Notes under the pieces: generated by a model | Database searches by the model: none | What the model was told of the DNA's origin: nothing | The model's input: the letters and a program-made list of their open reading frames with translations, nothing else | Assembly: GCF_016906535.1 (NCBI RefSeq) | Contig: NC_057376.1 | Location: forward strand, 1,550,001 to 1,614,000 | Reading direction: 5' to 3' | Origin: Rhizoctonia solani | Taxonomy: Eukaryota; Basidiomycota; Agaricomycetes; Cantharellales; Ceratobasidiaceae | Length of the DNA stretch: 64,000 nt | Position numbers and translations under genes: made by a program | Shown here: one piece after another, positions 1-64,000 of the stretch | Numbering within the stretch: the first letter of the stretch is position 1 | Layout: the number at the start of each line of letters is the position of its first letter

Positions 1-339
1 AGGTTTTGCATATTCTGTATTTGTAATTAGCCACTCTCTGTAATATATAAGGAGGCCAACCGACCATGGTAACACCCAGGTTGATTACCTCTTGTTGCAT
101 CCCACACTGTACAAGGGCCTTATAGCCCAGCAACCCCTACTTAGATACTTAGCCTACGCTGCCTTAAGCGGCCTCTTCATCGTACTTACATAGCTTGCCA
201 TTGCCCTTACGGCCTTGGTCATCGTAGTATAGTTGGTTGTTGTTGTAGGATAGCTTGCCACCGCCTTACGCGGTTTCTACTTAGTCACACCCGGCCGCAA
301 GCGCCCTTCCCCTCGACATCCTTATAGACGTCTAGGACA
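1..339 (+). repeat. LTR type A, 3' part
   Basis: Matches the right-hand part of the other type-A LTRs in the window: a TATATAAGG box, then the CAGGTTGATTACCT primer-like segment near 80, ending in TCTAGGACA at 339. The left end lies outside the window. The next base starts another A copy at an internal point, so this is probably one A LTR inserted into another. Confidence 0.7.
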
Positions 340-716
340 ATGAGTAAGGCCAACTGTGGAGCAGGGTTCTTATTGGATTAGATATTGGATATTATGTATT
401 TGTAAATAGCTGCTTGTAGAATATATAAGGAGGCCAACCAACCATGGTAACACCCAGGTTGATTACCTCTTGTTGCATCCCTTACACTGTACAAGGCCTT
501 AAGCCAGTAACTACTAAGTCACCACCTGTACTCATTGCCTTAAGCAACTTCCTCACCATAGATACATAGCTTGCCATTGCCCTTACGGCTTTGGTTGTTG
601 TACTTAGGTAGATAGTTGTTGTAGGTAGCATTGTCACTGCCTTACGCAGTTCTTACTTAGTTCTATACAGCCACAAGCACCCACTGCCTTGACACCCCTT
701 AAGGATGTCTAGGACA
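340..716 (+). repeat. LTR type A, partial, head missing
   Basis: A second A LTR in direct tandem with the first. It begins at the internal ATGAGTAAGGCC segment and ends in AGGACA at 716. The reading frame of a B-type integrase begins immediately afterwards, so this LTR originally interrupted that pol gene. Confidence 0.68.
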
Positions 717-1650
717 ATTCTCAAAAATGGGACACTTCATACCCATGTCCAAAAAGGTCACTGCCAAGGTGTTACACCCTCATGAATCATACCATTGGAA
801 CCGGACAATTTTTCTGATATTTTTACTATTTTTTACGACCTTAATATCTTTTGTTTTTTTGATCACATGACCTTGGTGCTTATTATGCCAAGATGCCGTG
901 CCAAGATGCTGTGCCAAGGGCGCTTAGGAGAAATCCACGCTTCTGCACAGCCCACAGCATGCTTCTCTTTTCAAATGTAGTCTTCCTTTCTCATGTGCAC
1001 AGACCACTCTGTAGATAGTTCCCATGTTATATAAACAACAGGAAAATTGCTTGGAGACCCCAAGTCAATTTTACCTTGTCTCACATTCACTGAGTTTACC
1101 TTGTCTCACATTCACTGAGGAGGACATCAGAAGCCAGCTAAGTAGTCTGGCTGCCAGTAGTACCACCACTACCCCTTACTTAACTCACCACACCTCCCAG
1201 GCCTAAGGCCCCCATTGTTGACAGTAGATAGTAGTAGGACGCCTTAAGCATCAGTAGCATAGCCTTTAGATTAGATTACATAGCATTGTCTGTAGTAGTA
1301 CAGCCACAAGCGCCTGCCCACTAGCAAGTACCCAACCTTACAGTTGGCATACAACACAAGGGATTAGTGGATGTATTTGTCAGCAACATCTGGAAGCTTC
1401 ACGGATTGCCAATCAAAACAGTATCAGATAGAGGCACAACGTTCACAGGAAAATTCCTTAGGGCCCTATACCAGAGATTAGGAATCAAACCCATGTTCTC
1501 CTCAGCACACCACCCCAAGTCAGATGGTCAAACAGAACAGGTTAATCAGTTCATAGAGTTCTATCTTAGGTCCTATGTCATGGCAGATCACAGTGATTGG
1601 TCAAAATGGCTCCCCTTAGCAGAGTTTGCATACAACAACTTGAGGCATTC
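717..1650 (+). pseudogene. B-type Ty3 integrase fragment, split by a solo LTR
   Basis: Two pieces of one integrase reading frame lie at 717-769 and 1362-1650 and join in frame once the LTR at 770-1356 and one TSD copy are removed. The first piece shows FSKMGHFIP. The second shows the core features WKLHGLP, SDRGTTFTGKF and the HHPKSDGQTEQ motif around the catalytic Glu. The closest relative in the window is the integrase at 22169-22589. The frame stops abruptly at 1650, where an unrelated LTR-like element begins. The RT side is missing because an A LTR sits upstream. This is a dead fragment of a chromovirus (Tf1/sushi-like Ty3) pol. Confidence 0.82.
770..1356 (+). repeat. solo LTR type B, TSD CAAGG
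   Basis: Starts TGTTACACCC and ends ATACAACA. The 5-bp CAAGG lies at 765-769 and again at 1357-1361. It contains the conserved AAGTCAATTTTACC segment and the CCAGCTAAGTAG block typical of B. It interrupts an integrase frame, and both sides of the frame remain readable. Confidence 0.88.
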
Positions 1651-3081
1651 TGTCATAACCCATATCTGGAGGGGTTATTACCATATATATCCACTGTCAA
1701 AGATATATATAGTATATATGATGCACAGTGATATATTAATAATATAAGTTGCTGGGGGATGTTTGTTATAGAGTAGGGTTTTAGAGACTATGTAATTAAG
1801 TACAGAATACAATGAAGTGATTAATGGATCAATTATATATGGATATAAAAGGCAATAGACTAGCTATATAAGGGTAAATTAGGTTAGTAATCAGGGTGAT
1901 CCCTACACTTAACAAGTAATCAAGCAATTACTGTAGATGCAGGTGGTTGGTTATGCTTATATCTGTAGTATGAAAGTTAGTACTGAGTCTTATTTACTTA
2001 CTGTAATTTATCTGGATTTTTTAGTAATTTATTTGACTGAGATCGCACTAAATTAAAGTGTATATGCCGCTTTCAAGGCCTTAAACTCTCCCAACTGACT
2101 TACTCAAGAGGTTCAGGGTTGCCCTAGAGCCTTTCCTAGCTACCCAGTATCTGTTGGGACCTTGCTAGAGGCTATATGCGCCGAGATACCTTACAGGTTA
2201 AGTTCAGTTAGCTTAAGAGGCTAAGAAAGCAAAATAAGACACTATAAACTAAGTAAAGAAGATCTAATAGATCTTCAAGTTCACACAAGGGGTAAGAATG
2301 GGATGAAAAGAAGGGTAAAAGGAGGATGTATTCAAAGAGTCTCCCTCAAGGGCTTTATATACCCCAGAGGGAGAACAAATAACTATATACATGATGTACA
2401 AAAGAGGAAGTTACATGAGAGGTACAGTCTGAGCTATTTGATACATCAAGACCAATTAGTCCCAATAAGTCCTAGTGGGATAGACTCAAGGCTATTTACA
2501 GAATGTTCTAGAGCATACATGACTAAATTACATTAGTGTGAAAGCTAAAAATAACCTTGAGGCAAGGTAGGATCTCATAGAAAAAGCTAGAAACTTAAAT
2601 GGTTAGTATCTCCATCAATTTGGCTCAGAATCAGACGATTCCTTTTTGGGAACTGAGATGCCGGAGCCTCCGACCTATTGGTATTTGTCCGCATAGTAAT
2701 ATGCCTATTTCCCGCCGAGATATTGGCGTCGGCGCGCCCCGCCGACCTTTGGCGCTTATTTGCAATGACTAAGCGCCGGCGCTTGCATGCTTACTTGCAC
2801 TTGTTCCATGGTCTATAAGTACCGTTCCTACATATAAATGTATAGTACAAAAAATGCTATAAATCATAGAAATAATAGTACGACCACTTCGCATAATCAG
2901 ACGTGTATATATGGAAGCGCAATGAGGAAATAAAGTATGAAAGGTCTTGTAGCACCACCAGTTTCCAAATATAGTAATATTCATGCCCATATTTGGATAG
3001 AGCAAGTATGATTACTCCAGTTCGCACTATTCACTATCGGCAATTAGGGGCGCATATGTCTAAATCAGTCATTCCATAACA
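1651..3081 (-). repeat. long LTR-like element (type G, related to D)
   Basis: Runs from TGTCATAACC to CCATAACA, about 1.43 kb. It shares a TTATATACC/ACATGATG segment and general layout with the minus-strand type-D copy at 36254, and shares a GATATATTAATAATATAAG block with the element ending at 22093. No flanking duplication is found: the left flank is B-type integrase and the right flank is type-C pol, so the insertion was later rearranged. No coding content is recognised. Confidence 0.5.
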
Positions 3082-4814
3082 GTCACCTACTGGAAGGATC
3101 AGAACTACCAGTCCAAGTTTTAACAGATCACAAGAACTTGGAGTACTTTTCCACATCACAATCCCTTAATGAATGTCAGATTAGATGGGCAAATTTCTTA
3201 GCGGATTATAATTTCCAAATTATCTACAGGCCTGGAGCACAAAACAAGAAGGCGGATATCCTTTCTAGACAGTATGATTTAGTACCCCTTGAAGGGGGGG
3301 TAGAGAACCAGGTTCTCCTGAAACCGGAACTTTTTATCTCATCAATCACTCCGGATCAGGAAATTAACAACCTAATTGGTGAAGCAATCTATGAGGATGA
3401 CTGTCTTAAAGAAATCTTGCACAAGCTCCAGAACAAGAACAAAGTAGTTGATTGGGAATTAAAAGAGGGATTATTATGGTGTCAAGGAAAAATCTTTGTA
3501 CCCAAAGATGAAACCATTAGGAATCTCATTTTGGAATCTAGGCACAACATGTTAGCTGCAGGACACCCAGGACAAGCCAGAACACTAGAGCTTGTCTCAA
3601 GGAATTACTACTGGCCATCAATGAAAAGATTTGTCAACTCTTATGTCAGCCACTGTGAAACCTGCATCATATCAAAACCAACCAACCAACCAGGTACCTG
3701 TGGGATTATTGAAACCATTACAAATTCCTGAGTGCCCCTGGGAAGACATAGCATACAATATGATTGTAGGATTACCAGTATCAGAAGGCTTTGATGCTAT
3801 CTTAACTGTCATTGATCAATTTTCAAAAATGGTTCATTTCATTCCCACCCAATCCACAGTGTCTGCCATTGACATTGCCAACCTATTTGTCACCTATGTA
3901 TGGAAATTACACAGCCTTCCCAAGAGTACAGTCTCAGACAGAGGCCCCACATTCAATGCCAAATTCATTTGCCACCTATATAAGAGACTGGACATTAAGC
4001 CCACATATTCTACAGCATATCACCCTCAAACAGACGGACAGACTGAACGCATACAAAGAGAAGCCAAAATTTTTATACGTATGTTTGGGAATCATTGTCA
4101 ATTGGACTGGGTCTCACTACTGCCATTGGCCAAAATTTGCCTTAAATAACTTAAAACAAACTTCCACAGGCAAATCCCCATTTCAAATATGCTACGGCTA
4201 TAACCCAAGATTTTCAGTTGGTCAAAAATCAGAAGAAGTAGTACCTAATGCAGACAAACATGCGGAGTTTCTGGAAAAAAGATATGATGAAGTAAAGGCA
4301 GCTGTCCTTATCCCAAGAAAGGATGAAATACTTTTATGATCAAAGACATAGGGATGAAGAAGAAATCCAAGTAGGGGACAAGGTCTGGCTGAATCATCAG
4401 AACATATCCACAGACAGACCCTCAATAAAACTCAGCCATAAAAAACTAGGCCCCTGCTTAGTAATTGAGAAGATAGGATCACACGCATACAAACTCCAGC
4501 TACCTCATACTATGTGCATACATCCTGTCTTCCACATAAATCTTCTCACTAAGTTTCATTCTGATCCTCATGGACGCAATCCTCCCCAACCTGCACCTAT
4601 CATTACAGAAGAAGGCAAGGAAGAGTACAAGGTAGAACAAATCTTGGACAGCAAGTGGAAGGTACGCAGTAAAGCAAGGAAACTCTGGTATATTGTCAAA
4701 TGGAAAGGATACAACAAAGGAAGCAACTCATGGGAACCAGTAGATAACATGGGTAACGCCAAAGAAGCTATAGAAGAGTTTCACAAGGAGCACCCCAAGG
4801 CAGTTGGAGCTTGA
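3082..4814 (+). pseudogene. type-C Ty3 pol remnant (RNase H end, integrase, chromodomain)
   Basis: Homologous to the last half of element C pol (from about 14036). Order: end of RNase H (DHKNLEYF, near 3130), the spacer ending KADILSRQ, integrase zinc-binding region (H...H...C..C around 3540-3670), catalytic core with DRGPTFNAKF and [10 protein letters not shown], then a C-terminal chromodomain (YIVKWKGYNKGSNSWEP, near 4690). Reading shifts frame at least three times (near 3690, 4140 and 4320), so it cannot encode an intact enzyme. It ends with HPKAVGA, as in the other type-C copies, 11 bp before the 3' LTR. Confidence 0.88.
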
Positions 4815-4825
4815 AGAGGGGGTAA

Positions 4826-5278
4826 TGTCATGACCTTAATTGGCATGACATGATTTTCTACTTTTTTTCTACCTTTTTTCCAAGACAGTTTCCTTTTTTG
4901 GTATATATTTATGACTCATCAGGATCAAGTGACATATTTGATATATGATGTGAAATTGTAAATGACTCACTATTTAGAACTGTTGTTTTTGATGTGGCTT
5001 TCCTTCTGTATATAAACCAGGTCAAGTTGTTGCTAAGACAGCAAGACTTGACCTCTTTGTCAATTCATCCCCAGCTTACACCTTACCCCTTGCCCAGGCC
5101 CTTAGTTGGCCATTAGTGCACCTTACCTAGTAATCATATCCAGGCCTTTGTTGCCCTCTACCCACACCCCATATCCCCTGGGCCTTAGTTGCCCCTCTAC
5201 CTAGTTTCATAGTCCATTGGTGATAGGGCCACAGACTTTAAGCCCCCTTGTACCATAGGTCCAAGCTGAGTTGTGACA
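4826..5278 (+). repeat. 3' LTR type C of the truncated copy
   Basis: TGTCATGACC to GTTGTGACA, 453 bp, preceded by the purine-rich GAAGAGGGGGTAA polypurine tract. It carries a TATATAAA box and the AAGACTTGACCT segment seen in the complete element C. Its right end abuts a minus-strand gag fragment, so this element landed in another element's gag. Confidence 0.92.
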
Positions 5279-5704
5279 TCCAGGCCTAACCATTCCTGGA
5301 GTGTGGGCTTCCCCCCCCAAATGGGTAGGAGGGGTGATATGCCCAGTCAATGGGCCAGGCTTGGTTTGGGCACCTCCTTGATCCTTGTCTCCAACAAGGT
5401 TGGCAGTTTCCTTGCAAATGGCTTTGAGCTCTGCAAGCTGTTGGCCTTGATTCCTGATTTGGTCCTGCAAGGACCCAATTGTGACTGTGAGGGCTGTGAC
5501 AGCCTTGAGGAGAGCGGCAAGGGACAGCTCTGGTTCCATCCTTGGCAAGTCTTGCAGAGTGGGAGATGTGCTGCAAGAGGCCAGTTGGGAGTGGGAAGGA
5601 ATGGAACATTGAGAGGTGTGGCTGGAAGGACAGGAGTATGGGCGTGGGTTGCCAGAGCATGTGGAGGGAATAGTGGAGACGGCATGGGGGATGGTGGTGC
5701 CTGA
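5279..5704 (-). pseudogene. B-type gag N-terminal fragment
   Basis: Read leftwards, the frame that includes MEPELSLAALLKAV and QIRNQGQQLAELK resembles the coiled-coil start of Tf2-like Gag proteins. The upstream Pro/Ser-rich part (SPLFPPHALATHA) lies in another frame, so at least one frameshift is present. The frame is cut at 5278 by the type-C LTR. Upstream, on the minus strand, lie a leader, a self-primer binding site and a B LTR, so this is the 5' end of a minus-strand B element. The capsid part is missing. Confidence 0.62.
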
Positions 5705-6063
5705 TTCAGGACTTATGAGCAGTTTTTATGTAGTATATGGGTGCTAAACCTTTGCATCAAGCACCTAGCGTTGGATAGTCCCTACAACAAATCAACAGAT
5801 CTGGCAATTGTGATATGAGCGGGTTTTCTACAAGCAGGTGTTTCAGCTGTCTAAGGTTGCTAACTACTGTGTTCCGGCAAAACACGTGGTATGCGGACAA
5901 TCAGAACTCTTTAGCCTTATAGCAATTTGGTACTACATGGGGGTGGGGGACTTTTGATTATTCTGTCCTGCAAGGTAGCCCTGATCATGGTTTCTTCCAT
6001 TGTGTTAGTACTAGGAGTCTTCTTGTTTGTTGAAATCAAGCCTACAGAAAGTCAATTTTACAA
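5705..6063 (-). other. B-element 5' leader with self-primer binding site
   Basis: Non-coding leader between the 5' LTR at 6064-6614 and the gag fragment, both minus strand. On the plus strand, AAGTCAATTTTAC at 6049-6061 sits 2 bp from the LTR edge. It equals the B-LTR segment found in the copies near 1067 and 25826, so the minus-strand leader is its exact complement, the arrangement of a self-primed Ty3 element. The leader also resembles those at 31553-31984 and 44493-44943 (shared CCTAGCGTTG and GCGGGT blocks). Confidence 0.62.
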
Positions 6064-6614
6064 TGTTGTACACCACTGTAAGGTGGGTACTTGCTAGTGG
6101 GTTGGGCACTTAAGGCCATACTACTACAGTCACTGCTTATCTAACTAACTATCTAAGGCTATACTACTGACGCTTATGGCGTCCTACTGCTAACTACTGT
6201 TGACAAGGGGGCCTTAAGCCTGGGAGGTGTGGTAGGTAAGATAGGGGTGAGCTACTTTGGATGGATGGGGGCCAGCTACTTAGCTGGCTGGGGTGCCTCC
6301 TCAATGGATATGAGACAAGGTAAAAACAACTTGGGGTCTCCAAGCAATTTTCCTGCTGTTTTAAATAGACAAAGTAACTATTTACAAGTGGTCTGTGCGT
6401 GTGTGAATAGAAGACTACTTGTGAAATGAGAGGCATGCTGCGGGCTGCGCAGAAGCGTGGATTTCCCTTGGCACGGCATCTTGGCACGGCATCTTGGCTT
6501 AATAAGCGCCAAGATCACGTGATTGAAAAAGTGAAGATAAAGAGTTTGTAAAAAAGACTAAAAATATTAGAAAAATCGTCCAAATCTAATGGTATAGTTA
6601 AGGAGTTTGTAACA
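6064..6614 (-). repeat. 5' LTR type B (minus strand)
   Basis: Plus-strand ends are TGTTGTACACC and TTTGTAACA. It is the complement of the type-B LTRs elsewhere and lies directly upstream (minus strand) of the leader and gag fragment. The flanks do not match as a TSD, as expected for one LTR of a two-LTR element. Confidence 0.82.
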
Positions 6615-6842
6615 CAGTCACTGCAACCACCTCCACAACCACTACTCGCCAGGTGTGCCTTTCTGAGGACCCCAATTACATCACCCTGGAGGAGAGGGAT
6701 TGTTGCTGAGCTGCTGGCCTATGTGTGAAATGCGGTCAAAAGGGCCATGGAATCAAACAGTGCCCAAATGGCTGAAAAGCCACGGTCAAAGAGGTGGCTA
6801 AGGTTGCAGAAGACAAATCAGGAAAATAGTAAAGTTGAGGAC
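6615..6842 (+). pseudogene. B-type gag zinc-knuckle fragment
   Basis: A plus-strand frame carries a LSEDPNYITLEER-like segment and then the zinc knuckle CVKCGQKGHGIKQC (CX2CX4HX4C, near 6725-6770), followed by in-frame stops. The frame family resumes at 16252 with the protease, after a 9.4-kb nested insertion with TSD AGGAC. So 6615-6842 and 16252-17625 are one interrupted B-type gag-pol. The gag start is lost at the B LTR boundary. Confidence 0.78.
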
Positions 6843-7167
6843 TGTTGTAGACACACTTGATACCAGGGAATTTAATCCCACTTTCTTGATTTTAAACAAA
6901 GACAAACAGACTACATTTTTAGTCATGTGACCATGGCGTATATATCATACGCTAAGCGCCAAGCCACGTCCCCAAACTGTGCTTAATCAGCATATGTAGC
7001 CACCTCCACCTATGATGTCATCATGACATGTCAGTGACATGTATGTATGAGTAAGGCTGACTGCAGAGCAGGGTTCTTATTTCATATATACAGCTTCCTT
7101 TCCCACACACATTGTATTTGTATTTAGTACTCTCTGTAATATAAGGAGGCCAATTGACCATGGTAAC

Positions 7168-7725
7168 TGTTACACTCCTGAGATTTACACCATTGGAACC
7201 AGACAATTTTTCTGTTATTTTTAGTATTTTTACGGACCTGATATCTTATGTTTTTAATCACGTGACCTTGGCACTTATTATGCCAAGATGCTGCGCCAAG
7301 ATGCCGTGCCAAGGGTGCTTAGGAGAAATCCATGCTTCTGCGCAGCCTGCAGCATGGTTCCTATTTCATATGTATACTTCTTTTCTCACGCGCACAGACC
7401 ATGTGGATAGCGCCCCTTTGCATATATATACAGCAGGAAAAATTGCTTGGAGACCCCAAGTTGATTTTACCTTGTCTCATGTCCATTGAGGAGGCACACC
7501 AGCCAGCTAAGTAGCTGGCCCCCATCAGTAGAAACCTTACCCCTTACTTGCACTTACCACACCTCCCAGGCCTAAGGCCCCCTTGTCAACAGTAGTTAGT
7601 AGTAGGACACCATAAGCATCAGTAGTATAGCCTTTGATAGTTAGTTAGATAAGCATTGTCTGTAGTAGTATGGCCTTAAGCGCCTGCCCCACTAGCAAGT
7701 ACCCACCTTACAGTGGTGTACAACA
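7168..7725 (+). repeat. solo LTR type B, TSD GTAAC
   Basis: TGTTACACTCC to GTGTACAACA, 558 bp, flanked by GTAAC at 7163-7167 and 7726-7730, inside the LTR A just after its CCATGGTAAC segment. Confidence 0.9.
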
Positions 7726-7967
7726 GTAACACCCAGGTCAATTACCTCTTGTTGCATCCCACATTGTGTACAAGGCCTTACAGTCAGTAACTACTAAGTA
7801 GATAGCTTACTACCACCTTAAGCGGCTTACTTGTTGTATTCACATAGCTGGTCATTGCCCTTACGGCCTTGGTCACCATAGATACCTGGTTTGTTGTTGT
7901 AGGTAGCACCCTCACTGCCTTATGCAGTTTCTTTTACAAGTCCATATGGCCACAAGCGCCTGCTACC

Positions 7968-8415
7968 TGTCATGACCTTCATTGGCATGACATGATTTTT
8001 TACTATTTTCTACCTTTTTTCTGAGACAGTTTCCTTTTTTGGTATATATTTATGACTCATCAAGATCACGTGACATATTTGATATAGGATGTGAAATTGT
8101 AAATGACTCACTATTTAGTACTGTTGTTTTTGATGTGGCTTTCCTCATGTATATAAGCCAGGTCAAGTCGCCGCTAAACAGCAAGACTTGACCTCTTTGT
8201 CAATTCACCTCAACTTTTAACTATCCCTTGCCCAAGCCCCTAGTTGGCTAAGTGCACGTTACTTAAGAATCATAACCCTAGGCCCTCGTCGCCTCTCTAC
8301 CCTTATCCATAACCCCTGGGCCCTTGTCGCCCCTCTACCTGTCTCATAGTCCATTGGTGATAGTGCCACGGACTTTAAGCCCCCTTGAACCATAGGTCCA
8401 AGCTGAGTCGTGACA
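7968..8415 (+). repeat. 5' LTR of element C
   Basis: TGTCATGACC to AGTCGTGACA, 448 bp. It differs from the 3' LTR at GATATAGGA/GATATATGA and at three TCG/TTG sites. It contains a TATATAAG box at 8150 and a 10-bp dyad (AGGTCAAGTC at 8160-8169, GACTTGACCT at 8185-8194). Confidence 0.95.
8150..8194 (+). promoter_or_regulatory. element C promoter and presumed RNA 5' end / self-primer
   Basis: TATATAAG lies at 8150-8157. AAGACTTGACCT at 8183-8194 starts 33 nt after the first T of the TATA box, a normal TATA-to-start spacing, and is the exact reverse complement of the 12 nt at 8418-8429. In Tf1-type elements the first bases of the transcript anneal to such a site. The start site itself is inferred. 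Confidence 0.65.
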
Positions 8416-8417
8416 CT

Positions 8418-8429
8418 AGGTCAAGTCTT
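8418..8429 (+). promoter_or_regulatory. primer binding site of element C (self-priming type)
   Basis: AGGTCAAGTCTT begins 2 nt after the 5' LTR. It lacks the TGG that pairs with a tRNA CCA end, and instead complements AAGACTTGACCT in the LTR over 12 of 12 bases. Confidence 0.75.
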
Positions 8430-9423
8430 TCCTACTCGTACTCTTGTCAACAAACAAGACCTACGCTTGGATAAGCACCAAAGCTTGAAAGGACATCGCA
8501 TTGTAGCCCCTGTGTAATAATCAAAGACAGGAATACGAGTGTCAGTAAAGCCGCGGGATAGCCCCTTGCTAGCAATTGTCCGCATACCAGGGTGTCCGCA
8601 CCTTTAGTCATACGCTGTTAGTCAGCTGAACCTCCGCTTACAAAAACCCTGACTAATATCACGCTTGTACACAGCTGCTGATTTTAGTAAAAGGATTGTT
8701 TAACGCTAGTGGGGAAGCAAACAGTTAGTAGTTTGAACTATAAACCCGTTTATCTATCTGATCGAGTACCAATTTATATCGGGAACGCATTCTAGTGTTC
8801 AATTTTCTAGATCTTGTCCTCTTTGCCATCTTTTGGCCCTATTCCATTGTCACCCGCTATCTCTACCTCGAAAAAACCATCAACAACATCAATCACGTGC
8901 TAGTCGGTCGCATTAATAATCTTGAAGAACACATTGCTCGTATTGAGGAACCAGGGCTAGTCCAAACAATAGCCCATATCAAACACCACAAGTCCTTTGC
9001 CAAGCGCCTCAATAATATACAAGGCAGATATTCAAGAACAAAAAAACCTTATTGCCAATCTTGAATCCCACAATTGAGATCTAGCTCTCACAATCAAAGA
9101 GCAAGAAAGGCGCATTGAGGAAAAAGACCAACTATTGGTGGAAAAAGAGCTAGAATTAGATAACTTCCATTGCTCCATTCAGGATATCACCCAAGACGGA
9201 AAAGGGAGAATCCATTACTACAAAGAATATGAGTTTTTTGCAGTCTCATATGACAATGCCTGGTTTGGGCGTGATGGGAGAGACTAGTCTGATTCCCTCC
9301 CAAACCCAATCGGGGTGGTCAGCCCCATCCTCTCGAACACATACTCCTGCTCCTGCGGCTGTGCCGCCCCATGTATATTCCCCTATGTCCTTTGACCACA
9401 TGTCTGATTGAGAATTATTAAAT
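8430..9423 (+). other. element C leader with a degraded upstream reading frame
   Basis: An open frame from 8795 to 9064 has a hydrophobic start (LVLFAIFWPYSIV) followed by a charged, coiled-coil-like stretch (LEEHIARIEE). After shifts of frame it continues as more charged sequence and a Ser/Pro-rich stretch (9229-9411, with SGWSAPSSRTHTPAP). That last part is in the gag frame, separated from the gag Met at 9424 by a TGA at 9409-9411. Either gag once started further upstream or this is a separate decayed leader protein. The elements' leaders elsewhere in the window do not show it. I assign no function. Confidence 0.42.
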
Positions 9424-12320
9424 ATGGTTGCCCAAAATATGATTGTGCTAAAAAAAGAATTCTCACAATTACAAGGTGCTTATGAAGCACAACACAACCA
9501 AATAGCATTATTAAGGGCAGAACTTGAGGAACATTGCGATCAATCGCGTAATCAACATATTTTTTATTCAAACCAAATTCAAGGGGCGGCTACTTCCATC
9601 CAGGCTGTGCAAGATCAGCTTCTTCATCAATCTTCCTCTTGCTCCACAGCTCCACCCCCCCTGCCTTCTGGCACTACCACCTCTATCAATCCCCCACCTG
9701 CCCCTACGTCTTCTACTTCTGATTTAAAATTTGCCAAACCAAACAAATTTAGTGGCAAAAAAGAAGACGCCCTCAATTTTATCATTGCCTGTCAGGCTTA
9801 CATAAGGGCAAAGGGAGCAAACCGATCCCATGAGGAAAAGATTCTTTGGGTAACATCATATTTTGAGGGAGCAGCAGAAGATTGGGTACGTCCATATAAG
9901 GAAAGGAAGGTGTTTAGGGGAGAAGCGGTTCCCTTGTTGGAAAATATTGATGTATTTTGGGCGGAATTCACTAAACATTATGTGGACACAAATCGTGATG
10001 AAAAGTACCGTCAAAAATGGAACAACTTGCGGCAGAAGGCTTCAGTTCAAGAGTACACTTGGGAATTCCAACAATACTCAGTGTCCTTGGGCTATAGTGA
10101 CAAAACCTTGCGTGACAAGTATTACGATGGCCTTAAAAATGACATCAAGGACATCATGCTCTCCACCATGTTCCAATGGCGTCGCGCCACAGCTCAGCAG
10201 GTTTATGACAAAGCAGAAGAAATTGCCAACCATATCAAATCCACACGCTTGTCTAATCCATCCGCTTCCACCCCCACTACTTGCGTATCTTCCAGCACTG
10301 CCCCCAATTCCAATTCCACTCCCACTCGTACACGCCTCAATGTGGGAGATAACGTCTACATGATTGACCCCACCACTTGTCGCGCCAAGAAAGGCGCTAT
10401 CACATCTATTGTTCGTACCACCTCTGGCAATATGCCCAACGTCAGGTGGAATGGAGAATCCAAAGACACTATGATTCCTTTCCCTTCTTTGAAAAAAGAC
10501 AAGCGTCCTGCCGCAATCGCCCCTGTTAAGCCCATCCTTGCCCCCACCCCTGTCCTGGCCTCGAATGCTAAAGGCCCAGTGTTATGGATATGACATTTCT
10601 TCTTTAAATCTGTACTTATTTTATTAATTACACTAGTAATCTCACAGTAAATAAATGAGATAAAGATGCGAACTAAGGTTTTCAAGGTCCCTCTATCCAA
10701 TAGTGACCTTTACAAAACCTACAAAGCTCAGGAATGCCCTTAATATGCGATGCCTTTTGCATATATGCTGTTTTCTCACTCATTTAAATATATATAAATT
10801 CAGCTGAGTAGATAAACAGTGACAAGTAATATTTCTCTTGTTTGTAGTATTTATTATTCAAGATTCTATCTTGTGGCTACACACAGAAATATTCAGGGTC
10901 CCCCCTGTCGCATAGGCAAGTGCTCCGGCGCTTAATCAGCCCTTAAGCGCCGACGCACTAAATGCGCCTTTTCTCCATCACCCGGGCATCCCACACTGCC
11001 GAATCGCTTGCGCTTAGGTGCGCATGTTTGTGCGCTCCAGAACGCTGGGTCAAACTCCCAAAACGGACAACATTTGGCTGAGTTATGCCCCATTTACTGT
11101 AAGTACCCAATGCAGAGGTATCCTACCTTTGGGATTGTTTACTCCAAGGATGAAACACTTAGTCTTGGGACATCTAAGGACCCACACAGGTAAATAATGC
11201 CTTGGGGCAAACATTGCCTTGGGGCAAATATTAGGATCTGTTGTTTGTTTACTATGTACCAAAGTATTGGCTCCCTCAAGTGTTTCAGTTGCCACCTGTA
11301 CCTCCTGTACCCCCTCTTGGTATCAATCATGTATATACTTGTTTGTGCGCCTTCTCAGGGTATAAAAGGACCCTGTGAAGACGCTTCTAATGCATCCATT
11401 TATCCACTCTTATATATTGACATATACACACAAGCCTTTAACAGCTTATCTGCGCATTTACTTTAGTGATTGACTCACTGTAAATAGCATAGGAGGTTAT
11501 TTGGCGCACTAAGACCATAGGCCAGTCCCAACAGACACAGGGTAACCTATTAGTGTACTTACTGCAACCCTGTGCCCCTTGACTGTCACAGTTGTTGAGT
11601 TCAACATTGAGTATAGTGCGACAATACTGTAAGGATTGTTGTGATTGAGTGATAGTGTTTCAATCCACCATACCCCTTATATTGTAGATAGCTTTATCTA
11701 CAATATCTCATAAATCCTAGATATATTTTAGGTAAACCCCATAAGTCTTAAGTCTTACTTAAGCATATATAAGTCCTATACTTATTAGGCAAATCCTATA
11801 AATCCTGTACATTAGTCAGGTAACCCTCTTACTTAAGGTACTATCCTAGAGACCTTAAGTATACATACCCTTAGTCACTTAGGCTTAAGTAACATTAGCC
11901 TAAGGTACTATACATAACCAACCACCTGCACTTCATAGTTGCTAGACTATTTGTTAGGAGTTGTTATTCCTGATAACCTAGCCTATATTGTGCATATATT
12001 CTGTACATATATTCTGATTCTTAATACTAGTTCTTAGTTATTCCCATATACATTTTGTATATAGTAATTCTTTCTTACTCCTGTACTTACATGACTCTTA
12101 ACACCCAGGCCCTATGGATCTTGACGGAAGGGGGTTTGCAAATCTTACATGTCATATATGCGGCGGTAAAGGACATTTTGCGCGCAGTTGCCCATCTAAG
12201 CCCATGTCTGGACATGTGGCTAACGTCGAATGGTCTTGGGAAAGGCCTAAAGAAGAAAATGGGATTGAAGTTGTTTCTGAGGATGAAGAGTCGGGAAAAG
12301 GAAAAGCCAAGGCCGACTAA
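9424..12320 (+). pseudogene. gag: element C gag, interrupted by a solo LTR
   Basis: The frame runs 9424-10579 and resumes at 12109-12320 once the LTR D and one copy of its TSD (CCCAG) are removed. The N-terminus is coiled-coil-like, followed by a Pro/Ser/Thr linker. The capsid region (about residues 100-280) has FAKPNKFSGKKEDALNF, WVTSYFEGAAEDWV and LRDKYYDGLK. A basic linker follows, and the second piece holds the nucleocapsid zinc knuckle CHICGGKGHFARSC (CX2CX4HX4C). It ends with an acidic/Lys tail at a stop 20 bp before the pol ATG. The capsid would form the virus-like particle and the knuckle would bind RNA. The insertion removes the knuckle from the protein. Confidence 0.88.
10580..12103 (+). 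repeat. solo LTR type D (1.52 kb), TSD CCCAG
   Basis: TGTTATGGATATGAC to CTCTTAACA, flanked by CCCAG at 10575-10579 and 12104-12108. It contains a TATAAAA box near 11361 and no recognisable protein gene. The minus-strand copy at 36254-37708 matches it along its length. TG...CA ends, 5-bp TSD and a TATA box all fit a solo LTR whose coding partner is not in the window. Confidence 0.87.
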
Positions 12321-12340
12321 GGAGTAAGGCACTTGGCTGT

Positions 12341-15300
12341 ATGCTTGCGGATTTGCATTATGAGAACAATGATTTTGAAATACTTTCCTTATGTAATACA
12401 TCTCAAATATACGCATCATTCTCTGCAAATCCGTGTGAAACTCCTAAATCCCAAAAATCAAGTTTTTTGGCTAAACCTTTTCAAGGAAAAGCCATGATTG
12501 ACTCTGGAGCAACTTCTTGTTTCATCCACCCCCTTTTAGTAGAAACATATCAACTTCCAACCTATATACATCCAATTCCCAAAAAACTACGCGTTATTGA
12601 TGGCCGAGAAATTGATTCTGGCCAAATCACTCATTTTACTTGGTTTAAATGTACCATTGGCAACCACACCAAAGAACTAGAGTGCCATATTTCCAATATT
12701 GGCAACCATCAATTAGTTTTAGGGATGTCGTGGCTGAAAAAGCATAATCCCCAAATATCATGGGAAAAACATACACTTGTTTTCAACTCGTTATATTGTT
12801 CCAATAATTGCCTATCCATACCTGCTGTGTTAGAACTCAAAGCAATAGAAGAAATCCCCGCTCCTTACCAAGAATTCTCTAGAGTATTTTCAGAAGAAGA
12901 ATTGTCCCAGTTGCCACCCCACCGTCCTTACAATATTGCCATTGAGTTACTCCCTGACGCAAAACCCCAACATGGCCCCATATATAGTCTAGGCCCCAGG
13001 GAAGATGCTGAACTTAGAGAAACTATTGAAAAGCAGCTGAAAGCGGGTTTGATTTGTCCATCCAAATCTCCCATGGCTTCTCCAATATTATTTGTCAAAA
13101 AGAAAAACGGAAAATTACGCATGTGTGTAGATTATCGACAATTAAACAGCATGACCAAGAAGAACGCCTATCCCCTGCCTTTACCACAAAATCTTATTGA
13201 GAAACTACAAGGTGCTAAGATTTTCAGTAAATTTGATCTCAAGGCAGGATACAATTTAGTTAGAATCAAGGAAGGCAATGAATGGAAAACCGCTTTCAAA
13301 ACTAAATACGGATTATTCGAATACTTGGTTATGCCTTTTGGATTGACAAATGCGCCAGCGGCTTTTCAAGACATGATGAATGAAATATTCCGGGATCTTT
13401 TGGATGTTTATGTCATCATTTACTTAGACGACATTCTAGTTTTCTCTCTAAATGAAAAGGATCATGAAACCCATGTACGGGAAGTGCTCAAGAGACTACA
13501 GGACAACAACCTTTTCTGCAATATTGAAAAATGCCATTTCCACGCCAAGAAAATCAATTACTTAGGGTTTATTATATCCAAATTTGGCATAGAAGTAGAT
13601 CAGTCTAAAGTTACAGACGCTATGAACTGGTCAACACCTAAGAATGTCAAGAACATCCAAGAATTCTTAGGATTTGTAAACTTTTATAGGCGATTTATCC
13701 CTAATTTTGGCAACATGGCACGGCCTTTGTATAATTTGCTCAAGAAAGACAGTCAATGGAAATGGGAACAAGCAGAACAGCAATCCTTTGATAATCTGAA
13801 GAAATGCCTTACATCAGCCCCCCTCCTTTTACAACCAGATACAACAAAACAATTCTACGTAGAATGCAATGCATCCAATTATGCAACAGGAGCCATACTA
13901 TCCCAACGCAATTCTGAAGAAAAATTGGCCCCTGTGGCATACTTGTCAAAATCCCTGTCCCCGGCTGAGAAAAACTACAATATTTTCGACAAGGAATTAC
14001 TAGTGGTCATTAGGGCATTTAAGGAATGGCGCCATTTACTGGAAGGATCAGAGTTACCAGTCCAAGTTCTGACAGATCATAAGAATTTGGAATACTTTTC
14101 TACGTCACAATCCCTGAACAAACGTCAAATTTGATGGGCAAATTTCCTAGTAGACTACAATTTCCAAATCATCTACAGACCAGGAGCACAAAATAAGAAG
14201 GCAGATATCCTCTCTAGACGCTATGATCTAGTACCCCTTGAAGGGGGGGTAGAGAACCAAGTTCTCTTGAAACCAGAACTTTTCATCTCATCAATCACCC
14301 CAGATCAGGAAATTAACGACCTGATTGGTGAAGCAATCTATGAGGATGAGCGTCTTAAAGAGATCTTGTACAAGCTCCAGAACAAGAATAAAGTAGTCGA
14401 CTGGGAGTTAAAAGAGGGATTACTATGGTTTCAAGGGAAAATATTTGTACCTAAGGATGATACTATCAGGAACCTTATTCTAGAGTCCAGACATGACGCT
14501 TTAGCAGCAGGGCATCCAGGACAGGCCAGAACATTGGAACTTGTCTCCCAAAATTATTACTGGCCTTCCCTGAAGAAATTTGTCAACTCTTATGTCAACC
14601 ATTGTGAAACCTGCATTCGGTCCAAACCTACAAATCAAGTACCTATAGGTCTATTAAAGCCATTACAAATTCCTGAACGTCCTTGGGAAGATATAGCATA
14701 CAATATGATTGTAGGATTACCAGTATCAGAAGGGTTTGACACTATCCTCACTGTCATTGACCGGTTCTCAAAAATGGTACATTTCATTCCCACTCAATCC
14801 ACAGCGTCTGCTATCGACATTGCCAATTTGTTCATCACATACGTATGGAAATTACACGGTCTACCTAGGAGTACAGTCTCAGATAGAGGTCCCACTTTTA
14901 ATGCCAAGTTCATTTGTCACTTATATAAAAGGTTGGACATCAAGCCCACATACTCTACAGCCTACCATCCGCAAACAGATGGGCAGACAGAACGGATACA
15001 AAGAGAGGCTGAAATCTTCATTCGAATGTTTGGGAATCACCAACAATTGGACTGGGTATCATTACTCCCTATAGCCGAGTTTGCCCTTAATAACTTAAAG
15101 CAATCTTCCACGGGTAAATCCCCTTTCCAAATATGTTACGGAGTAAATCCACAATTCTCTGTGGGTCAAAAATCAGATGAATCCGTTCCCAATGCAGACG
15201 AACATGCAGAATTCCTGGAAAAAGGCTACGATGAAGTCAAAGCATCACTCTCATTGTCACAAGAAAGGATGAAACATTTCTACGACCAACGTCACAGGGA

Positions 15301-15760
15301 GGAAGAAGAAATTCAAGTAGGAGATAAGGTCTGGTTAAGCCATCAAAATATATCCACCAACAGACCGTCCATTAAACTTAGCCATAAAAAGTTAGGACCC
15401 TACTTAGTAATTGAAAAAATTGGTTTGCATGCGTATAAATTACAACTACCCCATACTATGCGCATACATCCAGTCTTTCATATCAATCTTCTAACAAAGT
15501 TCCACCCCAATCCTCACGGACGTGATCCTCCTCAACCTGCACCAATCATCACAGAAGAAGGTGAAGAGGAATATGAAGTAGAAAAAATCCTAGATAGCAA
15601 GTGGAAAGGACGAGGGAAAACAAAGAAGTTATGGTACCTGGTCAAATGGAAAGGATATGATGAAGGAAGTAATTCATGGGAGCCAATAGACAATGTGGGA
15701 AATGCTCAAGAAATCCTAGAAGAATTTCACAAGGAACACCCTGACGCAGTTGGAGCTTGA
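12341..15760 (+). pseudogene. pol: element C pol: protease, RT, RNase H, integrase, chromodomain, one in-frame stop
   Basis: One frame of about 1,139 codons, broken only by a TGA at 14132-14134. Order: aspartic protease with DSGATSC (near 12500); RT with FVKKKNGKLRMCVDYR, the [13 protein letters not shown] block and the catalytic YLDD (near 13425); RNase H (YVECNASNYATGAIL, FDKELLV, DHKNLEYF); integrase zinc finger (H...H...C..C, 14490-14620); DDE core with SDRGPTFNAKF and [11 protein letters not shown]; and a C-terminal chromodomain (LVKWKGYDEGSNSWEP, near 15640), which in this clade guides integration to chromatin marks. At the TGA site the 3 kb copy reads AGA and element E has an Arg codon (AGG), so this is a point mutation. 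The chosen ATG lies 20 bp after the gag stop; a gag-pol fusion by recoding is also possible. Confidence 0.94.
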
Positions 15761-15770
15761 AGAGGGGTAA
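15761..15770 (+). promoter_or_regulatory. polypurine tract of element C
   Basis: AGAGGGGTAA immediately precedes the 3' LTR and overlaps the region just after the pol stop. The same position in the copies at 4813-4825 and 20278-20290 (minus strand) is also purine-rich. It is the expected plus-strand primer. Confidence 0.65.
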
Positions 15771-16218
15771 TGTCATGACCTTCATTGGCATGACATGATT
15801 TTTTACTATTTTCTACCTTTTTTCTGAGACAGTTTCCTTTTTTGGTATATATTTATGACTCATCAAGATCACGTGACATATTTGATATATGATGTGAAAT
15901 TGTAAATGACTCACTATTTAGTACTGTTGTTTTTGATGTGGCTTTCCTCATGTATATAAGCCAGGTCAAGTTGCCGCTAAACAGCAAGACTTGACCTCTT
16001 TGTCAATTCACCTCAACTTTTAACTATCCCTTGCCCAAGCCCCTAGTTGGCTAAGTGCACGTTACTTAAGAATCATAACCCTAGGCCCTTGTTGCCTCTC
16101 TACCCTTATCCATAACCCCTGGGCCCTTGTCGCCCCTCTACCTGTCTCATAGTCCATTGGTGATAGTGCCACGGACTTTAAGCCCCCTTGAACCATAGGT
16201 CCAAGCTGAGTCGTGACA
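15771..16218 (+). repeat. 3' LTR of element C
   Basis: TGTCATGACC to AGTCGTGACA, 448 bp, same length as the 5' LTR, followed by the TSD copy CTACC. Confidence 0.95.
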
Positions 16219-16251
16219 CTACCTAGACAACCCTTAAGGACATCTAGGACA

Positions 16252-17625
16252 AGGACTCTGTAGATAGTTTTGAATTTGTTTCTTATGGTCTGGACTCAAA
16301 TAAAAAACCTCTTTTATTCATTGGTCTACTTGTCCAAGATTTCCTGGCAGAACCCTTAAAAACCCTCATTGATTCAGGAGCAACATCCAATTTCATCTCC
16401 CCCTCAATTGTAGAAAAATATAAAATCCCAAAAACCCTACTCAAAAATCCACAAGTAGTGAGAATGCTAGATGGTACAATCTCCCAGAGTGGTTGCATAT
16501 GGCACCAAGTACAACTTGCAGTCTTGGCCAATGGCCATCCCCATTCCATTCCTTTCCTAGTTTGCCCAATTGGCAATACCTTGGCTATACTTGGCATGAC
16601 TTGGCTTACAGCAGAGGCTCCCCTTATTGACTGGCAACAGGGATTAGTCACATTCCCTGAACAAGCACAAATAGCCTTGGAAGAAGAAGCAGACCCTGAC
16701 CCTCTGGCCAACCTCCCCACTCAATACCATGAGTTTGCCAAGGTGTTTGGGGAAGAGTAATTTAAGGTCCTTCCCCCCCATTGGGAGTATGACATAGCCA
16801 TTGACCTGGTCCCTGATGCCAAACTCACCCCTGGCCCAATTTACAGGATGACAGACACAGAGTCCAGAGCGCTTAAACAGCACATCAACAAAAAACTGGC
16901 AACAGGCAACAGGCAAGATCTGCACTAGCACCTCCTTGGCTGGCACACCTGTGATGTTTGTCAAGAAGGCAGATGGATCCCTTAGGCTGGTAGTAGACTA
17001 TAGGAAGCTGAACAATGTAACACACAAGAATGTCTACCCACTCCCTAGGCAGGACAACCTAATGGCAAAACTATGGCACACAAAGATCTTCACAAAACTG
17101 GGCCTATGCTGGGGTTACAACAACGTCAGAATCAAGGAAGGTGTTGAATGGAAAACAGCCTTCCACACAAAATACGGCCTATTTGAATACCTTGTTATGC
17201 CCTTTGGACTGACCAACACCCCTGCAGCATTTCAACACTTCATGAATGATCTGTTCAGGGACCTAATCAACGTGACCATGGTTATTTATCTAGATGACAT
17301 CTTGATCTTCTCAGAAAAGCCAGAAGAACATCCTAGTCATGTCAGGGAGGTTTTATCCAGACTCCTGGCAAACCAGCTATTCTGTAAATTGTCAATATGC
17401 CACTTCCATGTGACTACAGTTGACTACCTGGGCATTGTCATATCACCAGCAGGTTTCTCCATGGACCAAAAGAAGATCAAGGCAGTCATGTCATGGCCCT
17501 AGCCCAAAACAGTCAAACAGGTCCAGGCCTTCCTTGGTTTTGTAAACTACCTATGGCAATTCATACCTAACTTCAGTTCTGTGGTGCAACCTCTCCACAA
17601 CCTTACTTGTAAAGAAGTCCCCTGG
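16252..17625 (+). pseudogene. B-type protease and reverse transcriptase remnant
   Basis: Protease region with LIDSGATSNFISPS (near 16366) and LAILGMTWL; then the RT with [35 protein letters not shown] and the catalytic YLDD (near 17290). In-frame stops occur at 16758 and before and after the RT block (near 16926 and 17500), and there is a duplicated CAACAGG near 16905. The RNase H start (HNLTCKEVPW) is cut by a B LTR at 17626. This continues the gag fragment at 6615-6842 across the nested insertions. Dead copy. Confidence 0.9.
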
Positions 17626-18163
17626 TGTTGTAACCTCACTGTAAGGTGGGTTACTTGCTAGCTGCAGGCGCTTAAGGCTGTAACTATACAGGACACTGCT
17701 GACTAACTATCTAATCTAGGCTATCTACTGAACTGACTGCTTAAGGTGGTGTCTACTGATCTATCTACATCAACAAAGGGGCCTGAGGCCTGGGAGGTGT
17801 GATGAGTAAGGTAAAGGGGTGAGTGAGGTGACTACTGGGGTGCCAGCTACTTAGCTGGCCTACTGGTACCTGTCTGTGATGATAGACAAGGTAAAATTGA
17901 CTTGGGGTCTCCAAGCAATTATCCTACTATTTATATAACAAGAGAGCACTATTTACATGGTCTGTGCACATGAGAGAAAGAAGAGTACATATGCAAAAGG
18001 AAGCATGCTGCAGGCTGCGCAGAAGCATGGATTTCTCCTAAGTGCCCTTGGCATGACATCTTTGTGTGGCATCTTGGCATGATAAGCACTGAGATCATGT
18101 GATCAAAAAACAAAAGATATTAAGTCTGTAAAAAATACCATAAATATCAGAAAATTCAGGCAA
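17626..18163 (-). repeat. LTR type B, partial (minus strand)
   Basis: Begins TGTTGTAACCTCACTGTAAGG, the usual plus-strand left end of an inverted B LTR, and carries the ACTTGGGGTCTCC and CTGCGCAGAAGC blocks. The right end is lost where the next LTR-like unit starts. Confidence 0.68.
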
Positions 18164-18696
18164 TGTCAGAGTCTGACTAATAAAGAATGGGATAAATGCC
18201 TAAAGAGGCAGTGTTGGCTTTGGGGATAAGCAGAAGACTGCAACCAACACTTTAGATAGAGAGTTTACTTGCCAAATATGGCACAAGACCCCTTAGAGTA
18301 GAGCAGGAGAGTGGGGAGGGTAGTCAGTAGATTGACAGGAGGTCAAGTTCTGGTCTGAATGCCAGAACTCTCCCTTCATGATATACATCATACAGAACAA
18401 GGGAACTGTAAAGTACAAAGGAGAACAATGGAAGACATACTACAAAGGTATGGGTAACTAAGAGAACAATAGAACAATGCAACTAAGGACATATGGTAAC
18501 TAAGTAACCAGAGGACAAAGCTAACAGGCTAAACAAAGGGACCATTCACATTCCATGTTGATTGCTCTGCCAGGGGAGTCCTGCATGGCCTGTGGTCATG
18601 TTGGGAATATCCCCTGGTCCATATAATTCGTAAAATTTAGATAAGAAGATAATAGAATAATAGGGTATCTGTGTTCATGCCTCTTGGGTCATGACA
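18164..18696 (-). repeat. LTR-like unit type F (minus strand), related to type E
   Basis: TGTCAGAGTCTGAC to GGGTCATGACA, 533 bp. Its ends and layout parallel the type-E LTR (TGTCAGAGCC to GGGCATGACA), including a TTCTGGTCTGAA/CCAGAACTCTCC region where E has its dyad. No TSD is seen, because a transposase fragment flanks it on the right. Confidence 0.55.
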
Positions 18697-19206
18697 GTTG
18701 ATTCCAACAGTGTAATTCAAGGGAGTGTAACAGTTATGCAGCACCACAGAGACTCAGACAATGAGTATGACAACAACAAAGATGAACTTGTCTTTTGTCT
18801 GTTACTCAGCAGCAATGATCTGGCTGTTCCTAGATTCTTGTATGCTTGCTATAAACACACTCAACATGTTCATGCACCAAAGAAAAAAAAATGGCATTGC
18901 CTGAGGCAAACAGAGCTACAGCAAGCTGCCATGGACAACTCTGGCTGGCAATTGCTCTATTGGAGTTGCAAAGATTGCGCATACATACATGTCTTAGGTA
19001 TTGACATTGCAAAATTCAAATACTTAATGGAATCTGGATTTTGCAATGCTTGGAATACTTGCCCAATTAAACAAACCAATACAAACCAGACTGGTGCAAG
19101 TTGAGTTGGGGCACATTTGCTTGATGCAGCAGGTGGCTTGGGGCTGGCATTACGCTATCTATGTAGCACTATGAGCAAAGTTTTGCTTCAAGTCATAATT
19201 GCACTT
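18697..19206 (+). pseudogene. DNA-transposase fragment (PIF/Harbinger-like DDE, N-terminal part)
   Basis: The frame to 19104 encodes a Cys/His-rich segment, then GIDIAKFKYLMESGFCNAW. After a TGA it continues in frame as VGAHLLDAAGGLGLALRYL and STMSKVLLQ until the type-D LTR head at 19207. The pattern of a helix before W-N-T-x-P-I, followed by R-x-G-x-x-x-L-D-A-A-G-x-L-G-L-x-L-x-Y-L, is what I recall from basidiomycete 'DDE superfamily endonuclease' proteins. No catalytic acidic triad is present in what remains. The family assignment is from memory and moderate at best. Confidence 0.45.
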
Positions 19207-19401
19207 TGTTATGGATATGACATTTCTCTTATAATCTGTACTTATTTTATTAATTACACAAGTAATACTACAGTAAAATAAAATGAGATAAAGATGCAAA
19301 CTAAGGTTTTCAAGGTCCCTCTATCCAATTGCAACCTTTGCAAAACCTCTAAGCCTCAGTAATACCCTCAATATGCAACATCTTTTGCATATATGCTGTT
19401 T
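19207..19401 (+). repeat. LTR type D, head only
   Basis: TGTTATGGATATGAC onward matches the first 200 bp of the solo D LTR at 10580. It is cut at 19401 by a B LTR. A matching D tail lies at 22094-22168. Confidence 0.78.
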
Positions 19402-19822
19402 TGTTACACCCTCTTAACATATACCATTAGATTTGGACAGTTTTTCTAATATTTCTAGTATTTTTTACAGACTTGATATCTATTATTTCTCAATCATGTG
19501 ATCTTGGCGCTTATTATGCCCAGATGCTGCACCAAGATGCTGTGCCAAGGGCGCTTAGGAGAAATCCACACTTCTGCGCAGCCTGCAGCACACTTCTCTT
19601 TTCACATTAATACTTCCTTTCTCACAAGCACAGACCATGTAAATAGTTTACTCCTGTCTATATATACAACAGGGAAATTGCTTGGAGACCCCAAGTTGAT
19701 TCTACCTTGTCTCTACTCACAGACAGGTTTGGTGGTTCAGCTAAGTAGCTGGAACCCTCAGAAGTAGCATACTCACCCCTGCTCTGTTAGACTTACCACA
19801 CCTCCAGGCCTAAGGCCCCCTC
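19402..19822 (+). repeat. LTR type B, 5' portion
   Basis: TGTTACACCCTC through the CCAGGCCTAAGGCCCCC block, truncated where the type-C LTR begins at 19823. Confidence 0.77.
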
Positions 19823-20277
19823 TGTCACAACTCAGCTTGGACCTATGGTACAAGGGGGCTTAAAGTCCATGGCCCTATCACCAATGGACTATGAGAATAA
19901 GGGTAGAGGGGCGGCTAGGGCCCAGGGGGTATGGAGTATGGGTAGAGGGCAACAAAGGCCTGGATATGATGCTTTTAAGTAAAGTGCACTAATGGCCAAC
20001 TAAGGGCCTGGGCAATGGGTAAGGTGTGAGTGAGGATGAATTGACAAAGAGGTCCAGTCTTGCTGTTCTAGCGGCAACTTGACCTGGTTTATATAAATGG
20101 AACAAGCCACATCAAAATCAACAGTACTAAATAGTGAGTCATTTACAACTTCACATCATATATCAAATATGTCATGTGATCTTGACAAGTCATAAATATA
20201 TACCAAAAAAGGAAACTGTCTCAGAAAAAAGGTAGAAAACAGTAAAAAATCATGTCATGCCAATTAAGGTCATGACA
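19823..20277 (-). repeat. 3' LTR type C (minus strand)
   Basis: Plus-strand ends TGTCACAACTCAG and GGTCATGACA. It is the 3' LTR of the minus-strand pol remnant that follows; the intervening TTACCCCCTCTTC is the complement of a polypurine tract. Confidence 0.92.
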
Positions 20278-21157
20278 TTACCCCCTCTTCAAGCTCCAAC
20301 TGCATCAGGGTGCTCCTTATGAAAATCTTCTATTGCCTCTTTAGTGTTGACCACGTTATCTACTGGTTCCCAAGAGTTACTGCCTTTGTCATATCCGTGC
20401 CATTTGACTAAGTACCAAAGTTTCCTTACTTTGCTGCATCCTTTCCATTTACTGTCCAAGATTCTTTCTACTTTGTATTCCTCCTCACCTTCTTCTGTGA
20501 TGATAGGTGCAGTTTGGGGAGGATCACATCTGTGAGGGTCAGGATGGAACTTTGTAAGAAGGTTTATATGGAAGACAGGATGTATGTGCATAGTGTGAGG
20601 TAATTGAAGTTTATATGTGTGGGATCCAATTTTCTCAATCACTAAGTAGGGGCCCAACCTTTTATGACTAAGTTTGATGGATGGTCTATCTGTAGATATT
20701 TTGGTGATTTAGCCAGACCTTGTCTCCTACTTGAATATTTTCTTCCTGCCTATGTCTCTGGTTGTAGAAATATTTCATCCTTTCTTGTGACAAAGATAAT
20801 GCAGCTTTGACTTCATCATATCCTTTTTCTAGGAATTTGGCATGTTTGTCTGCATTTGGAACCCCCTTGTCTGTTTTCTGGCCCACAGAGAATTGCAGAT
20901 TTAAGCCATAGCAAATTTGGAATGGTGATTTGCCTGTAGATGTTTGTTTTAGGTTATTAAGGGCAAATTCTGCTATGGGTAGTAAGGAGACCCAGTCTGA
21001 TTGACAATGATTCCCAAACATGTGGATAAAGATTTCAGCCTCTCATTGAATTTGTTCTGTCTGTCCATCTGTTTGAGGATGGTAGGCTGTGGAGAATGTG
21101 GGTTTGATATCCAACCTTTTGTACAGATGTCTGATGAATTTAGCATTGAAGTTAGGG
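20278..21157 (-). pseudogene. type-C integrase C-terminus and chromodomain remnant
   Basis: Minus-strand pieces 21157-20686 and 20657-20289. The first covers the end of the integrase core ([11 protein letters not shown], then a stop) and FGNHCQSDWVSLLPIAEFALNNL. The second has the LGPYLVIEKIG region and chromodomain LVKWHGYDKGSNSWEP, ending HPDAVGA. A frameshift lies at about 20690. The upstream part of pol was lost where a B LTR starts at 21158. Confidence 0.9.
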
Positions 21158-21716
21158 TGTTACAACCTCCTTACCTATACCACTGGATTCGGACAATTTT
21201 TCTGTTATTTTTACTATTTTTTACGAACTCAATAGCTCATGTTTTTCAATCATGTGACCTTGGCGCTTATTATGCCAAGATGCTGTGCCAAGATGCTGTG
21301 CCAAGGGTGCTTAGAAGAAATCTACGCTTCTGCGCAGCTGCAGCATGCTTCCTATTTCCATTATGTACTTCCTTTCTCATGCGCACAGACCATGTAGATA
21401 GTGCCCCTTTGCAGATATATACAGCAGGAAAATTGCTTGGAGACACCAAGTTGATCTTACCTTGTCTCTTACTCATGAGAGAAGGTAGCCAGCCAGCTAA
21501 GTAGCTGGCCCCCCAGTAGTCCAGACACTCACACCCCTTATTATACCTACCACACCTCCCAGGCCTAAGGCCCCCATTGCCAGTAGTTAGTAGTAGGTTG
21601 CCTTACGCAACAATAGTATAGCCTAGTCAGTTAGATTACATAAGCCCACTTGTAGTAGTACGGCTGTAAGCGCCTGCTTCCATTAGTGTGTACCCACCTT
21701 ACAGTGTGTCATGAGC
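21158..21716 (+). repeat. LTR type B, 3' tip missing
   Basis: TGTTACAACCTCC through CCCACCTTACAGTG, where the expected TTGTACAACA end is replaced by the next unit. Contains GCTCTGCGCAGC-like and CAGCTAAGTAGCTGG blocks of type B. Confidence 0.77.
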
Positions 21717-22093
21717 CACACCCCTATTGTGCCCTCTATTCACATACCAGGGCACTCATAGTACACACTACGGCCACCGGAAACACGCATATACTCGCAC
21801 CTATGCACTCAGAACCCCCAGGTTCCCACATATAAGAGACTTATGGTCAACATGGCTGGACTTAGTGATATTCTCTAAGTCCAGGTCACATGACCTTCCC
21901 CCCTCCAGTCCTTTATCAAATACTATACTAAACTACTACGGATTTGAGGTGGGGGGGGGATGACATAATCTCTTCTATAATAATATATTATTCAGACCTT
22001 GCCTGCGGGCTCCCTTAACATTGGCCCGCAGCTAGGGGGGCGGGGGGAGTGCAATGTCCCCCAGCAACTTATATTATTAATATATCACTGACA
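21717..22093 (-). repeat. LTR-like unit type H
   Basis: TGTCATGAGCC to ATCACTGACA, 377 bp, GC-rich centre with long G runs. Its right end shares the TTATATTATTAATATATCACTG block (in complement) with the element starting at 1651. No TSD and no coding content. Classification is tentative. Confidence 0.36.
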
Positions 22094-22168
22094 AGTTCTT
22101 AGTTATTCCCATATACATTTTGTATATAGTAATTCTTTCTTACTCCTGTACTTACACAACTCTTAACA
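22094..22168 (+). repeat. LTR type D, tail only
   Basis: AGTTCTTAGTTATTCCC through CTCTTAACA matches the last 75 bp of the D LTR ending at 12103. With the head at 19207 it brackets later insertions, but the D middle is missing. Confidence 0.68.
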
Positions 22169-22657
22169 GGTTTTCCCAAATCACACAGCCATGATGCCAT
22201 CCTAGTTGTAATAGACTCCTTCTCCAAGTTTGGGCATTTTATCCCTACTTCTTAGAAGGTCACATCAAAGGGATTAGCAGACCTATTTGTCATGCATGTA
22301 TGGAAACTTCACGGGTTACCAGTGAAAACAGTATTGGACAGGGGAACTATGTTCACAGGGAAATTTCTCAGGGCCCTTTACAAACAACTAGGCATCAAAC
22401 CAGCCTTCTCTTCAGCCTATCACCCAGAATCAGATGGACAGACAGAACAAGTCAACCAGTTCATTGAGTTCTACCTGAGGTCATACATCACTGTGGACCA
22501 CTCAGATTGGGCAACATGGCTCCCCCTAGCAGAATTTGCCTACAACAATGCAAAGCACCCTGCCACCAGGAAAACCCCATTTGAATTGGTGTCCTAGATG
22601 TCTGTAAGGACATTGAGGAGGTGGGCGCTTGCAGCCAAGAGTATCTAAGTAAAAGCT

Positions 22658-23237
22658 TGTTGTAGACACATGTATACCAAGGGAATTTACTCCTATTTTC
22701 TTGGATTTAAACAAAGTTGAACAGACAACATTTTTAATCACATGACTCCAGCACTTATATCATATGCTAAGCGCCAAGCCATGTCCCCACCTGCGCTTAT
22801 TCAGCACACATAGCCACCTCCACCTATGATGTCATCATGACATGTCAGTGACACGTATGCATGAGTAAGGCCAACTGTGGAGCAGGGTTCTTATTGGATT
22901 AGGTATTGGACATTATGTATTTGCAATTAGCTTACTTGTAGAATATATGAGGCCAAACCAACCATGGTAAAACCCAGGTTGATTACCTCTTGTTGCATCA
23001 CTCATTGTACACAGGGCCTTACAGCCTGGGTTCACTAAATTACTAAGTAGATACATTGCCTTAGGCATTGTCACTGCTGTACATACATAGCTTGCCAACA
23101 CCTTACAGTGTCTGGTCATTGTAGTTAGTAGTTTCAATGTTGTAGGATAGTCACTTGCTGCCTTAAGCAGTACTTACTGTATTCTCACACAGCCACAAGC
23201 ACCTGCATCCTTGACGTCCTTACAGACACCTAGGACA
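22658..23237 (+). repeat. solo LTR type A, nested, TSD AAGCT
   Basis: TGTTGTAGACACA to CACCTAGGACA, 580 bp, flanked by AAGCT at 22653-22657 and 23238-23242. It lies inverted inside another A LTR and carries the CAGGTTGATTACCT segment. Confidence 0.9.
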
Positions 23238-23338
23238 AAGCTGCTTAAGGCAGTGTGCAAGCTACCTATGATAACAATCAGCTATACTACAATGACAAGA
23301 CTGCTTAAGGCGGTGACAAGCTATCTATGTATGGTGAG

Positions 23339-23910
23339 TGTTACACCCTCATGAATTACACCATTGGAACCGGACGATTTTTCTGATATTTTCACTATTT
23401 TTACGACCCTGATATCTTATGTTTTTCAATCACGTGATCTTGGCGCTTATTATACCAAGATGCTGCGCCAAGATGCTGTGCCAAGGGCGCTTAGGAGAAA
23501 TCCACGCTTCTGCACAGCCTGCAGCACACTTCTCATTTCATACAGACACTTCTTTCTTCCATGCACAGACCATGTATATACCTTTACTTTTGTCTATATA
23601 AACAGCAGGAAAATTGCTTGGGAGCCCCAAGCCAATTTTACCTCATCTTGCATTCACTGAGGAGGTTTTTCAGAAGCCAGCTAAGTAGCTGGCTGCCAGT
23701 AGATCTAGACACTCACCCCCTTATCTTTACCTACCACACCTCCAGGCCTCTGGCCCCTTTGCATCAGTAGTTGGATAATTGCCGCCATAAGCAGTTCAGT
23801 AGTTAGTAGTATAGCCCAGATAGTTAGTTAGATAAACACTGTTTGTAGTAGTACAGCCACAAGCACCCAACTCACTAGCAAGTACCCAACCTTACAGTTG
23901 GTGTACAACA
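23339..23910 (+). repeat. solo LTR type B, nested, TSD GTGAG
   Basis: TGTTACACCCTC to GTGTACAACA, 572 bp, flanked by GTGAG at 23334-23338 and 23911-23915. Confidence 0.9.
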
Positions 23911-24449
23911 GTGAGGAAGCCACTTAAGGCAGTAACTAAGTATCTAAGTAGCTGAGTATTTACTGGCCCTAGTGGCCTTGTACAATGGGGAATGCAACAA
24001 GAGGTAATCAACCTGGGTGTTACCATTGTTGGTTGGCCTCCTTATATATTACAACAGGGAGCTCATTACAAATACATCATATGCAATACTGTATCCAATA
24101 GGAACCCTGCTCTGCAGTTGCCTTACTCATGCATACGTGTCACTGATGTGTCATGATGATGTCATAGGTGGAGGTGGCTATGTGTGCTGATTAAGCACAG
24201 ATTGGGACATGGCTTGGCGTTTAGTGTATGATATAAGCGCTGTAGTCACGTGATTAAGAAACAAGTCTGTTTGTCTTTGTTTAAATTTGAGAAAATGGGA
24301 ATAAATTCCCTGGTATCAAGTGTGTCTACAACAATTGGTCTATGGGAGAACCCCAATCATGAGACCCTCAGAAGTCCCAGCAAATGTCCCTGAAGCCAAC
24401 CAGGTAGCCAATACCCTAGCCCAGGAATGGAAGGAAGCAGAAGCCTTAC

Positions 24450-25043
24450 TGTCCTAGACATCTGTAAGGGGCATTGAGGCAGTGGGTGCTTGTGGCCATA
24501 TGTAACTAAGTGTAAAACTGCGTAAGGCAGTGGCCATGCTACCTACAACAACTAACTAGCTAAGTACAGTGACCAAGGCTGTAAGGGCAATGGCAAGCTA
24601 TGTAACTACAACAAGTAAGTTGCTTTAAGGCAATGAGTGCAGGTAGGACTTAGTAATTACTGGCCTTAAGGGCCTTGTACAGTTTGGGGATGCAACAGGA
24701 GGTAATCAACCTGGGTGTTACCATAGTTGGTTGGCCTCCTTAAATATTACAGAGTAATGCTATTTACAAATACACATATGTGAGAAAAGAAGTACTAAAT
24801 ATGAAATGAGAACCCCGCTCTGTAGTTGGCCTTACTCATGCATATGTGTCACTGACATGTCATAATGATGTCATCAGGTGGAGGTGGCTATGTGTGCTGA
24901 GTAAGCGCAGAAGGGGACGTGGCTTGGCGCTTAGCGTATGATATAAGTGCTGAAGTCACGTGATCAAAAATCTAGTCTGTTTGCCTTTGTTCAAATTTGA
25001 GAAAATAGGAATAAATTCCCTGGTATTGAGTGTGTCTACAACA
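24450..25043 (-). repeat. solo LTR type A (minus strand), TSD CTTAC
   Basis: TGTCCTAGACATC to GTCTACAACA, 594 bp, flanked by CTTAC at 24445-24449 and 25044-25048. It interrupts the integrase codons GAA GCC TTA C. Confidence 0.9.
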
Positions 25044-25951
25044 CTTACTCAGACTCTCCAAGGAAAAAATGGCAGGAAACAAGGGTGCAATCCCCAAATA
25101 CTCAATTGGCAACAAGGTCTGGCTGGATGGAAAAAACATCCAACTCCAATCCAACTCAAACAAACTGGACCCTAAATGCCTGGGACCATTCAAAATCCAG
25201 GAAAAGATCTCTTTGCATGCCTACTGCCTCAAACTTCCAGAGACAATGAAAATCCACAATGCATTCTATGTAGGACTTTTATCTAAATCTCACAAGTCAC
25301 CTAGTCAACCCTTCCTGGAGAGACCTCCTCCTGAAACAATAGAAGGAGAAGAAGAATACAAGGTAAAACAAATCATAAACTCCAAAATGCAATGGGAAAA
25401 TGGTTTTACCTCATCAAGTGGAAAGGATATGGACTGGAAGACAACTCCTGGGAACCAGAAGAGCTTCTAGAACATGCACAGGAAGAGATCAAATGCTTTA
25501 ACCAAGCACAACTGAAAATGGCCTGTGACTCTGCCAAGAGCCTTTGTGGGGGGGGGCAATGTTACACCCTCTTAACATAGACCATTAGAATCACACAATT
25601 TCTCTCTTATTTTAGTATTTTTTACAGACTCTATATCTTTAATTTTTCAATCATGTGATCTTGGTGCTTACTATGCCAAGGGCACTTATTGCAAATCCAT
25701 GCTTCTGTGCAGCCTGCAGCATGCTTCTCCTTTCACATGGACTCTTCCTTTCTCACATGCACAGACTGCTTGTAGATAGTTCTCCTTTTTATATATACAG
25801 CAGGAAGATTGCTTGGAGACCCCAAGTCAATTTTACCTTGTCTATCATCCAAGACAGGTATCCAGTAGTAAGTCAGTAGTTTGGACCTTATGTCCTTCAC
25901 TTGCCAGTAGACACTTGGGCCATACAGCCCTTCACTGCCAGAAGCACCCCT

Positions 25952-26664
25952 TGTCAGAGCCGACAACTACCAAAGAGGTAAAACCTAACAAGCTATTGCC
26001 TAATATAGGACTTATCAGCTAGTAGGGCCTAACAGAGCTCAAGGGCAATGCCAGGAAGGGGTAGGACAAGACCTAATGTCATAAACAGAGGAAAATAGAA
26101 CTAGCCGGAATTGAACCAGCTTGACCACTAAGCCATAGAGCCCTATTATTCCTCTGCTGACAACCCATGATTACACCTGCTACCCCCCAAATTTGGGCTT
26201 GGGCCAGCATGCAACCACTTGTACTGGTCATGTGACTGTGTCCAGGACACCTAATATAGTTAAGTGCACTATGCTATAAAGATAGCAGGGCTAAAGACCT
26301 TTGACAGGGACTGGTATGCTCTCAGGCAATACTCTTAATTGTATGTCTTAGGGTAGGTAGTGGTGGAAGGGGATAAGAGGTTGAGTTCTGAGGCTTAAGG
26401 CTCTCAGAACCCTCCTTATATTCACAGAGAAGGGGAAGAGTAATTACATGTACAAACATCATAACAAAGATAAGGTCACATGACCAGAGATAAGAAAACA
26501 AGATCACATGACTAAAGGTCATGTGATGAGATTACATAATAAGCGCTCAGCGCCTAAATAGCATAAAGATGCATATATCCATAAATCTTCATGAAAATAG
26601 CGCATATATCACTATTTCTTCGACTTAGTGGATTTTAAGGTGGTCACGCCTCTAGGGCATGACA
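25952..26664 (-). repeat. 3' LTR of element E, with a mini-LTR inside
   Basis: Plus-strand ends TGTCAGAGCC and AGGGCATGACA. Without the mini-LTR at 26077-26249 and one TSD copy it is 535 bp, against 538 bp for the 5' LTR. The minus-strand polypurine tract (complement of CTTCCCCCCCGTT) adjoins at 26665. Confidence 0.93.
26077..26249 (-). repeat. solo 173-bp mini-LTR, TSD CCTAA
   Basis: TGTCATAAACAG to GTCCAGGACA, flanked by CCTAA at 26072-26076 and 26250-26254. The sister LTR of element E (near 32113) has the uninterrupted site with a single CCTAA, which proves the insertion boundaries and order. On the minus strand it holds box A-like TGGCTTAGTGG and box B-like GGTTCAATTCC. Confidence 0.88.
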
Positions 26665-26675
26665 CTTCCCCCCCG

Positions 26676-29600
26676 TTAAGGTCCAGCTGCCTCTGGATAT
26701 TCACAGTGAAACTTAGCCAATTTTTCAGGGGCATTGGCTAAGTGGGCCTTGGGCTCCCATGTGTTATCCTCTGGTCCATACCCTTTCCATTTAACCAAGT
26801 ATTTGACTTGTCGACCCACTTTCTTGGAGTCTAGGATCCTTTCAACAGTATATTCCTCTTCTCCATCAGCTGTGACAACTGGGGGGAGTGGGACTGGATC
26901 ACGGTCATACTCGTCTACTGGCTTTTTGTGTAATAGGGCAATGTTGAAGACAGGATGGACTTTCATGGATTTAGGGAGATCCAGTTTATAAGAGTTCCTG
27001 CCAATTTTCTCCAAGACCTTGTAGGGCCCCAATTGCTTATGTTCTAGCTTATGGAAGGCCTTGAAGTTTTGATGTTGGCACTACTCAAATAAACTTTATC
27101 ACCAACTTCCAGCTTGGTTGCTTCCCTTCTGTTTAAATCATAGTATTGCGCATTTTGTCTTGCAGCAATTTCTAAAGCAGCTTTTGCTTCAGTTTGGATT
27201 TCTTTCAGGAAGTCTGCTAGGTTGTCGGCTTGGGGGACATGGCTTTCCTTGGTATTTCCAACTGTGAAGTCTGGATTATAACCATAGCACATGTAGAAGG
27301 GAGAGTGTTTGGAGCCTGAGTGTTTCCCATTATTGTATGCAAATTCTGCAAGTGGTAGTGATGCAACCCAGTCTGTTTGTCTATAGTTGATGTAGTGGCG
27401 TAGGTAAATTTCCACAAACTGGTTTAAGCGTTCACTTTGTCCATCAACTTGTGGTCTGTATGCAGTGGAGAAATGTGGTTCTATCCCCAACCACTTGTAG
27501 ACTTGTCTCAGGAATTTTGCATTAAATTGGGGGCCTCGGTCCGAAATGGTTTTCCTGGGTAACCCATGTAACTTCCACACAAAGGATACAAAGAGGTTTG
27601 CAACATCAACAGCAGTAGCATCAGAGTGCGTTGGTATAAAATGAACCATTTTGGATAATTGGTCCACTACTGTTAATATTGCATCATATCCTTCTGAGGT
27701 GGGGAGTCCTACAATCAAGTCATACGTTATTTCCTCCCAGGGCTTATTGGGTAAATCTATGTTTTGAAGGAGACCTTCAGGAGCCCGGTTGGAGTGTTTT
27801 CTACGTATGCATGAATCGCATGCTTGGACATATTTTGTTACAGATTGTTTCATCCCTGACCAGTAGTAATCCCTTGAAAGGAGGTCTAGGGTTCTGAACT
27901 GTCCTGGGTGCCCAGTAGAAGGGTTATCATGCCTGCTTTCTAAGATGGCTTTCCTGATTTCTGGCTCATTAGGGACATAAATCCGGTCATGATAGTAGAG
28001 TAAGCCATTATCAAGTTTCCATCCTTTAACGGGTATGTCCTCTTCCAAGGATTTAAGGATTTTGTATACAGCTTTATCATCATGCAGAGCGTCCCTTATT
28101 AGATCATTAAGGTCACTATCTGTTTGAATAGCTGCAATAAAAAGCTCTGGGCTTATGAGCACAGGGGTTTCACCCCCCTCTTTAACCGCAGACTTGTGGT
28201 CTTCACGTCGAGAGAGAATATCTGCTTTTCTATTCTGTGCGCCCGGCCTATACACAATCCTATAGTTGTAATCTGCCAAAAATCCCATCCACCTTAACTG
28301 CCTTTGGTTCAGATCCCTTTTTGTCTGGAAGTACTCCAGATTTTTATGGTCTGTCAGTATTTTGACAGGGATTACTGTTCCTTCCAGCAGGTGACGCCAT
28401 TCCTTTAAAGCCCTTACTACTGCTAGTAACTCTTTATCAAAGATATCATAGTTTCTTTCAGCAGGTGCTAGGGATTTTGATAGGAATGCAACCGGGTGTA
28501 ATTTATCATCACTGCCCTTTTGATTAAGGACAGCGCCCGTTGCAAAATCAGAGGCGTCACACTCAAGGAAAAACTCCTTGTATGGATTGGGTTGGATTAA
28601 GACAGGGGATTCAATTAGAGCCTGTTTAAGAGCTTTAAAAGACACTTCTTGGCGTTCACCCCATTCCCAAGGTATATTCTTTTGGAGTAGTTGGTATAAG
28701 GGTTGTGCCAATTTTGAGAAGTTATGTATGAAGCGCCTATAGAACTTTATAAAGCCCAAAAACTCTTGAACCCCTTTGACAGAGCGCGGTGTTGCCCAAT
28801 CAACCGCTTGAGTGATTTTCTTGGGATCTGCTTTCACTCCTTCACCATTGGCAATGACACCAAGGTAATCTACTTCAGATGCATAGAAATTACACTTCTC
28901 CAGGTTACAGTAGCATGCATTGTCTTGCAGCCTTTTCAGTACCTCTTGGAGATGTTTTGTGTGTAATTCCCTGCTTTCTGAGAATATTAGGATGTTGTCT
29001 AGATATACTACTACATAGACGTCCAATATGTCCCTAAATATCTCATTCATGAAGTGCTGAAATGCAGCAGGAGCGTTGCATAACCCAAAGGGCATGACTA
29101 GGTATTCAAACAGGCCATATTTGGTTTTAAACGCAGTCTTCCATTCATCACCTTCCTTTATCCGGACCAAGTTATATCCAGATTTCAGGTCAATGGTGGA
29201 AAAGTATTTTGCGCCCTTAGTTTCTCAATGAGAGACTGTATTAGAGGTAGAGGGTACGCATTCTTGACTGTATTTGCATTTAGGGATCTATAATCCACAA
29301 CCATACGCCTTTTCCCATTTTTCTTGTTGACAAAGTGAACTGGGGAACCATATTTGGACTTGGATGGGCAAATCAATCCTTTGTCCAATTGTTCTTTAAG
29401 GAGTTTTCTAAGTTCCTCATCATCAGATGCCTTCAAGGGGTATACCATAGCCTTAACAGGTTTATCAGGATCGATTAAATCAATCCCTAAATCAAAAGGA
29501 CGGTGCGGAGGCAGTTCCGTCACCTTCATGTCCTCAGAAAATACCTCCGCAAAATTGCGCAGTTCTACTGGGATACTTTCAAGTGGAGAATCCACAGTAC

Positions 29601-30213
29601 CTCCAGTTTCCCTAGGGATGCCTTCAAGAGGTTCAATTACCTCAACACCTCCTAAGTCTTCTGGTATGCCTTCAAGGTGGTTAGAAGTCCCACCAACATT
29701 TCCCAGGATAGAATTAGAAACAGAAAGACAAGTATTGTTACAATATTGAGAATTAAAAGTAATATGCTTATTAGGCCAGTCTATAGTAGGGTTGTGTAAC
29801 TTGAGCCAGGACATTCCAAGGACTATGCTATGTTTACCTATATCAGCTACGTTACATTTCAGAACCTCTTTATGACTACCTAATTCTAAAGTAAATATAC
29901 ATTCTGAATCTACCAAACCAGAACTAATGTCTCTTCCATCAATCACTTTAAGGCGACGTGGTACAGACTTTTTTGTAGTAGGTATACCATATTGTTTGAT
30001 CAAGTCCTTGTGTATAAGCAAGATGATGCACCTGAATCAATCATAGCCCATCCAAAGAAGGGCTTCATTTTCTTGGTAACCTTAGGGTTGGGAACTTGTT
30101 GAACGCAAGATGCTTGAAAATATATATTTAAAGGAGATATATTATTTACAGAAAAGATTTCCAAGCTATCTAAATGTCCATTATTTCCCTCTGATACACT
30201 GTTCCCATTAGTG
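26676..30213 (-). pseudogene. pol: element E pol: protease, RT, RNase H, integrase, chromodomain, frameshifted
   Basis: Order on the minus strand: protease with MIDSGASSC (near 30040) and IVLGMSWL; RT with FVNKKNGKRRMVVDYR, VMPFGLCNAPAAFQHF and the YLDN/ILIF catalytic block (near 29000; the usual YLDD reads YLDN); RNase H (LECDASDFATGAVL, FDKELLAVV, DHKNLEYF); integrase with H...H...C..C, SDRGPQFNAKF and YRPQVDGQSE; a C-terminal chromodomain (LVKWKGYGPEDNTWEP). The frame breaks at about 30018 (after DSGASS), 29205 (in EKLR-AKYF) and 27050 (in SRPSI-KLEH). Each looks like loss of one base. The last D of YLDD reading N would also impair catalysis. Confidence 0.92.
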
Positions 30214-30214
30214 T

Positions 30215-31552
30215 TCAGAGGTCCCCATTTTCCAACTCATCCTCAGAGATATGGGCCTCATGGCCAGAGTAGGATTTTGAGGGGCATTGATTGGCATAGT
30301 GTCCCCTACCTCCACATGTTGCGCATATAATAGGTTTTTTGCCTTTTGAGGAGGCAGAGTCTAAGTCCATAGGGGAAGGACCAGAGTTGCGCGCAGAGGA
30401 GGAGGAAGAAGCCTTGGGAGCAGGAGTGGAGGTGGCAGTGACTGGGTGGTTATCCTTTTTAAGAGATTTAAAGGTAACATCCATGGTGGTGCCATCATTC
30501 CATTTGACAATTGGAACTGCTATTCCCTTGGCATTTTGGCCAACCTTTTGTAGAACCCCCTTCTTAGCCTTTCCATCCACAATCGCATACACTTGTTCCC
30601 CAACAGACAGTTTATCCCTGGGCGCTCCCTGGGCTGCTGCTGACGTAGAAGTGCTGGATTTGCTTCCAGATTGGTTTGAAGAGGAAGAGGGACGCTTGTG
30701 CTGGGCCGCAAACTGCTCTAGGCGTTGATCCACCTTAAGGGCCTTCTCTGCAAGAGTTGCAAGAGTTACAGAGGCATCTGCATGGTCATAATCTTGAACC
30801 ATGAGAGTTTCCTTAATTTTGTGGGATAAGCCATCATAGAACATATCCCTGAGAGAGGGGTCGTTGTAGCCAAGACCTTGAGAATAGGTCTGGAAGTCCT
30901 TGTAATAATCTTGGACTCCCTTGGTTTGTTTGAGGGTGCGCAACTTGGCGCGGAAGTTCTCTGTCCTATTTTGGACATTCCAGCGTGCATTGAATTGCAG
31001 CCAGAAGGCATCCAGATTGTGGAGCCAAGAAACAGGGTTCCCTTTAACAACGTCCTCTTCCAGGTAGGGCTCAAGCCACTCATGGGCCTTGCCATCCAGG
31101 CAGGAGATAATGAAGGCGATTTGCTCATCCACCGTTGAGCCAGGATATGAGATCCTGAGATAATGAGAAACAGCAACTCTGAAAGAGATTGCCTTATTTT
31201 TGTCTGACCCATCAAATTTGTCTGGCGTCGCAAGTTTAGGAGCCTTGGTAGCCAAGGCAAGGGAGGAACCAGAAGCAGCAGCGGTGCCAATTTTGGCAAT
31301 ATCAGCCCCTAGTTTAACAATGAGGGCGTCAAGGTTGGTGATGCTACTATCATGGTTGTTGAGGGTAGCCTGAGTGGTGCCAATGTCTGTATGGTGGGCA
31401 GCCGCTTGTCCTATGACCAAGGATAGATTTTGGTTCATAGCCAGGAGGAGGTTTTTGATCTCCTGGGCCCACGCAGGTATCTCCTGGATATTGGTGGGGA
31501 CTGACAGCGCATTGGGGTTGGCATGCACATAGGTGGAAGGTTGGGTAGACAT
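30215..31552 (-). CDS. gag: element E Gag polyprotein
   Basis: An intact 445-codon frame. Residues 1-105 are Ala/Asn/Thr-rich with a helical stretch. The capsid region (about 110-250) has TPDKFDGSDKNKAISF, FIISCLDGKAHEWLEPYL and LRDMFYDGLSHKIKETL, parallel to element C gag. A basic Ser-rich linker follows, then GEQVYAIVDGKAKKG, also conserved in element C. The nucleocapsid zinc knuckle CATCGGRGHYANQC lies near residue 410. It would form particles and bind element RNA. The ATG at 31552 follows a 432-bp leader, and no earlier in-frame Met is evident. Pol lies downstream in a different frame with no obvious start codon, so recoding or a lost start is likely. Confidence 0.92.
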   Translation of the reverse strand: MSTQPSTYVHANPNALSVPTNIQEIPAWAQEIKNLLLAMNQNLSLVIGQAAAHHTDIGTTQATLNNHDSSITNLDALIVKLGADIAKIGTAAASGSSLALATKAPKLATPDKFDGSDKNKAISFRVAVSHYLRISYPGSTVDEQIAFIISCLDGKAHEWLEPYLEEDVVKGNPVSWLHNLDAFWLQFNARWNVQNRTENFRAKLRTLKQTKGVQDYYKDFQTYSQGLGYNDPSLRDMFYDGLSHKIKETLMVQDYDHADASVTLATLAEKALKVDQRLEQFAAQHKRPSSSSNQSGSKSSTSTSAAAQGAPRDKLSVGEQVYAIVDGKAKKGVLQKVGQNAKGIAVPIVKWNDGTTMDVTFKSLKKDNHPVTATSTPAPKASSSSSARNSGPSPMDLDSASSKGKKPIICATCGGRGHYANQCPSKSYSGHEAHISEDELENGDL

Positions 31553-31984
31553 GGTGGAGAAGGAGGGATATGATAGATACTAAGTAGCGTCCTTGCTAAA
31601 TAAGGCAACTTCACTACTAGTTTAGGAATAAGGGGAGGCTAGATGATTGGCCCCACTAAGCTCACAGTTTATTCTTTACGCTAATCACTGTCTCAATACC
31701 TAGCGTTGAATGCTCCTTACAACTGATCAACAAGCCTTGGATGGGCGTGATACAGTAGCAGGTTTTGCACAAGCGGGTCTTTGACTGTCTGTGACGCAGA
31801 AGAAGTCATGGCAGACTTTTGGGTGGACGTTCGCAATGCTAGCCGTGTAACAATAACCCCCTAGTGCAACAATCACCAGTTTTGACTATTATCTGGCTAT
31901 GCTGGATCACTGGTTCTTGATGGGTCGTGCCAGTACTAACACCCTAGTTGTCCACAAGGGTTGGTGATGAAGAACTCAACCTAA
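31553..31984 (-). promoter_or_regulatory. element E leader with self-primer binding site
   Basis: On the plus strand AGAACTCAACCT lies at 31971-31982, 2 bp from the 5' LTR edge at 31985. Its exact complement AGGTTGAGTTCT occurs in the 5' LTR at 32233-32244, 33 nt from the TATA box (TTATATA at 32271-32277, read on the minus strand). This is a 12 of 12 match. The rest of the leader is non-coding. Confidence 0.7.
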
Positions 31985-32522
31985 TGTCAGAGCCAACAAC
32001 TACCAAAGAGGTAAAACCTAACAAGCTATTGCCTAATATAGGACTTATCAGCTAGTAGGGCCTAACAGAGCTCAAGGGCAATGCCAGGAAGGGGTAGGAC
32101 AAGACCTAATATAGTTAAGTGCACTATGCTATAAAGATAGCAGGGCTAAAGACCTTTGACAGGGACTGGTATGCTCTCAGGCAATACTCTTAATTGTATG
32201 TCTTAGGGTAGGTAGTGGTGGAAGGGGATAAGAGGTTGAGTTCTGAGGCTTAAGGCTCTCAGAACCCTCCTTATATATTCACAGAGAAGGGGAAGAGTAA
32301 TTACATGTACAAACATCATAACAAAGATAAGGTCACATGACCAGAGATAAGAAAACAAGATCACATGACTAAAGGTCATGTGATGAGATTACATAATAAG
32401 CGCTCAGCGCCTAAATAGCATAAAGATGCATATATCCATAAATCTTCATGAAAATAGCGCATATATTCACTATTTCTTCGACTTAGTGGATTTTAAGGTG
32501 GTCACGCCTCTAGGGCATGACA
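31985..32522 (-). repeat. 5' LTR of element E
   Basis: 538 bp, TGTCAGAGCC to GGGCATGACA on the plus strand, followed by CCCCT. Carries the intact CCTAA site that is filled by the mini-LTR in the other LTR. Confidence 0.94.
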
Positions 32523-32680
32523 CCCCTGCCACCAGCCTTAGGCCTTCAACCAGCATAGATAGTCCCCAGTAGACCACCTTAAGCGGTATTTAGCTAGCCT
32601 TAGATAGCCTGATTTGTCATAGTACAGCCACAAGTGCCTGCCCACTAGCATGTACCCAACCTTACAGTTGGTGTACAACA

Positions 32681-33031
32681 CAAAAACCCTGCTCCACATC
32701 ATGCCCAAACATGGCTGTTGATTGGTTGAAAGGACTGTCCAATGTTAGGTTGGCTGAGACAAAGGTTTAGCATTTGAGTAGAAGAGTGCTCATAAGTCCT
32801 GATATAGGCACCTTCCCCCCACACTGCTTCTATTATTACCTCTTGCACCCCAACCCACTCCTCCTCCTGGGCATCCTCTCATGCTGGCTGGTCCTACCCC
32901 TCACATCCAATGGCACCCTGCTCCCAGCCACCCTCTTGTGCCTGCTCCCCAGTTGATCTGCAACAGCTGGAATCCTCATTTCCAGCAGCCCCCTCTGTCA
33001 AACTTGACCTTGGCAAAATCTCACTTGAAAG
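32681..33031 (+). other. unassigned 350-bp stretch between B LTRs
   Basis: The plus strand can be read as a Pro/Ser-rich segment followed by VDLQQLESSFPAAPSVKLDLG and a stop, broken by the next LTR. It may be a leftover of a gene or of a retroelement region. I do not recognise it. Confidence 0.3.
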
Positions 33032-33278
33032 TGTTGTAACCTCACTGTAAGGTAGGTTACTTGCTAGTGGCAGGTGCTTGTGACCATACTACTACACTGA
33101 ATATGACTAAGCTAGGCTAACTACTGAGGAAATTGCTTAAGGCAATGCTGGAAGGTGTATCTATGTTGGTGAAGGGCCTAAGGCCAGTGAGCTGCTATAC
33201 TACTGTAACTACTGACTGAGTAAAAGGACTTAAGGTCCTAATTGTTAACTACTGAATTGCTGAGTACCTGTCTGGGAT
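33032..33278 (-). repeat. LTR type B, partial (minus strand)
   Basis: TGTTGTAACCTCACTGTAAGG start, as at 17626; cut at 33278 by a plus-strand B LTR. Confidence 0.65.
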
Positions 33279-33420
33279 TGTTACACCCTTACAAACCATA
33301 CCACCATATTTGCCTCTTTTTTCTATTATTTTTACTATTTTTTACAGACCTAATATCTCTGCCTTTCAAAACATGTGATCTTGGTGCTTCCTATTGTTGA
33401 GATGCCATGCCAAGACCTGC
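33279..33420 (+). repeat. LTR type B, head only
   Basis: TGTTACACCCTTAC and the ATTTTTTACAGACC block; cut near 33420 by an A LTR. Confidence 0.65.
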
Positions 33421-33875
33421 TATTGTAGACACACTTGATACCAGGGAATGTATTCCCATTTTCTCAAATTTAAACAAAGACAAACAGACAAAATTTTCAA
33501 TCACATGACTTTGGTGCTTATATCAGACACTAAGTGCCTTGCCATGTCCCCCTCCTCACTAACTAAGCAATGTAGCCACCTCCACCTTAATGACATCATT
33601 ATGACATGTAGGTGACACATATGCATGAGTAAGGCTGCAGCAGGAGCAGAGTTCTTATTGGTTATAGTTTTGCATATTGTACATTTGTAATTAGTAGATC
33701 CATAGAATATATAAGGAGGCCAACCAACCATGGTAACACCCAGGTCAATTACCTCTTGTTGCATCACACCATTGTACACAGGGCCTTACAGCCCAGGTTT
33801 CCACTAAGTCACTCAGTTACATATTTAGTCACTGCCTTAAGTGGCTCTCTCACTGTACTTAGGCAGCTTGCCATT
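33421..33875 (+). repeat. LTR type A, 5' three quarters
   Basis: ATTGTAGACACACTTGATACC through the TATATAAGGAGG box and CAGGTCAATTACCTC segment to GCAGCTTGCCATT, where similarity stops. Confidence 0.72.
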
Positions 33876-34381
33876 AAACAAAATGAATGCACAGAATGCA
33901 CCTGCTCCTCCATTGGCTATTTGGGCAACCTCTGGTCTGCAGCAGAACCCCCAAAATCCCTTGGAAAGTTGAACTACTAATGCTGCAATGGCAGTGGGGC
34001 TTGTTCAATTGACTTTGTGTGTTGAAGGAATCAATGAACACATTTGTTTCCACCAACTCCACATAGGCAACATTCAAATCAATGGTGCAATAAGATTGGG
34101 AACTTGTAATAATAGTAGTTAATTATTAGAACATACTCATTAGTAGTATACATTGGCAGCTCCTTTGTCTTATGATAAACACTCACCTGGTCTCAAGCCC
34201 TCTGCTCTCAATCCTGGGGCTACTGGCAGTGCAAGCCATTCTTGCTGAGACCAATCACTTTGTTTGCATAATTGGTGCTGGTGCCATGCTGAATATTTTA
34301 GCATCTTAAACCCCTCAGGGGTCTATGTGCACTCCATTTTGCAATGATATTTGCAAAGTTTAGCATAATTGGCAGGCTAAT
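33876..34381. other. unrecognised low-copy stretch
   Basis: About 500 bp between truncated LTRs. Short frames exist on the minus strand (for example MNVAYVELVETNVF at 34077), but I do not recognise them and they are not long enough to trust. Confidence 0.3.
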
Positions 34382-35458
34382 TGTGACAACCTCCTAACAT
34401 ATACCACTGGAATTGCCTCTTTTTTCTAATATTTTTAGTATTTTTTCCAATCACATGACCTTGGCACTTACTATGCCAAGATGCCATGCCAGGGGCGCTT
34501 AGGAGAAATCCACGCTTATGCGCAGCCTGCAGCATGCCTCTTATTTTACTTGTACACTTCTTTTCTGTTGTACACCACTGTAAGGTGGGTACTTGCTAGT
34601 GAGGCAGGCGCTTGTGGCCGTACTACTACTACACTGCTTATGTAATCTAACTATCTAAGCCTTATACTACTGTCACGTAAGGCAACCTACTGCTAACTAC
34701 TGTTGACAAAGGGGCCTTAGGCCTGGGAGGTGTGGTGAGCACTAGTAAAGGGGTTAACTTCTGAAGTACTGGGGGGCCAGCTACTTAGCTGGCTGGGGTG
34801 CCTCCTCAATGGATATGAGACAAGGTAAAATTGACTTGGGGTCTCCAAGTGATTTTCCTGCTGTATATATAGACATAAGGGCGCTATTTACATGGTCTGT
34901 GTGTGTGAGAAAAGAAGTGTACAAAATGAAAAAGAAGAATGCTGCAGGCTGCGCAGAAGTGTGGATGTTTCCTAAGCGCCCTTGGCACAGCATCTTGGCA
35001 TAATAAGCGCCAAGGTCACATGATCAAAAAACACAAGATATTGAGTCCGTAAAAATACTAACAATAATAGAAAAATTGTCCAATTCCAATGATATAGTTC
35101 TCAAGGGTGTAACATTTTCTCACACACACATGGACCACTTGTAGATAGTCTCTATTGTTATATAAACAGCAGGAAAATTGCTTGGAGACCCCAAGTTGAT
35201 TTTACCTTGTCTACCATCCAAGACAGGTTTCAGAAGTACCAGCTAAGTAGCTGGTTATCAGTAGTCACCCCATTACCTCTATATATTAACTCACCACACC
35301 TCCCAGGCCTCAGGCCCCTTCATCACCAGTAGATAGTAGTAGGTTGCCTTAAGCAACATTAGTATAGCCTTTAGAGTAGATTACATAAGCAGTGTCTGTA
35401 GTACAGCCACAAGTGCCTGCCCTATTAGCAAGTACCCACCTTACAGTGTTGTACAACA
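34382..35458 (+). repeat. solo LTR type B split by another B LTR, TSD CTAAT
   Basis: TGTGACAACCTCC at 34382 to TTGTACAACA at 35458, with CTAAT at 34377-34381 and 35459-35463. Own sequence: 34382-34565 and 35115-35458. Confidence 0.87.
34566..35114 (-). repeat. solo LTR type B (minus strand), nested, TSD TTTTC
   Basis: TGTTGTACACCACTG to GGGTGTAACA, 549 bp, flanked by TTTTC at 34561-34565 and 35115-35119. Confidence 0.9.
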
Positions 35459-35511
35459 CTAATGAAGAGGGTTGATAAGAGGTAGACTGGGAGCAATAAG
35501 TTCATACCATT

Positions 35512-36124
35512 TGTCCTGGACATGGTCACATGACCAGTACAAGTGGTTGCATGCTGGCTGTCATAAACAGAGGAAAATAGAACTAGCCGGAATTGAACCA
35601 GCTTGACCACTAAGCCATAGAGCCCTATTATTCCTCTGCTGACAACCCATGATTACACCTGCTACCCCCCAAATTTGGGCTTGGGCCAGCATGCAACCAC
35701 TTGTACTGGTCATGTGACCGTGTCCAGGACACTGCCCCCCTTTTTTGGGTGGGCGGCGCCCCTGTGAAAAGTTTTTCCCATGGTGGGAATAGAACTGGTG
35801 TCCTTCCAAGTTCTACCAAGTGTCATAAACAGAGGAAAATAGAACTAGCTGGAATTGAACCAGCTTGACCACTAAGCCATAGAGCCCTATTATTCCTCTG
35901 CTGACAACCCATGATTACACCTGCTACCCCCCAAATTTGGGCTTGGGCCAGCATGCAACCACTTGTACTGGTCATGTGACCATGTCCAGGACACTGGCCC
36001 AAGCCCAAATTTGGGGGGTAGCAGGTGTAATCATGGGTTGTCAGCAGAGGAATTATAGGGCTCTATGGCTTAGTGGTCAAGCTGGTTCAATTCCAGCTAG
36101 TTCTATTTTCCTCTGTTTATGACA
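35512..36124 (+). repeat. solo 173-bp mini-LTR, split by a full mini-element, TSD CCATT
   Basis: TGTCCTGGACATGG at 35512 to TGTTTATGACA at 36124, flanked by CCATT at 35507-35511 and 36125-36129. Its own pieces (35512-35558 and 35999-36124) add up to exactly 173 bp once the 435-bp insert and one CTGGC copy are removed. The plus strand carries GGGCTCTATGGCTTAGTGG and GGTTCAATTCC. Confidence 0.9.
35559..35993 (-). mobile_element. complete 435-bp miniature LTR retroelement (TRIM-like), TSD CTGGC
   Basis: Two 173-bp direct repeats (35559-35731 and 35821-35993, two differences) flank 89 bp (35732-35820). CTGGC lies at 35554-35558 and 35994-35998. Minus-strand reading: LTR (TGTCCTGG to TTATGACA), CTTGGTAGAACTTGG as possible primer site, a hairpin (TAGAAC...GTTCTA), then the polypurine tract AAAAAAGGGGGGCAG touching the 3' LTR. 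No protein can be encoded, so it must move with enzymes of another element. Near its 3' end the LTR has a tRNA-like module: box A TGGCTTAGTGG in a D-arm-like hairpin (GCTT/AAGC) and box B GGTTCAATTCC in a T-arm-like hairpin (CTGG/CCGG), with no anticodon arm between. The size and coding-free structure fit TRIM/SMART elements. The tRNA-like part is unusual. Confidence 0.9.
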
Positions 36125-36253
36125 CCATTTCTCAGGTCAGAGGTATTTATGAACTGGCCACATAACAAGTGTCTTAAGGTCTGGTGGCAGCAGCTGGCAA
36201 GCTTAGGGGGGTATGATATTTTATTCCATTTACACAGTCCACTATATTACATT
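36125..36253. other. unassigned sequence left of the D LTR
   Basis: Low-copy sequence that continues at 37709 across the D LTR (TSD ACATT). No gene recognised. Confidence 0.3.
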
Positions 36254-37708
36254 TGTTAAGAGTTGTGTAAGTACAGGAGTAAGAAAGAATTACTATATAC
36301 AAGATGTATATGGGAGTAACTGAGAACTAGTATTAAGAATCAGAATATATGCACAGAATATATGCACAATATAGGCTAGGTTATCAGGAATAACAACTCC
36401 TAACAAATAGTCTAGCAACTATGAAGTGCAGGTGGTTGGTTATGTATAGTACCTTAAGTAAGAGGGTTACCTGACTAATGTACAGGATTTATAGGGTTTG
36501 CCTAATAAGTATAGGACCTATAGATGCTTAAGTAAGACTTAAGACTTATGGGGTTTACCTAAAATATATCTAGGATTTATGAGATATTGTAGGTAAAGCT
36601 ATCTACAATATAGGGGGTATGGTGGATTGAAACACTATCACTCAATCACAACAATCCTTACAGTATTGTTGCACTATACTCAATGTTGAACTCAACAACT
36701 GTGACAGTCAAGGGGCACAGGGTTGCAGTAAGTACACTAATAGGTTACCCTGTGTCTGTTGGGACTGGCCTATGGTCTTAGTGCGCCAAATAACCTCCTA
36801 TGCTATTTACAGTGAGTCAATCACTAAAGTAAATGCACAGATAAGCTGTTAAAGGCTTGTGTGTATATGTCAATATATAAGAGTAAAAGTAGGATGCATT
36901 AGAAGCGTCTTCACAGGGTCCTTTTATACCCTGAGAAGGCGCACAAACAAGTATATACATGATTGATACCAAGAGGGGGTACAGGAGGTACATGTGGCAA
37001 CTGAAACACTTGAGGGAGCCAATACTTTGGTACATAGTAAACAAACAACAGATCCTAATATTTGCCCCCAGGCAATGTTTGCCCCAAGGCAGTATTTACC
37101 TGTGTGGGTCCTTAGATGTCCCAAGGCTAAGTGTTTCATCCTTGGAGTAAACAGTCCCAAAGGTAAGATACCGCTGCATTGGGTACTTACAGTAAATGGG
37201 GCATAACTCTGCCAAATGTTGTCCGTTTTGGGAGTTTGACCCAGCGTTCTGGAGCGTACAAACAGACGCACCTAAGCGCAAGCGATTCGGCAGTGTGGAA
37301 TGCCCGGGTGATGGAGAAAAGGCGCATTTAGTGCGTCGGCGCTTAAGGGCTGATTAAGCGCCGGAGCACTTGCCTATGCAACAGGGGGGACCCTGAATAT
37401 TTCTGTGTGTAGCCACAAGATAGAATCTTGAATAATAAAAACTACAAACAAGAGAAATATTACTTGTTACTGTTTATCTACTCAGCTGAATTTATATATA
37501 TTTAAATGAGTGAGAAAACAGCATATATGCAAAAGGCATTGCATATTGAGGGTATTCCTGAGGTTTATAGGTTTTGTGGAGGTCACTATTGGATAGAGGG
37601 ACCTTGAAAACCTTAGTTCGCATCTTTATCTCATTTGTTTACTGTAAGATTACTAGTGTAATTAATAAAATAAGTACAGATTAATGGAGAAATGTCATAT
37701 CCATAACA
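36254..37708 (-). repeat. solo LTR type D (minus strand, 1.46 kb), TSD ACATT
   Basis: TGTTAAGAGTTG to ATATCCATAACA, flanked by ACATT at 36249-36253 and 37709-37713. It is the complement of the copy at 10580-12103, with indels. Confidence 0.9.
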
Positions 37709-38330
37709 ACATTTAAGGTCCATCCGCAAGTGTTCAAGATGTATGTAAGATGGCATGTGATGTCCAGATGTATCAAGACATGCAATTTGATACATCTGGG
37801 ACACATCTGATGGTATCCAAGATGGGGCTCTCCTCCTGGTGCTAGCTCATACTAGTGTTGTGTCTGAGGCCAAGGGTGGGCAACTTACACTTGGCTTGGC
37901 TTGCAGAATAAGGTTCACAAGCTGGGATCAGGTGGGGTCAATTCAGGGCAACTGTGTGATGATTGAGGGTCTGGCTTGGTCTTTTGCTTACCTGATGTAT
38001 ACCATAGATAGACAGTATTGGCATGAGCAAACACTTGCCAATGAGTGTAGTTGTATGGAGTTTGTTTGAGTGCGGATATAGCTAAGGAAAGGAATAAATG
38101 CACCATTTTTTTTGCTCTGTCTCCAAGGATCAAGTTTGGGGAATGGTTGGGATTGTTGAATTAAGCACATCACAATAGTATGATAGGCTGGAAGGCAATT
38201 GGGATGAGGTGCAAAGTACCTTTGCGTTGCATTTTTGCTGAGTTTCTGCCAAGTTTCACTGAGCTCAATATGTTATGTATTTTGAATTAAAATGGTGGTA
38301 AGAACTTATAAAAATAAGAGGGGGAGTTGA
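37709..38330. other. unassigned sequence with a short inverted repeat
   Basis: Contains CCAGATGTATCAA...TTGATACATCTGG near 37767-37799, a 13-bp dyad with a short loop. Short open frames are present on both strands without recognisable similarity. Confidence 0.3.
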
Positions 38331-39212
38331 GTTTATTATTTATTGGCAGAATCATCAGTATACACACCCAATACTGTACCAGTGTTATAACCCTCTTACA
38401 TATACCATTGAACTCGCAGGATTTTTCTCTTATTTTTAGTATTTTTTCCGAACCTTGTATCTTATGTTTTTTGATCACGTGACCTCGGCGCTTATCATGC
38501 CGAGATGCCGCGCCAAGATGCCGTGCCAAGGGCGCTTAGGAGAAATCCACGCTTCAGCGCAGCCCGCAGCACGCTTCTCTTTTCACACGGACTCTTCTTT
38601 TCTCACGAGCACAGACCATGTAGATAGCGTGCTCTTGTCTATATATACAGCAGGGAAATCGCTTGGAAACCCCAAGTCGATTTTACCTTGCCTCTTACTC
38701 ATTAGAGAAGGTACCCAGCCAGCTAAGTAGCCGGCCCCTAGATAGTTCTCAGACGCTCACCATCCACTTAACCTACCACACCTCCCAGGCCTTAGGCCCC
38801 ATTGCTGACAGTAGTTAGGAGTAGAGCGCCTTAAGCGCTGATAGTATAGCCTTAGATAGTTGCCTTACATAAGCCAGTGTAGTAGTACGACCACAAGCGT
38901 CCGCCTCCATTAGCGTGTACCCACATTACCGTGGTGTACGACAACCAGATTGCAATGAACGTCCTCCTTGCGCAAGCCTTGTCTGTATTGTCTGAACAAG
39001 TATTCTTGTCAAGCAAGTTGACCGTAACTGCTCAGAGAACTTGCCTCTCTGCTTCAAACGTTGAATATCTGCAAGTTTTGAAGCACACGTTGCGTCAGCG
39101 CCACAGAGACTGTCTGGACAGTGTTACAGAGACTGGGATTGAGACCAAGCCCAATGGTTTCAATTGTGTCTCTCATTTGTTTGAGAGTGTGACTTGCAAG
39201 GATGAAGAATAG
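38331..39212 (+). pseudogene. hAT-family transposase C-terminus, split by a solo LTR B
   Basis: Pieces 38331-38382 and 38949-39212 join in frame once the LTR and one ACCAG are removed. The frame reads IIYWQNHQYTHPILYQIAMNV, then LLAQALSVLSEQVFLSSKL, TVTAQRTCLSASNVEYLQVLK and a charged end with a stop at 39212. The pattern YW-x(3)-Q...YP-x-L-x-x-IA, then S-S-E-x-x-F-S-S, then R-x-x-L...LQ-x-L-K is the hAT dimerisation domain. The catalytic part is not seen. The first piece has no start, so this is a remnant. Confidence 0.72.
38383..38943 (+). repeat. solo LTR type B, TSD ACCAG
   Basis: TGTTATAACCCTC to GTGTACGACA, 561 bp, flanked by ACCAG at 38378-38382 and 38944-38948. It keeps many CpG sites that are TpG or CpA in other B copies, so it may be a young copy. 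Confidence 0.9.
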
Positions 39213-39637
39213 TTGGAAGTTATTGATTCCATGTACATACTAACTTAAACCTCATTATTGTTTTATGTATTGTGCATGCACCGTACCAAACCAGGCTGAA
39301 TATATGTATAACCCAACGAAATGGACCCATCACACGAGCAAGGGCACAAATCGCTTAATCATCACACCGAGTAACCACGGGCCTGCTTACTCTAGCACAA
39401 GTAAGTTGGCTCGGCTCGGCTCGGCTCAACTCGGCTCATACGCAACACTAGCTCATACGCAACACTATGCCAAATCTTAAACCAACGTAGGCGCCGAGCC
39501 TTCCCGCTGGCTGACAAACCATTGGTAAAGTCGGCGAGTTAGGGTTGATTTTTGCTTAGTCAACTCGCTGAGTTGAAACTTACTCGACTTCTCACGAGTT
39601 CGCATCGTCTCATCTCGCCTCGGCCGCAACGCTAGGC
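39213..39637. other. intergenic stretch with small tandem repeats
   Basis: GGCTC units repeat around 39407-39440 and a GCTCATACGCAACACTA unit occurs twice in tandem near 39433-39468. No gene seen. Confidence 0.5.
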
Positions 39638-39972
39638 GAAGTCAAGGTGTCCACATCTATCGGACAGGTTCCCTTTTATGTACTGCATCTATCAGCGCAA
39701 TATGAGTTGGGCGCTCAGGCGGTGGCTGATTCCCGCTTCGACATCCAGGAAATGCCTGTTCGAGAGTGAACTGTAGTATACTCGTAATGAAAATGTCCCT
39801 GTTGCCACTGTGCTTCTTATGATATGCCTACTACAGTACTTCACCAGTATAGAGTAATTGTTCGATCTTGACTCGCGTCCGGTCTGTTCCATCCCCTTCC
39901 TCACTCTCGGAGTTCTTCACAGTTTGCCTCAGCCATCTTCCTCATCTTTCTTCCCTTGGCTATAGCCTCTCA

Positions 39973-42900
39973 ATGACCAGCTTTAGTCGAGCTTTGAGCC
40001 TTGCCGCTCTGTGGCTGATTTCGGACTCTTTTTCACCAGTCGTTCAGGCCCAGAACATATCCTGGCAAGCACTGCCCTTCAGTCCTCCAAATTTTCCTCT
40101 GGCTGTCAAGTCTCCATATACATCAGGATGGTTCAGGGGATACGATAAAGAACTAGCAAAACAACCATCCGAATTTGGAACTGGAATGGTACGCAAAATA
40201 GTCTTTCTTTATATTTTCTTAGTTCAGCTGACCGAGAGGACTTGAAAACATTTGCAGACTCTGGGCTGGGTATGCTATGTTAAAGTCGACAATACGACCT
40301 ACAAGGCCATAGGTGAGCGAGGTGCTAATAATGATACCGTCCAGACACAAGCACAGGTGAGTTGACGCAAGAAAACCCCACGGTTTCGAGTATGAATTGG
40401 GTTTGGATTCTAGTTTACACCCACGCGGACGATCATCGATTCGCGTGCTGGTCCAGTTGATCTTGTTATCACGTTTTTGAGCGCTCTTGATGTGAGTATC
40501 ATTTTGGTTTTCGCGATCGCCCGCCAGCTAGGCAGCTGACGGGTGAAAAGACGAATGATTTGGTCCGTTTATCGCTTCCTTTCTCATATTTATCCGTCTC
40601 TGCTGTCTCCAATGATGGGGGGAGCCATGCTGTATCGGTGAGTTAATCAGAGTCTACATCTGATGATGTGCTTGGTACATACTGAGGCTTTGATCCTATA
40701 TTGATATTAGGTGTACAATGATATCAGTGGGAGTGGGTTCAGTTATATCACAGGACAGAAATGGACGCTTACCTCTGCTTGTACTAGAGTGGATTACTTC
40801 CGACACTGGCGATCCGGCAGTATGGTCGACTGATGCCAACGGAAGCATTCTCATTCACCAAATGTCACTTCGAAACCCTAGTCCATATTGGGAGCTTCAG
40901 CAACGCGCTCAATGGGGGGCTGTGTACCTGGCTGCTAACCGCGTAGGCTCATGGCATTCTGTCTCCCTGGGTACCTACTCATGCTTTTTAAATATATATT
41001 TTCAGACCAGCGGTACCACTTGGCAAACTGGCGCAGAAGCTACCGTTCGAAGCACCTTCATCAAGTCAGGTACCTTGCCTAATACTTTAGATGCCGATTT
41101 TCGTGGAGTCAATGATACGTGGCCCATCATGGCGATCGCGCAGGACTTGGGTGCTGTTACCACGCAGGCACAAGTAGTAACATTCACGGTTGGACATTCG
41201 AGAGACCCTGCAGTGAAGTACTTTTCAGAGGCTGGTGAGCAAGCACGAAGCCTGTACTTTCGATCCAAGTTCAGTTCCGAGGTAGACGCTGTGAGCTGAG
41301 ATGACGAACACTTGTAAGAGCTCCCTCCCCTGAGATATATTTCATAGGTTCGTTATGCGGTATCCGACTACCACAATGCAAGTGCTGCATCTACCGAGTT
41401 CGACAACAGGATCCAGAACGATGCAGCCAGATACTCTCCCGACTACGCCTCTGTTGTTGCCTTGGCCACCCGACAGGCTTTTGCCAGCATCGAGATCACG
41501 CTCAACGGGACTGGCCCTGCTGCTGACCTACAGGACATCAAGCTGTTCACAAAGGATGCCGCCGTAGATGACACAGGTGTTGGCAGTGAGTAGTCGACTC
41601 GTTCGATCTGATGGATGACGCTGAAGCTGGCGGACAGGGGATGGGGTGCTCTCGTCTGTAGACTCGCTGTACTCGATCATGCCAATGCTGATATACACGA
41701 ACCCGAACCTGGGTAACTATGCGCTTGCCTCGTTCTTTGAGTACCCACAGACCCGTGAACAGACATATGCACTCCACGACCTCGGTTCCCGCTACTCGTG
41801 GGTGTTGAGGCATGACGGGCAACGCCGAAACCCGGTAGATGGTGAGCTATGGTCAACTAGGCTGTATGCAATTGCTGACAGGAGCACCATGGGTACGGCA
41901 GCAACGGCAAACATGATCATCATGACGTACGCCTTCATGAGGTACACTGGCGACGCAAAGCTCGCAGCAAAGCATGTACGTCGAACTACTGGATGTGTGA
42001 GACGACGTGGCTGACAGGGGTGTGAAGTACTACACACTCAAGGCATGGGCTGACTATCTGGTCAGCAACGCGTTGGTACACTCAGATCAGTAAGCTGATG
42101 TTATGACTAGAGCTGAATGGGAGCTGAGCAGAGGTATACTGGCAGGCTGACCGGGGACTGGTTCATGACGACGGGTGTTTCGAACCAGACGAACCTTGCG
42201 CTCAAGGGACTGATTGCGCTGAAGGTGAGCAGATTCAGACCGGGCGAGCGGAGTGGAAGATAGCTGAGCGGAGGACGCAGAGCATGGTGGAGATACAGGA
42301 TGCAGTGGGGATGAGCAATGAATCGTCGACGTATGAGGTGAGGTGGATGAAGAAGGTGAATGCGGGTGGCAGAGCTGAACGAGGATGGGCAGAATGCGGC
42401 AAAGTCTGGACTGGAACAATGGATGGAGCTGAGCAAGTTGGGGACGAAGTTCAGATACGAGTCGAGCAGCGAGCAGCCGCAGCTGCTGCATGGGCTGTAT
42501 GCTGACAAGATACTTGGGCTGAACTTTGTACCCGAGAGTGTTTATGCTGCTCAGAGAACACAATGGGCTACGGGCACAAGTACGTTGACTATACCTACAT
42601 AAAAGCTGTATCTGACTTCTTAATTCAGAATCCTTTGGGGTGCCTTTCAACGAGCAGTACTCTATTACCAGCATTCCTTGGCAGTATTTCACTCTGGCTG
42701 CCATGATCACTGGAGATACAAGTCTCCTTAATAGCGCTCCGTTCGCACCAATCAAGAACTTTGCTTCCAAGGCACAGAACAAGATCTATGGCCTGGCCGA
42801 TGTATATGATACCATTGCAGGGGTTGCCAGTCCGGGTTACGGGCTGAGAGGCAATGTTGGAGGCTCCTATGCGCTTCTAGCCCTTGGGTAAGCGTATGAT

Positions 42901-43177
42901 AACTTAGCCTTTCCAAGAGCTTAAGGATGACACGGGATCCACTCAGGACGCCAAACAAGACAATTACGCAAGTGCCAGCCTCCCCGTCTCCACCGCCCCC
43001 TACTGCAACGCCGTCCAGTAGTGCCAATTCATCGAAGGCATCTTTGACTAGATGGGGTACGTTGCACCAACGGCCTTATTTACAATGCCATATAGCTGAA
43101 TGCGGATTACCACAGGCGCGGCTGACATATACCTACCCCTCATGTTGATTTTACTGCCATGCATGTTCAGTTTCTGA
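39973..43177 (+). CDS. glutaminase A-like secreted protein, copy 1
   Basis: Start ATG at 39973 opens a signal peptide (SRALSLAALWLIS, likely cleaved near VVQAQ) followed by PLAVKSPYTSGW, the conserved opening of the GtaA family (DUF5127, DUF4965 and DUF1793 regions). Exons read through about sixteen short GT-AG introns. Landmarks: TLGWVCYVKVDN, TIIDSRAGPVDLVITFL, QRAQWGAVYLAAN, ARYSPDYASVVALATRQAF, NIGN-like NPNLGNYALASFFEY, ANMIIMTYAFMRYTGD, NQTNLALKGLIALK, LLHGLYADKILGLNFVP and GNVGGSYALLALG. A Ser/Pro-rich tail follows; a last intron (donor near 43056, acceptor before 43113) leads to a hydrophobic end (ADIYLPLMLILLPC) and TGA at 43175-43177, as in GPI-anchored proteins. In Aspergillus the family hydrolyses glutamine outside the cell. 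Exact splice sites are inferred from three paralogues. Confidence 0.85.
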
Positions 43178-43655
43178 CTTTTTTAACACCTTTCATTGTT
43201 TTGGTTTGCTCTTTTTTCTATTTTGGGCAGATAGCTTGATGTTGCCCACATTATCTTCTTATGCAGTTGTATTTTGTGTATCAATTTACAATACTAAATT
43301 CACAAATGATGTGTTCTTTCATTCTGATCTTAAGAAGATGTGTTCAGGGGATTTTTCAGTACCCAAGCCATTAGATTACATACCTAACCTCCTCTTAGCC
43401 TGGTAGCACTGTCCCTGTGGTCATAGAACTTGCCTATTCTCTTTACACACAACATAGTAGACCTAGTGGGATTTTGTTTTGATATGATCCTTGCTTTACA
43501 ACCTATAGCTTGAGTTTTTTTGATATCAACCTTTCTGTCCTTATAGGTCCTCAAATACCTTGTGGTAACTGTATGCACATATGTAATAATACTGGCTCTG
43601 TTATGAGTTATTTGCTGCATATAGCTTATGCCCTTGCTCAATGGAGTGCTGTCCT
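43178..43655. other. downstream flank inside the left arm
   Basis: Shared with 45985-46456 at lower identity. A 66-codon frame (43206-43406; FFLFWADSLMLPTL...) is conserved in the other arm (46428-46228) with few changes, but that may only reflect duplication. Unrecognised. Confidence 0.4.
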
Positions 43656-43832
43656 AGATGTAGTCTGGGATGGTGTTACAGTGCTGAAATTCCAGCTGTT
43701 ACAATTCAAAAGGATGTAATGTCTCAGGTGACTAAGTCAGATGAGGTAATAATCAATTGCAACTGACAATGTAACTAAAGCAAGTTAGTTTGTTGTATTC
43801 TTAGTAATCTAGACCAGCTAGTAGTAAGGTGT
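43656..43832. other. non-repeated spacer start
   Basis: Short AT-rich stretch between the left arm and the first LTR. Nothing recognised. Confidence 0.3.
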
Positions 43833-44046
43833 TGTCCTAGACGTCTGTAAGGACGTCAAGGGTGCGGGCGCTTGTGGCTGTGTGTCTAATACAATGTACT
43901 GCTTAAGGCGGCAGAGATCTACCCTACAACATCTAACTACTAAACAACAATGACCAAGGCCATATGGGCGGTGGCTAACTTTGTATGTACAGTGGAGTCA
44001 ACGCTTAAGGCGTTGTAGGCTACTAAGTGGATCTGGGCTATAAGGC
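43833..44046 (-). repeat. LTR type A, partial (minus strand)
   Basis: TGTCCTAGACGTCTG through GGGCTATAAGGC, about a third of an A LTR, truncated by a type-C LTR. It may be the 3' LTR of the A element whose 5' end lies at 44493-45526. Confidence 0.72.
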
Positions 44047-44492
44047 TGTCACAACTAAGCTCGGACCTATGATACAAGTAGGCTTAAAGTCCGTGGCCCT
44101 ATCACCAATGGACTATGAGAACAAGAGGGGCAACAAAGGCCCAAGGGGTATGATTTAGGGTAGAGGGCGACAAAGGCCTGGTAAGTGATGTTTAAGTAAA
44201 ATGCACTAGGCTCAACAAGGGAGCAGGGCAATGGGTAGGTAGGAACTCAGGTGAATTGACAAAGAGGTCAAGTCTTGCTATTCCAGCGGCAACTTGACCT
44301 AGTTTATATACAAGAGAGAAGCCACATCAAAAACAACAGTACAAAACAGTGAGTCATTTACAATTTCACATCATATATCAAATATGTCATGTGATCTTGA
44401 TGAGTCATAAATATATACCAAAAAAGGAAACTGTCTCAGAAAAAAGATAGAAAATAGTAGAAAAATGTGTCATGCCAATTAAGGTCATGACA
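44047..44492 (-). repeat. solo LTR type C (minus strand), no TSD
   Basis: TGTCACAACTAAGC to GGTCATGACA, 446 bp. The flanks AAGGC and ATGAG do not match, and the A LTR on the left does not resume on the right, so sequence was lost around it. Confidence 0.85.
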
Positions 44493-44943
44493 ATGAGTGA
44501 GTAGGGGTCCAAGAGGTAATGGTGGGCAAGTGAGGGGAGATGGGGGCTGTGTAGCCGGGTGTGCCTATATCAGGACTTATGAGCGCTTGACTACGCAAAC
44601 GCTAAACCTCTGCGTCAAACAACCTAGCGTTGGACAGTAAGTGCCACTAATTACAGCCGTGGACGGGCGTAATGTAGGGTCTAATCTCTGCAAGCGGGTG
44701 TATCTGCTGTCTGAGGTTGCTGGTAGAAGGTGCGGCAACCGTGGGTATGCAGGCAATAGGGTTAGTCTGCCTTATAGCAATTTGCTACTACGTGGGACCA
44801 ACAGCTCTTTGATTATTCCAGCTGAAAGGGGAGTCCAATCACGTGATTTTGCTTGTGCTAGTACAGGTAACCTTCTTGGTGGTTGGATCTTAGTGGTGGG
44901 TGTTGCAGAATGGTTTGTAACCAACGTAAGGTTGATTACCTAG
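44493..44943 (-). other. A-element 5' leader with self-primer binding site
   Basis: On the plus strand AGGTTGATTACCT lies at 44929-44941, 2 bp from the A LTR edge. The same 13-mer occurs after the TATA box in the A LTRs at about 82, 452 and 22977, so the minus-strand leader complements the LTR. In the adjoining LTR itself the segment differs at two bases (AGGTCAATTACCT). The rest resembles the B leader at 5705-6063. No gag start remains. Confidence 0.6.
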
Positions 44944-45526
44944 TGTCCTAGATGTCTGTAAGGACGTCAAGGCAGAGGGCGCTTGCGGCCAGGTGTATAC
45001 AAGTGAGAACTGCGTAAGGCGGTGTGCAAGCTACCTACAATGACAACCAGCTATACTACGGCAACCAAGCCTATAAGGGCAACAGTGAGCTAACTAAGTA
45101 CAACAGTGAAGCCGCTTAAGGTGGTGTGTAGCTATTGGTTTAAGTAGGCTTGCTGGGCTGTAAGGCCCTTGTACAATGTGGGATGCAACAAGAGGTAATT
45201 GACCTGGGTGTTACCATGGTTGGTTGGCCTCCTTATATATTCTACAAGAGAGCTAATTACAAATACAATAAATCAAATACCTAATCCAATAAGAACCCCG
45301 CTCTGCAGTTGGTCTTACTCATGCATATGTGTCACTGACGTGTCATAATGACATCATAGGTGGAGGTGGCTACGTGTGCCAAATAAGCGCGGTTTGGGGA
45401 CGTGGCTTGGCGCTTAGCGTATGATATAAGCGCCGAAGTCACGTGATTGAAAATGTTGTCCGTTCAGCTTTGTTTAAATTTGAGAAATTCGGAATAAATT
45501 CCGTGGTATTGAGTGTGTCTACAACA
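44944..45526 (-). repeat. 5' LTR type A (minus strand)
   Basis: TGTCCTAGATGTC to GTCTACAACA, 583 bp, directly upstream (minus strand) of the A leader. Confidence 0.85.
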
Positions 45527-45984
45527 GAGAGCATGCATGGGGAGATATTGCTAGGAAGATTGGGCCTATCCTGTTGAAAAAGGGCAAGGTTGAAAAAGCT
45601 GAGGCTTGAAGCATCAAGGCTGGTGAGTAACTTGGGGTCTATCAGTTTAATACATGACTTATAACGCTTATTTTGAAGATGGGGTCAAGAACTTTGCAGC
45701 TCTTAAAACTAACACATATAGCACAGCAGTGAGGTCTTGATAGCTTGGGTGGACTACAGTTGTCAAGAGCCTTGGAGATACCTTGGAGGATGTGGATGCA
45801 GTACTTGCTACCTTGAATGAATATAGCCAAATTAGCACCCACTCCACTTTGGTTGTTTTTGTGCCAAGTGTATGATACTTTGAATGCAATGCTCAGACCC
45901 TTGAGGTAATACTGAATAACCAAGAATCAAACAAATGCATGTGTTGTGCAAAATAAAACAGACTGTGCATATTATTCTCTCCTA
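45527..45984. other. unassigned spacer end
   Basis: A minus-strand frame of 93 codons (45923-45642) is open but unrecognised. No match to the LTR families was noticed. Confidence 0.3.
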
Positions 45985-48900
45985 GCACTCCATTGATCAA
46001 AGGCAAATGCTATATGCAGCAAATAACTCAACACAGAGCCAGTATTACTACGTATCTGCATACAGTTACCATGAGGTATTTGAGGATCTACAAGGACAGG
46101 AAGGTTGATATCAATAAAAATCAAGCTATAGGTTGTTAAGCAAAGATTATATCAAAACAGAATCCTGCTAGATCTACCATGTTGTGTGTAAAGAGAAACA
46201 GTGGGCTCTATGACCACAGGGACAATGCTACTGGGCAAAGAGGAGGTTAGGTATGTAATCTAATGGCTTGGGTACTGAAAAATCCCCTGAACACATCTTC
46301 TTAAGATCAGAATGAAAGAACACATCATTTGTGAATTTAGCATTGTAAATTGATACACAAAATACAACTGCATAAGAAGATAATGTGGGCAACATCAAGC
46401 TATCTGCCCAAAATAGAAAAAAGAGCAAACCAAAACAATGAAAGGTGTTAAAAAAGTCAGAAACTGAACATGCATGGCAGTAAAATCAACATGAGGGGTA
46501 GGTATATGTCAGCCGCGCCTGTGGTAATCCGCATTCAGCTATATGGCATTGTAAATAAGGCCGTTGGTGCAACGTACCCCATCTAGTCAAAGATGCCTTC
46601 GATGAATTGGCACTACTGGACGGCGTTGCAGTAGGGGGCGGTGGAGACGGGGAGGCTGGCACTTGCGTAATTGTCTTGTTTGGCGTCCTGAGTGGATCCC
46701 GTGTCATCCTTAAGCTCTTGGAAAGGCTAAGTTATCATACGCTTACCCAAGGGCTAGAAGCGCATAGGAGCCTCCAACATTGCCTCTCAGCCCGTAACCC
46801 GGACTGGCAACCCCTGCAATGGTATCATATACATCGGCCAGGCCATAGATCTTGTTCTGTGCCTTGGAAGCAAAGTTCTTGATTGGTGCGAACGGAGCGC
46901 TATTAAGGAGACTTGTATCTCCAGTGATCATGGCAGCCAGAGTGAAATACTGCCAAGGAATGCTGGTAATAGAGTACTGCTCGTTGAAAGGCACCCCAAA
47001 GGATTCTGAATTAAGAAGTCAGATACAGCTTTTATGTAGGTATAGTCAACGTACTTGTGCCCGTAGCCCATTGTGTTCTCTGAGCAGCATAAACACTCTC
47101 GGGTACAAAGTTCAGCCCAAGTATCTTGTCAGCATACAGCCCATGCAGCAGCTGCGGCTGCTCGCTGCTCGACTCGTATCTGAACTTCGTCCCCAACTTG
47201 CTCAGCTCCATCCATTGTTCCAGTCCAGACTTTGCCGCATTCTGCCCATCCTCGTTCAGCTCTGCCACCCGCATTCACCTTCTTCATCCACCTCACCTCA
47301 TACGTCGACGATTCATTGCTCATCCCCACTGCATCCTGTATCTCCACCATGCTCTGCGTCCTCCGCTCAGCTATCTTCCACTCCGCTCGCCCGGTCTGAA
47401 TCTGCTCACCTTCAGCGCAATCAGTCCCTTGAGCGCAAGGTTCGTCTGGTTCGAAACACCCGTCGTCATGAACCAGTCCCCGGTCAGCCTGCCAGTGTGC
47501 CTCCACTTAGCTCCCACTCAGCTCCGGTCGTACCATCAGCTTACTGATCTGAGTGTGCCAACGCGTTCTTCACCAGATAGTCAGCCCATGCCTTGAGTGT
47601 GTAGTACTTCACACCCCTGTCAGCCACATCGTCTCACACATCCAGCAGCTCGACGTACATGCTTTGCTGCGAGCTTTGCGTCGCCAGTGTACCTCATGAA
47701 GGCGTACGTCATGATGATCATGTTTGCCGTTGCTGGCACACGCACAGTGCTCCTGTCAGCGACCACATACAGCATAGTTAAACATTGAACATATCTCACC
47801 ATCTACCGGGTTCCGGTATTGCCTTTCATGCGTCAATACTCGCGGGTAGTATAGACCAAGGTCGTGGAGTGCATACGACTGTGCACGAGTCTGCGGGTAA
47901 TCGAAGAACGAGGCAAGCGCATAGTTGCCCAGGTTCGGGTTTGTGTAGATCAGCATTGGCATGATCGAGTACAGCGAGTCTACAGACGAGAACACCCCAT
48001 CCCCTGTCCGCCGGCTTCAGCGCCATGAATTTTGCCGAATGGGTTGAGTACTCACTGCTATCCCCTATGTCGTTTACTGCGGCATCCTTTGTGAACAGCT
48101 TGATGTCCTGTAGGTCAGCAGCAGGGCCAGTCCCGTTGAGCGTGATCTCGATGCTGGCAAAAGCCTGTCGAGTGGCCAAGGCAACAACAGAGGCGTAGTC
48201 GGGAGAGTATCTGGCTGCATCGTTCTGGATCCTGTTGTCGAACTCGATAGATGCAGCACGTGCATTGTCGTAGTCGTAGACCGCATAACGAACCTATGAA
48301 ATATATCTCAGGGGAGGGAGCTCTTACAAGTGTTCGTCATCTCAGCTCACAGCGTCTACCTCGGAACTGAACTTGGATCGAAAGTACAGGCTTCGTGCTT
48401 GCACACCAGCCTCTGAAAAGTACTTCACTGCAGGGTCTCTCGAATGTCCAAGCGCGAATATTACTACTTGTGCCTGCGTGGCAATGTCACCCAAGTCTTG
48501 CGCGATCGCCATGGTGGGCCACCTATCGCCGACTCCACGAAAATCAGTATCTAAAGTATTAGTCAAGGTACCAGACTTGATGAAGGTGCTTCGAACGTTA
48601 ATTTCTACGCCAGTTTGCCAAGTGGTACCGCTGGTCTGAATATATATATATAAAGCATGATTAGGTACCCGGGCAGACAGAATGCCATGAGCCTACGCGG
48701 TTAGCAGCCAGGTACACAGTTCCCCACTGAGCGCGTTGCTGGGCCTCCGAATATGGGCGAGGGTTTTGAAGTGATATTTGATGAATGAGAATGCTTCCGT
48801 TGGCATCAGTCGACCATACTGCCGGATCGCCAGTGTCAGAAGTAATCCACCCTAGTACAAGCAGAAGTAAGCGTCCACTTTTGCCTTGTGATATAACTGA

Positions 48901-49999
48901 ACCCACTCCCAGCGATATCAGCATAAACCTGATATGCATATAGGATCAAAGCCTCAGTATGTACCAAGCACGTTATTAGATGTAGACTTTGATTAACCCA
49001 CCGAAACAGCATGGCTCCCCCCATCATTGGAGACAGCAGAGACGGATAAATATGAGAAAGGAAGCGATAAACGGACCAAATCATTCGTCTTTTCACCCGT
49101 CAGCTGCCTAGCTGGTGGGCGATCGCGAAAACCAAAATGATACTCACATCAAGAGCGCTCAAAAACGTGATAACAAGATCAACTGGACCAGCACGCGAAT
49201 TGATGATCGTCCGCGTGGGTGTAAACTAGAATCCAAACCCAATTCGTACTCGAAACCATGGGGTTTTCTCGCGTCAACTTACCTGTGTTTGCGTCTGGAC
49301 GGTGTCATTATCAGCATTTCGCCCCCTCATAGCCCTGTACGTCGTATTGTCGACTTTAACATAGCATCCCCAGCCCAGAGTCTGCAAATGTTTTCAAGTC
49401 CTCTCGGTCAGCTGAACTAAGAAAATATAAAGAAAGATTATTCTTCGTACAGTTCCAGTTCCAAATCCTGGTGCTTGTTTTGCTAGTTCTTTATCATATC
49501 CCTCGAGCCATCCTGATGTATATGGAGACTTGACAGCCAGAGGAAAATTTGGAGGACTGAAGGGCAGTGCTTGCCAGGATATGTTCTGGGCCTGAACGAC
49601 TGGTGAAAAAGAGTCCGAAATCAGCCACAGAGCGGCAAGGCTCAAAGCTCGACTAAAGCTGGTCATTGAGAGGCTATAGCCAAGGGGAAGAAAGATGGGG
49701 GAGATGGCTGAGGCAAACTGTGCAGAACTTCGAGAGTAAAGAAGGGGATGGAACAGACCAGGCGCGAGTCAAGGTCCAACAATTCCTCTCGCATACTAGT
49801 GAAGTACTGTAGCAGGCATATCATAAGAAGCAGTGGCAACAGGGACATTTTCATTACGAGTATACTACAGTTCACTCTCGAACAGGCACTTCCTGAATGT
49901 CGAAGCGGGAATCAGCCACCGCCCGAGCGCTCAACTCATATCGCGTAGCAGATGCAATACACAAAAGGCAACCTGCCCGATAAATGTGGAAACCTTGAC
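45985..49999 (-). repeat. right arm of the inverted duplication
   Basis: Reverse complement of 39638-43655; the 2.3-kb spacer between the arms is largely LTR debris. The outer edge lies near the CGGCCG at 49999-50006, where similarity to the left arm ends. Confidence 0.9.
46457..49666 (-). CDS. glutaminase A-like secreted protein, copy 2
   Basis: Mirror image of copy 1. The ATG at 49664-49666 opens the same signal peptide, then PLAVKSPYTSGWLEG. All landmark blocks and introns are kept: TQAQVVIFALGHSRDPAV, SPDYASVVALATRQAF, NPNLGNYALASFFDY, ANMIIMTYAFMRYTGD, NQTNLALKGLIALK and GNVGGSYALLALG. The tail intron and hydrophobic C-terminus end at the stop 46457-46459. Length differences against copy 1 fall in introns (for example the one near 47770), and coding frames stay open, so both copies look functional. 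The 3' half is essentially identical to copy 1, whereas the intron near 47500-47550 is identical to copy 3 instead, pointing to gene conversion. Confidence 0.85.
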
Positions 50000-50942
50000 T
50001 CGGCCGGCGCAGTTTCAGCCCTTAGGTCTCAAGGACTCTCCCGTAGTTGCTATTCCATAATTTGCAACTGTCTATCGTATTAAAGTGTGTTTGTAGATTG
50101 CTCATTTGCCTGTGGAGTGCTACCCCTTGATTCTGGGCACCCAATCGAACTTGTTCGAGTAGAACCTTAAGGATTCGGTCCCTAGAACTTTCAGTGTGAA
50201 ATATACATGCTTCTAATTCTGTGGTTGCTAGCAATAACAAAGTGGTATGGCCTGTATATGTACATAGAACATCAGTCGTGCGGCACAGCAATCGCACCGA
50301 ACCCCTTGGCACTTGCCGGTGGGGCCGCAGTAGATGCCAGCGACCACATGGAGGACATGGAAACAATGCAGGTAACAATTTCTCGGCGTCAAGCCGATCC
50401 GGCTCCCGTGTATGTTCATTCCAGTCCGAGTTTATGAGTAATATGTTCTAAGCGATGAGTTGTCGTTTCTCACCAAGCGCGCATTTATGTACCTAACAAG
50501 TTTCTACGACCAATAACGCAATATCAGGCTATTGCTTCCATCTGCACTGATGAGACAGCCGAGCTGAGCCTTCAAACATTCTGATTTATAGTTGAGGTAA
50601 TATGCAAAATAAATTCAGCGTGTGAACTCCTGTGTTCTTAGAGTATACGAGCTGAATATGCTTCTTGTGCCTAGCTTTCAGTCAAGACAACAACATAGAT
50701 TGTTCACGTCATGATTGACGGGCACATCCATCAAAATTACGGAAATTCAAACAGTCCCCCCCATGCCTTCCTTTATGGAAAAAGATAGATGAACATGATT
50801 ATATGCATTGCAACAAACTAATGGGTACAACCTGAGAGTACTAAATATATGGTATAACAACGAACAGCAAAGCCACCGAAGCCATAAACCAGCGACACAT
50901 AAATTACCTCAAAATGCCCAAACCAAACGCACCCCTTGTATT
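49667..50942. other. intergenic region upstream of glutaminase copy 2
   Basis: The first 330 bp belong to the inverted-repeat arm. The remainder holds overlapping short frames on both strands (for example 50207-50451), none recognised. No clear promoter motif was identified. Confidence 0.4.
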
Positions 50943-52740
50943 TTACCAAAGTCTAACACTGTCTAACGGCATGCCCGTAGTGAGCCTTTGCATAACAATG
51001 TTACTTGACATGCTGGAAAACTAATTTACGGTTAGTTAGAATCCGGCAACCCCGGAAGATAAAAAAGGAAGACCTACCCCATTTCCAACAAACACCTCAG
51101 CTCGAGAGAGGATGGACATGTCTACAGTCATAGCCACTGATGCCGCCTGCCAGTTCAACTCTAGATCCGAACTTGTGACGATCGCATTTTCCGCCCATCC
51201 GTCTGCAGCCAAAACAACACGCAACTCGGACAGGTACCTCTTTTCAGCATTCGTGGCGATAAAAATGCGCGAGAGCCGGTGGTTATCAGATCGGACGGCA
51301 CGAAGGTAGGATGCAACTTGAGCTGGTGTAGGGAGACATCTCCTGAGATAGTATTCAGCCACTTCGGGCGACTGGAGCAAAGTACAGTCAGTCAAGTTGG
51401 TGTAAATTGAAGTCTGGTAAACTGACGCTTGTCCCCCACTCATAATCGCCCCGTGGAGGAGGATTGAACTGATCCAGAAGTTCAGGAAGTTGATTCCATC
51501 CTGTGTTCGGAGTCTTTAGAAATGCGCACATTTTTCACTAAAAGATACATACCAGTAAACGTGCTGCCCCACTGGGATAGATGCAAACAGTGCCCATTGT
51601 CCTTGCCTTCATCTCCCAAGTAATCACCTCGTCGAATGTGTATGCCAACTAGGCCTGCTATCACACTGGTTGCTCCCGGGATGTGAGGTCTCCAGGAAAA
51701 CCCTTCGACTGCTTGCAGCTTTGGCATGTTCTTTGCCACTGCTTCTTTGACAATTTCCGAATCCTCGAGTCTTTGAATAGCGGGGTGTTTGGAGAACATA
51801 TCCCAGAGCGATAGGACTCGGGTCGAACCAATCAAGCTAGTCACACGGTGGGTCAGCCTCAGGGATGTTGGGCAATTGGCTGCACTGACTAGAAATCGAA
51901 CACCTGAGTCCCAACAATCTCGATGCACTGCTCTGGATTATCTTTAAGGAGAGTAGTCCATCGGTTCATCATTGCAACTCCATCTAGCTCCTTCCCGATT
52001 TCTTTCATAACTTCATCCGCGTTAATCACTGTTCGCTTCGGCAGCGGACAGGCGACATGCCACCACTTGTCACTAATGGCACGAGGATGGTGATCTCCAG
52101 GGCCCCATGACGCACCGGCTGGCGGACCAGACAGCAGAGCGTTGAACGGGATCTTAAGGACCTGTCGTAGACCAGCTGGTGTTTTATCATCGCGAGGTGG
52201 ATGAGCCTGTATCAGGTCAGGGCGTGTAAATAATCTATCTAATTGAAATTCTGTTCAAATATGACGTACCCAGGCCTCAAACGGTGAGAATACAGGCGCT
52301 CGATTGGACTCGTAAGCGAGAATGGTATTTAGCAACCGTTCTTGTAGTAGGTTGTTCCATCTACGGGAGTGAATAAGACAATATGAAGGGTAGCCAGTAC
52401 ATGTAGTATCTTACCCTAGTCCCCATACTTGATTGGAAAAGCGTACAAAACGACCATTTCGGCCTTCGGGATAGTGGGCTGAGAGGTTGTGCTGGGGAAA
52501 CTGGGCTTCTCTCAAAAAAATCTCATCGAAATTGGTGGCATTTGACGACCATAGCGACTGCTCCGGATATGCAAATAGTGTCAAGTCGCCCCAGTAAAAG
52601 AATGAAGTAAAAGTGAAGAGCAGAAGGATCGTAAAGAAAATCGTGACAAACTGGCGCGGCCGGAAACGGGTGTGCCGAGGCATCCATTGGAATTTAGCTC
52701 CGGGGCTGAGCGGTTCATAGGAATAGCCAGTACCAGGCAT
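50943..52740 (-). CDS. O-fucosyltransferase-like type II membrane protein, copy 1
   Basis: Start at 52740 (MPGTGYSYEPLSPGAKF). A short cytosolic tail is followed by one membrane segment (FVTIFFTILLLFTFTSFF), as in Golgi type II glycosyltransferases. Exons (about six, short introns): first to GRFVRFSNQVWGLG; WNNLLQERLLNTILAYE; a long exon with FNALLSGPPAGASWGPGD; YLIGSTRVLSLWDMF through the donor-sugar motif GIHIRRGDY; the last long exon with RIFIATNAEKRYL and DMSILSRAEVFVGNG; and a final short exon ending in DSVRLW and TAA (50943-50945). The HxRRGDY and C-terminal RAEVF-G-NG-FSS blocks are typical of the GDP-fucose protein O-fucosyltransferase fold (GT-B). The acceptor is unknown. It is paired head to head with a paralogue at 53491. 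Confidence 0.82.
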
Positions 52741-53490
52741 TATGCATTCCTTGTCAGAGACTTTTGGAACTGCCAGGATGGTAGATGGGTAAAGGGGGTG
52801 TGGCCGTAAAGAATGATTGTCAGCGGTTGGCAGGTTTTGAAGATGCCGTTAGTTTTCGATTGGATTATCCGCAGTTTGTAATTGCAAAGCGTGGTGGCGT
52901 GTTTGTCTGTCGCCTATGTGGAACCCACAAATCCCAACAAACGCTTAACGTTGCTTTGGATAAGAGGGGCTCTGTATTGGAGCCGTAAGAGTCTGAATAT
53001 ATATATCGCACAGCATATCCGTTATACGGCAACGTAGAGCTTACAACATGGAGACGCGCACAACGTTAACCGATATTCAGGCGGTGCACTCCGAGATCCC
53101 CTTTGTTGAGACAAGACAGGTAAAACAAAACTCTGAACATGAATACATGCTATATTATGGGTACAGGTAATGCTGCAAGCCCACTAAACATACTCGCAGA
53201 GATCGCAACTATGCAGAAGAAAGCACCAACTGCAGACTTCAGATCTCAATAAGACTGATTGACATACGTCACTTTTCCCTCCTAGCTCACGTGACACATT
53301 GCCCACTTTGTCTCAGAAGCCAGATCCAGATCATGCCTTGCAAGACCGCAACACAGTCTTTTTGCAACGACTGACTCCGCAGGATCGTGAGTAAGGTGAC
53401 GGGATAGGTAAGCCAATTCGCTTTCACCGAATGTATTGCAGATGTTGATCGCTATAGAAGCTTTCTATATATAATTCGTAATATTTGAGA
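52741..53490. other. shared upstream region of the divergent fucosyltransferase-like genes
   Basis: 750 bp between two divergent starts, so it probably holds both promoters. A TATATATA run lies at 52996-53005. A tiny frame begins at 53048 (METRTTLTDIQAVHSEIPFV) with a GT after ACAAGACAG, and could be the first exon of a small gene (candidate continuation around 53170-53250, PLNILAEIATMQKKAP), but the splice phase does not work cleanly. I do not call it. Confidence 0.35.
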
Positions 53491-55234
53491 ATGAGCGGAC
53501 ATCTGAGGCTCACGGGCCATCGACGCTCTAGCTCGCCCATATCCGCGTACTCAGACAATTTTGAGCTTATGCAGCCGCGACCACCCTCGATTGGCGCGAG
53601 AATACGCAACGTTACACGGTCCCTGAGACGCTCGAGGAACATACTGGTTGCTCTAGGGGTTTTTCTATTTGTTGGATTTTACCTGTTTAGTTATGGCGGC
53701 GATGGCGACGAAATTATTGCTCCTCCTCCTCCTTCGAATGAAATACTTCCCGGCCGACGCGACTTCAAGGACTACGAGGAAAGAATGCGGAATATGCCTC
53801 AGCATAATCCCGATTTGCCCCCGCCTGCTGGTCGAAATGGCCGTTATGTCCGCTTTCGAAATCAGGTTTATGGACTTGGGTTGGTATTTCCATTTCATTA
53901 TTATCTTGTGTTATTTACTTACGTTTATCTGCACAGCTGGAATAATATTCTTCAGGAGATGTGAGTGTACAGGTTGTAGCGCCGGGTGGTTACTTATAGT
54001 CACACAGCTTGCTTAATACCCACGTAGCGCACAAAGCGGGGCGCGCTTATGTCCATATACCCTTCCATGCAGCAGCCCACCCAGCAATGGGTCTTGGCTC
54101 AAAAGCACCCTGGATACCTCTTAACGCATTTATGGATGCACCCACTGCGGGTATGCTCATTCGACGAAGACCAGTCAAGCACGATTGAATTAATGTGTTT
54201 CTGTCATAGGTGGTGTCTGGCCAGGAGGAGACCCCACACCCCGCGCAGTGTCTGAGGAGTGGTATGATACGATTTGTCCCAAGGGGGATCGTGTTGTATT
54301 GGATACGGAAAAAGTGGCAGGGCACTTGAAGGAGTCGGACGCGCAAACTCTTATCGATTTTTGGGCCCAAAAGCTCAAGGATATGGACGATAAATGTGTT
54401 GAAATAGATGGACGAGAGCAGGTGTTCAATTTCTAGTAAGTTGTTTACTGTGGCATATACGAGTCTCTAATGCAATACTCGTAGCCTCACTGGTTCGACC
54501 CGCGTTTTGTCCGCTTTTGATGAATTCTCCAAATCAGCAACCATGCAAATGCTCAAATGGTCCGACCTCGTCGTCGGAGCTGTCAAACGAAACTTTGCAC
54601 TGATTAGTCCAGTGAAACAGCGCAATTCTCGGCCGTTGATTTTCTACCCTGAAGGAAAGATCGAAGGTCTCCTCGCGATGCATGTCCGACGAGGCGATTA
54701 CTCCTACCACTGCACGCATTTCGCGAATTGGTCGTCTACATACACGTCATGGGCACTCTTGCCCCAACTGCCCGACGCCTTTAAAATTCCTGAGGGGGCT
54801 GGAGGCGGACAAGCTACACCCGAAGCCGTGGCGGAATATCATCGCGTATGCTGGCCTACTAATGCGCAGATTGTCGAGCGTGCTCGGCTGATGCGCAAGT
54901 TGCACCCCGGCCTGGATAGAATATACATCCTCACAAATGGCAAACCGGATTATTTGGCGAAGCTCAAGGAGGATTTGAGAGCTGATGGGTGGAAAAAGTT
55001 GTCTACGAGCCAGGATATGACGTTGAATTGGCAAGAGATGTGGGTTTCGCAGAGCATAGATATGTCTATTGCTCAGAGGGCTGAGGTGTTTATTGGGAAT
55101 GGGGTGAGTTATTCCTCATTTTTGTATTGTGCCGTTCGCTCATTGTCCACCACCAGTTCTCGACATTATCAAGCAACGTCGCGATGTTGAGGTTATCAAG
55201 AGGTCTTCCTTTCAACTCGGTACGATTCTGGTAG
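53491..55234 (+). CDS. O-fucosyltransferase-like type II membrane protein, copy 2
   Basis: ATG at 53491. An Arg/Ser-rich cytosolic tail is followed by a membrane segment (ILVALGVFLFVGFYLFSYG) and a proline-rich stem (IIAPPPPSNEILP). The domain starts at NGRYVRFRNQVYGLG and is split by short introns as in copy 1: WNNILQEM; AHKAGRAYVHIPFH; a GT after ACTGCGG near 54149; GGVWPGGDPTPRAVSEEW to FNF; YLTGSTRVLSAF through the motif AMHVRRGDY; YILTNGKPDYLAKL; RAEVFIGNG; and a final exon FSTLSSNVAMLRLSRG ending NSVRFW with TAG at 55232-55234. Shared intron positions show that the pair arose by duplication. The role in protein O-fucosylation is inferred from the fold. Confidence 0.84.
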
Positions 55235-55400
55235 ATGGAAAACAGGGAAAGGGATACAAAAAACTCTTAATCTACTATATATACACGCATACTTATATAT
55301 TACCCACAATCTTACTTTTCTGACCCGTGTGAATGATACCCGTGACCTGTATTACCTAACCCAAATGCCTCGCGTTGTACCTTGAACTCGACCAAAACCC

Positions 55401-56145
55401 ATGGCCTCGACAATCGGTGTTCCTGTCAAGCTCCTGCACGAAGCGCTCGGGCACATTATCACCGTCGAGCTCAAATCAGGCGCGTTGTATCGCGGGAAAC
55501 TGGCAGATGGTGTGTGGCGGTTGTATAAACTTGATTTGGGGTTGGGGGCTGACTCCTGGACTCGTACCAGCCGAAGACTCGCTCAATATCTCGTTAAAGG
55601 ACATCACTGTCACCGGAAGAGATGGAAAGGTCTCTCAGTTGGACCAAGTGTACATTCGGGGGAGTATGGTGAGGTTCTTTATTGTTCCGGATATGCTCCA
55701 GAACGCGCCAATGTGAGTGTGTCGGTTTGGTTTGGGTGCAAACACTCATCGTTTATTTTGATGAAATACTCCCTATTATTCAACGACGTGACTATACCCC
55801 GTGTGTGATTCTCGCATCGTCGACACGCAATCTGTTTGCCGTTGATGGAACTCTTGTTGGTTTGGGCCTGTGAAGGTTCAAGCGAGTTGGCCCGAATGCC
55901 ATGAAGGGAAGGGGTATCGGAACAGCTCGTGGTCGTGCTACCATCATGCGCGGTAAGCGTACACTCGTTATGTATCGAATATGTTTCACTTAAAATACAT
56001 TTCTGGTATTCTTCCTCTTATTTCTGCGCTACAGCCAATGGTTAGTCCTTTACCTATGCACCTATCTTACATGTCCCACTCACATGTTCCTTCTTCAGCC
56101 CGTCGTGGTCGTGGCATTCCCCAATCCCGCGGTATCAGGCGATGA
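55401..56145 (+). CDS. smd3: small nuclear ribonucleoprotein Sm D3
   Basis: Exons 55401-55509, 55571-55712, 55876-55952, 56035-56040 and 56099-56145. The first two give the Sm fold: Sm1 with [19 protein letters not shown] and [13 protein letters not shown], and Sm2 with [22 protein letters not shown], the hallmark of D3. The tail is Arg/Gly-rich ([23 protein letters not shown]), as in D3, where RG repeats are methylated. The fourth exon is only 6 nt (CCAATG), needed to keep the RAN-ARRGRG reading; its AG and GT borders are clear. The protein is part of the heptameric Sm ring of U1, U2, U4 and U5 snRNPs in pre-mRNA splicing. Start ATG follows 166 bp after the fucosyltransferase-like stop. Confidence 0.93.
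56035..56040 (+). other. smd3: 6-nt microexon of the SmD3 gene
   Basis: CCAATG between CTACAG and GTTAGT. Skipping it would remove two codons without a frame change (phases 1 and 1), so both forms could be made. Confidence 0.7.
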
Positions 56146-56418
56146 GTTTACGATTTTTTCCTGTATATCAAAATTCAGTCCTTGTGTGGACCAAACATAC
56201 ACGTTTTGTATACCATGTACTCAGGTCCAGGTCCTGGCATGTGTGTGGTATTTATGATTCCAAATAACTATACGGTACTCGGCAAGCATACTATTGGTAA
56301 ATTTATTTACCATTTTCTGGGAAGGTTTCAGGTTTCAAGTGGCTACACCCCTACAAAAAAGGGCCAATGCAAATTCTAATAAGTTTTTTTTTGGTCACAA
56401 GACTATACTTGGTGTGCG

Positions 56419-57324
56419 ATGCCACCACGACCGCCACCAAAATGTCAGATCTGCGAGACTGAGCAGTTCAAGTATACTTGCCCGGGCTGTCGAATCGTGT
56501 AGTAAGTCCCGGTTAAGATTAGATCGATAGGGGCCTTGAATTGAACCGAAAGAACCAAAAGTTGTTCGCTAGGATGTTACAAGAAACATAAGAGTAAGTG
56601 ATTACAGCCGAACCCCACCCGTTTGGAAAGATTTAATCCTTTCGTGTTAGGTGATTCGGAGGCATGTGCTACTGCGTCGGCGGCAGTACAAGCAGTTCTC
56701 CAGCCCCCAGCTCAAGGTATCGTGGAGGGTTCTGTTTATTGCGGACAGTACTCTGAACCTGTGCGAACAATAGTCTCGGATACTAAACCAGACGAGCCCA
56801 AAACTGAACCCAAGGTCGAAGAAGAGCAGCTTCCGGACCCCAAACCGTTGCGCACTCTTGATTCGCTGAAGTGGCCATACGTGCCTGAACCGCCCTCGTA
56901 CGTCGACCCGGTAACGAAGAACGATCCTAAGCCATTGACTCTACCACAATACGAAGCCATTGGTAAGTTGGTCTCTCTCCAGTCAACCCGCACCCCCTCA
57001 ACGCATTATTATGTTGTAGCAACTTCACTCGACGTCAGGAAGGTCTTAGCTGATAATCCAGATATGCATGGGTTGCTCAGGTCTATCGATAAACTTTATG
57101 GACCATTGAGGCAGCAGGCTATAGAAGAGGTATTGGGTGTTGGGACAAGTAGCGAACAGCGACATGGGACACGGGCTCCCACACATGATGCACTGGCACG
57201 ACTAAGGCAAGAAGGGGATGCAGAAGCCAATGCGCGCGCTTTACGACAACTATCCGAGGCTATCGAAAAGGCTATCGGGGTGGGAGATGAACAGCGCGGG
57301 TTAGCCTGGGAAGAAGGCGAATAG
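56419..57324 (+). CDS. HIT-type zinc-finger protein (ZNHIT3-like)
   Basis: ATG at 56419 gives MPPRPPPKCQIC, then KYTCPGCRIV, an intron with GTAAGT donor (from 56502) and AAAAG acceptor, then YCSLGCYKKHK. This is the zf-HIT pattern C-x2-C, C-x2-C, C-x3-C, H that binds two zincs. A further intron (GTAAGTGATT to GTTAG, ending near 56650) leads to an acidic/proline-rich middle with KWPYVPEPPSYVDP, and a third likely intron (56962-57019) joins EAI to ATSLDVRKVLADNPDM. The C-terminal part, HGLLRSIDKLYGP, resembles the end of ZNHIT3/Hit1, which acts in box C/D snoRNP assembly. The last 50 residues are acidic and Arg-rich; stop TAG at 57322-57324. The open frame through the second and third introns allows alternative starts, but only the spliced form keeps the finger. 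Confidence 0.78.
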
Positions 57325-57559
57325 ATGGCCCTTACCTCTAGTGATATTGATACAACCACAATGATAAAAATGTGTTTACAGCAACGATAATAATAAAAAG
57401 TCTATTTTTTCAATTTTACCAAGTGGCTAATTGTCCAATCGCTCGGGCTGCCGTGATAGGCTGGAGTTGTGATCGTAATGTCCCGGTCGGCTGTGCTGAT
57501 GTATGACTTAGTCACACAGAACTTATTCGCTTGTCGTCTGCCACCACCCACCTCTCGAA

Positions 57560-58317
57560 ATGTCTACCGGCTACGCAGCTCCCTCGCCCTTTGCCCGCAG
57601 CTCAGACCTCACTGGTCCTAACCCATTTGCTCGCACTGCGAGTACATTCAATGACCCGACTTCACTTGTGGGCCGAGAGCAGACGGTGAGCTAATCAACC
57701 TGTCGTGTGCTCTACCCAATTGTTTATCAGTTTGGTCTTACCAGATTGAAGAAATGTATAGCGTCCCCGAGAGCTTCCTGGAGATAGAGGTCAGGAGCCC
57801 ACAGACGCATGGTAAGCCTCTGTATTATTTAGATGGCTTGGTCCAATCGTTCACTGCGGTGGCGGTTATCTAGGCTTTGGCAGGAAGATGTACACAGACT
57901 ATGAGATCATCTGCAAGGCAAGTCTAAATCTATCTTGCTCTCGTAGCCAGCTCACACCTTCCACAGACAAATATCCCAGCCTTTAAGCTACGTCATTCTG
58001 TCGTTCGCCGGCGCTATTCCGACTTTGAAGCTTTCCGTGATATTCTCGAGCGCGAGTCGACGCGGGTCAATATCCCAACCCTTCCTGGCAAGGTGTTCAC
58101 AAACCGCTTTTCGGACGAGGTTATCGAGGCTCGTCGGGAGGGTCTGGAGAGGTTTTTGAACATTGTTGCTGGACATCCTCTTCTTCAGGTCGGTACTCCC
58201 TTCATCTCAGCCTGGCTCCATCTTGACTCACAAACCTTGCTTTTGATGTAGACCGGAAGCAAAGTGCTGTGTGCTTTCCTTCAGGACCCGTCTTGGGAGA
58301 AATCGCAGTGGATTTAG
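57560..58317 (+). CDS. snx3: sorting nexin Snx3/Grd19-like PX-domain protein
   Basis: Exons 57560-57685, 57745-57811, 57874-57917, 57967-58188 and 58252-58317. A short N-terminus with two NPF-like pieces (SPFARSS, PNPFART) precedes a single PX domain: [27 protein letters not shown], the phosphoinositide-binding [13 protein letters not shown], the LPGKVF loop and [18 protein letters not shown]. It ends KSQWI and TAG. The size of about 175 residues and the lack of a BAR domain fit Snx3, which binds PI3P on endosomes and sorts cargo with retromer. The third intron has a GC donor (AAG|GCAAGT at 57918), supported by the exact conserved junction ICK|TNIP. Confidence 0.93.
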
Positions 58318-59950
58318 TTCTGCCTCAGCAGATGTCTTTAGTTGAGTTGAGTTATCGCTACGAGAATGTGGTGCCCTTTTACGATTCAATCTACCCCGGC
58401 GAGCGGGATGATTCGAGCTTTTTCTTCTGTCTTGAATACATATGTAATTGTATCTTTTCCTTTACCACGATATGAGAGTTGTTTTTTGGTCTGATTGCGG
58501 CTTGGCTGAAGAAGGCAAGATTACGTTTTACCAAGGCTAGCGCCTGCATGGTATTGGTGCTAATACTACGGGAGTGCTCTCGTGAGATTGGTAAGACCCA
58601 CAAGGTCACTTGGCTATGAGGAAACATGGATTGGGACTCAGGAATCTCAGTTGAGTGTACAAATACCTGGATATCCGATATCTTGCATCAATCTATGTGA
58701 CCTTCGGCCAGCTGGTAGGAAGTATAGAACTCGGCGATTTGATTTAGAGTTTGGACCAGAGAGATGTGCCGGTTGAAACAAGAGTGAACTCCAAATCATA
58801 TCTCGTCAATGCCCTCATCGTTTCCCAAGGGATTTGGATCATACAGGTCATATAGTAGACGTGGCTGTAAGCACATGGTTCCCTACAGATATAACAGCTC
58901 CTGAAGCTGGTCTGGCTTGGAGCCGTAAGCTGGTGCGATATGATGCTACTACCAACTTGCACAAGTACTCTTCTATATGGCGCTTGGGCCTTTGAGTGCC
59001 ATCGATAATAGGAGCTTGTGAGCTTTTAACCATTATGTCGTTCATGTGCCTGTCCTTTATGTATTCGCACCGTTTCATAAAAATAGCTATGTGAAGGAGG
59101 CTATCAGCACTCCGTGAAGGGCCATTATAGAGGGTTCTTCTATAACATTTGGAGATATGTCCATATCATGGCGCTAGTATACAGTATTTTGTTGGTTCGA
59201 CATATCCAGGTCCTTCCAAAGTAGACTCTACGCGCTCTGACTGCCAGATCGCGAACTTCTTGTAGCTATAAGGGAATGAAATGATGGAACCGGTGCCAAT
59301 CAGATGTTGTAATATGAATAACTAGCAATAAAGGTTAAAACAACCAGATCATCGAGCAAGGGTGATGGATGTTTTCGGACAACACAACCACCATTCCAAG
59401 TACGTTCCAACAATTGGCGACTGGGGCAATGTCTGACCGGGATCCGGCTGAGTATTTCATCTGACGCGATTCTGAAGAGCGGAAGTCGAATCCTGAGTAT
59501 CATCTGAACCTGGGACGAAGGTACATAGCTCAAATATTGGCGCATTGAATGCAGCCAGTGTACCAGGAGCTATGTCAGTAAATACACAAGTTCATTTCGA
59601 CAGTTTTTATATAGGCTCAAGCCAGTTCGACTCAATGAACATCGATCACAGCGCTTCAGCCACGGTATAACTCTGAATTGGGTACCCCGCAGCCATTCGG
59701 GCATCTCGGAGGACGGTGGTACCCCTGGACTAGCCTCAATTATTCAGTTTCAGAACTTACCGTATTCCGAAAGCTGATCCCTGTTGCCGCAATGATATTT
59801 ATACTTAAGATGCTGACGAGAAAAATCAGAGCTTCTTGGTCATTCGACAGTCACCTTGTGCTTGTTCTTACTTTGCTCAAGCCCGATCAAATCAACCTAC
59901 CTGTCCCATCTAAGTTTCTTAAGCTTTCGCTCGACTTCGTCGATACTTAG
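58318..59950. other. long intergenic region
   Basis: 1.6 kb with scattered short frames on both strands (for example 58962-58744 minus and 59678-59950 plus, which ends exactly before the next start codon). None is recognisable. The part around 59780-59830 shares a TCCCTGTTGCCGCAATGATAT-like block with upstream DNA of glutaminase copies 1 and 2 (39800-39830), so the promoter region is duplicated too. Confidence 0.45.
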
Positions 59951-62900
59951 ATGCTCAACACACATCGAACTTTTGGTCTGGTCACTCTATGTTTGTTCTT
60001 AAGCTCGTTTACGTCTATGGTATTATCCCAAAATGTGACCTGGGAGACAACACCGTTCAACCCTCCATTCTTCCCACTATCTGTTAAATCTCCATATACC
60101 TCCGCCTGGACTGCGGGAGGTAGCAGTGAGCCAGGCAAACGATGGCCTTATTTCGGGACTGGCGGAGTATATAAATCCAATAACAATTTTTTTTCGATTT
60201 ACCTGACATAGAGACCTCAAACCAATTCTAGACTCTGGGGTGGGCGTGTTATGTTAAAGTTGATAATGCAACCTACAACGTGTTGGGTACAATTGTGGCA
60301 TCAAATACTACTGTTCAAACGCGAACGGAGGTAAGTTGATGCATGGTATGTGTGAAATCTAGGATAGAGCGTGACTGTCAGCCATAGTTTACAGCTACAC
60401 GAACGATCATCAGTTCGCGTGCTGGGCCAGTCGATATTGTTGTCACATTTTTGAGTGCAATTGACGTAAGTCTCATTTGATAGTTCGTGATTTATCCCGA
60501 GATCTGACACGCGTGTAGGTCAACGATTTGGTTCGTCTGTCGCTTCCTTTCTCGTACTTCTCCGTTTCAGTCGCTGCAAACGATGGAGCAAGCCATGCCA
60601 TCTCAGTGAGTTGTCTAAGATTAAATTTGACATATGTTGATTACATCATTCGATCAGGTATACACAGACATCAGCGGAGGTAAAATAGACTTTCTTATAG
60701 AAGTCGTATGAGAACAAACATTGACTAATTACTGACCATATGTAGAATTCGTCACTGGGGATACTACCCAAACGGTAGAATGGTCTACAACAACCGGAAA
60801 CATCGTTCTTCACAAGATGTATCTCCAGCAACCCATAGTCTACAATGAGAGACAACAGCGTGCGCAATGGGGGGCAATGTACCTTGCTGCCAATCAAGTG
60901 GGTGTTGGGCTGTTAATTTCATCCGGGTATTGGCTAAGATATATTCATTTTTCAGACACAAGGCACCTCTTGGCAAACCGGCTCGGCTGACGCACTCCGG
61001 GGTCTTTTTATTAAGTCCGGTGTGCTAGCTAATACACAAGACAGTAATTTCCGCCAAGTTGGTAAGGACTGGCCTGTCCTGGCTATTGCGCAAGATTTAG
61101 GTGCAGTCGCTACCCAAGCTCAAGTGGCGACATTTGTTCTCGGACATTCAAGGAATCCTGCGGTGCAGTATTATACAAACAGCGGAACGCAAGAGCGAAG
61201 CCTCTATTTCTTGTCCAAGTTTAGCTCTGAGGAGGACGCTGTGAGTCAATCCCATTACGTCTCAGAGATAAAGCATCCTCACTAAAATTTGTTCTGAAGA
61301 TTCGCTATTCAGTTTCTGACTATGACAATGCCCGTACTGCATCTGTCGAGTTCGACAACAGGGTCCAGACCGATGCAGCCAGATACTCTCCCGACTACGC
61401 CTCTGTTGTCGCATTCGCCACCCGACAGGCTTTTGCCAGCATCGAGATCACCCTCAGCGGCACTGGCACTGCTGCTGACCTACAGGACATCAAGCTGTTC
61501 ACAAAGGATGCCGCAGTAGACAACACAGGTGCCAGTAGTGAGTAGTCGACTGGTTTGATCCGATGGATGACGCTGAAGCTGGCGGACAGGGGAAGGGGTG
61601 TTCTCGTCTGTAGACTCGCTGTACTCGATCATGCCAATGCTGATCTACACGAACCCGAACCTGGGCAACTATGCGCTTGCCTCGTTCTTCGAGTACCCAG
61701 AGACTCGCGCACAGTCCTATGCACCCCACGACCTCGGTTTACGTTACTCGCGAGTGGTGGCACATGAAAGGCAATATCGGAACCCGGTAGATGGTGAGCT
61801 GTGCTCAACTATGCTGTATGCGATCGCTGACAGGAGAACCATGCGTGCGGCAGCAACGGCAAACATGATCATCATGACGTACGCCTTCATGAGGTACACT
61901 GGCGACGCAAAGCTCGCAGCAAAGCATGTACGTCGAGCTGCTGGATGTGTGAGACGATGTGGCTGACAGGGGTGTGAAGTACTACACACTCAAGGCATGG
62001 GCTGACTATCTGGTGAAGAACGCGTTGGTACACTCAGATCAGTAAGCTGATGGTACGACCGGAGCTGAGTGGGAGCTAAGTGGAGGCACACTGGCAGGCT
62101 GACCGGGGACTGGTTCATGACGACGGGTGTTTCGAACCAGACGAACCTTGCGCTCAAGGGACTGATTGCGCTAAAGGTGAGTAGATACAGGTATGAGAAA
62201 AGCGAAAGATAGCTGAGTGGAGGACGCAGAGCATGGTGGAGATACAGGAGGCAGTGGGAATGAAGAACGAGTCATCGACGTATGAGGTGAGGTGGATGAA
62301 GATGATGAATGCAGGTGGCAGAGCTGAATGAGGATGGGCAGGATGCGGCGAAGTCTGGGCTGGAGCAATGGATGGAGCTGAGCAATTCAGGGACAAAGTT
62401 CAGATATGAGTCAAACAGCGAGCAACCGCAACTGCTGCACGGGCTGTATGCGGACAAGATACTTGGGCTGAACTTTGTACCTGAGAGTGTTTATGCTATA
62501 CAACGGACACAGTGGACCTCTGGGATGAGTACGTTTACAAAGTTATTTGGAGGCAAGCTACTAACGAGCTTTTCAGAGAAATTTGGGGTACCTCTGGGTG
62601 ACCAGGGCACTACCACTAGTCTCGCATGGGAGTACTTTACTCTTGCGGCGTTGAGCACCAGTGATACCAATTTCCTCAGCAATTCCTCACTGACTCCACT
62701 CAAAAGCTTGGCTGCGATGATGCAAGGTGATAGCGAAGTCATTGCTCCAGCTGATGTGTATGATGTTATTACCGGACAGGCTATTCAAGGGTATAGCCTA
62801 CGGGGAAATATTGGAGGTTCTTATGCGCTCCTGGCTCTCAAGTAGGTGTCACAAGGCTGCCTTGCTATGCAGATGCTTAATAATGAGTCATAAACGCTGC

Positions 62901-63140
62901 AGTGTTCCCACCAAGTCGATCACTCAGGTTCCAGCTTCTCCATCACCAACAATGGCTCCTCCTTCTGGTAATTCCTCGAATTCAGGCTTTGCTATTAGAG
63001 GTGTGTTTTGTATGCTATAAGATAAATCTGGGTTATGCGTAACTCACTCACTCTAAAATCCAGAAAATGTGACCAGGGGATTCGTATTGTTTTATCTGAC
63101 TGCTTCAATACCATGTATATTACTTTTCTTGCTATTTTGA
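59951..63140 (+). CDS. glutaminase A-like secreted protein, copy 3
   Basis: ATG at 59951; signal peptide (FGLVTLCLFLSSFTSMVLSQ) then PLSVKSPYTSAW. Same exon and intron plan as copies 1 and 2: introns after TGG (GTATAT...TTCTAG), after RTE, after SAID, after HAIS, and one from a GAG|GTAAAA donor near 60678 where copies 1 and 2 have changed borders. Landmarks: TLGWACYVKVDN, RAQWGAMYLAANQ, SPDYASVVAFATRQAF, NPNLGNYALASFFEY, ANMIIMTYAFMRYTGD, NQTNLALKGLIALK and GNIGGSYALLALK. A Ser/Pro tail is followed by a last intron and a hydrophobic end (FVLFYLTASIPCILLFLLF), with TGA at 63138-63140; without that intron the frame would stop at 63020. It is more diverged from copies 1 and 2 than they are from each other, so it is the older duplicate. 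Confidence 0.85.
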
Positions 63141-63695
63141 TGTTATAGTCAGTCTTTTGTTTTATTTTGCAATTTTAGATCCTTGGCTTTGCCGCCACTG
63201 CTCTGTTACTAAAGCTACGTGCCTCTCATGCGGACCGTTTATATCGACTTAGATTACATATAGGATAACATTATCCTCTTTCTCGTAATCCGAGTTGATA
63301 GAACACATACTTCCTTGATCGTTAGTTTGGTCTGGGGTGGTGCAATTTAATTGATTCTCTACTGCACCTGCGACTGGTTGCGACTAATCCTGACGCATTC
63401 ATTTCAGACACAAGCGAGTAGCTGCAAAATCCATCGGGTAGCTGTAGAGTTCCGGAGAGTCTTTGTGCTGATTGAGCTCTCTGGCGTTCTCGGGCAGGTG
63501 TGTCTCTTTTGAAGGCAAGTGATCTACGTTCAGGGTACGACCTTATGCCAAGATAACTTAAATGGAAGCAGCATCAATTGCTGGTGTTGCTTGGCTGTGT
63601 CAAAGTTTGTGCACTGTACTGGCGCTCGTATGTTGCATTTTTTTATAAGCCACTGCACCAAGATCTTACTACTCTGGATTCCTTTTATCTTTCAA
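63141..63695. other. intergenic region between glutaminase-like genes 3 and 4
   Basis: Terminator and promoter region by position. No element or gene recognised. Confidence 0.4.
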
Positions 63696-64000
63696 ATGCC
63701 TTCGCCGTGGCGATCTTTAAGCTCCGCCTTTACATCGCTATTGCTGGGGTCCAGCCTGCTCGAAGCACCTGCTCGAGCCCAGAGCACAGCGAATGTGACT
63801 TGGGTAGCACAACCCTACGTTTTACCTTCCAGCCCCTTGCTCGTTAAATCGCCGCATGTATCTGCTTGGGCTCAAGGGGCCAATGAGATTGCTGGACAAT
63901 GGCCCAAATTTGCAACTGGTGGATTTCATTCCCCTTTCACTCCCCTTACAAAACCTATTCATAGACTCTTGGTTCGATTTGTTACGTCAAAGTCGATAAT
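63696..64000 (+). CDS. glutaminase A-like secreted protein, copy 4, 5' end only
   Basis: ATG at 63696 opens WRSLSSAFTSLLLGSS, a likely signal peptide (cleavage near APARAQ), then ANVTWVAQPYVLP and LLVKSPHVSAWAQG, matching the family opening. After PKFATG the sequence ACTCTTGGTTCGATTTGTTACGTC near 63969 encodes TLGSICYVKVDN, the second-exon start in copies 1-3. The intron between would have donor GTGGAT and acceptor TTCATAG, but the phase does not match cleanly, so either another donor is used or this copy is damaged. It runs off the window. Confidence 0.72.
   Translation, partial: MPSPWRSLSSAFTSLLLGSSLLEAPARAQSTANVTWVAQPYVLPSSPLLVKSPHVSAWAQGANEIAGQWPKFATGGFHSPFTPLTKPIHRLLVRFVTSKSI

Follow-up and report, generated by a model that had tools for sequence, protein, structure and literature searches.

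A coding-free two-LTR element lies within an older solo LTR

The window, the whole stretch of DNA that was analyzed, spans 64,000 nucleotides (nt) of the Rhizoctonia solani genome (C7:1550001-1614000). At positions 35559-35993, it contains a coding-free element of 435 bp that is bounded by two long terminal repeats (LTRs), lies in the minus orientation, and has TG...CA ends. No open reading frame (ORF) of at least 150 amino acids (aa) overlaps it. The first-pass annotation had assigned to this locus the anatomy of a TRIM, and its components, i.e., the direct repeats, the ends, the 89-bp interior, the polypurine tract, and the CTGGC target duplication, were all recovered:

35554..35558, no strand: left copy of the target duplication CTGGC
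35559..35731, minus strand: 3′ LTR, 173 bp, differing from the 5′ LTR at two positions
35732..35820, minus strand: interior, 89 bp, without coding capacity
35732..35746, minus strand: polypurine tract AAAAAAGGGGGGCAG, adjoining the 3′ LTR at 35731/35732
35801..35820, minus strand: presumed primer-binding region beside the 5′ LTR, assigned by its position
35821..35993, minus strand: 5′ LTR, 173 bp
35994..35998, no strand: right copy of the target duplication CTGGC
35512..35558, plus strand: older solo LTR from the TRIM family, first piece (LTR positions 1-47)
35994..36124, plus strand: second piece of the older solo LTR (LTR positions 43-173)
26077..26249, minus strand: another solo LTR of the TRIM family, with the duplication CCTAA, within a Ty3/Gypsy LTR

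Since the polypurine tract and the promoter-like boxes described below are both on the minus strand, the element is minus oriented and its 5′ LTR is the copy at 35821-35993. A length below 1,000 bp, two LTRs with their TG...CA ends, a polypurine tract at the 3′ end of the interior, and constant short duplications are the features by which TRIMs are recognized, and each of them is found here. The element split a solo LTR that belongs to the same family but is older, lies on the opposite strand, and has its own duplication, CCATT. Rfam microRNA matches at 35897-36041 reflect these two opposite-strand LTRs and were rejected.

Several other repeats were observed in the window. A Ty3/Gypsy element at 25952-32522 (minus strand; 5-bp duplication CCCCT) has one of its LTRs interrupted by the solo LTR at 26077-26249, and a second Ty3/Gypsy element, with LTRs that are 99% identical and the duplication CTACC, lies at 7968-16218 (plus strand). 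A near-identical 231-aa ORF occurs at 42087-42782 (minus strand) and 46852-47547 (plus strand), which suggests an inverted duplication. Segments 41120-42589 and 61070-62538 form a direct repeat of approximately 1.47 kb (85% identical, 20 kb apart), and an ORF within the 61070-62538 copy matches a glutaminase A domain. The window also contains a host gene at 54507-55187, for which the top match, with 87% identity, is in Ceratobasidium sp. 423.

The family inserts like an LTR retrotransposon and was recently active

We scanned the genome (40,703,773 bases in 16 contigs) for further members of the family. The 89-bp interior is present in 24 copies, all of which were scored. Segments of 29 bp taken from U3, the boxes, and the LTR end yielded 334, 314, and 312 genomic matches, respectively, with at most three mismatches, and the reversed control of each segment yielded 0. 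Solo or broken LTRs therefore far outnumber two-LTR copies. Furthermore, the box segment does not outnumber U3, and thus there is no sign that the promoter-like module spreads apart from the LTR.

Two-LTR copies that align end to end contain 22 of the 24 interiors. Flanks are common within each of two pairs of these copies, L070/L072 (C10 with C7) and L080/L082 (the two ends of C10), which identifies them as duplicated genome segments; the 22 copies hence represent 20 insertions. Exact 5-bp duplications border 20 of the 22 copies, corresponding to 18 of the 20 separate insertions. The same was true for 20 of 25 solo LTRs (27 had been labeled solo, but L091 and L092 were dropped as parts of truncated or damaged two-LTR copies) and for 22 of 40 further LTR pieces, a set that includes several truncated pieces, two already among the 25 solo LTRs, and two with the same flanks. 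The two LTRs are identical in 13 of the 22 copies (11 of the 20 separate insertions) and differ at one or two positions in 5, while the remaining 4 pairs contain indels and were left out of the base-by-base comparison. Collectively, the exact 5-bp duplications and the identical LTR pairs reveal recent transposition of the LTR type, i.e., the family is inserted by an LTR-type integrase. It should be noted that the solo LTRs L012 and L030, located on different contigs, have a common right flank, AGAGGTAA, with a matching duplication in L012 only, possibly as a result of recombination between copies.

These data also bear on the reading of the locus as a SINE or tRNA pseudogene array that merely resembles an LTR element. 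Its small size and tRNA-like boxes are all that speaks for such an array, whereas the constant 5-bp duplications, which extend to the solo LTRs, the TG...CA ends, and the polypurine tract speak against it. The element lacks the hallmarks of SINEs, namely, absence of LTRs, duplications of variable length, and an A-rich or LINE-like tail. We consider this reading refuted in substance and its probability minimal. The earlier proposal of LTR-type rather than SINE-type insertion was thus borne out by the genome-wide copy count, which gave constant 5-bp duplications, the opposite of the variable-length ones that would contradict it.

The LTR carries tRNA-grade boxes A and B at an unusually short distance

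Boxes A and B, 7 nt apart, had been proposed to reside in the LTR:

35869..35879, minus strand: box A-like TGGCTTAGTGG in the 5′ LTR
35851..35861, minus strand: box B-like GGTTCAATTCC in the 5′ LTR, 7 bp after box A
35607..35617, minus strand: box A-like sequence in the 3′ LTR
35589..35599, minus strand: box B-like sequence in the 3′ LTR

When the LTR was scored with a matrix derived from host tRNA genes (box A, 20 distinct sequences; box B, 16 distinct sequences), the best A-B pair fell on exactly these positions, with 30.1 bits. None of 3,000 dinucleotide shuffles of the LTR reached this value (mean, 7.5 bits; maximum, 25.0 bits), and 43 distinct host tRNAs scored between 17.5 and 32.7 bits with the matrix, which was partly built from them. 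Because the score lies above all shuffles and the 29-mer across both boxes has 314 genomic matches versus 0 for its reversed control, the boxes are not a product of chance. By eye, the closest-looking host gene is that of tRNA-Thr (TGGCTCAGTGG versus TGGCTTAGTGG). The LTR was also said to have no TATA box, which holds in the strict sense only, as the AT-rich GGAATAATAGGG is located approximately 15 bp before box A.

In contrast to the boxes, the remainder of a tRNA is hardly recognizable. The Rfam tRNA model gave 21.9 bits on the older solo LTR, below the cut-off of 29, the 5′ LTR matched tRNA-Sec with only 14.7 bits, and the typical copy L069 had no tRNA match up to an E value of 10. We read a tRNA body that is mostly gone around intact boxes as a sign that the boxes may have been kept for use, although a recent deletion would look alike. 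In searches for an ancestral form, the genome contained no copy with exact TGGCTTAGTGG and GGTTCRATNCC 8 to 38 bp apart and no pair of TGGCNCAGTGG and GGTTCRANNCC 3 to 12 bp apart.

The gap between boxes A and B ranges from 31 to 106 in the host (18 distinct tRNA gene sequences in which both boxes could be parsed) and from 31 to 93 bp in yeast, where 32 bp is by far the commonest value (PMC11724288). The DNA-binding halves of TFIIIC were mapped approximately 168 Å apart on a gene with a 32-bp gap (PMC11724288). Judged from the sequence, Pol III transcription of the element is plausible: the quality of the boxes argues for it, while the 7-bp gap argues against an ordinary engagement of TFIIIC. 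The squeezed boxes could still work if TFIIIC engaged the 7-bp pair as it is or paired the box A in the 5′ LTR with the box B in the 3′ LTR, which are 269 bp apart by LTR positions; we regard this as rather improbable. Were the cross-LTR pairing true, only the two-LTR form, which is competent for transposition, would have a complete promoter, and solo LTRs would be silent.

CpG changes dominate the variation of the boxes

With an exact match to the final 29 bp of the LTR as an unbiased anchor, we examined 100 copies among the matches listed, from C1 to C6:900558. Among these matches, an exact U3 segment was present in 82 of the 100 copies and an exact box segment in 64. When CpG position 143 was disregarded, the box segment was intact in 85 of the 98 copies read, with two truncated ones counted as changed. 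The boxes thus show no extra conservation over the rest of the LTR, the CpG position aside. As the family is young and its copies are mostly dead, box conservation cannot gauge constraint. The LTR contains only two CpG sites, 12-13 and 143-144, and C143T, which hits the last base of box B, accounts for most of the box-segment changes in otherwise intact copies. Both sites are mutation hot spots (C to T and G to A, e.g., in L123-L149), which suggests CpG methylation as the underlying cause.

The last of these observations is relevant to the possibility that the boxes, mainly box B, bind TFIIIC without Pol III and have a role in chromatin or insertion instead of in transcribing the element. Such extra-TFIIIC sites, devoid of Pol III, have been described in several eukaryotes (PMC11724288), and an intact box B can in principle be bound alone. 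However, box A is equally intact, and many otherwise kept copies have lost the last C of box B through the CpG change. We consider this possibility unlikely.

The 3′ end of the LTR is predicted to form a stable fold

Compact D-arm and T-arm hairpins had been claimed at the two boxes. This claim needs correction, as the 31-nt box region alone folds like its shuffles (z, 0.14) and a D stem and a T stem placed by the cloverleaf scheme would overlap at LTR positions 130-131. A larger module was found instead:

35821..35908, minus strand: 88-nt module with a three-way junction in the 5′ LTR (RNA z, -6.26; DNA z, -6.15)
35559..35646, minus strand: 88-nt module with a three-way junction in the 3′ LTR (z, -6.36)

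The last 88 nt of the LTR have a predicted folding energy of -38.2 kcal/mol (z, -6.26), and 0 of 200 shuffles were as stable; the corresponding module of the older solo LTR has a z value of -6.05. The predicted fold consists of a long stem and two hairpins, one of them D-like and the other T-arm-like with a loop of 7 nt. It ends exactly at the terminal CA of the LTR and abuts the presumed primer-binding region. Covariation was analyzed in 33 distinct modules from 102 LTRs, after 6 truncated pieces of the 40 had been dropped. Over 35 pairs, there were 47 one-sided pair-keeping changes (25 of them at CpG positions 143/144), 0 two-sided changes, and 21 broken pairs, and covariation neither supports nor contradicts the fold.

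The fold is central to another explanation, in which the same TRIM would be transcribed by Pol II. The boxes would then be a relic whose Pol III activity was lost together with the anticodon arm, and the 88-nt folded RNA would be what matters, acting beside the primer-binding region in priming, packaging, or 3′-end formation. Retroviral U5 stems are somewhat similar to such a folded RNA beside the primer-binding region. In line with this explanation, the box gap is far below the known range, the AT-rich GGAATAATAGGG before box A could act in a TATA-like manner, and, apart from the boxes, no feature of the LTR departs further from random (z, -6.3) than the fold, which stops precisely where the LTR does. 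Against this explanation, covariation lends the fold no support, and a relic would not predict boxes of tRNA grade in surroundings where the rest of the tRNA is hardly recognizable, unless the loss was recent. Transcription by Pol II is a possibility to be taken seriously, at clearly less than even odds.

Primer and helper candidates

Helenus elements are TRIMs with tRNA-derived LTR sequence (Kojima 2024, PMC10886601). The primer-binding site of fungal Helenus typically fits the anticodon loop or the 3′ end of a tRNA and is shared with Copia elements, without being strictly defining (PMC10886601). For the Rhizoctonia family, unlike Helenus, neither a primer tRNA nor a helper sharing the primer-binding site was found. 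The tRNA sets used in the primer search comprised 34 and then 43 distinct sequences, with the initiator tRNA-Met not among the 43. The best tRNA complement in the first 30 nt of the interior, 9 nt matching the anticodon loop of tRNA-Gly(UCC), is located 10 nt from the LTR. This complement was rejected as evidence, as 19 of 200 shuffles reached it. A search of the host genome for a tRNA 3′ end fitting TGGTAGAACTT gave one match, which did not look like a tRNA, versus four control matches. Priming by the tRNA-like part of the element itself was likewise rejected; the 7-nt complement AGTTCTA/TAGAACT is, by a hand estimate, close to chance. For Helenus, no self-complementarity of this kind is reported (Kojima 2024, PMC10886601).

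The primer-binding region is not shared elsewhere in the genome beyond chance, as judged from searches with an 18-mer and a 16-mer. With up to two mismatches, the 18-mer matched 23 sites exactly, one family copy with two mismatches, and two other places with two mismatches (control, 0); the 16-mer gave 23 exact matches and 28 with two mismatches versus 33 for the reversed control. The Copia reverse transcriptase has 58 matches in the genome, 57 of them above the cut-off, and possible helpers of both kinds, Copia and Ty3/Gypsy, therefore exist. The polypurine end of the Ty3/Gypsy element at 25952-32522, GGGGGGGAAG followed by TGTC, resembles that of the TRIM, GGGGGGCAG followed by TGTC. Together with the 5-bp duplication, this may be taken as only a hint that Ty3/Gypsy serves as the helper, and it differs from fungal Helenus, for which the reported link is to Copia (PMC10886601).

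Relationship to known elements

The element had been described as a hybrid of SINE and LTR logic, which is a fair description but not a new principle, since Helenus elements combine the two and the term TRIMp3 has been coined for TRIMs with a Pol III promoter (Kojima 2024, PMC10886601). Helenus was reported as 113 families in rust fungi, with some members in Agaricus, Coprinopsis, and Amylostereum, and the fungal elements generate 5-bp duplications (PMC10886601). The Rhizoctonia family shares with Helenus the coding-free two-LTR structure below 1,000 bp, the polypurine tract, the 5-bp duplications, the many solo LTRs, and an LTR whose box A fits TRGCY...YGG and whose box B fits GGTTC. It appears to differ from Helenus in boxes that are 7 bp apart and leave no room for an anticodon arm and in an LTR that the tRNA model hardly recognizes.

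Cassandra of plants is likewise a TRIM with a Pol III-type internal promoter in the LTR (PMC10886601, PMC10853983). Its promoter, however, is 5S derived and its transcription has been shown (PMC10886601, PMC10853983), whereas the promoter of the Rhizoctonia element is tRNA-like and predicted only. The 5S sequence that marks Cassandra and Ajax was absent, as no 5S family was among the Rfam matches up to an E value of 10 over positions 35450-36200. Ordinary TRIMs and SMARTs are also short nonautonomous two-LTR elements with a polypurine tract and short duplications, but without a tRNA-like promoter in the LTR (PMC10886601). The tRNA-derived SINEs resemble the Rhizoctonia element in having tRNA-like boxes A and B as the likely promoter; unlike it, with its LTRs and constant 5-bp duplications, they have no LTRs and use target-primed reverse transcription.

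Neither Rhizoctonia nor Cantharellales appears in the main text of PMC10886601. Among the titles and abstract beginnings of the open-access papers listed, which are weak evidence of absence, only PMC10886601 describes tRNA-like LTRs, and none describes such a family in Rhizoctonia. In the Rhizoctonia genome paper (PMC7884421), the section on LTR retrotransposons makes no mention of TRIMs or of tRNA-like LTRs. On sequence grounds, this is a new, box-compressed, Helenus-like family, and what may be new about it is how close the boxes are and how large the fold is.

A proposed model of Pol III transcription

We give an even chance to the interpretation that the element is a young Helenus-like TRIM which has captured a tRNA D-arm/T-arm promoter part, depends on enzymes supplied by a helper, and uses TFIIIC and Pol III to produce its template RNA. 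The captured part would come from a tRNA or a tRNA-derived SINE and would lack the anticodon arm, and reverse transcriptase and integrase would be provided in trans by an autonomous LTR retrotransposon. The template RNA would most likely, though not certainly, be made by TFIIIC and Pol III. In Cassandra, the template RNA starts in the 5′ LTR and ends in the 3′ LTR (PMC10886601), and we borrowed this layout for our model. Two T runs are candidates for the sites at which Pol III could stop:

35836..35839, minus strand: TTTT after box B in the 5′ LTR (LTR positions 155-158), possible weak Pol III terminator
35574..35577, minus strand: TTTT after box B in the 3′ LTR (LTR position 155)

Transcription is predicted to start in the 5′ LTR, about 15 to 20 nt ahead of box A and near LTR positions 95-100. 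Pol III would then leak past the weak TTTT of the 5′ LTR and end at the hairpin-backed TTTT of the 3′ LTR, yielding an RNA of approximately 320 nt with an R region of approximately 60 nt. Downstream of 30 host tRNA genes, the first run of at least four T residues within 60 nt is T5 in 16 genes, T6 to T9 in 11, and T4 in 3. As only 3 of the 30 genes use T4 first, T4 is a weak terminator here. T4 is rarely the first terminator in yeast as well, where nearby RNA structure can turn weak T tracts into moderately efficient Pol III terminators (PMC9278858). The TTTT at LTR positions 155-158 lies just past the T-like hairpin, and premature termination could occur at the one in the 5′ LTR.

If this interpretation is correct, a young family in which many LTR pairs are identical would join the recently proposed TRIMs with Pol III promoters, in Cantharellales, and it would do so with a box spacing at which function would not be expected from current TFIIIC data. 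The Rhizoctonia family may thus provide a natural test of the limits of box compression and of whether Pol III transcribes Helenus at all.
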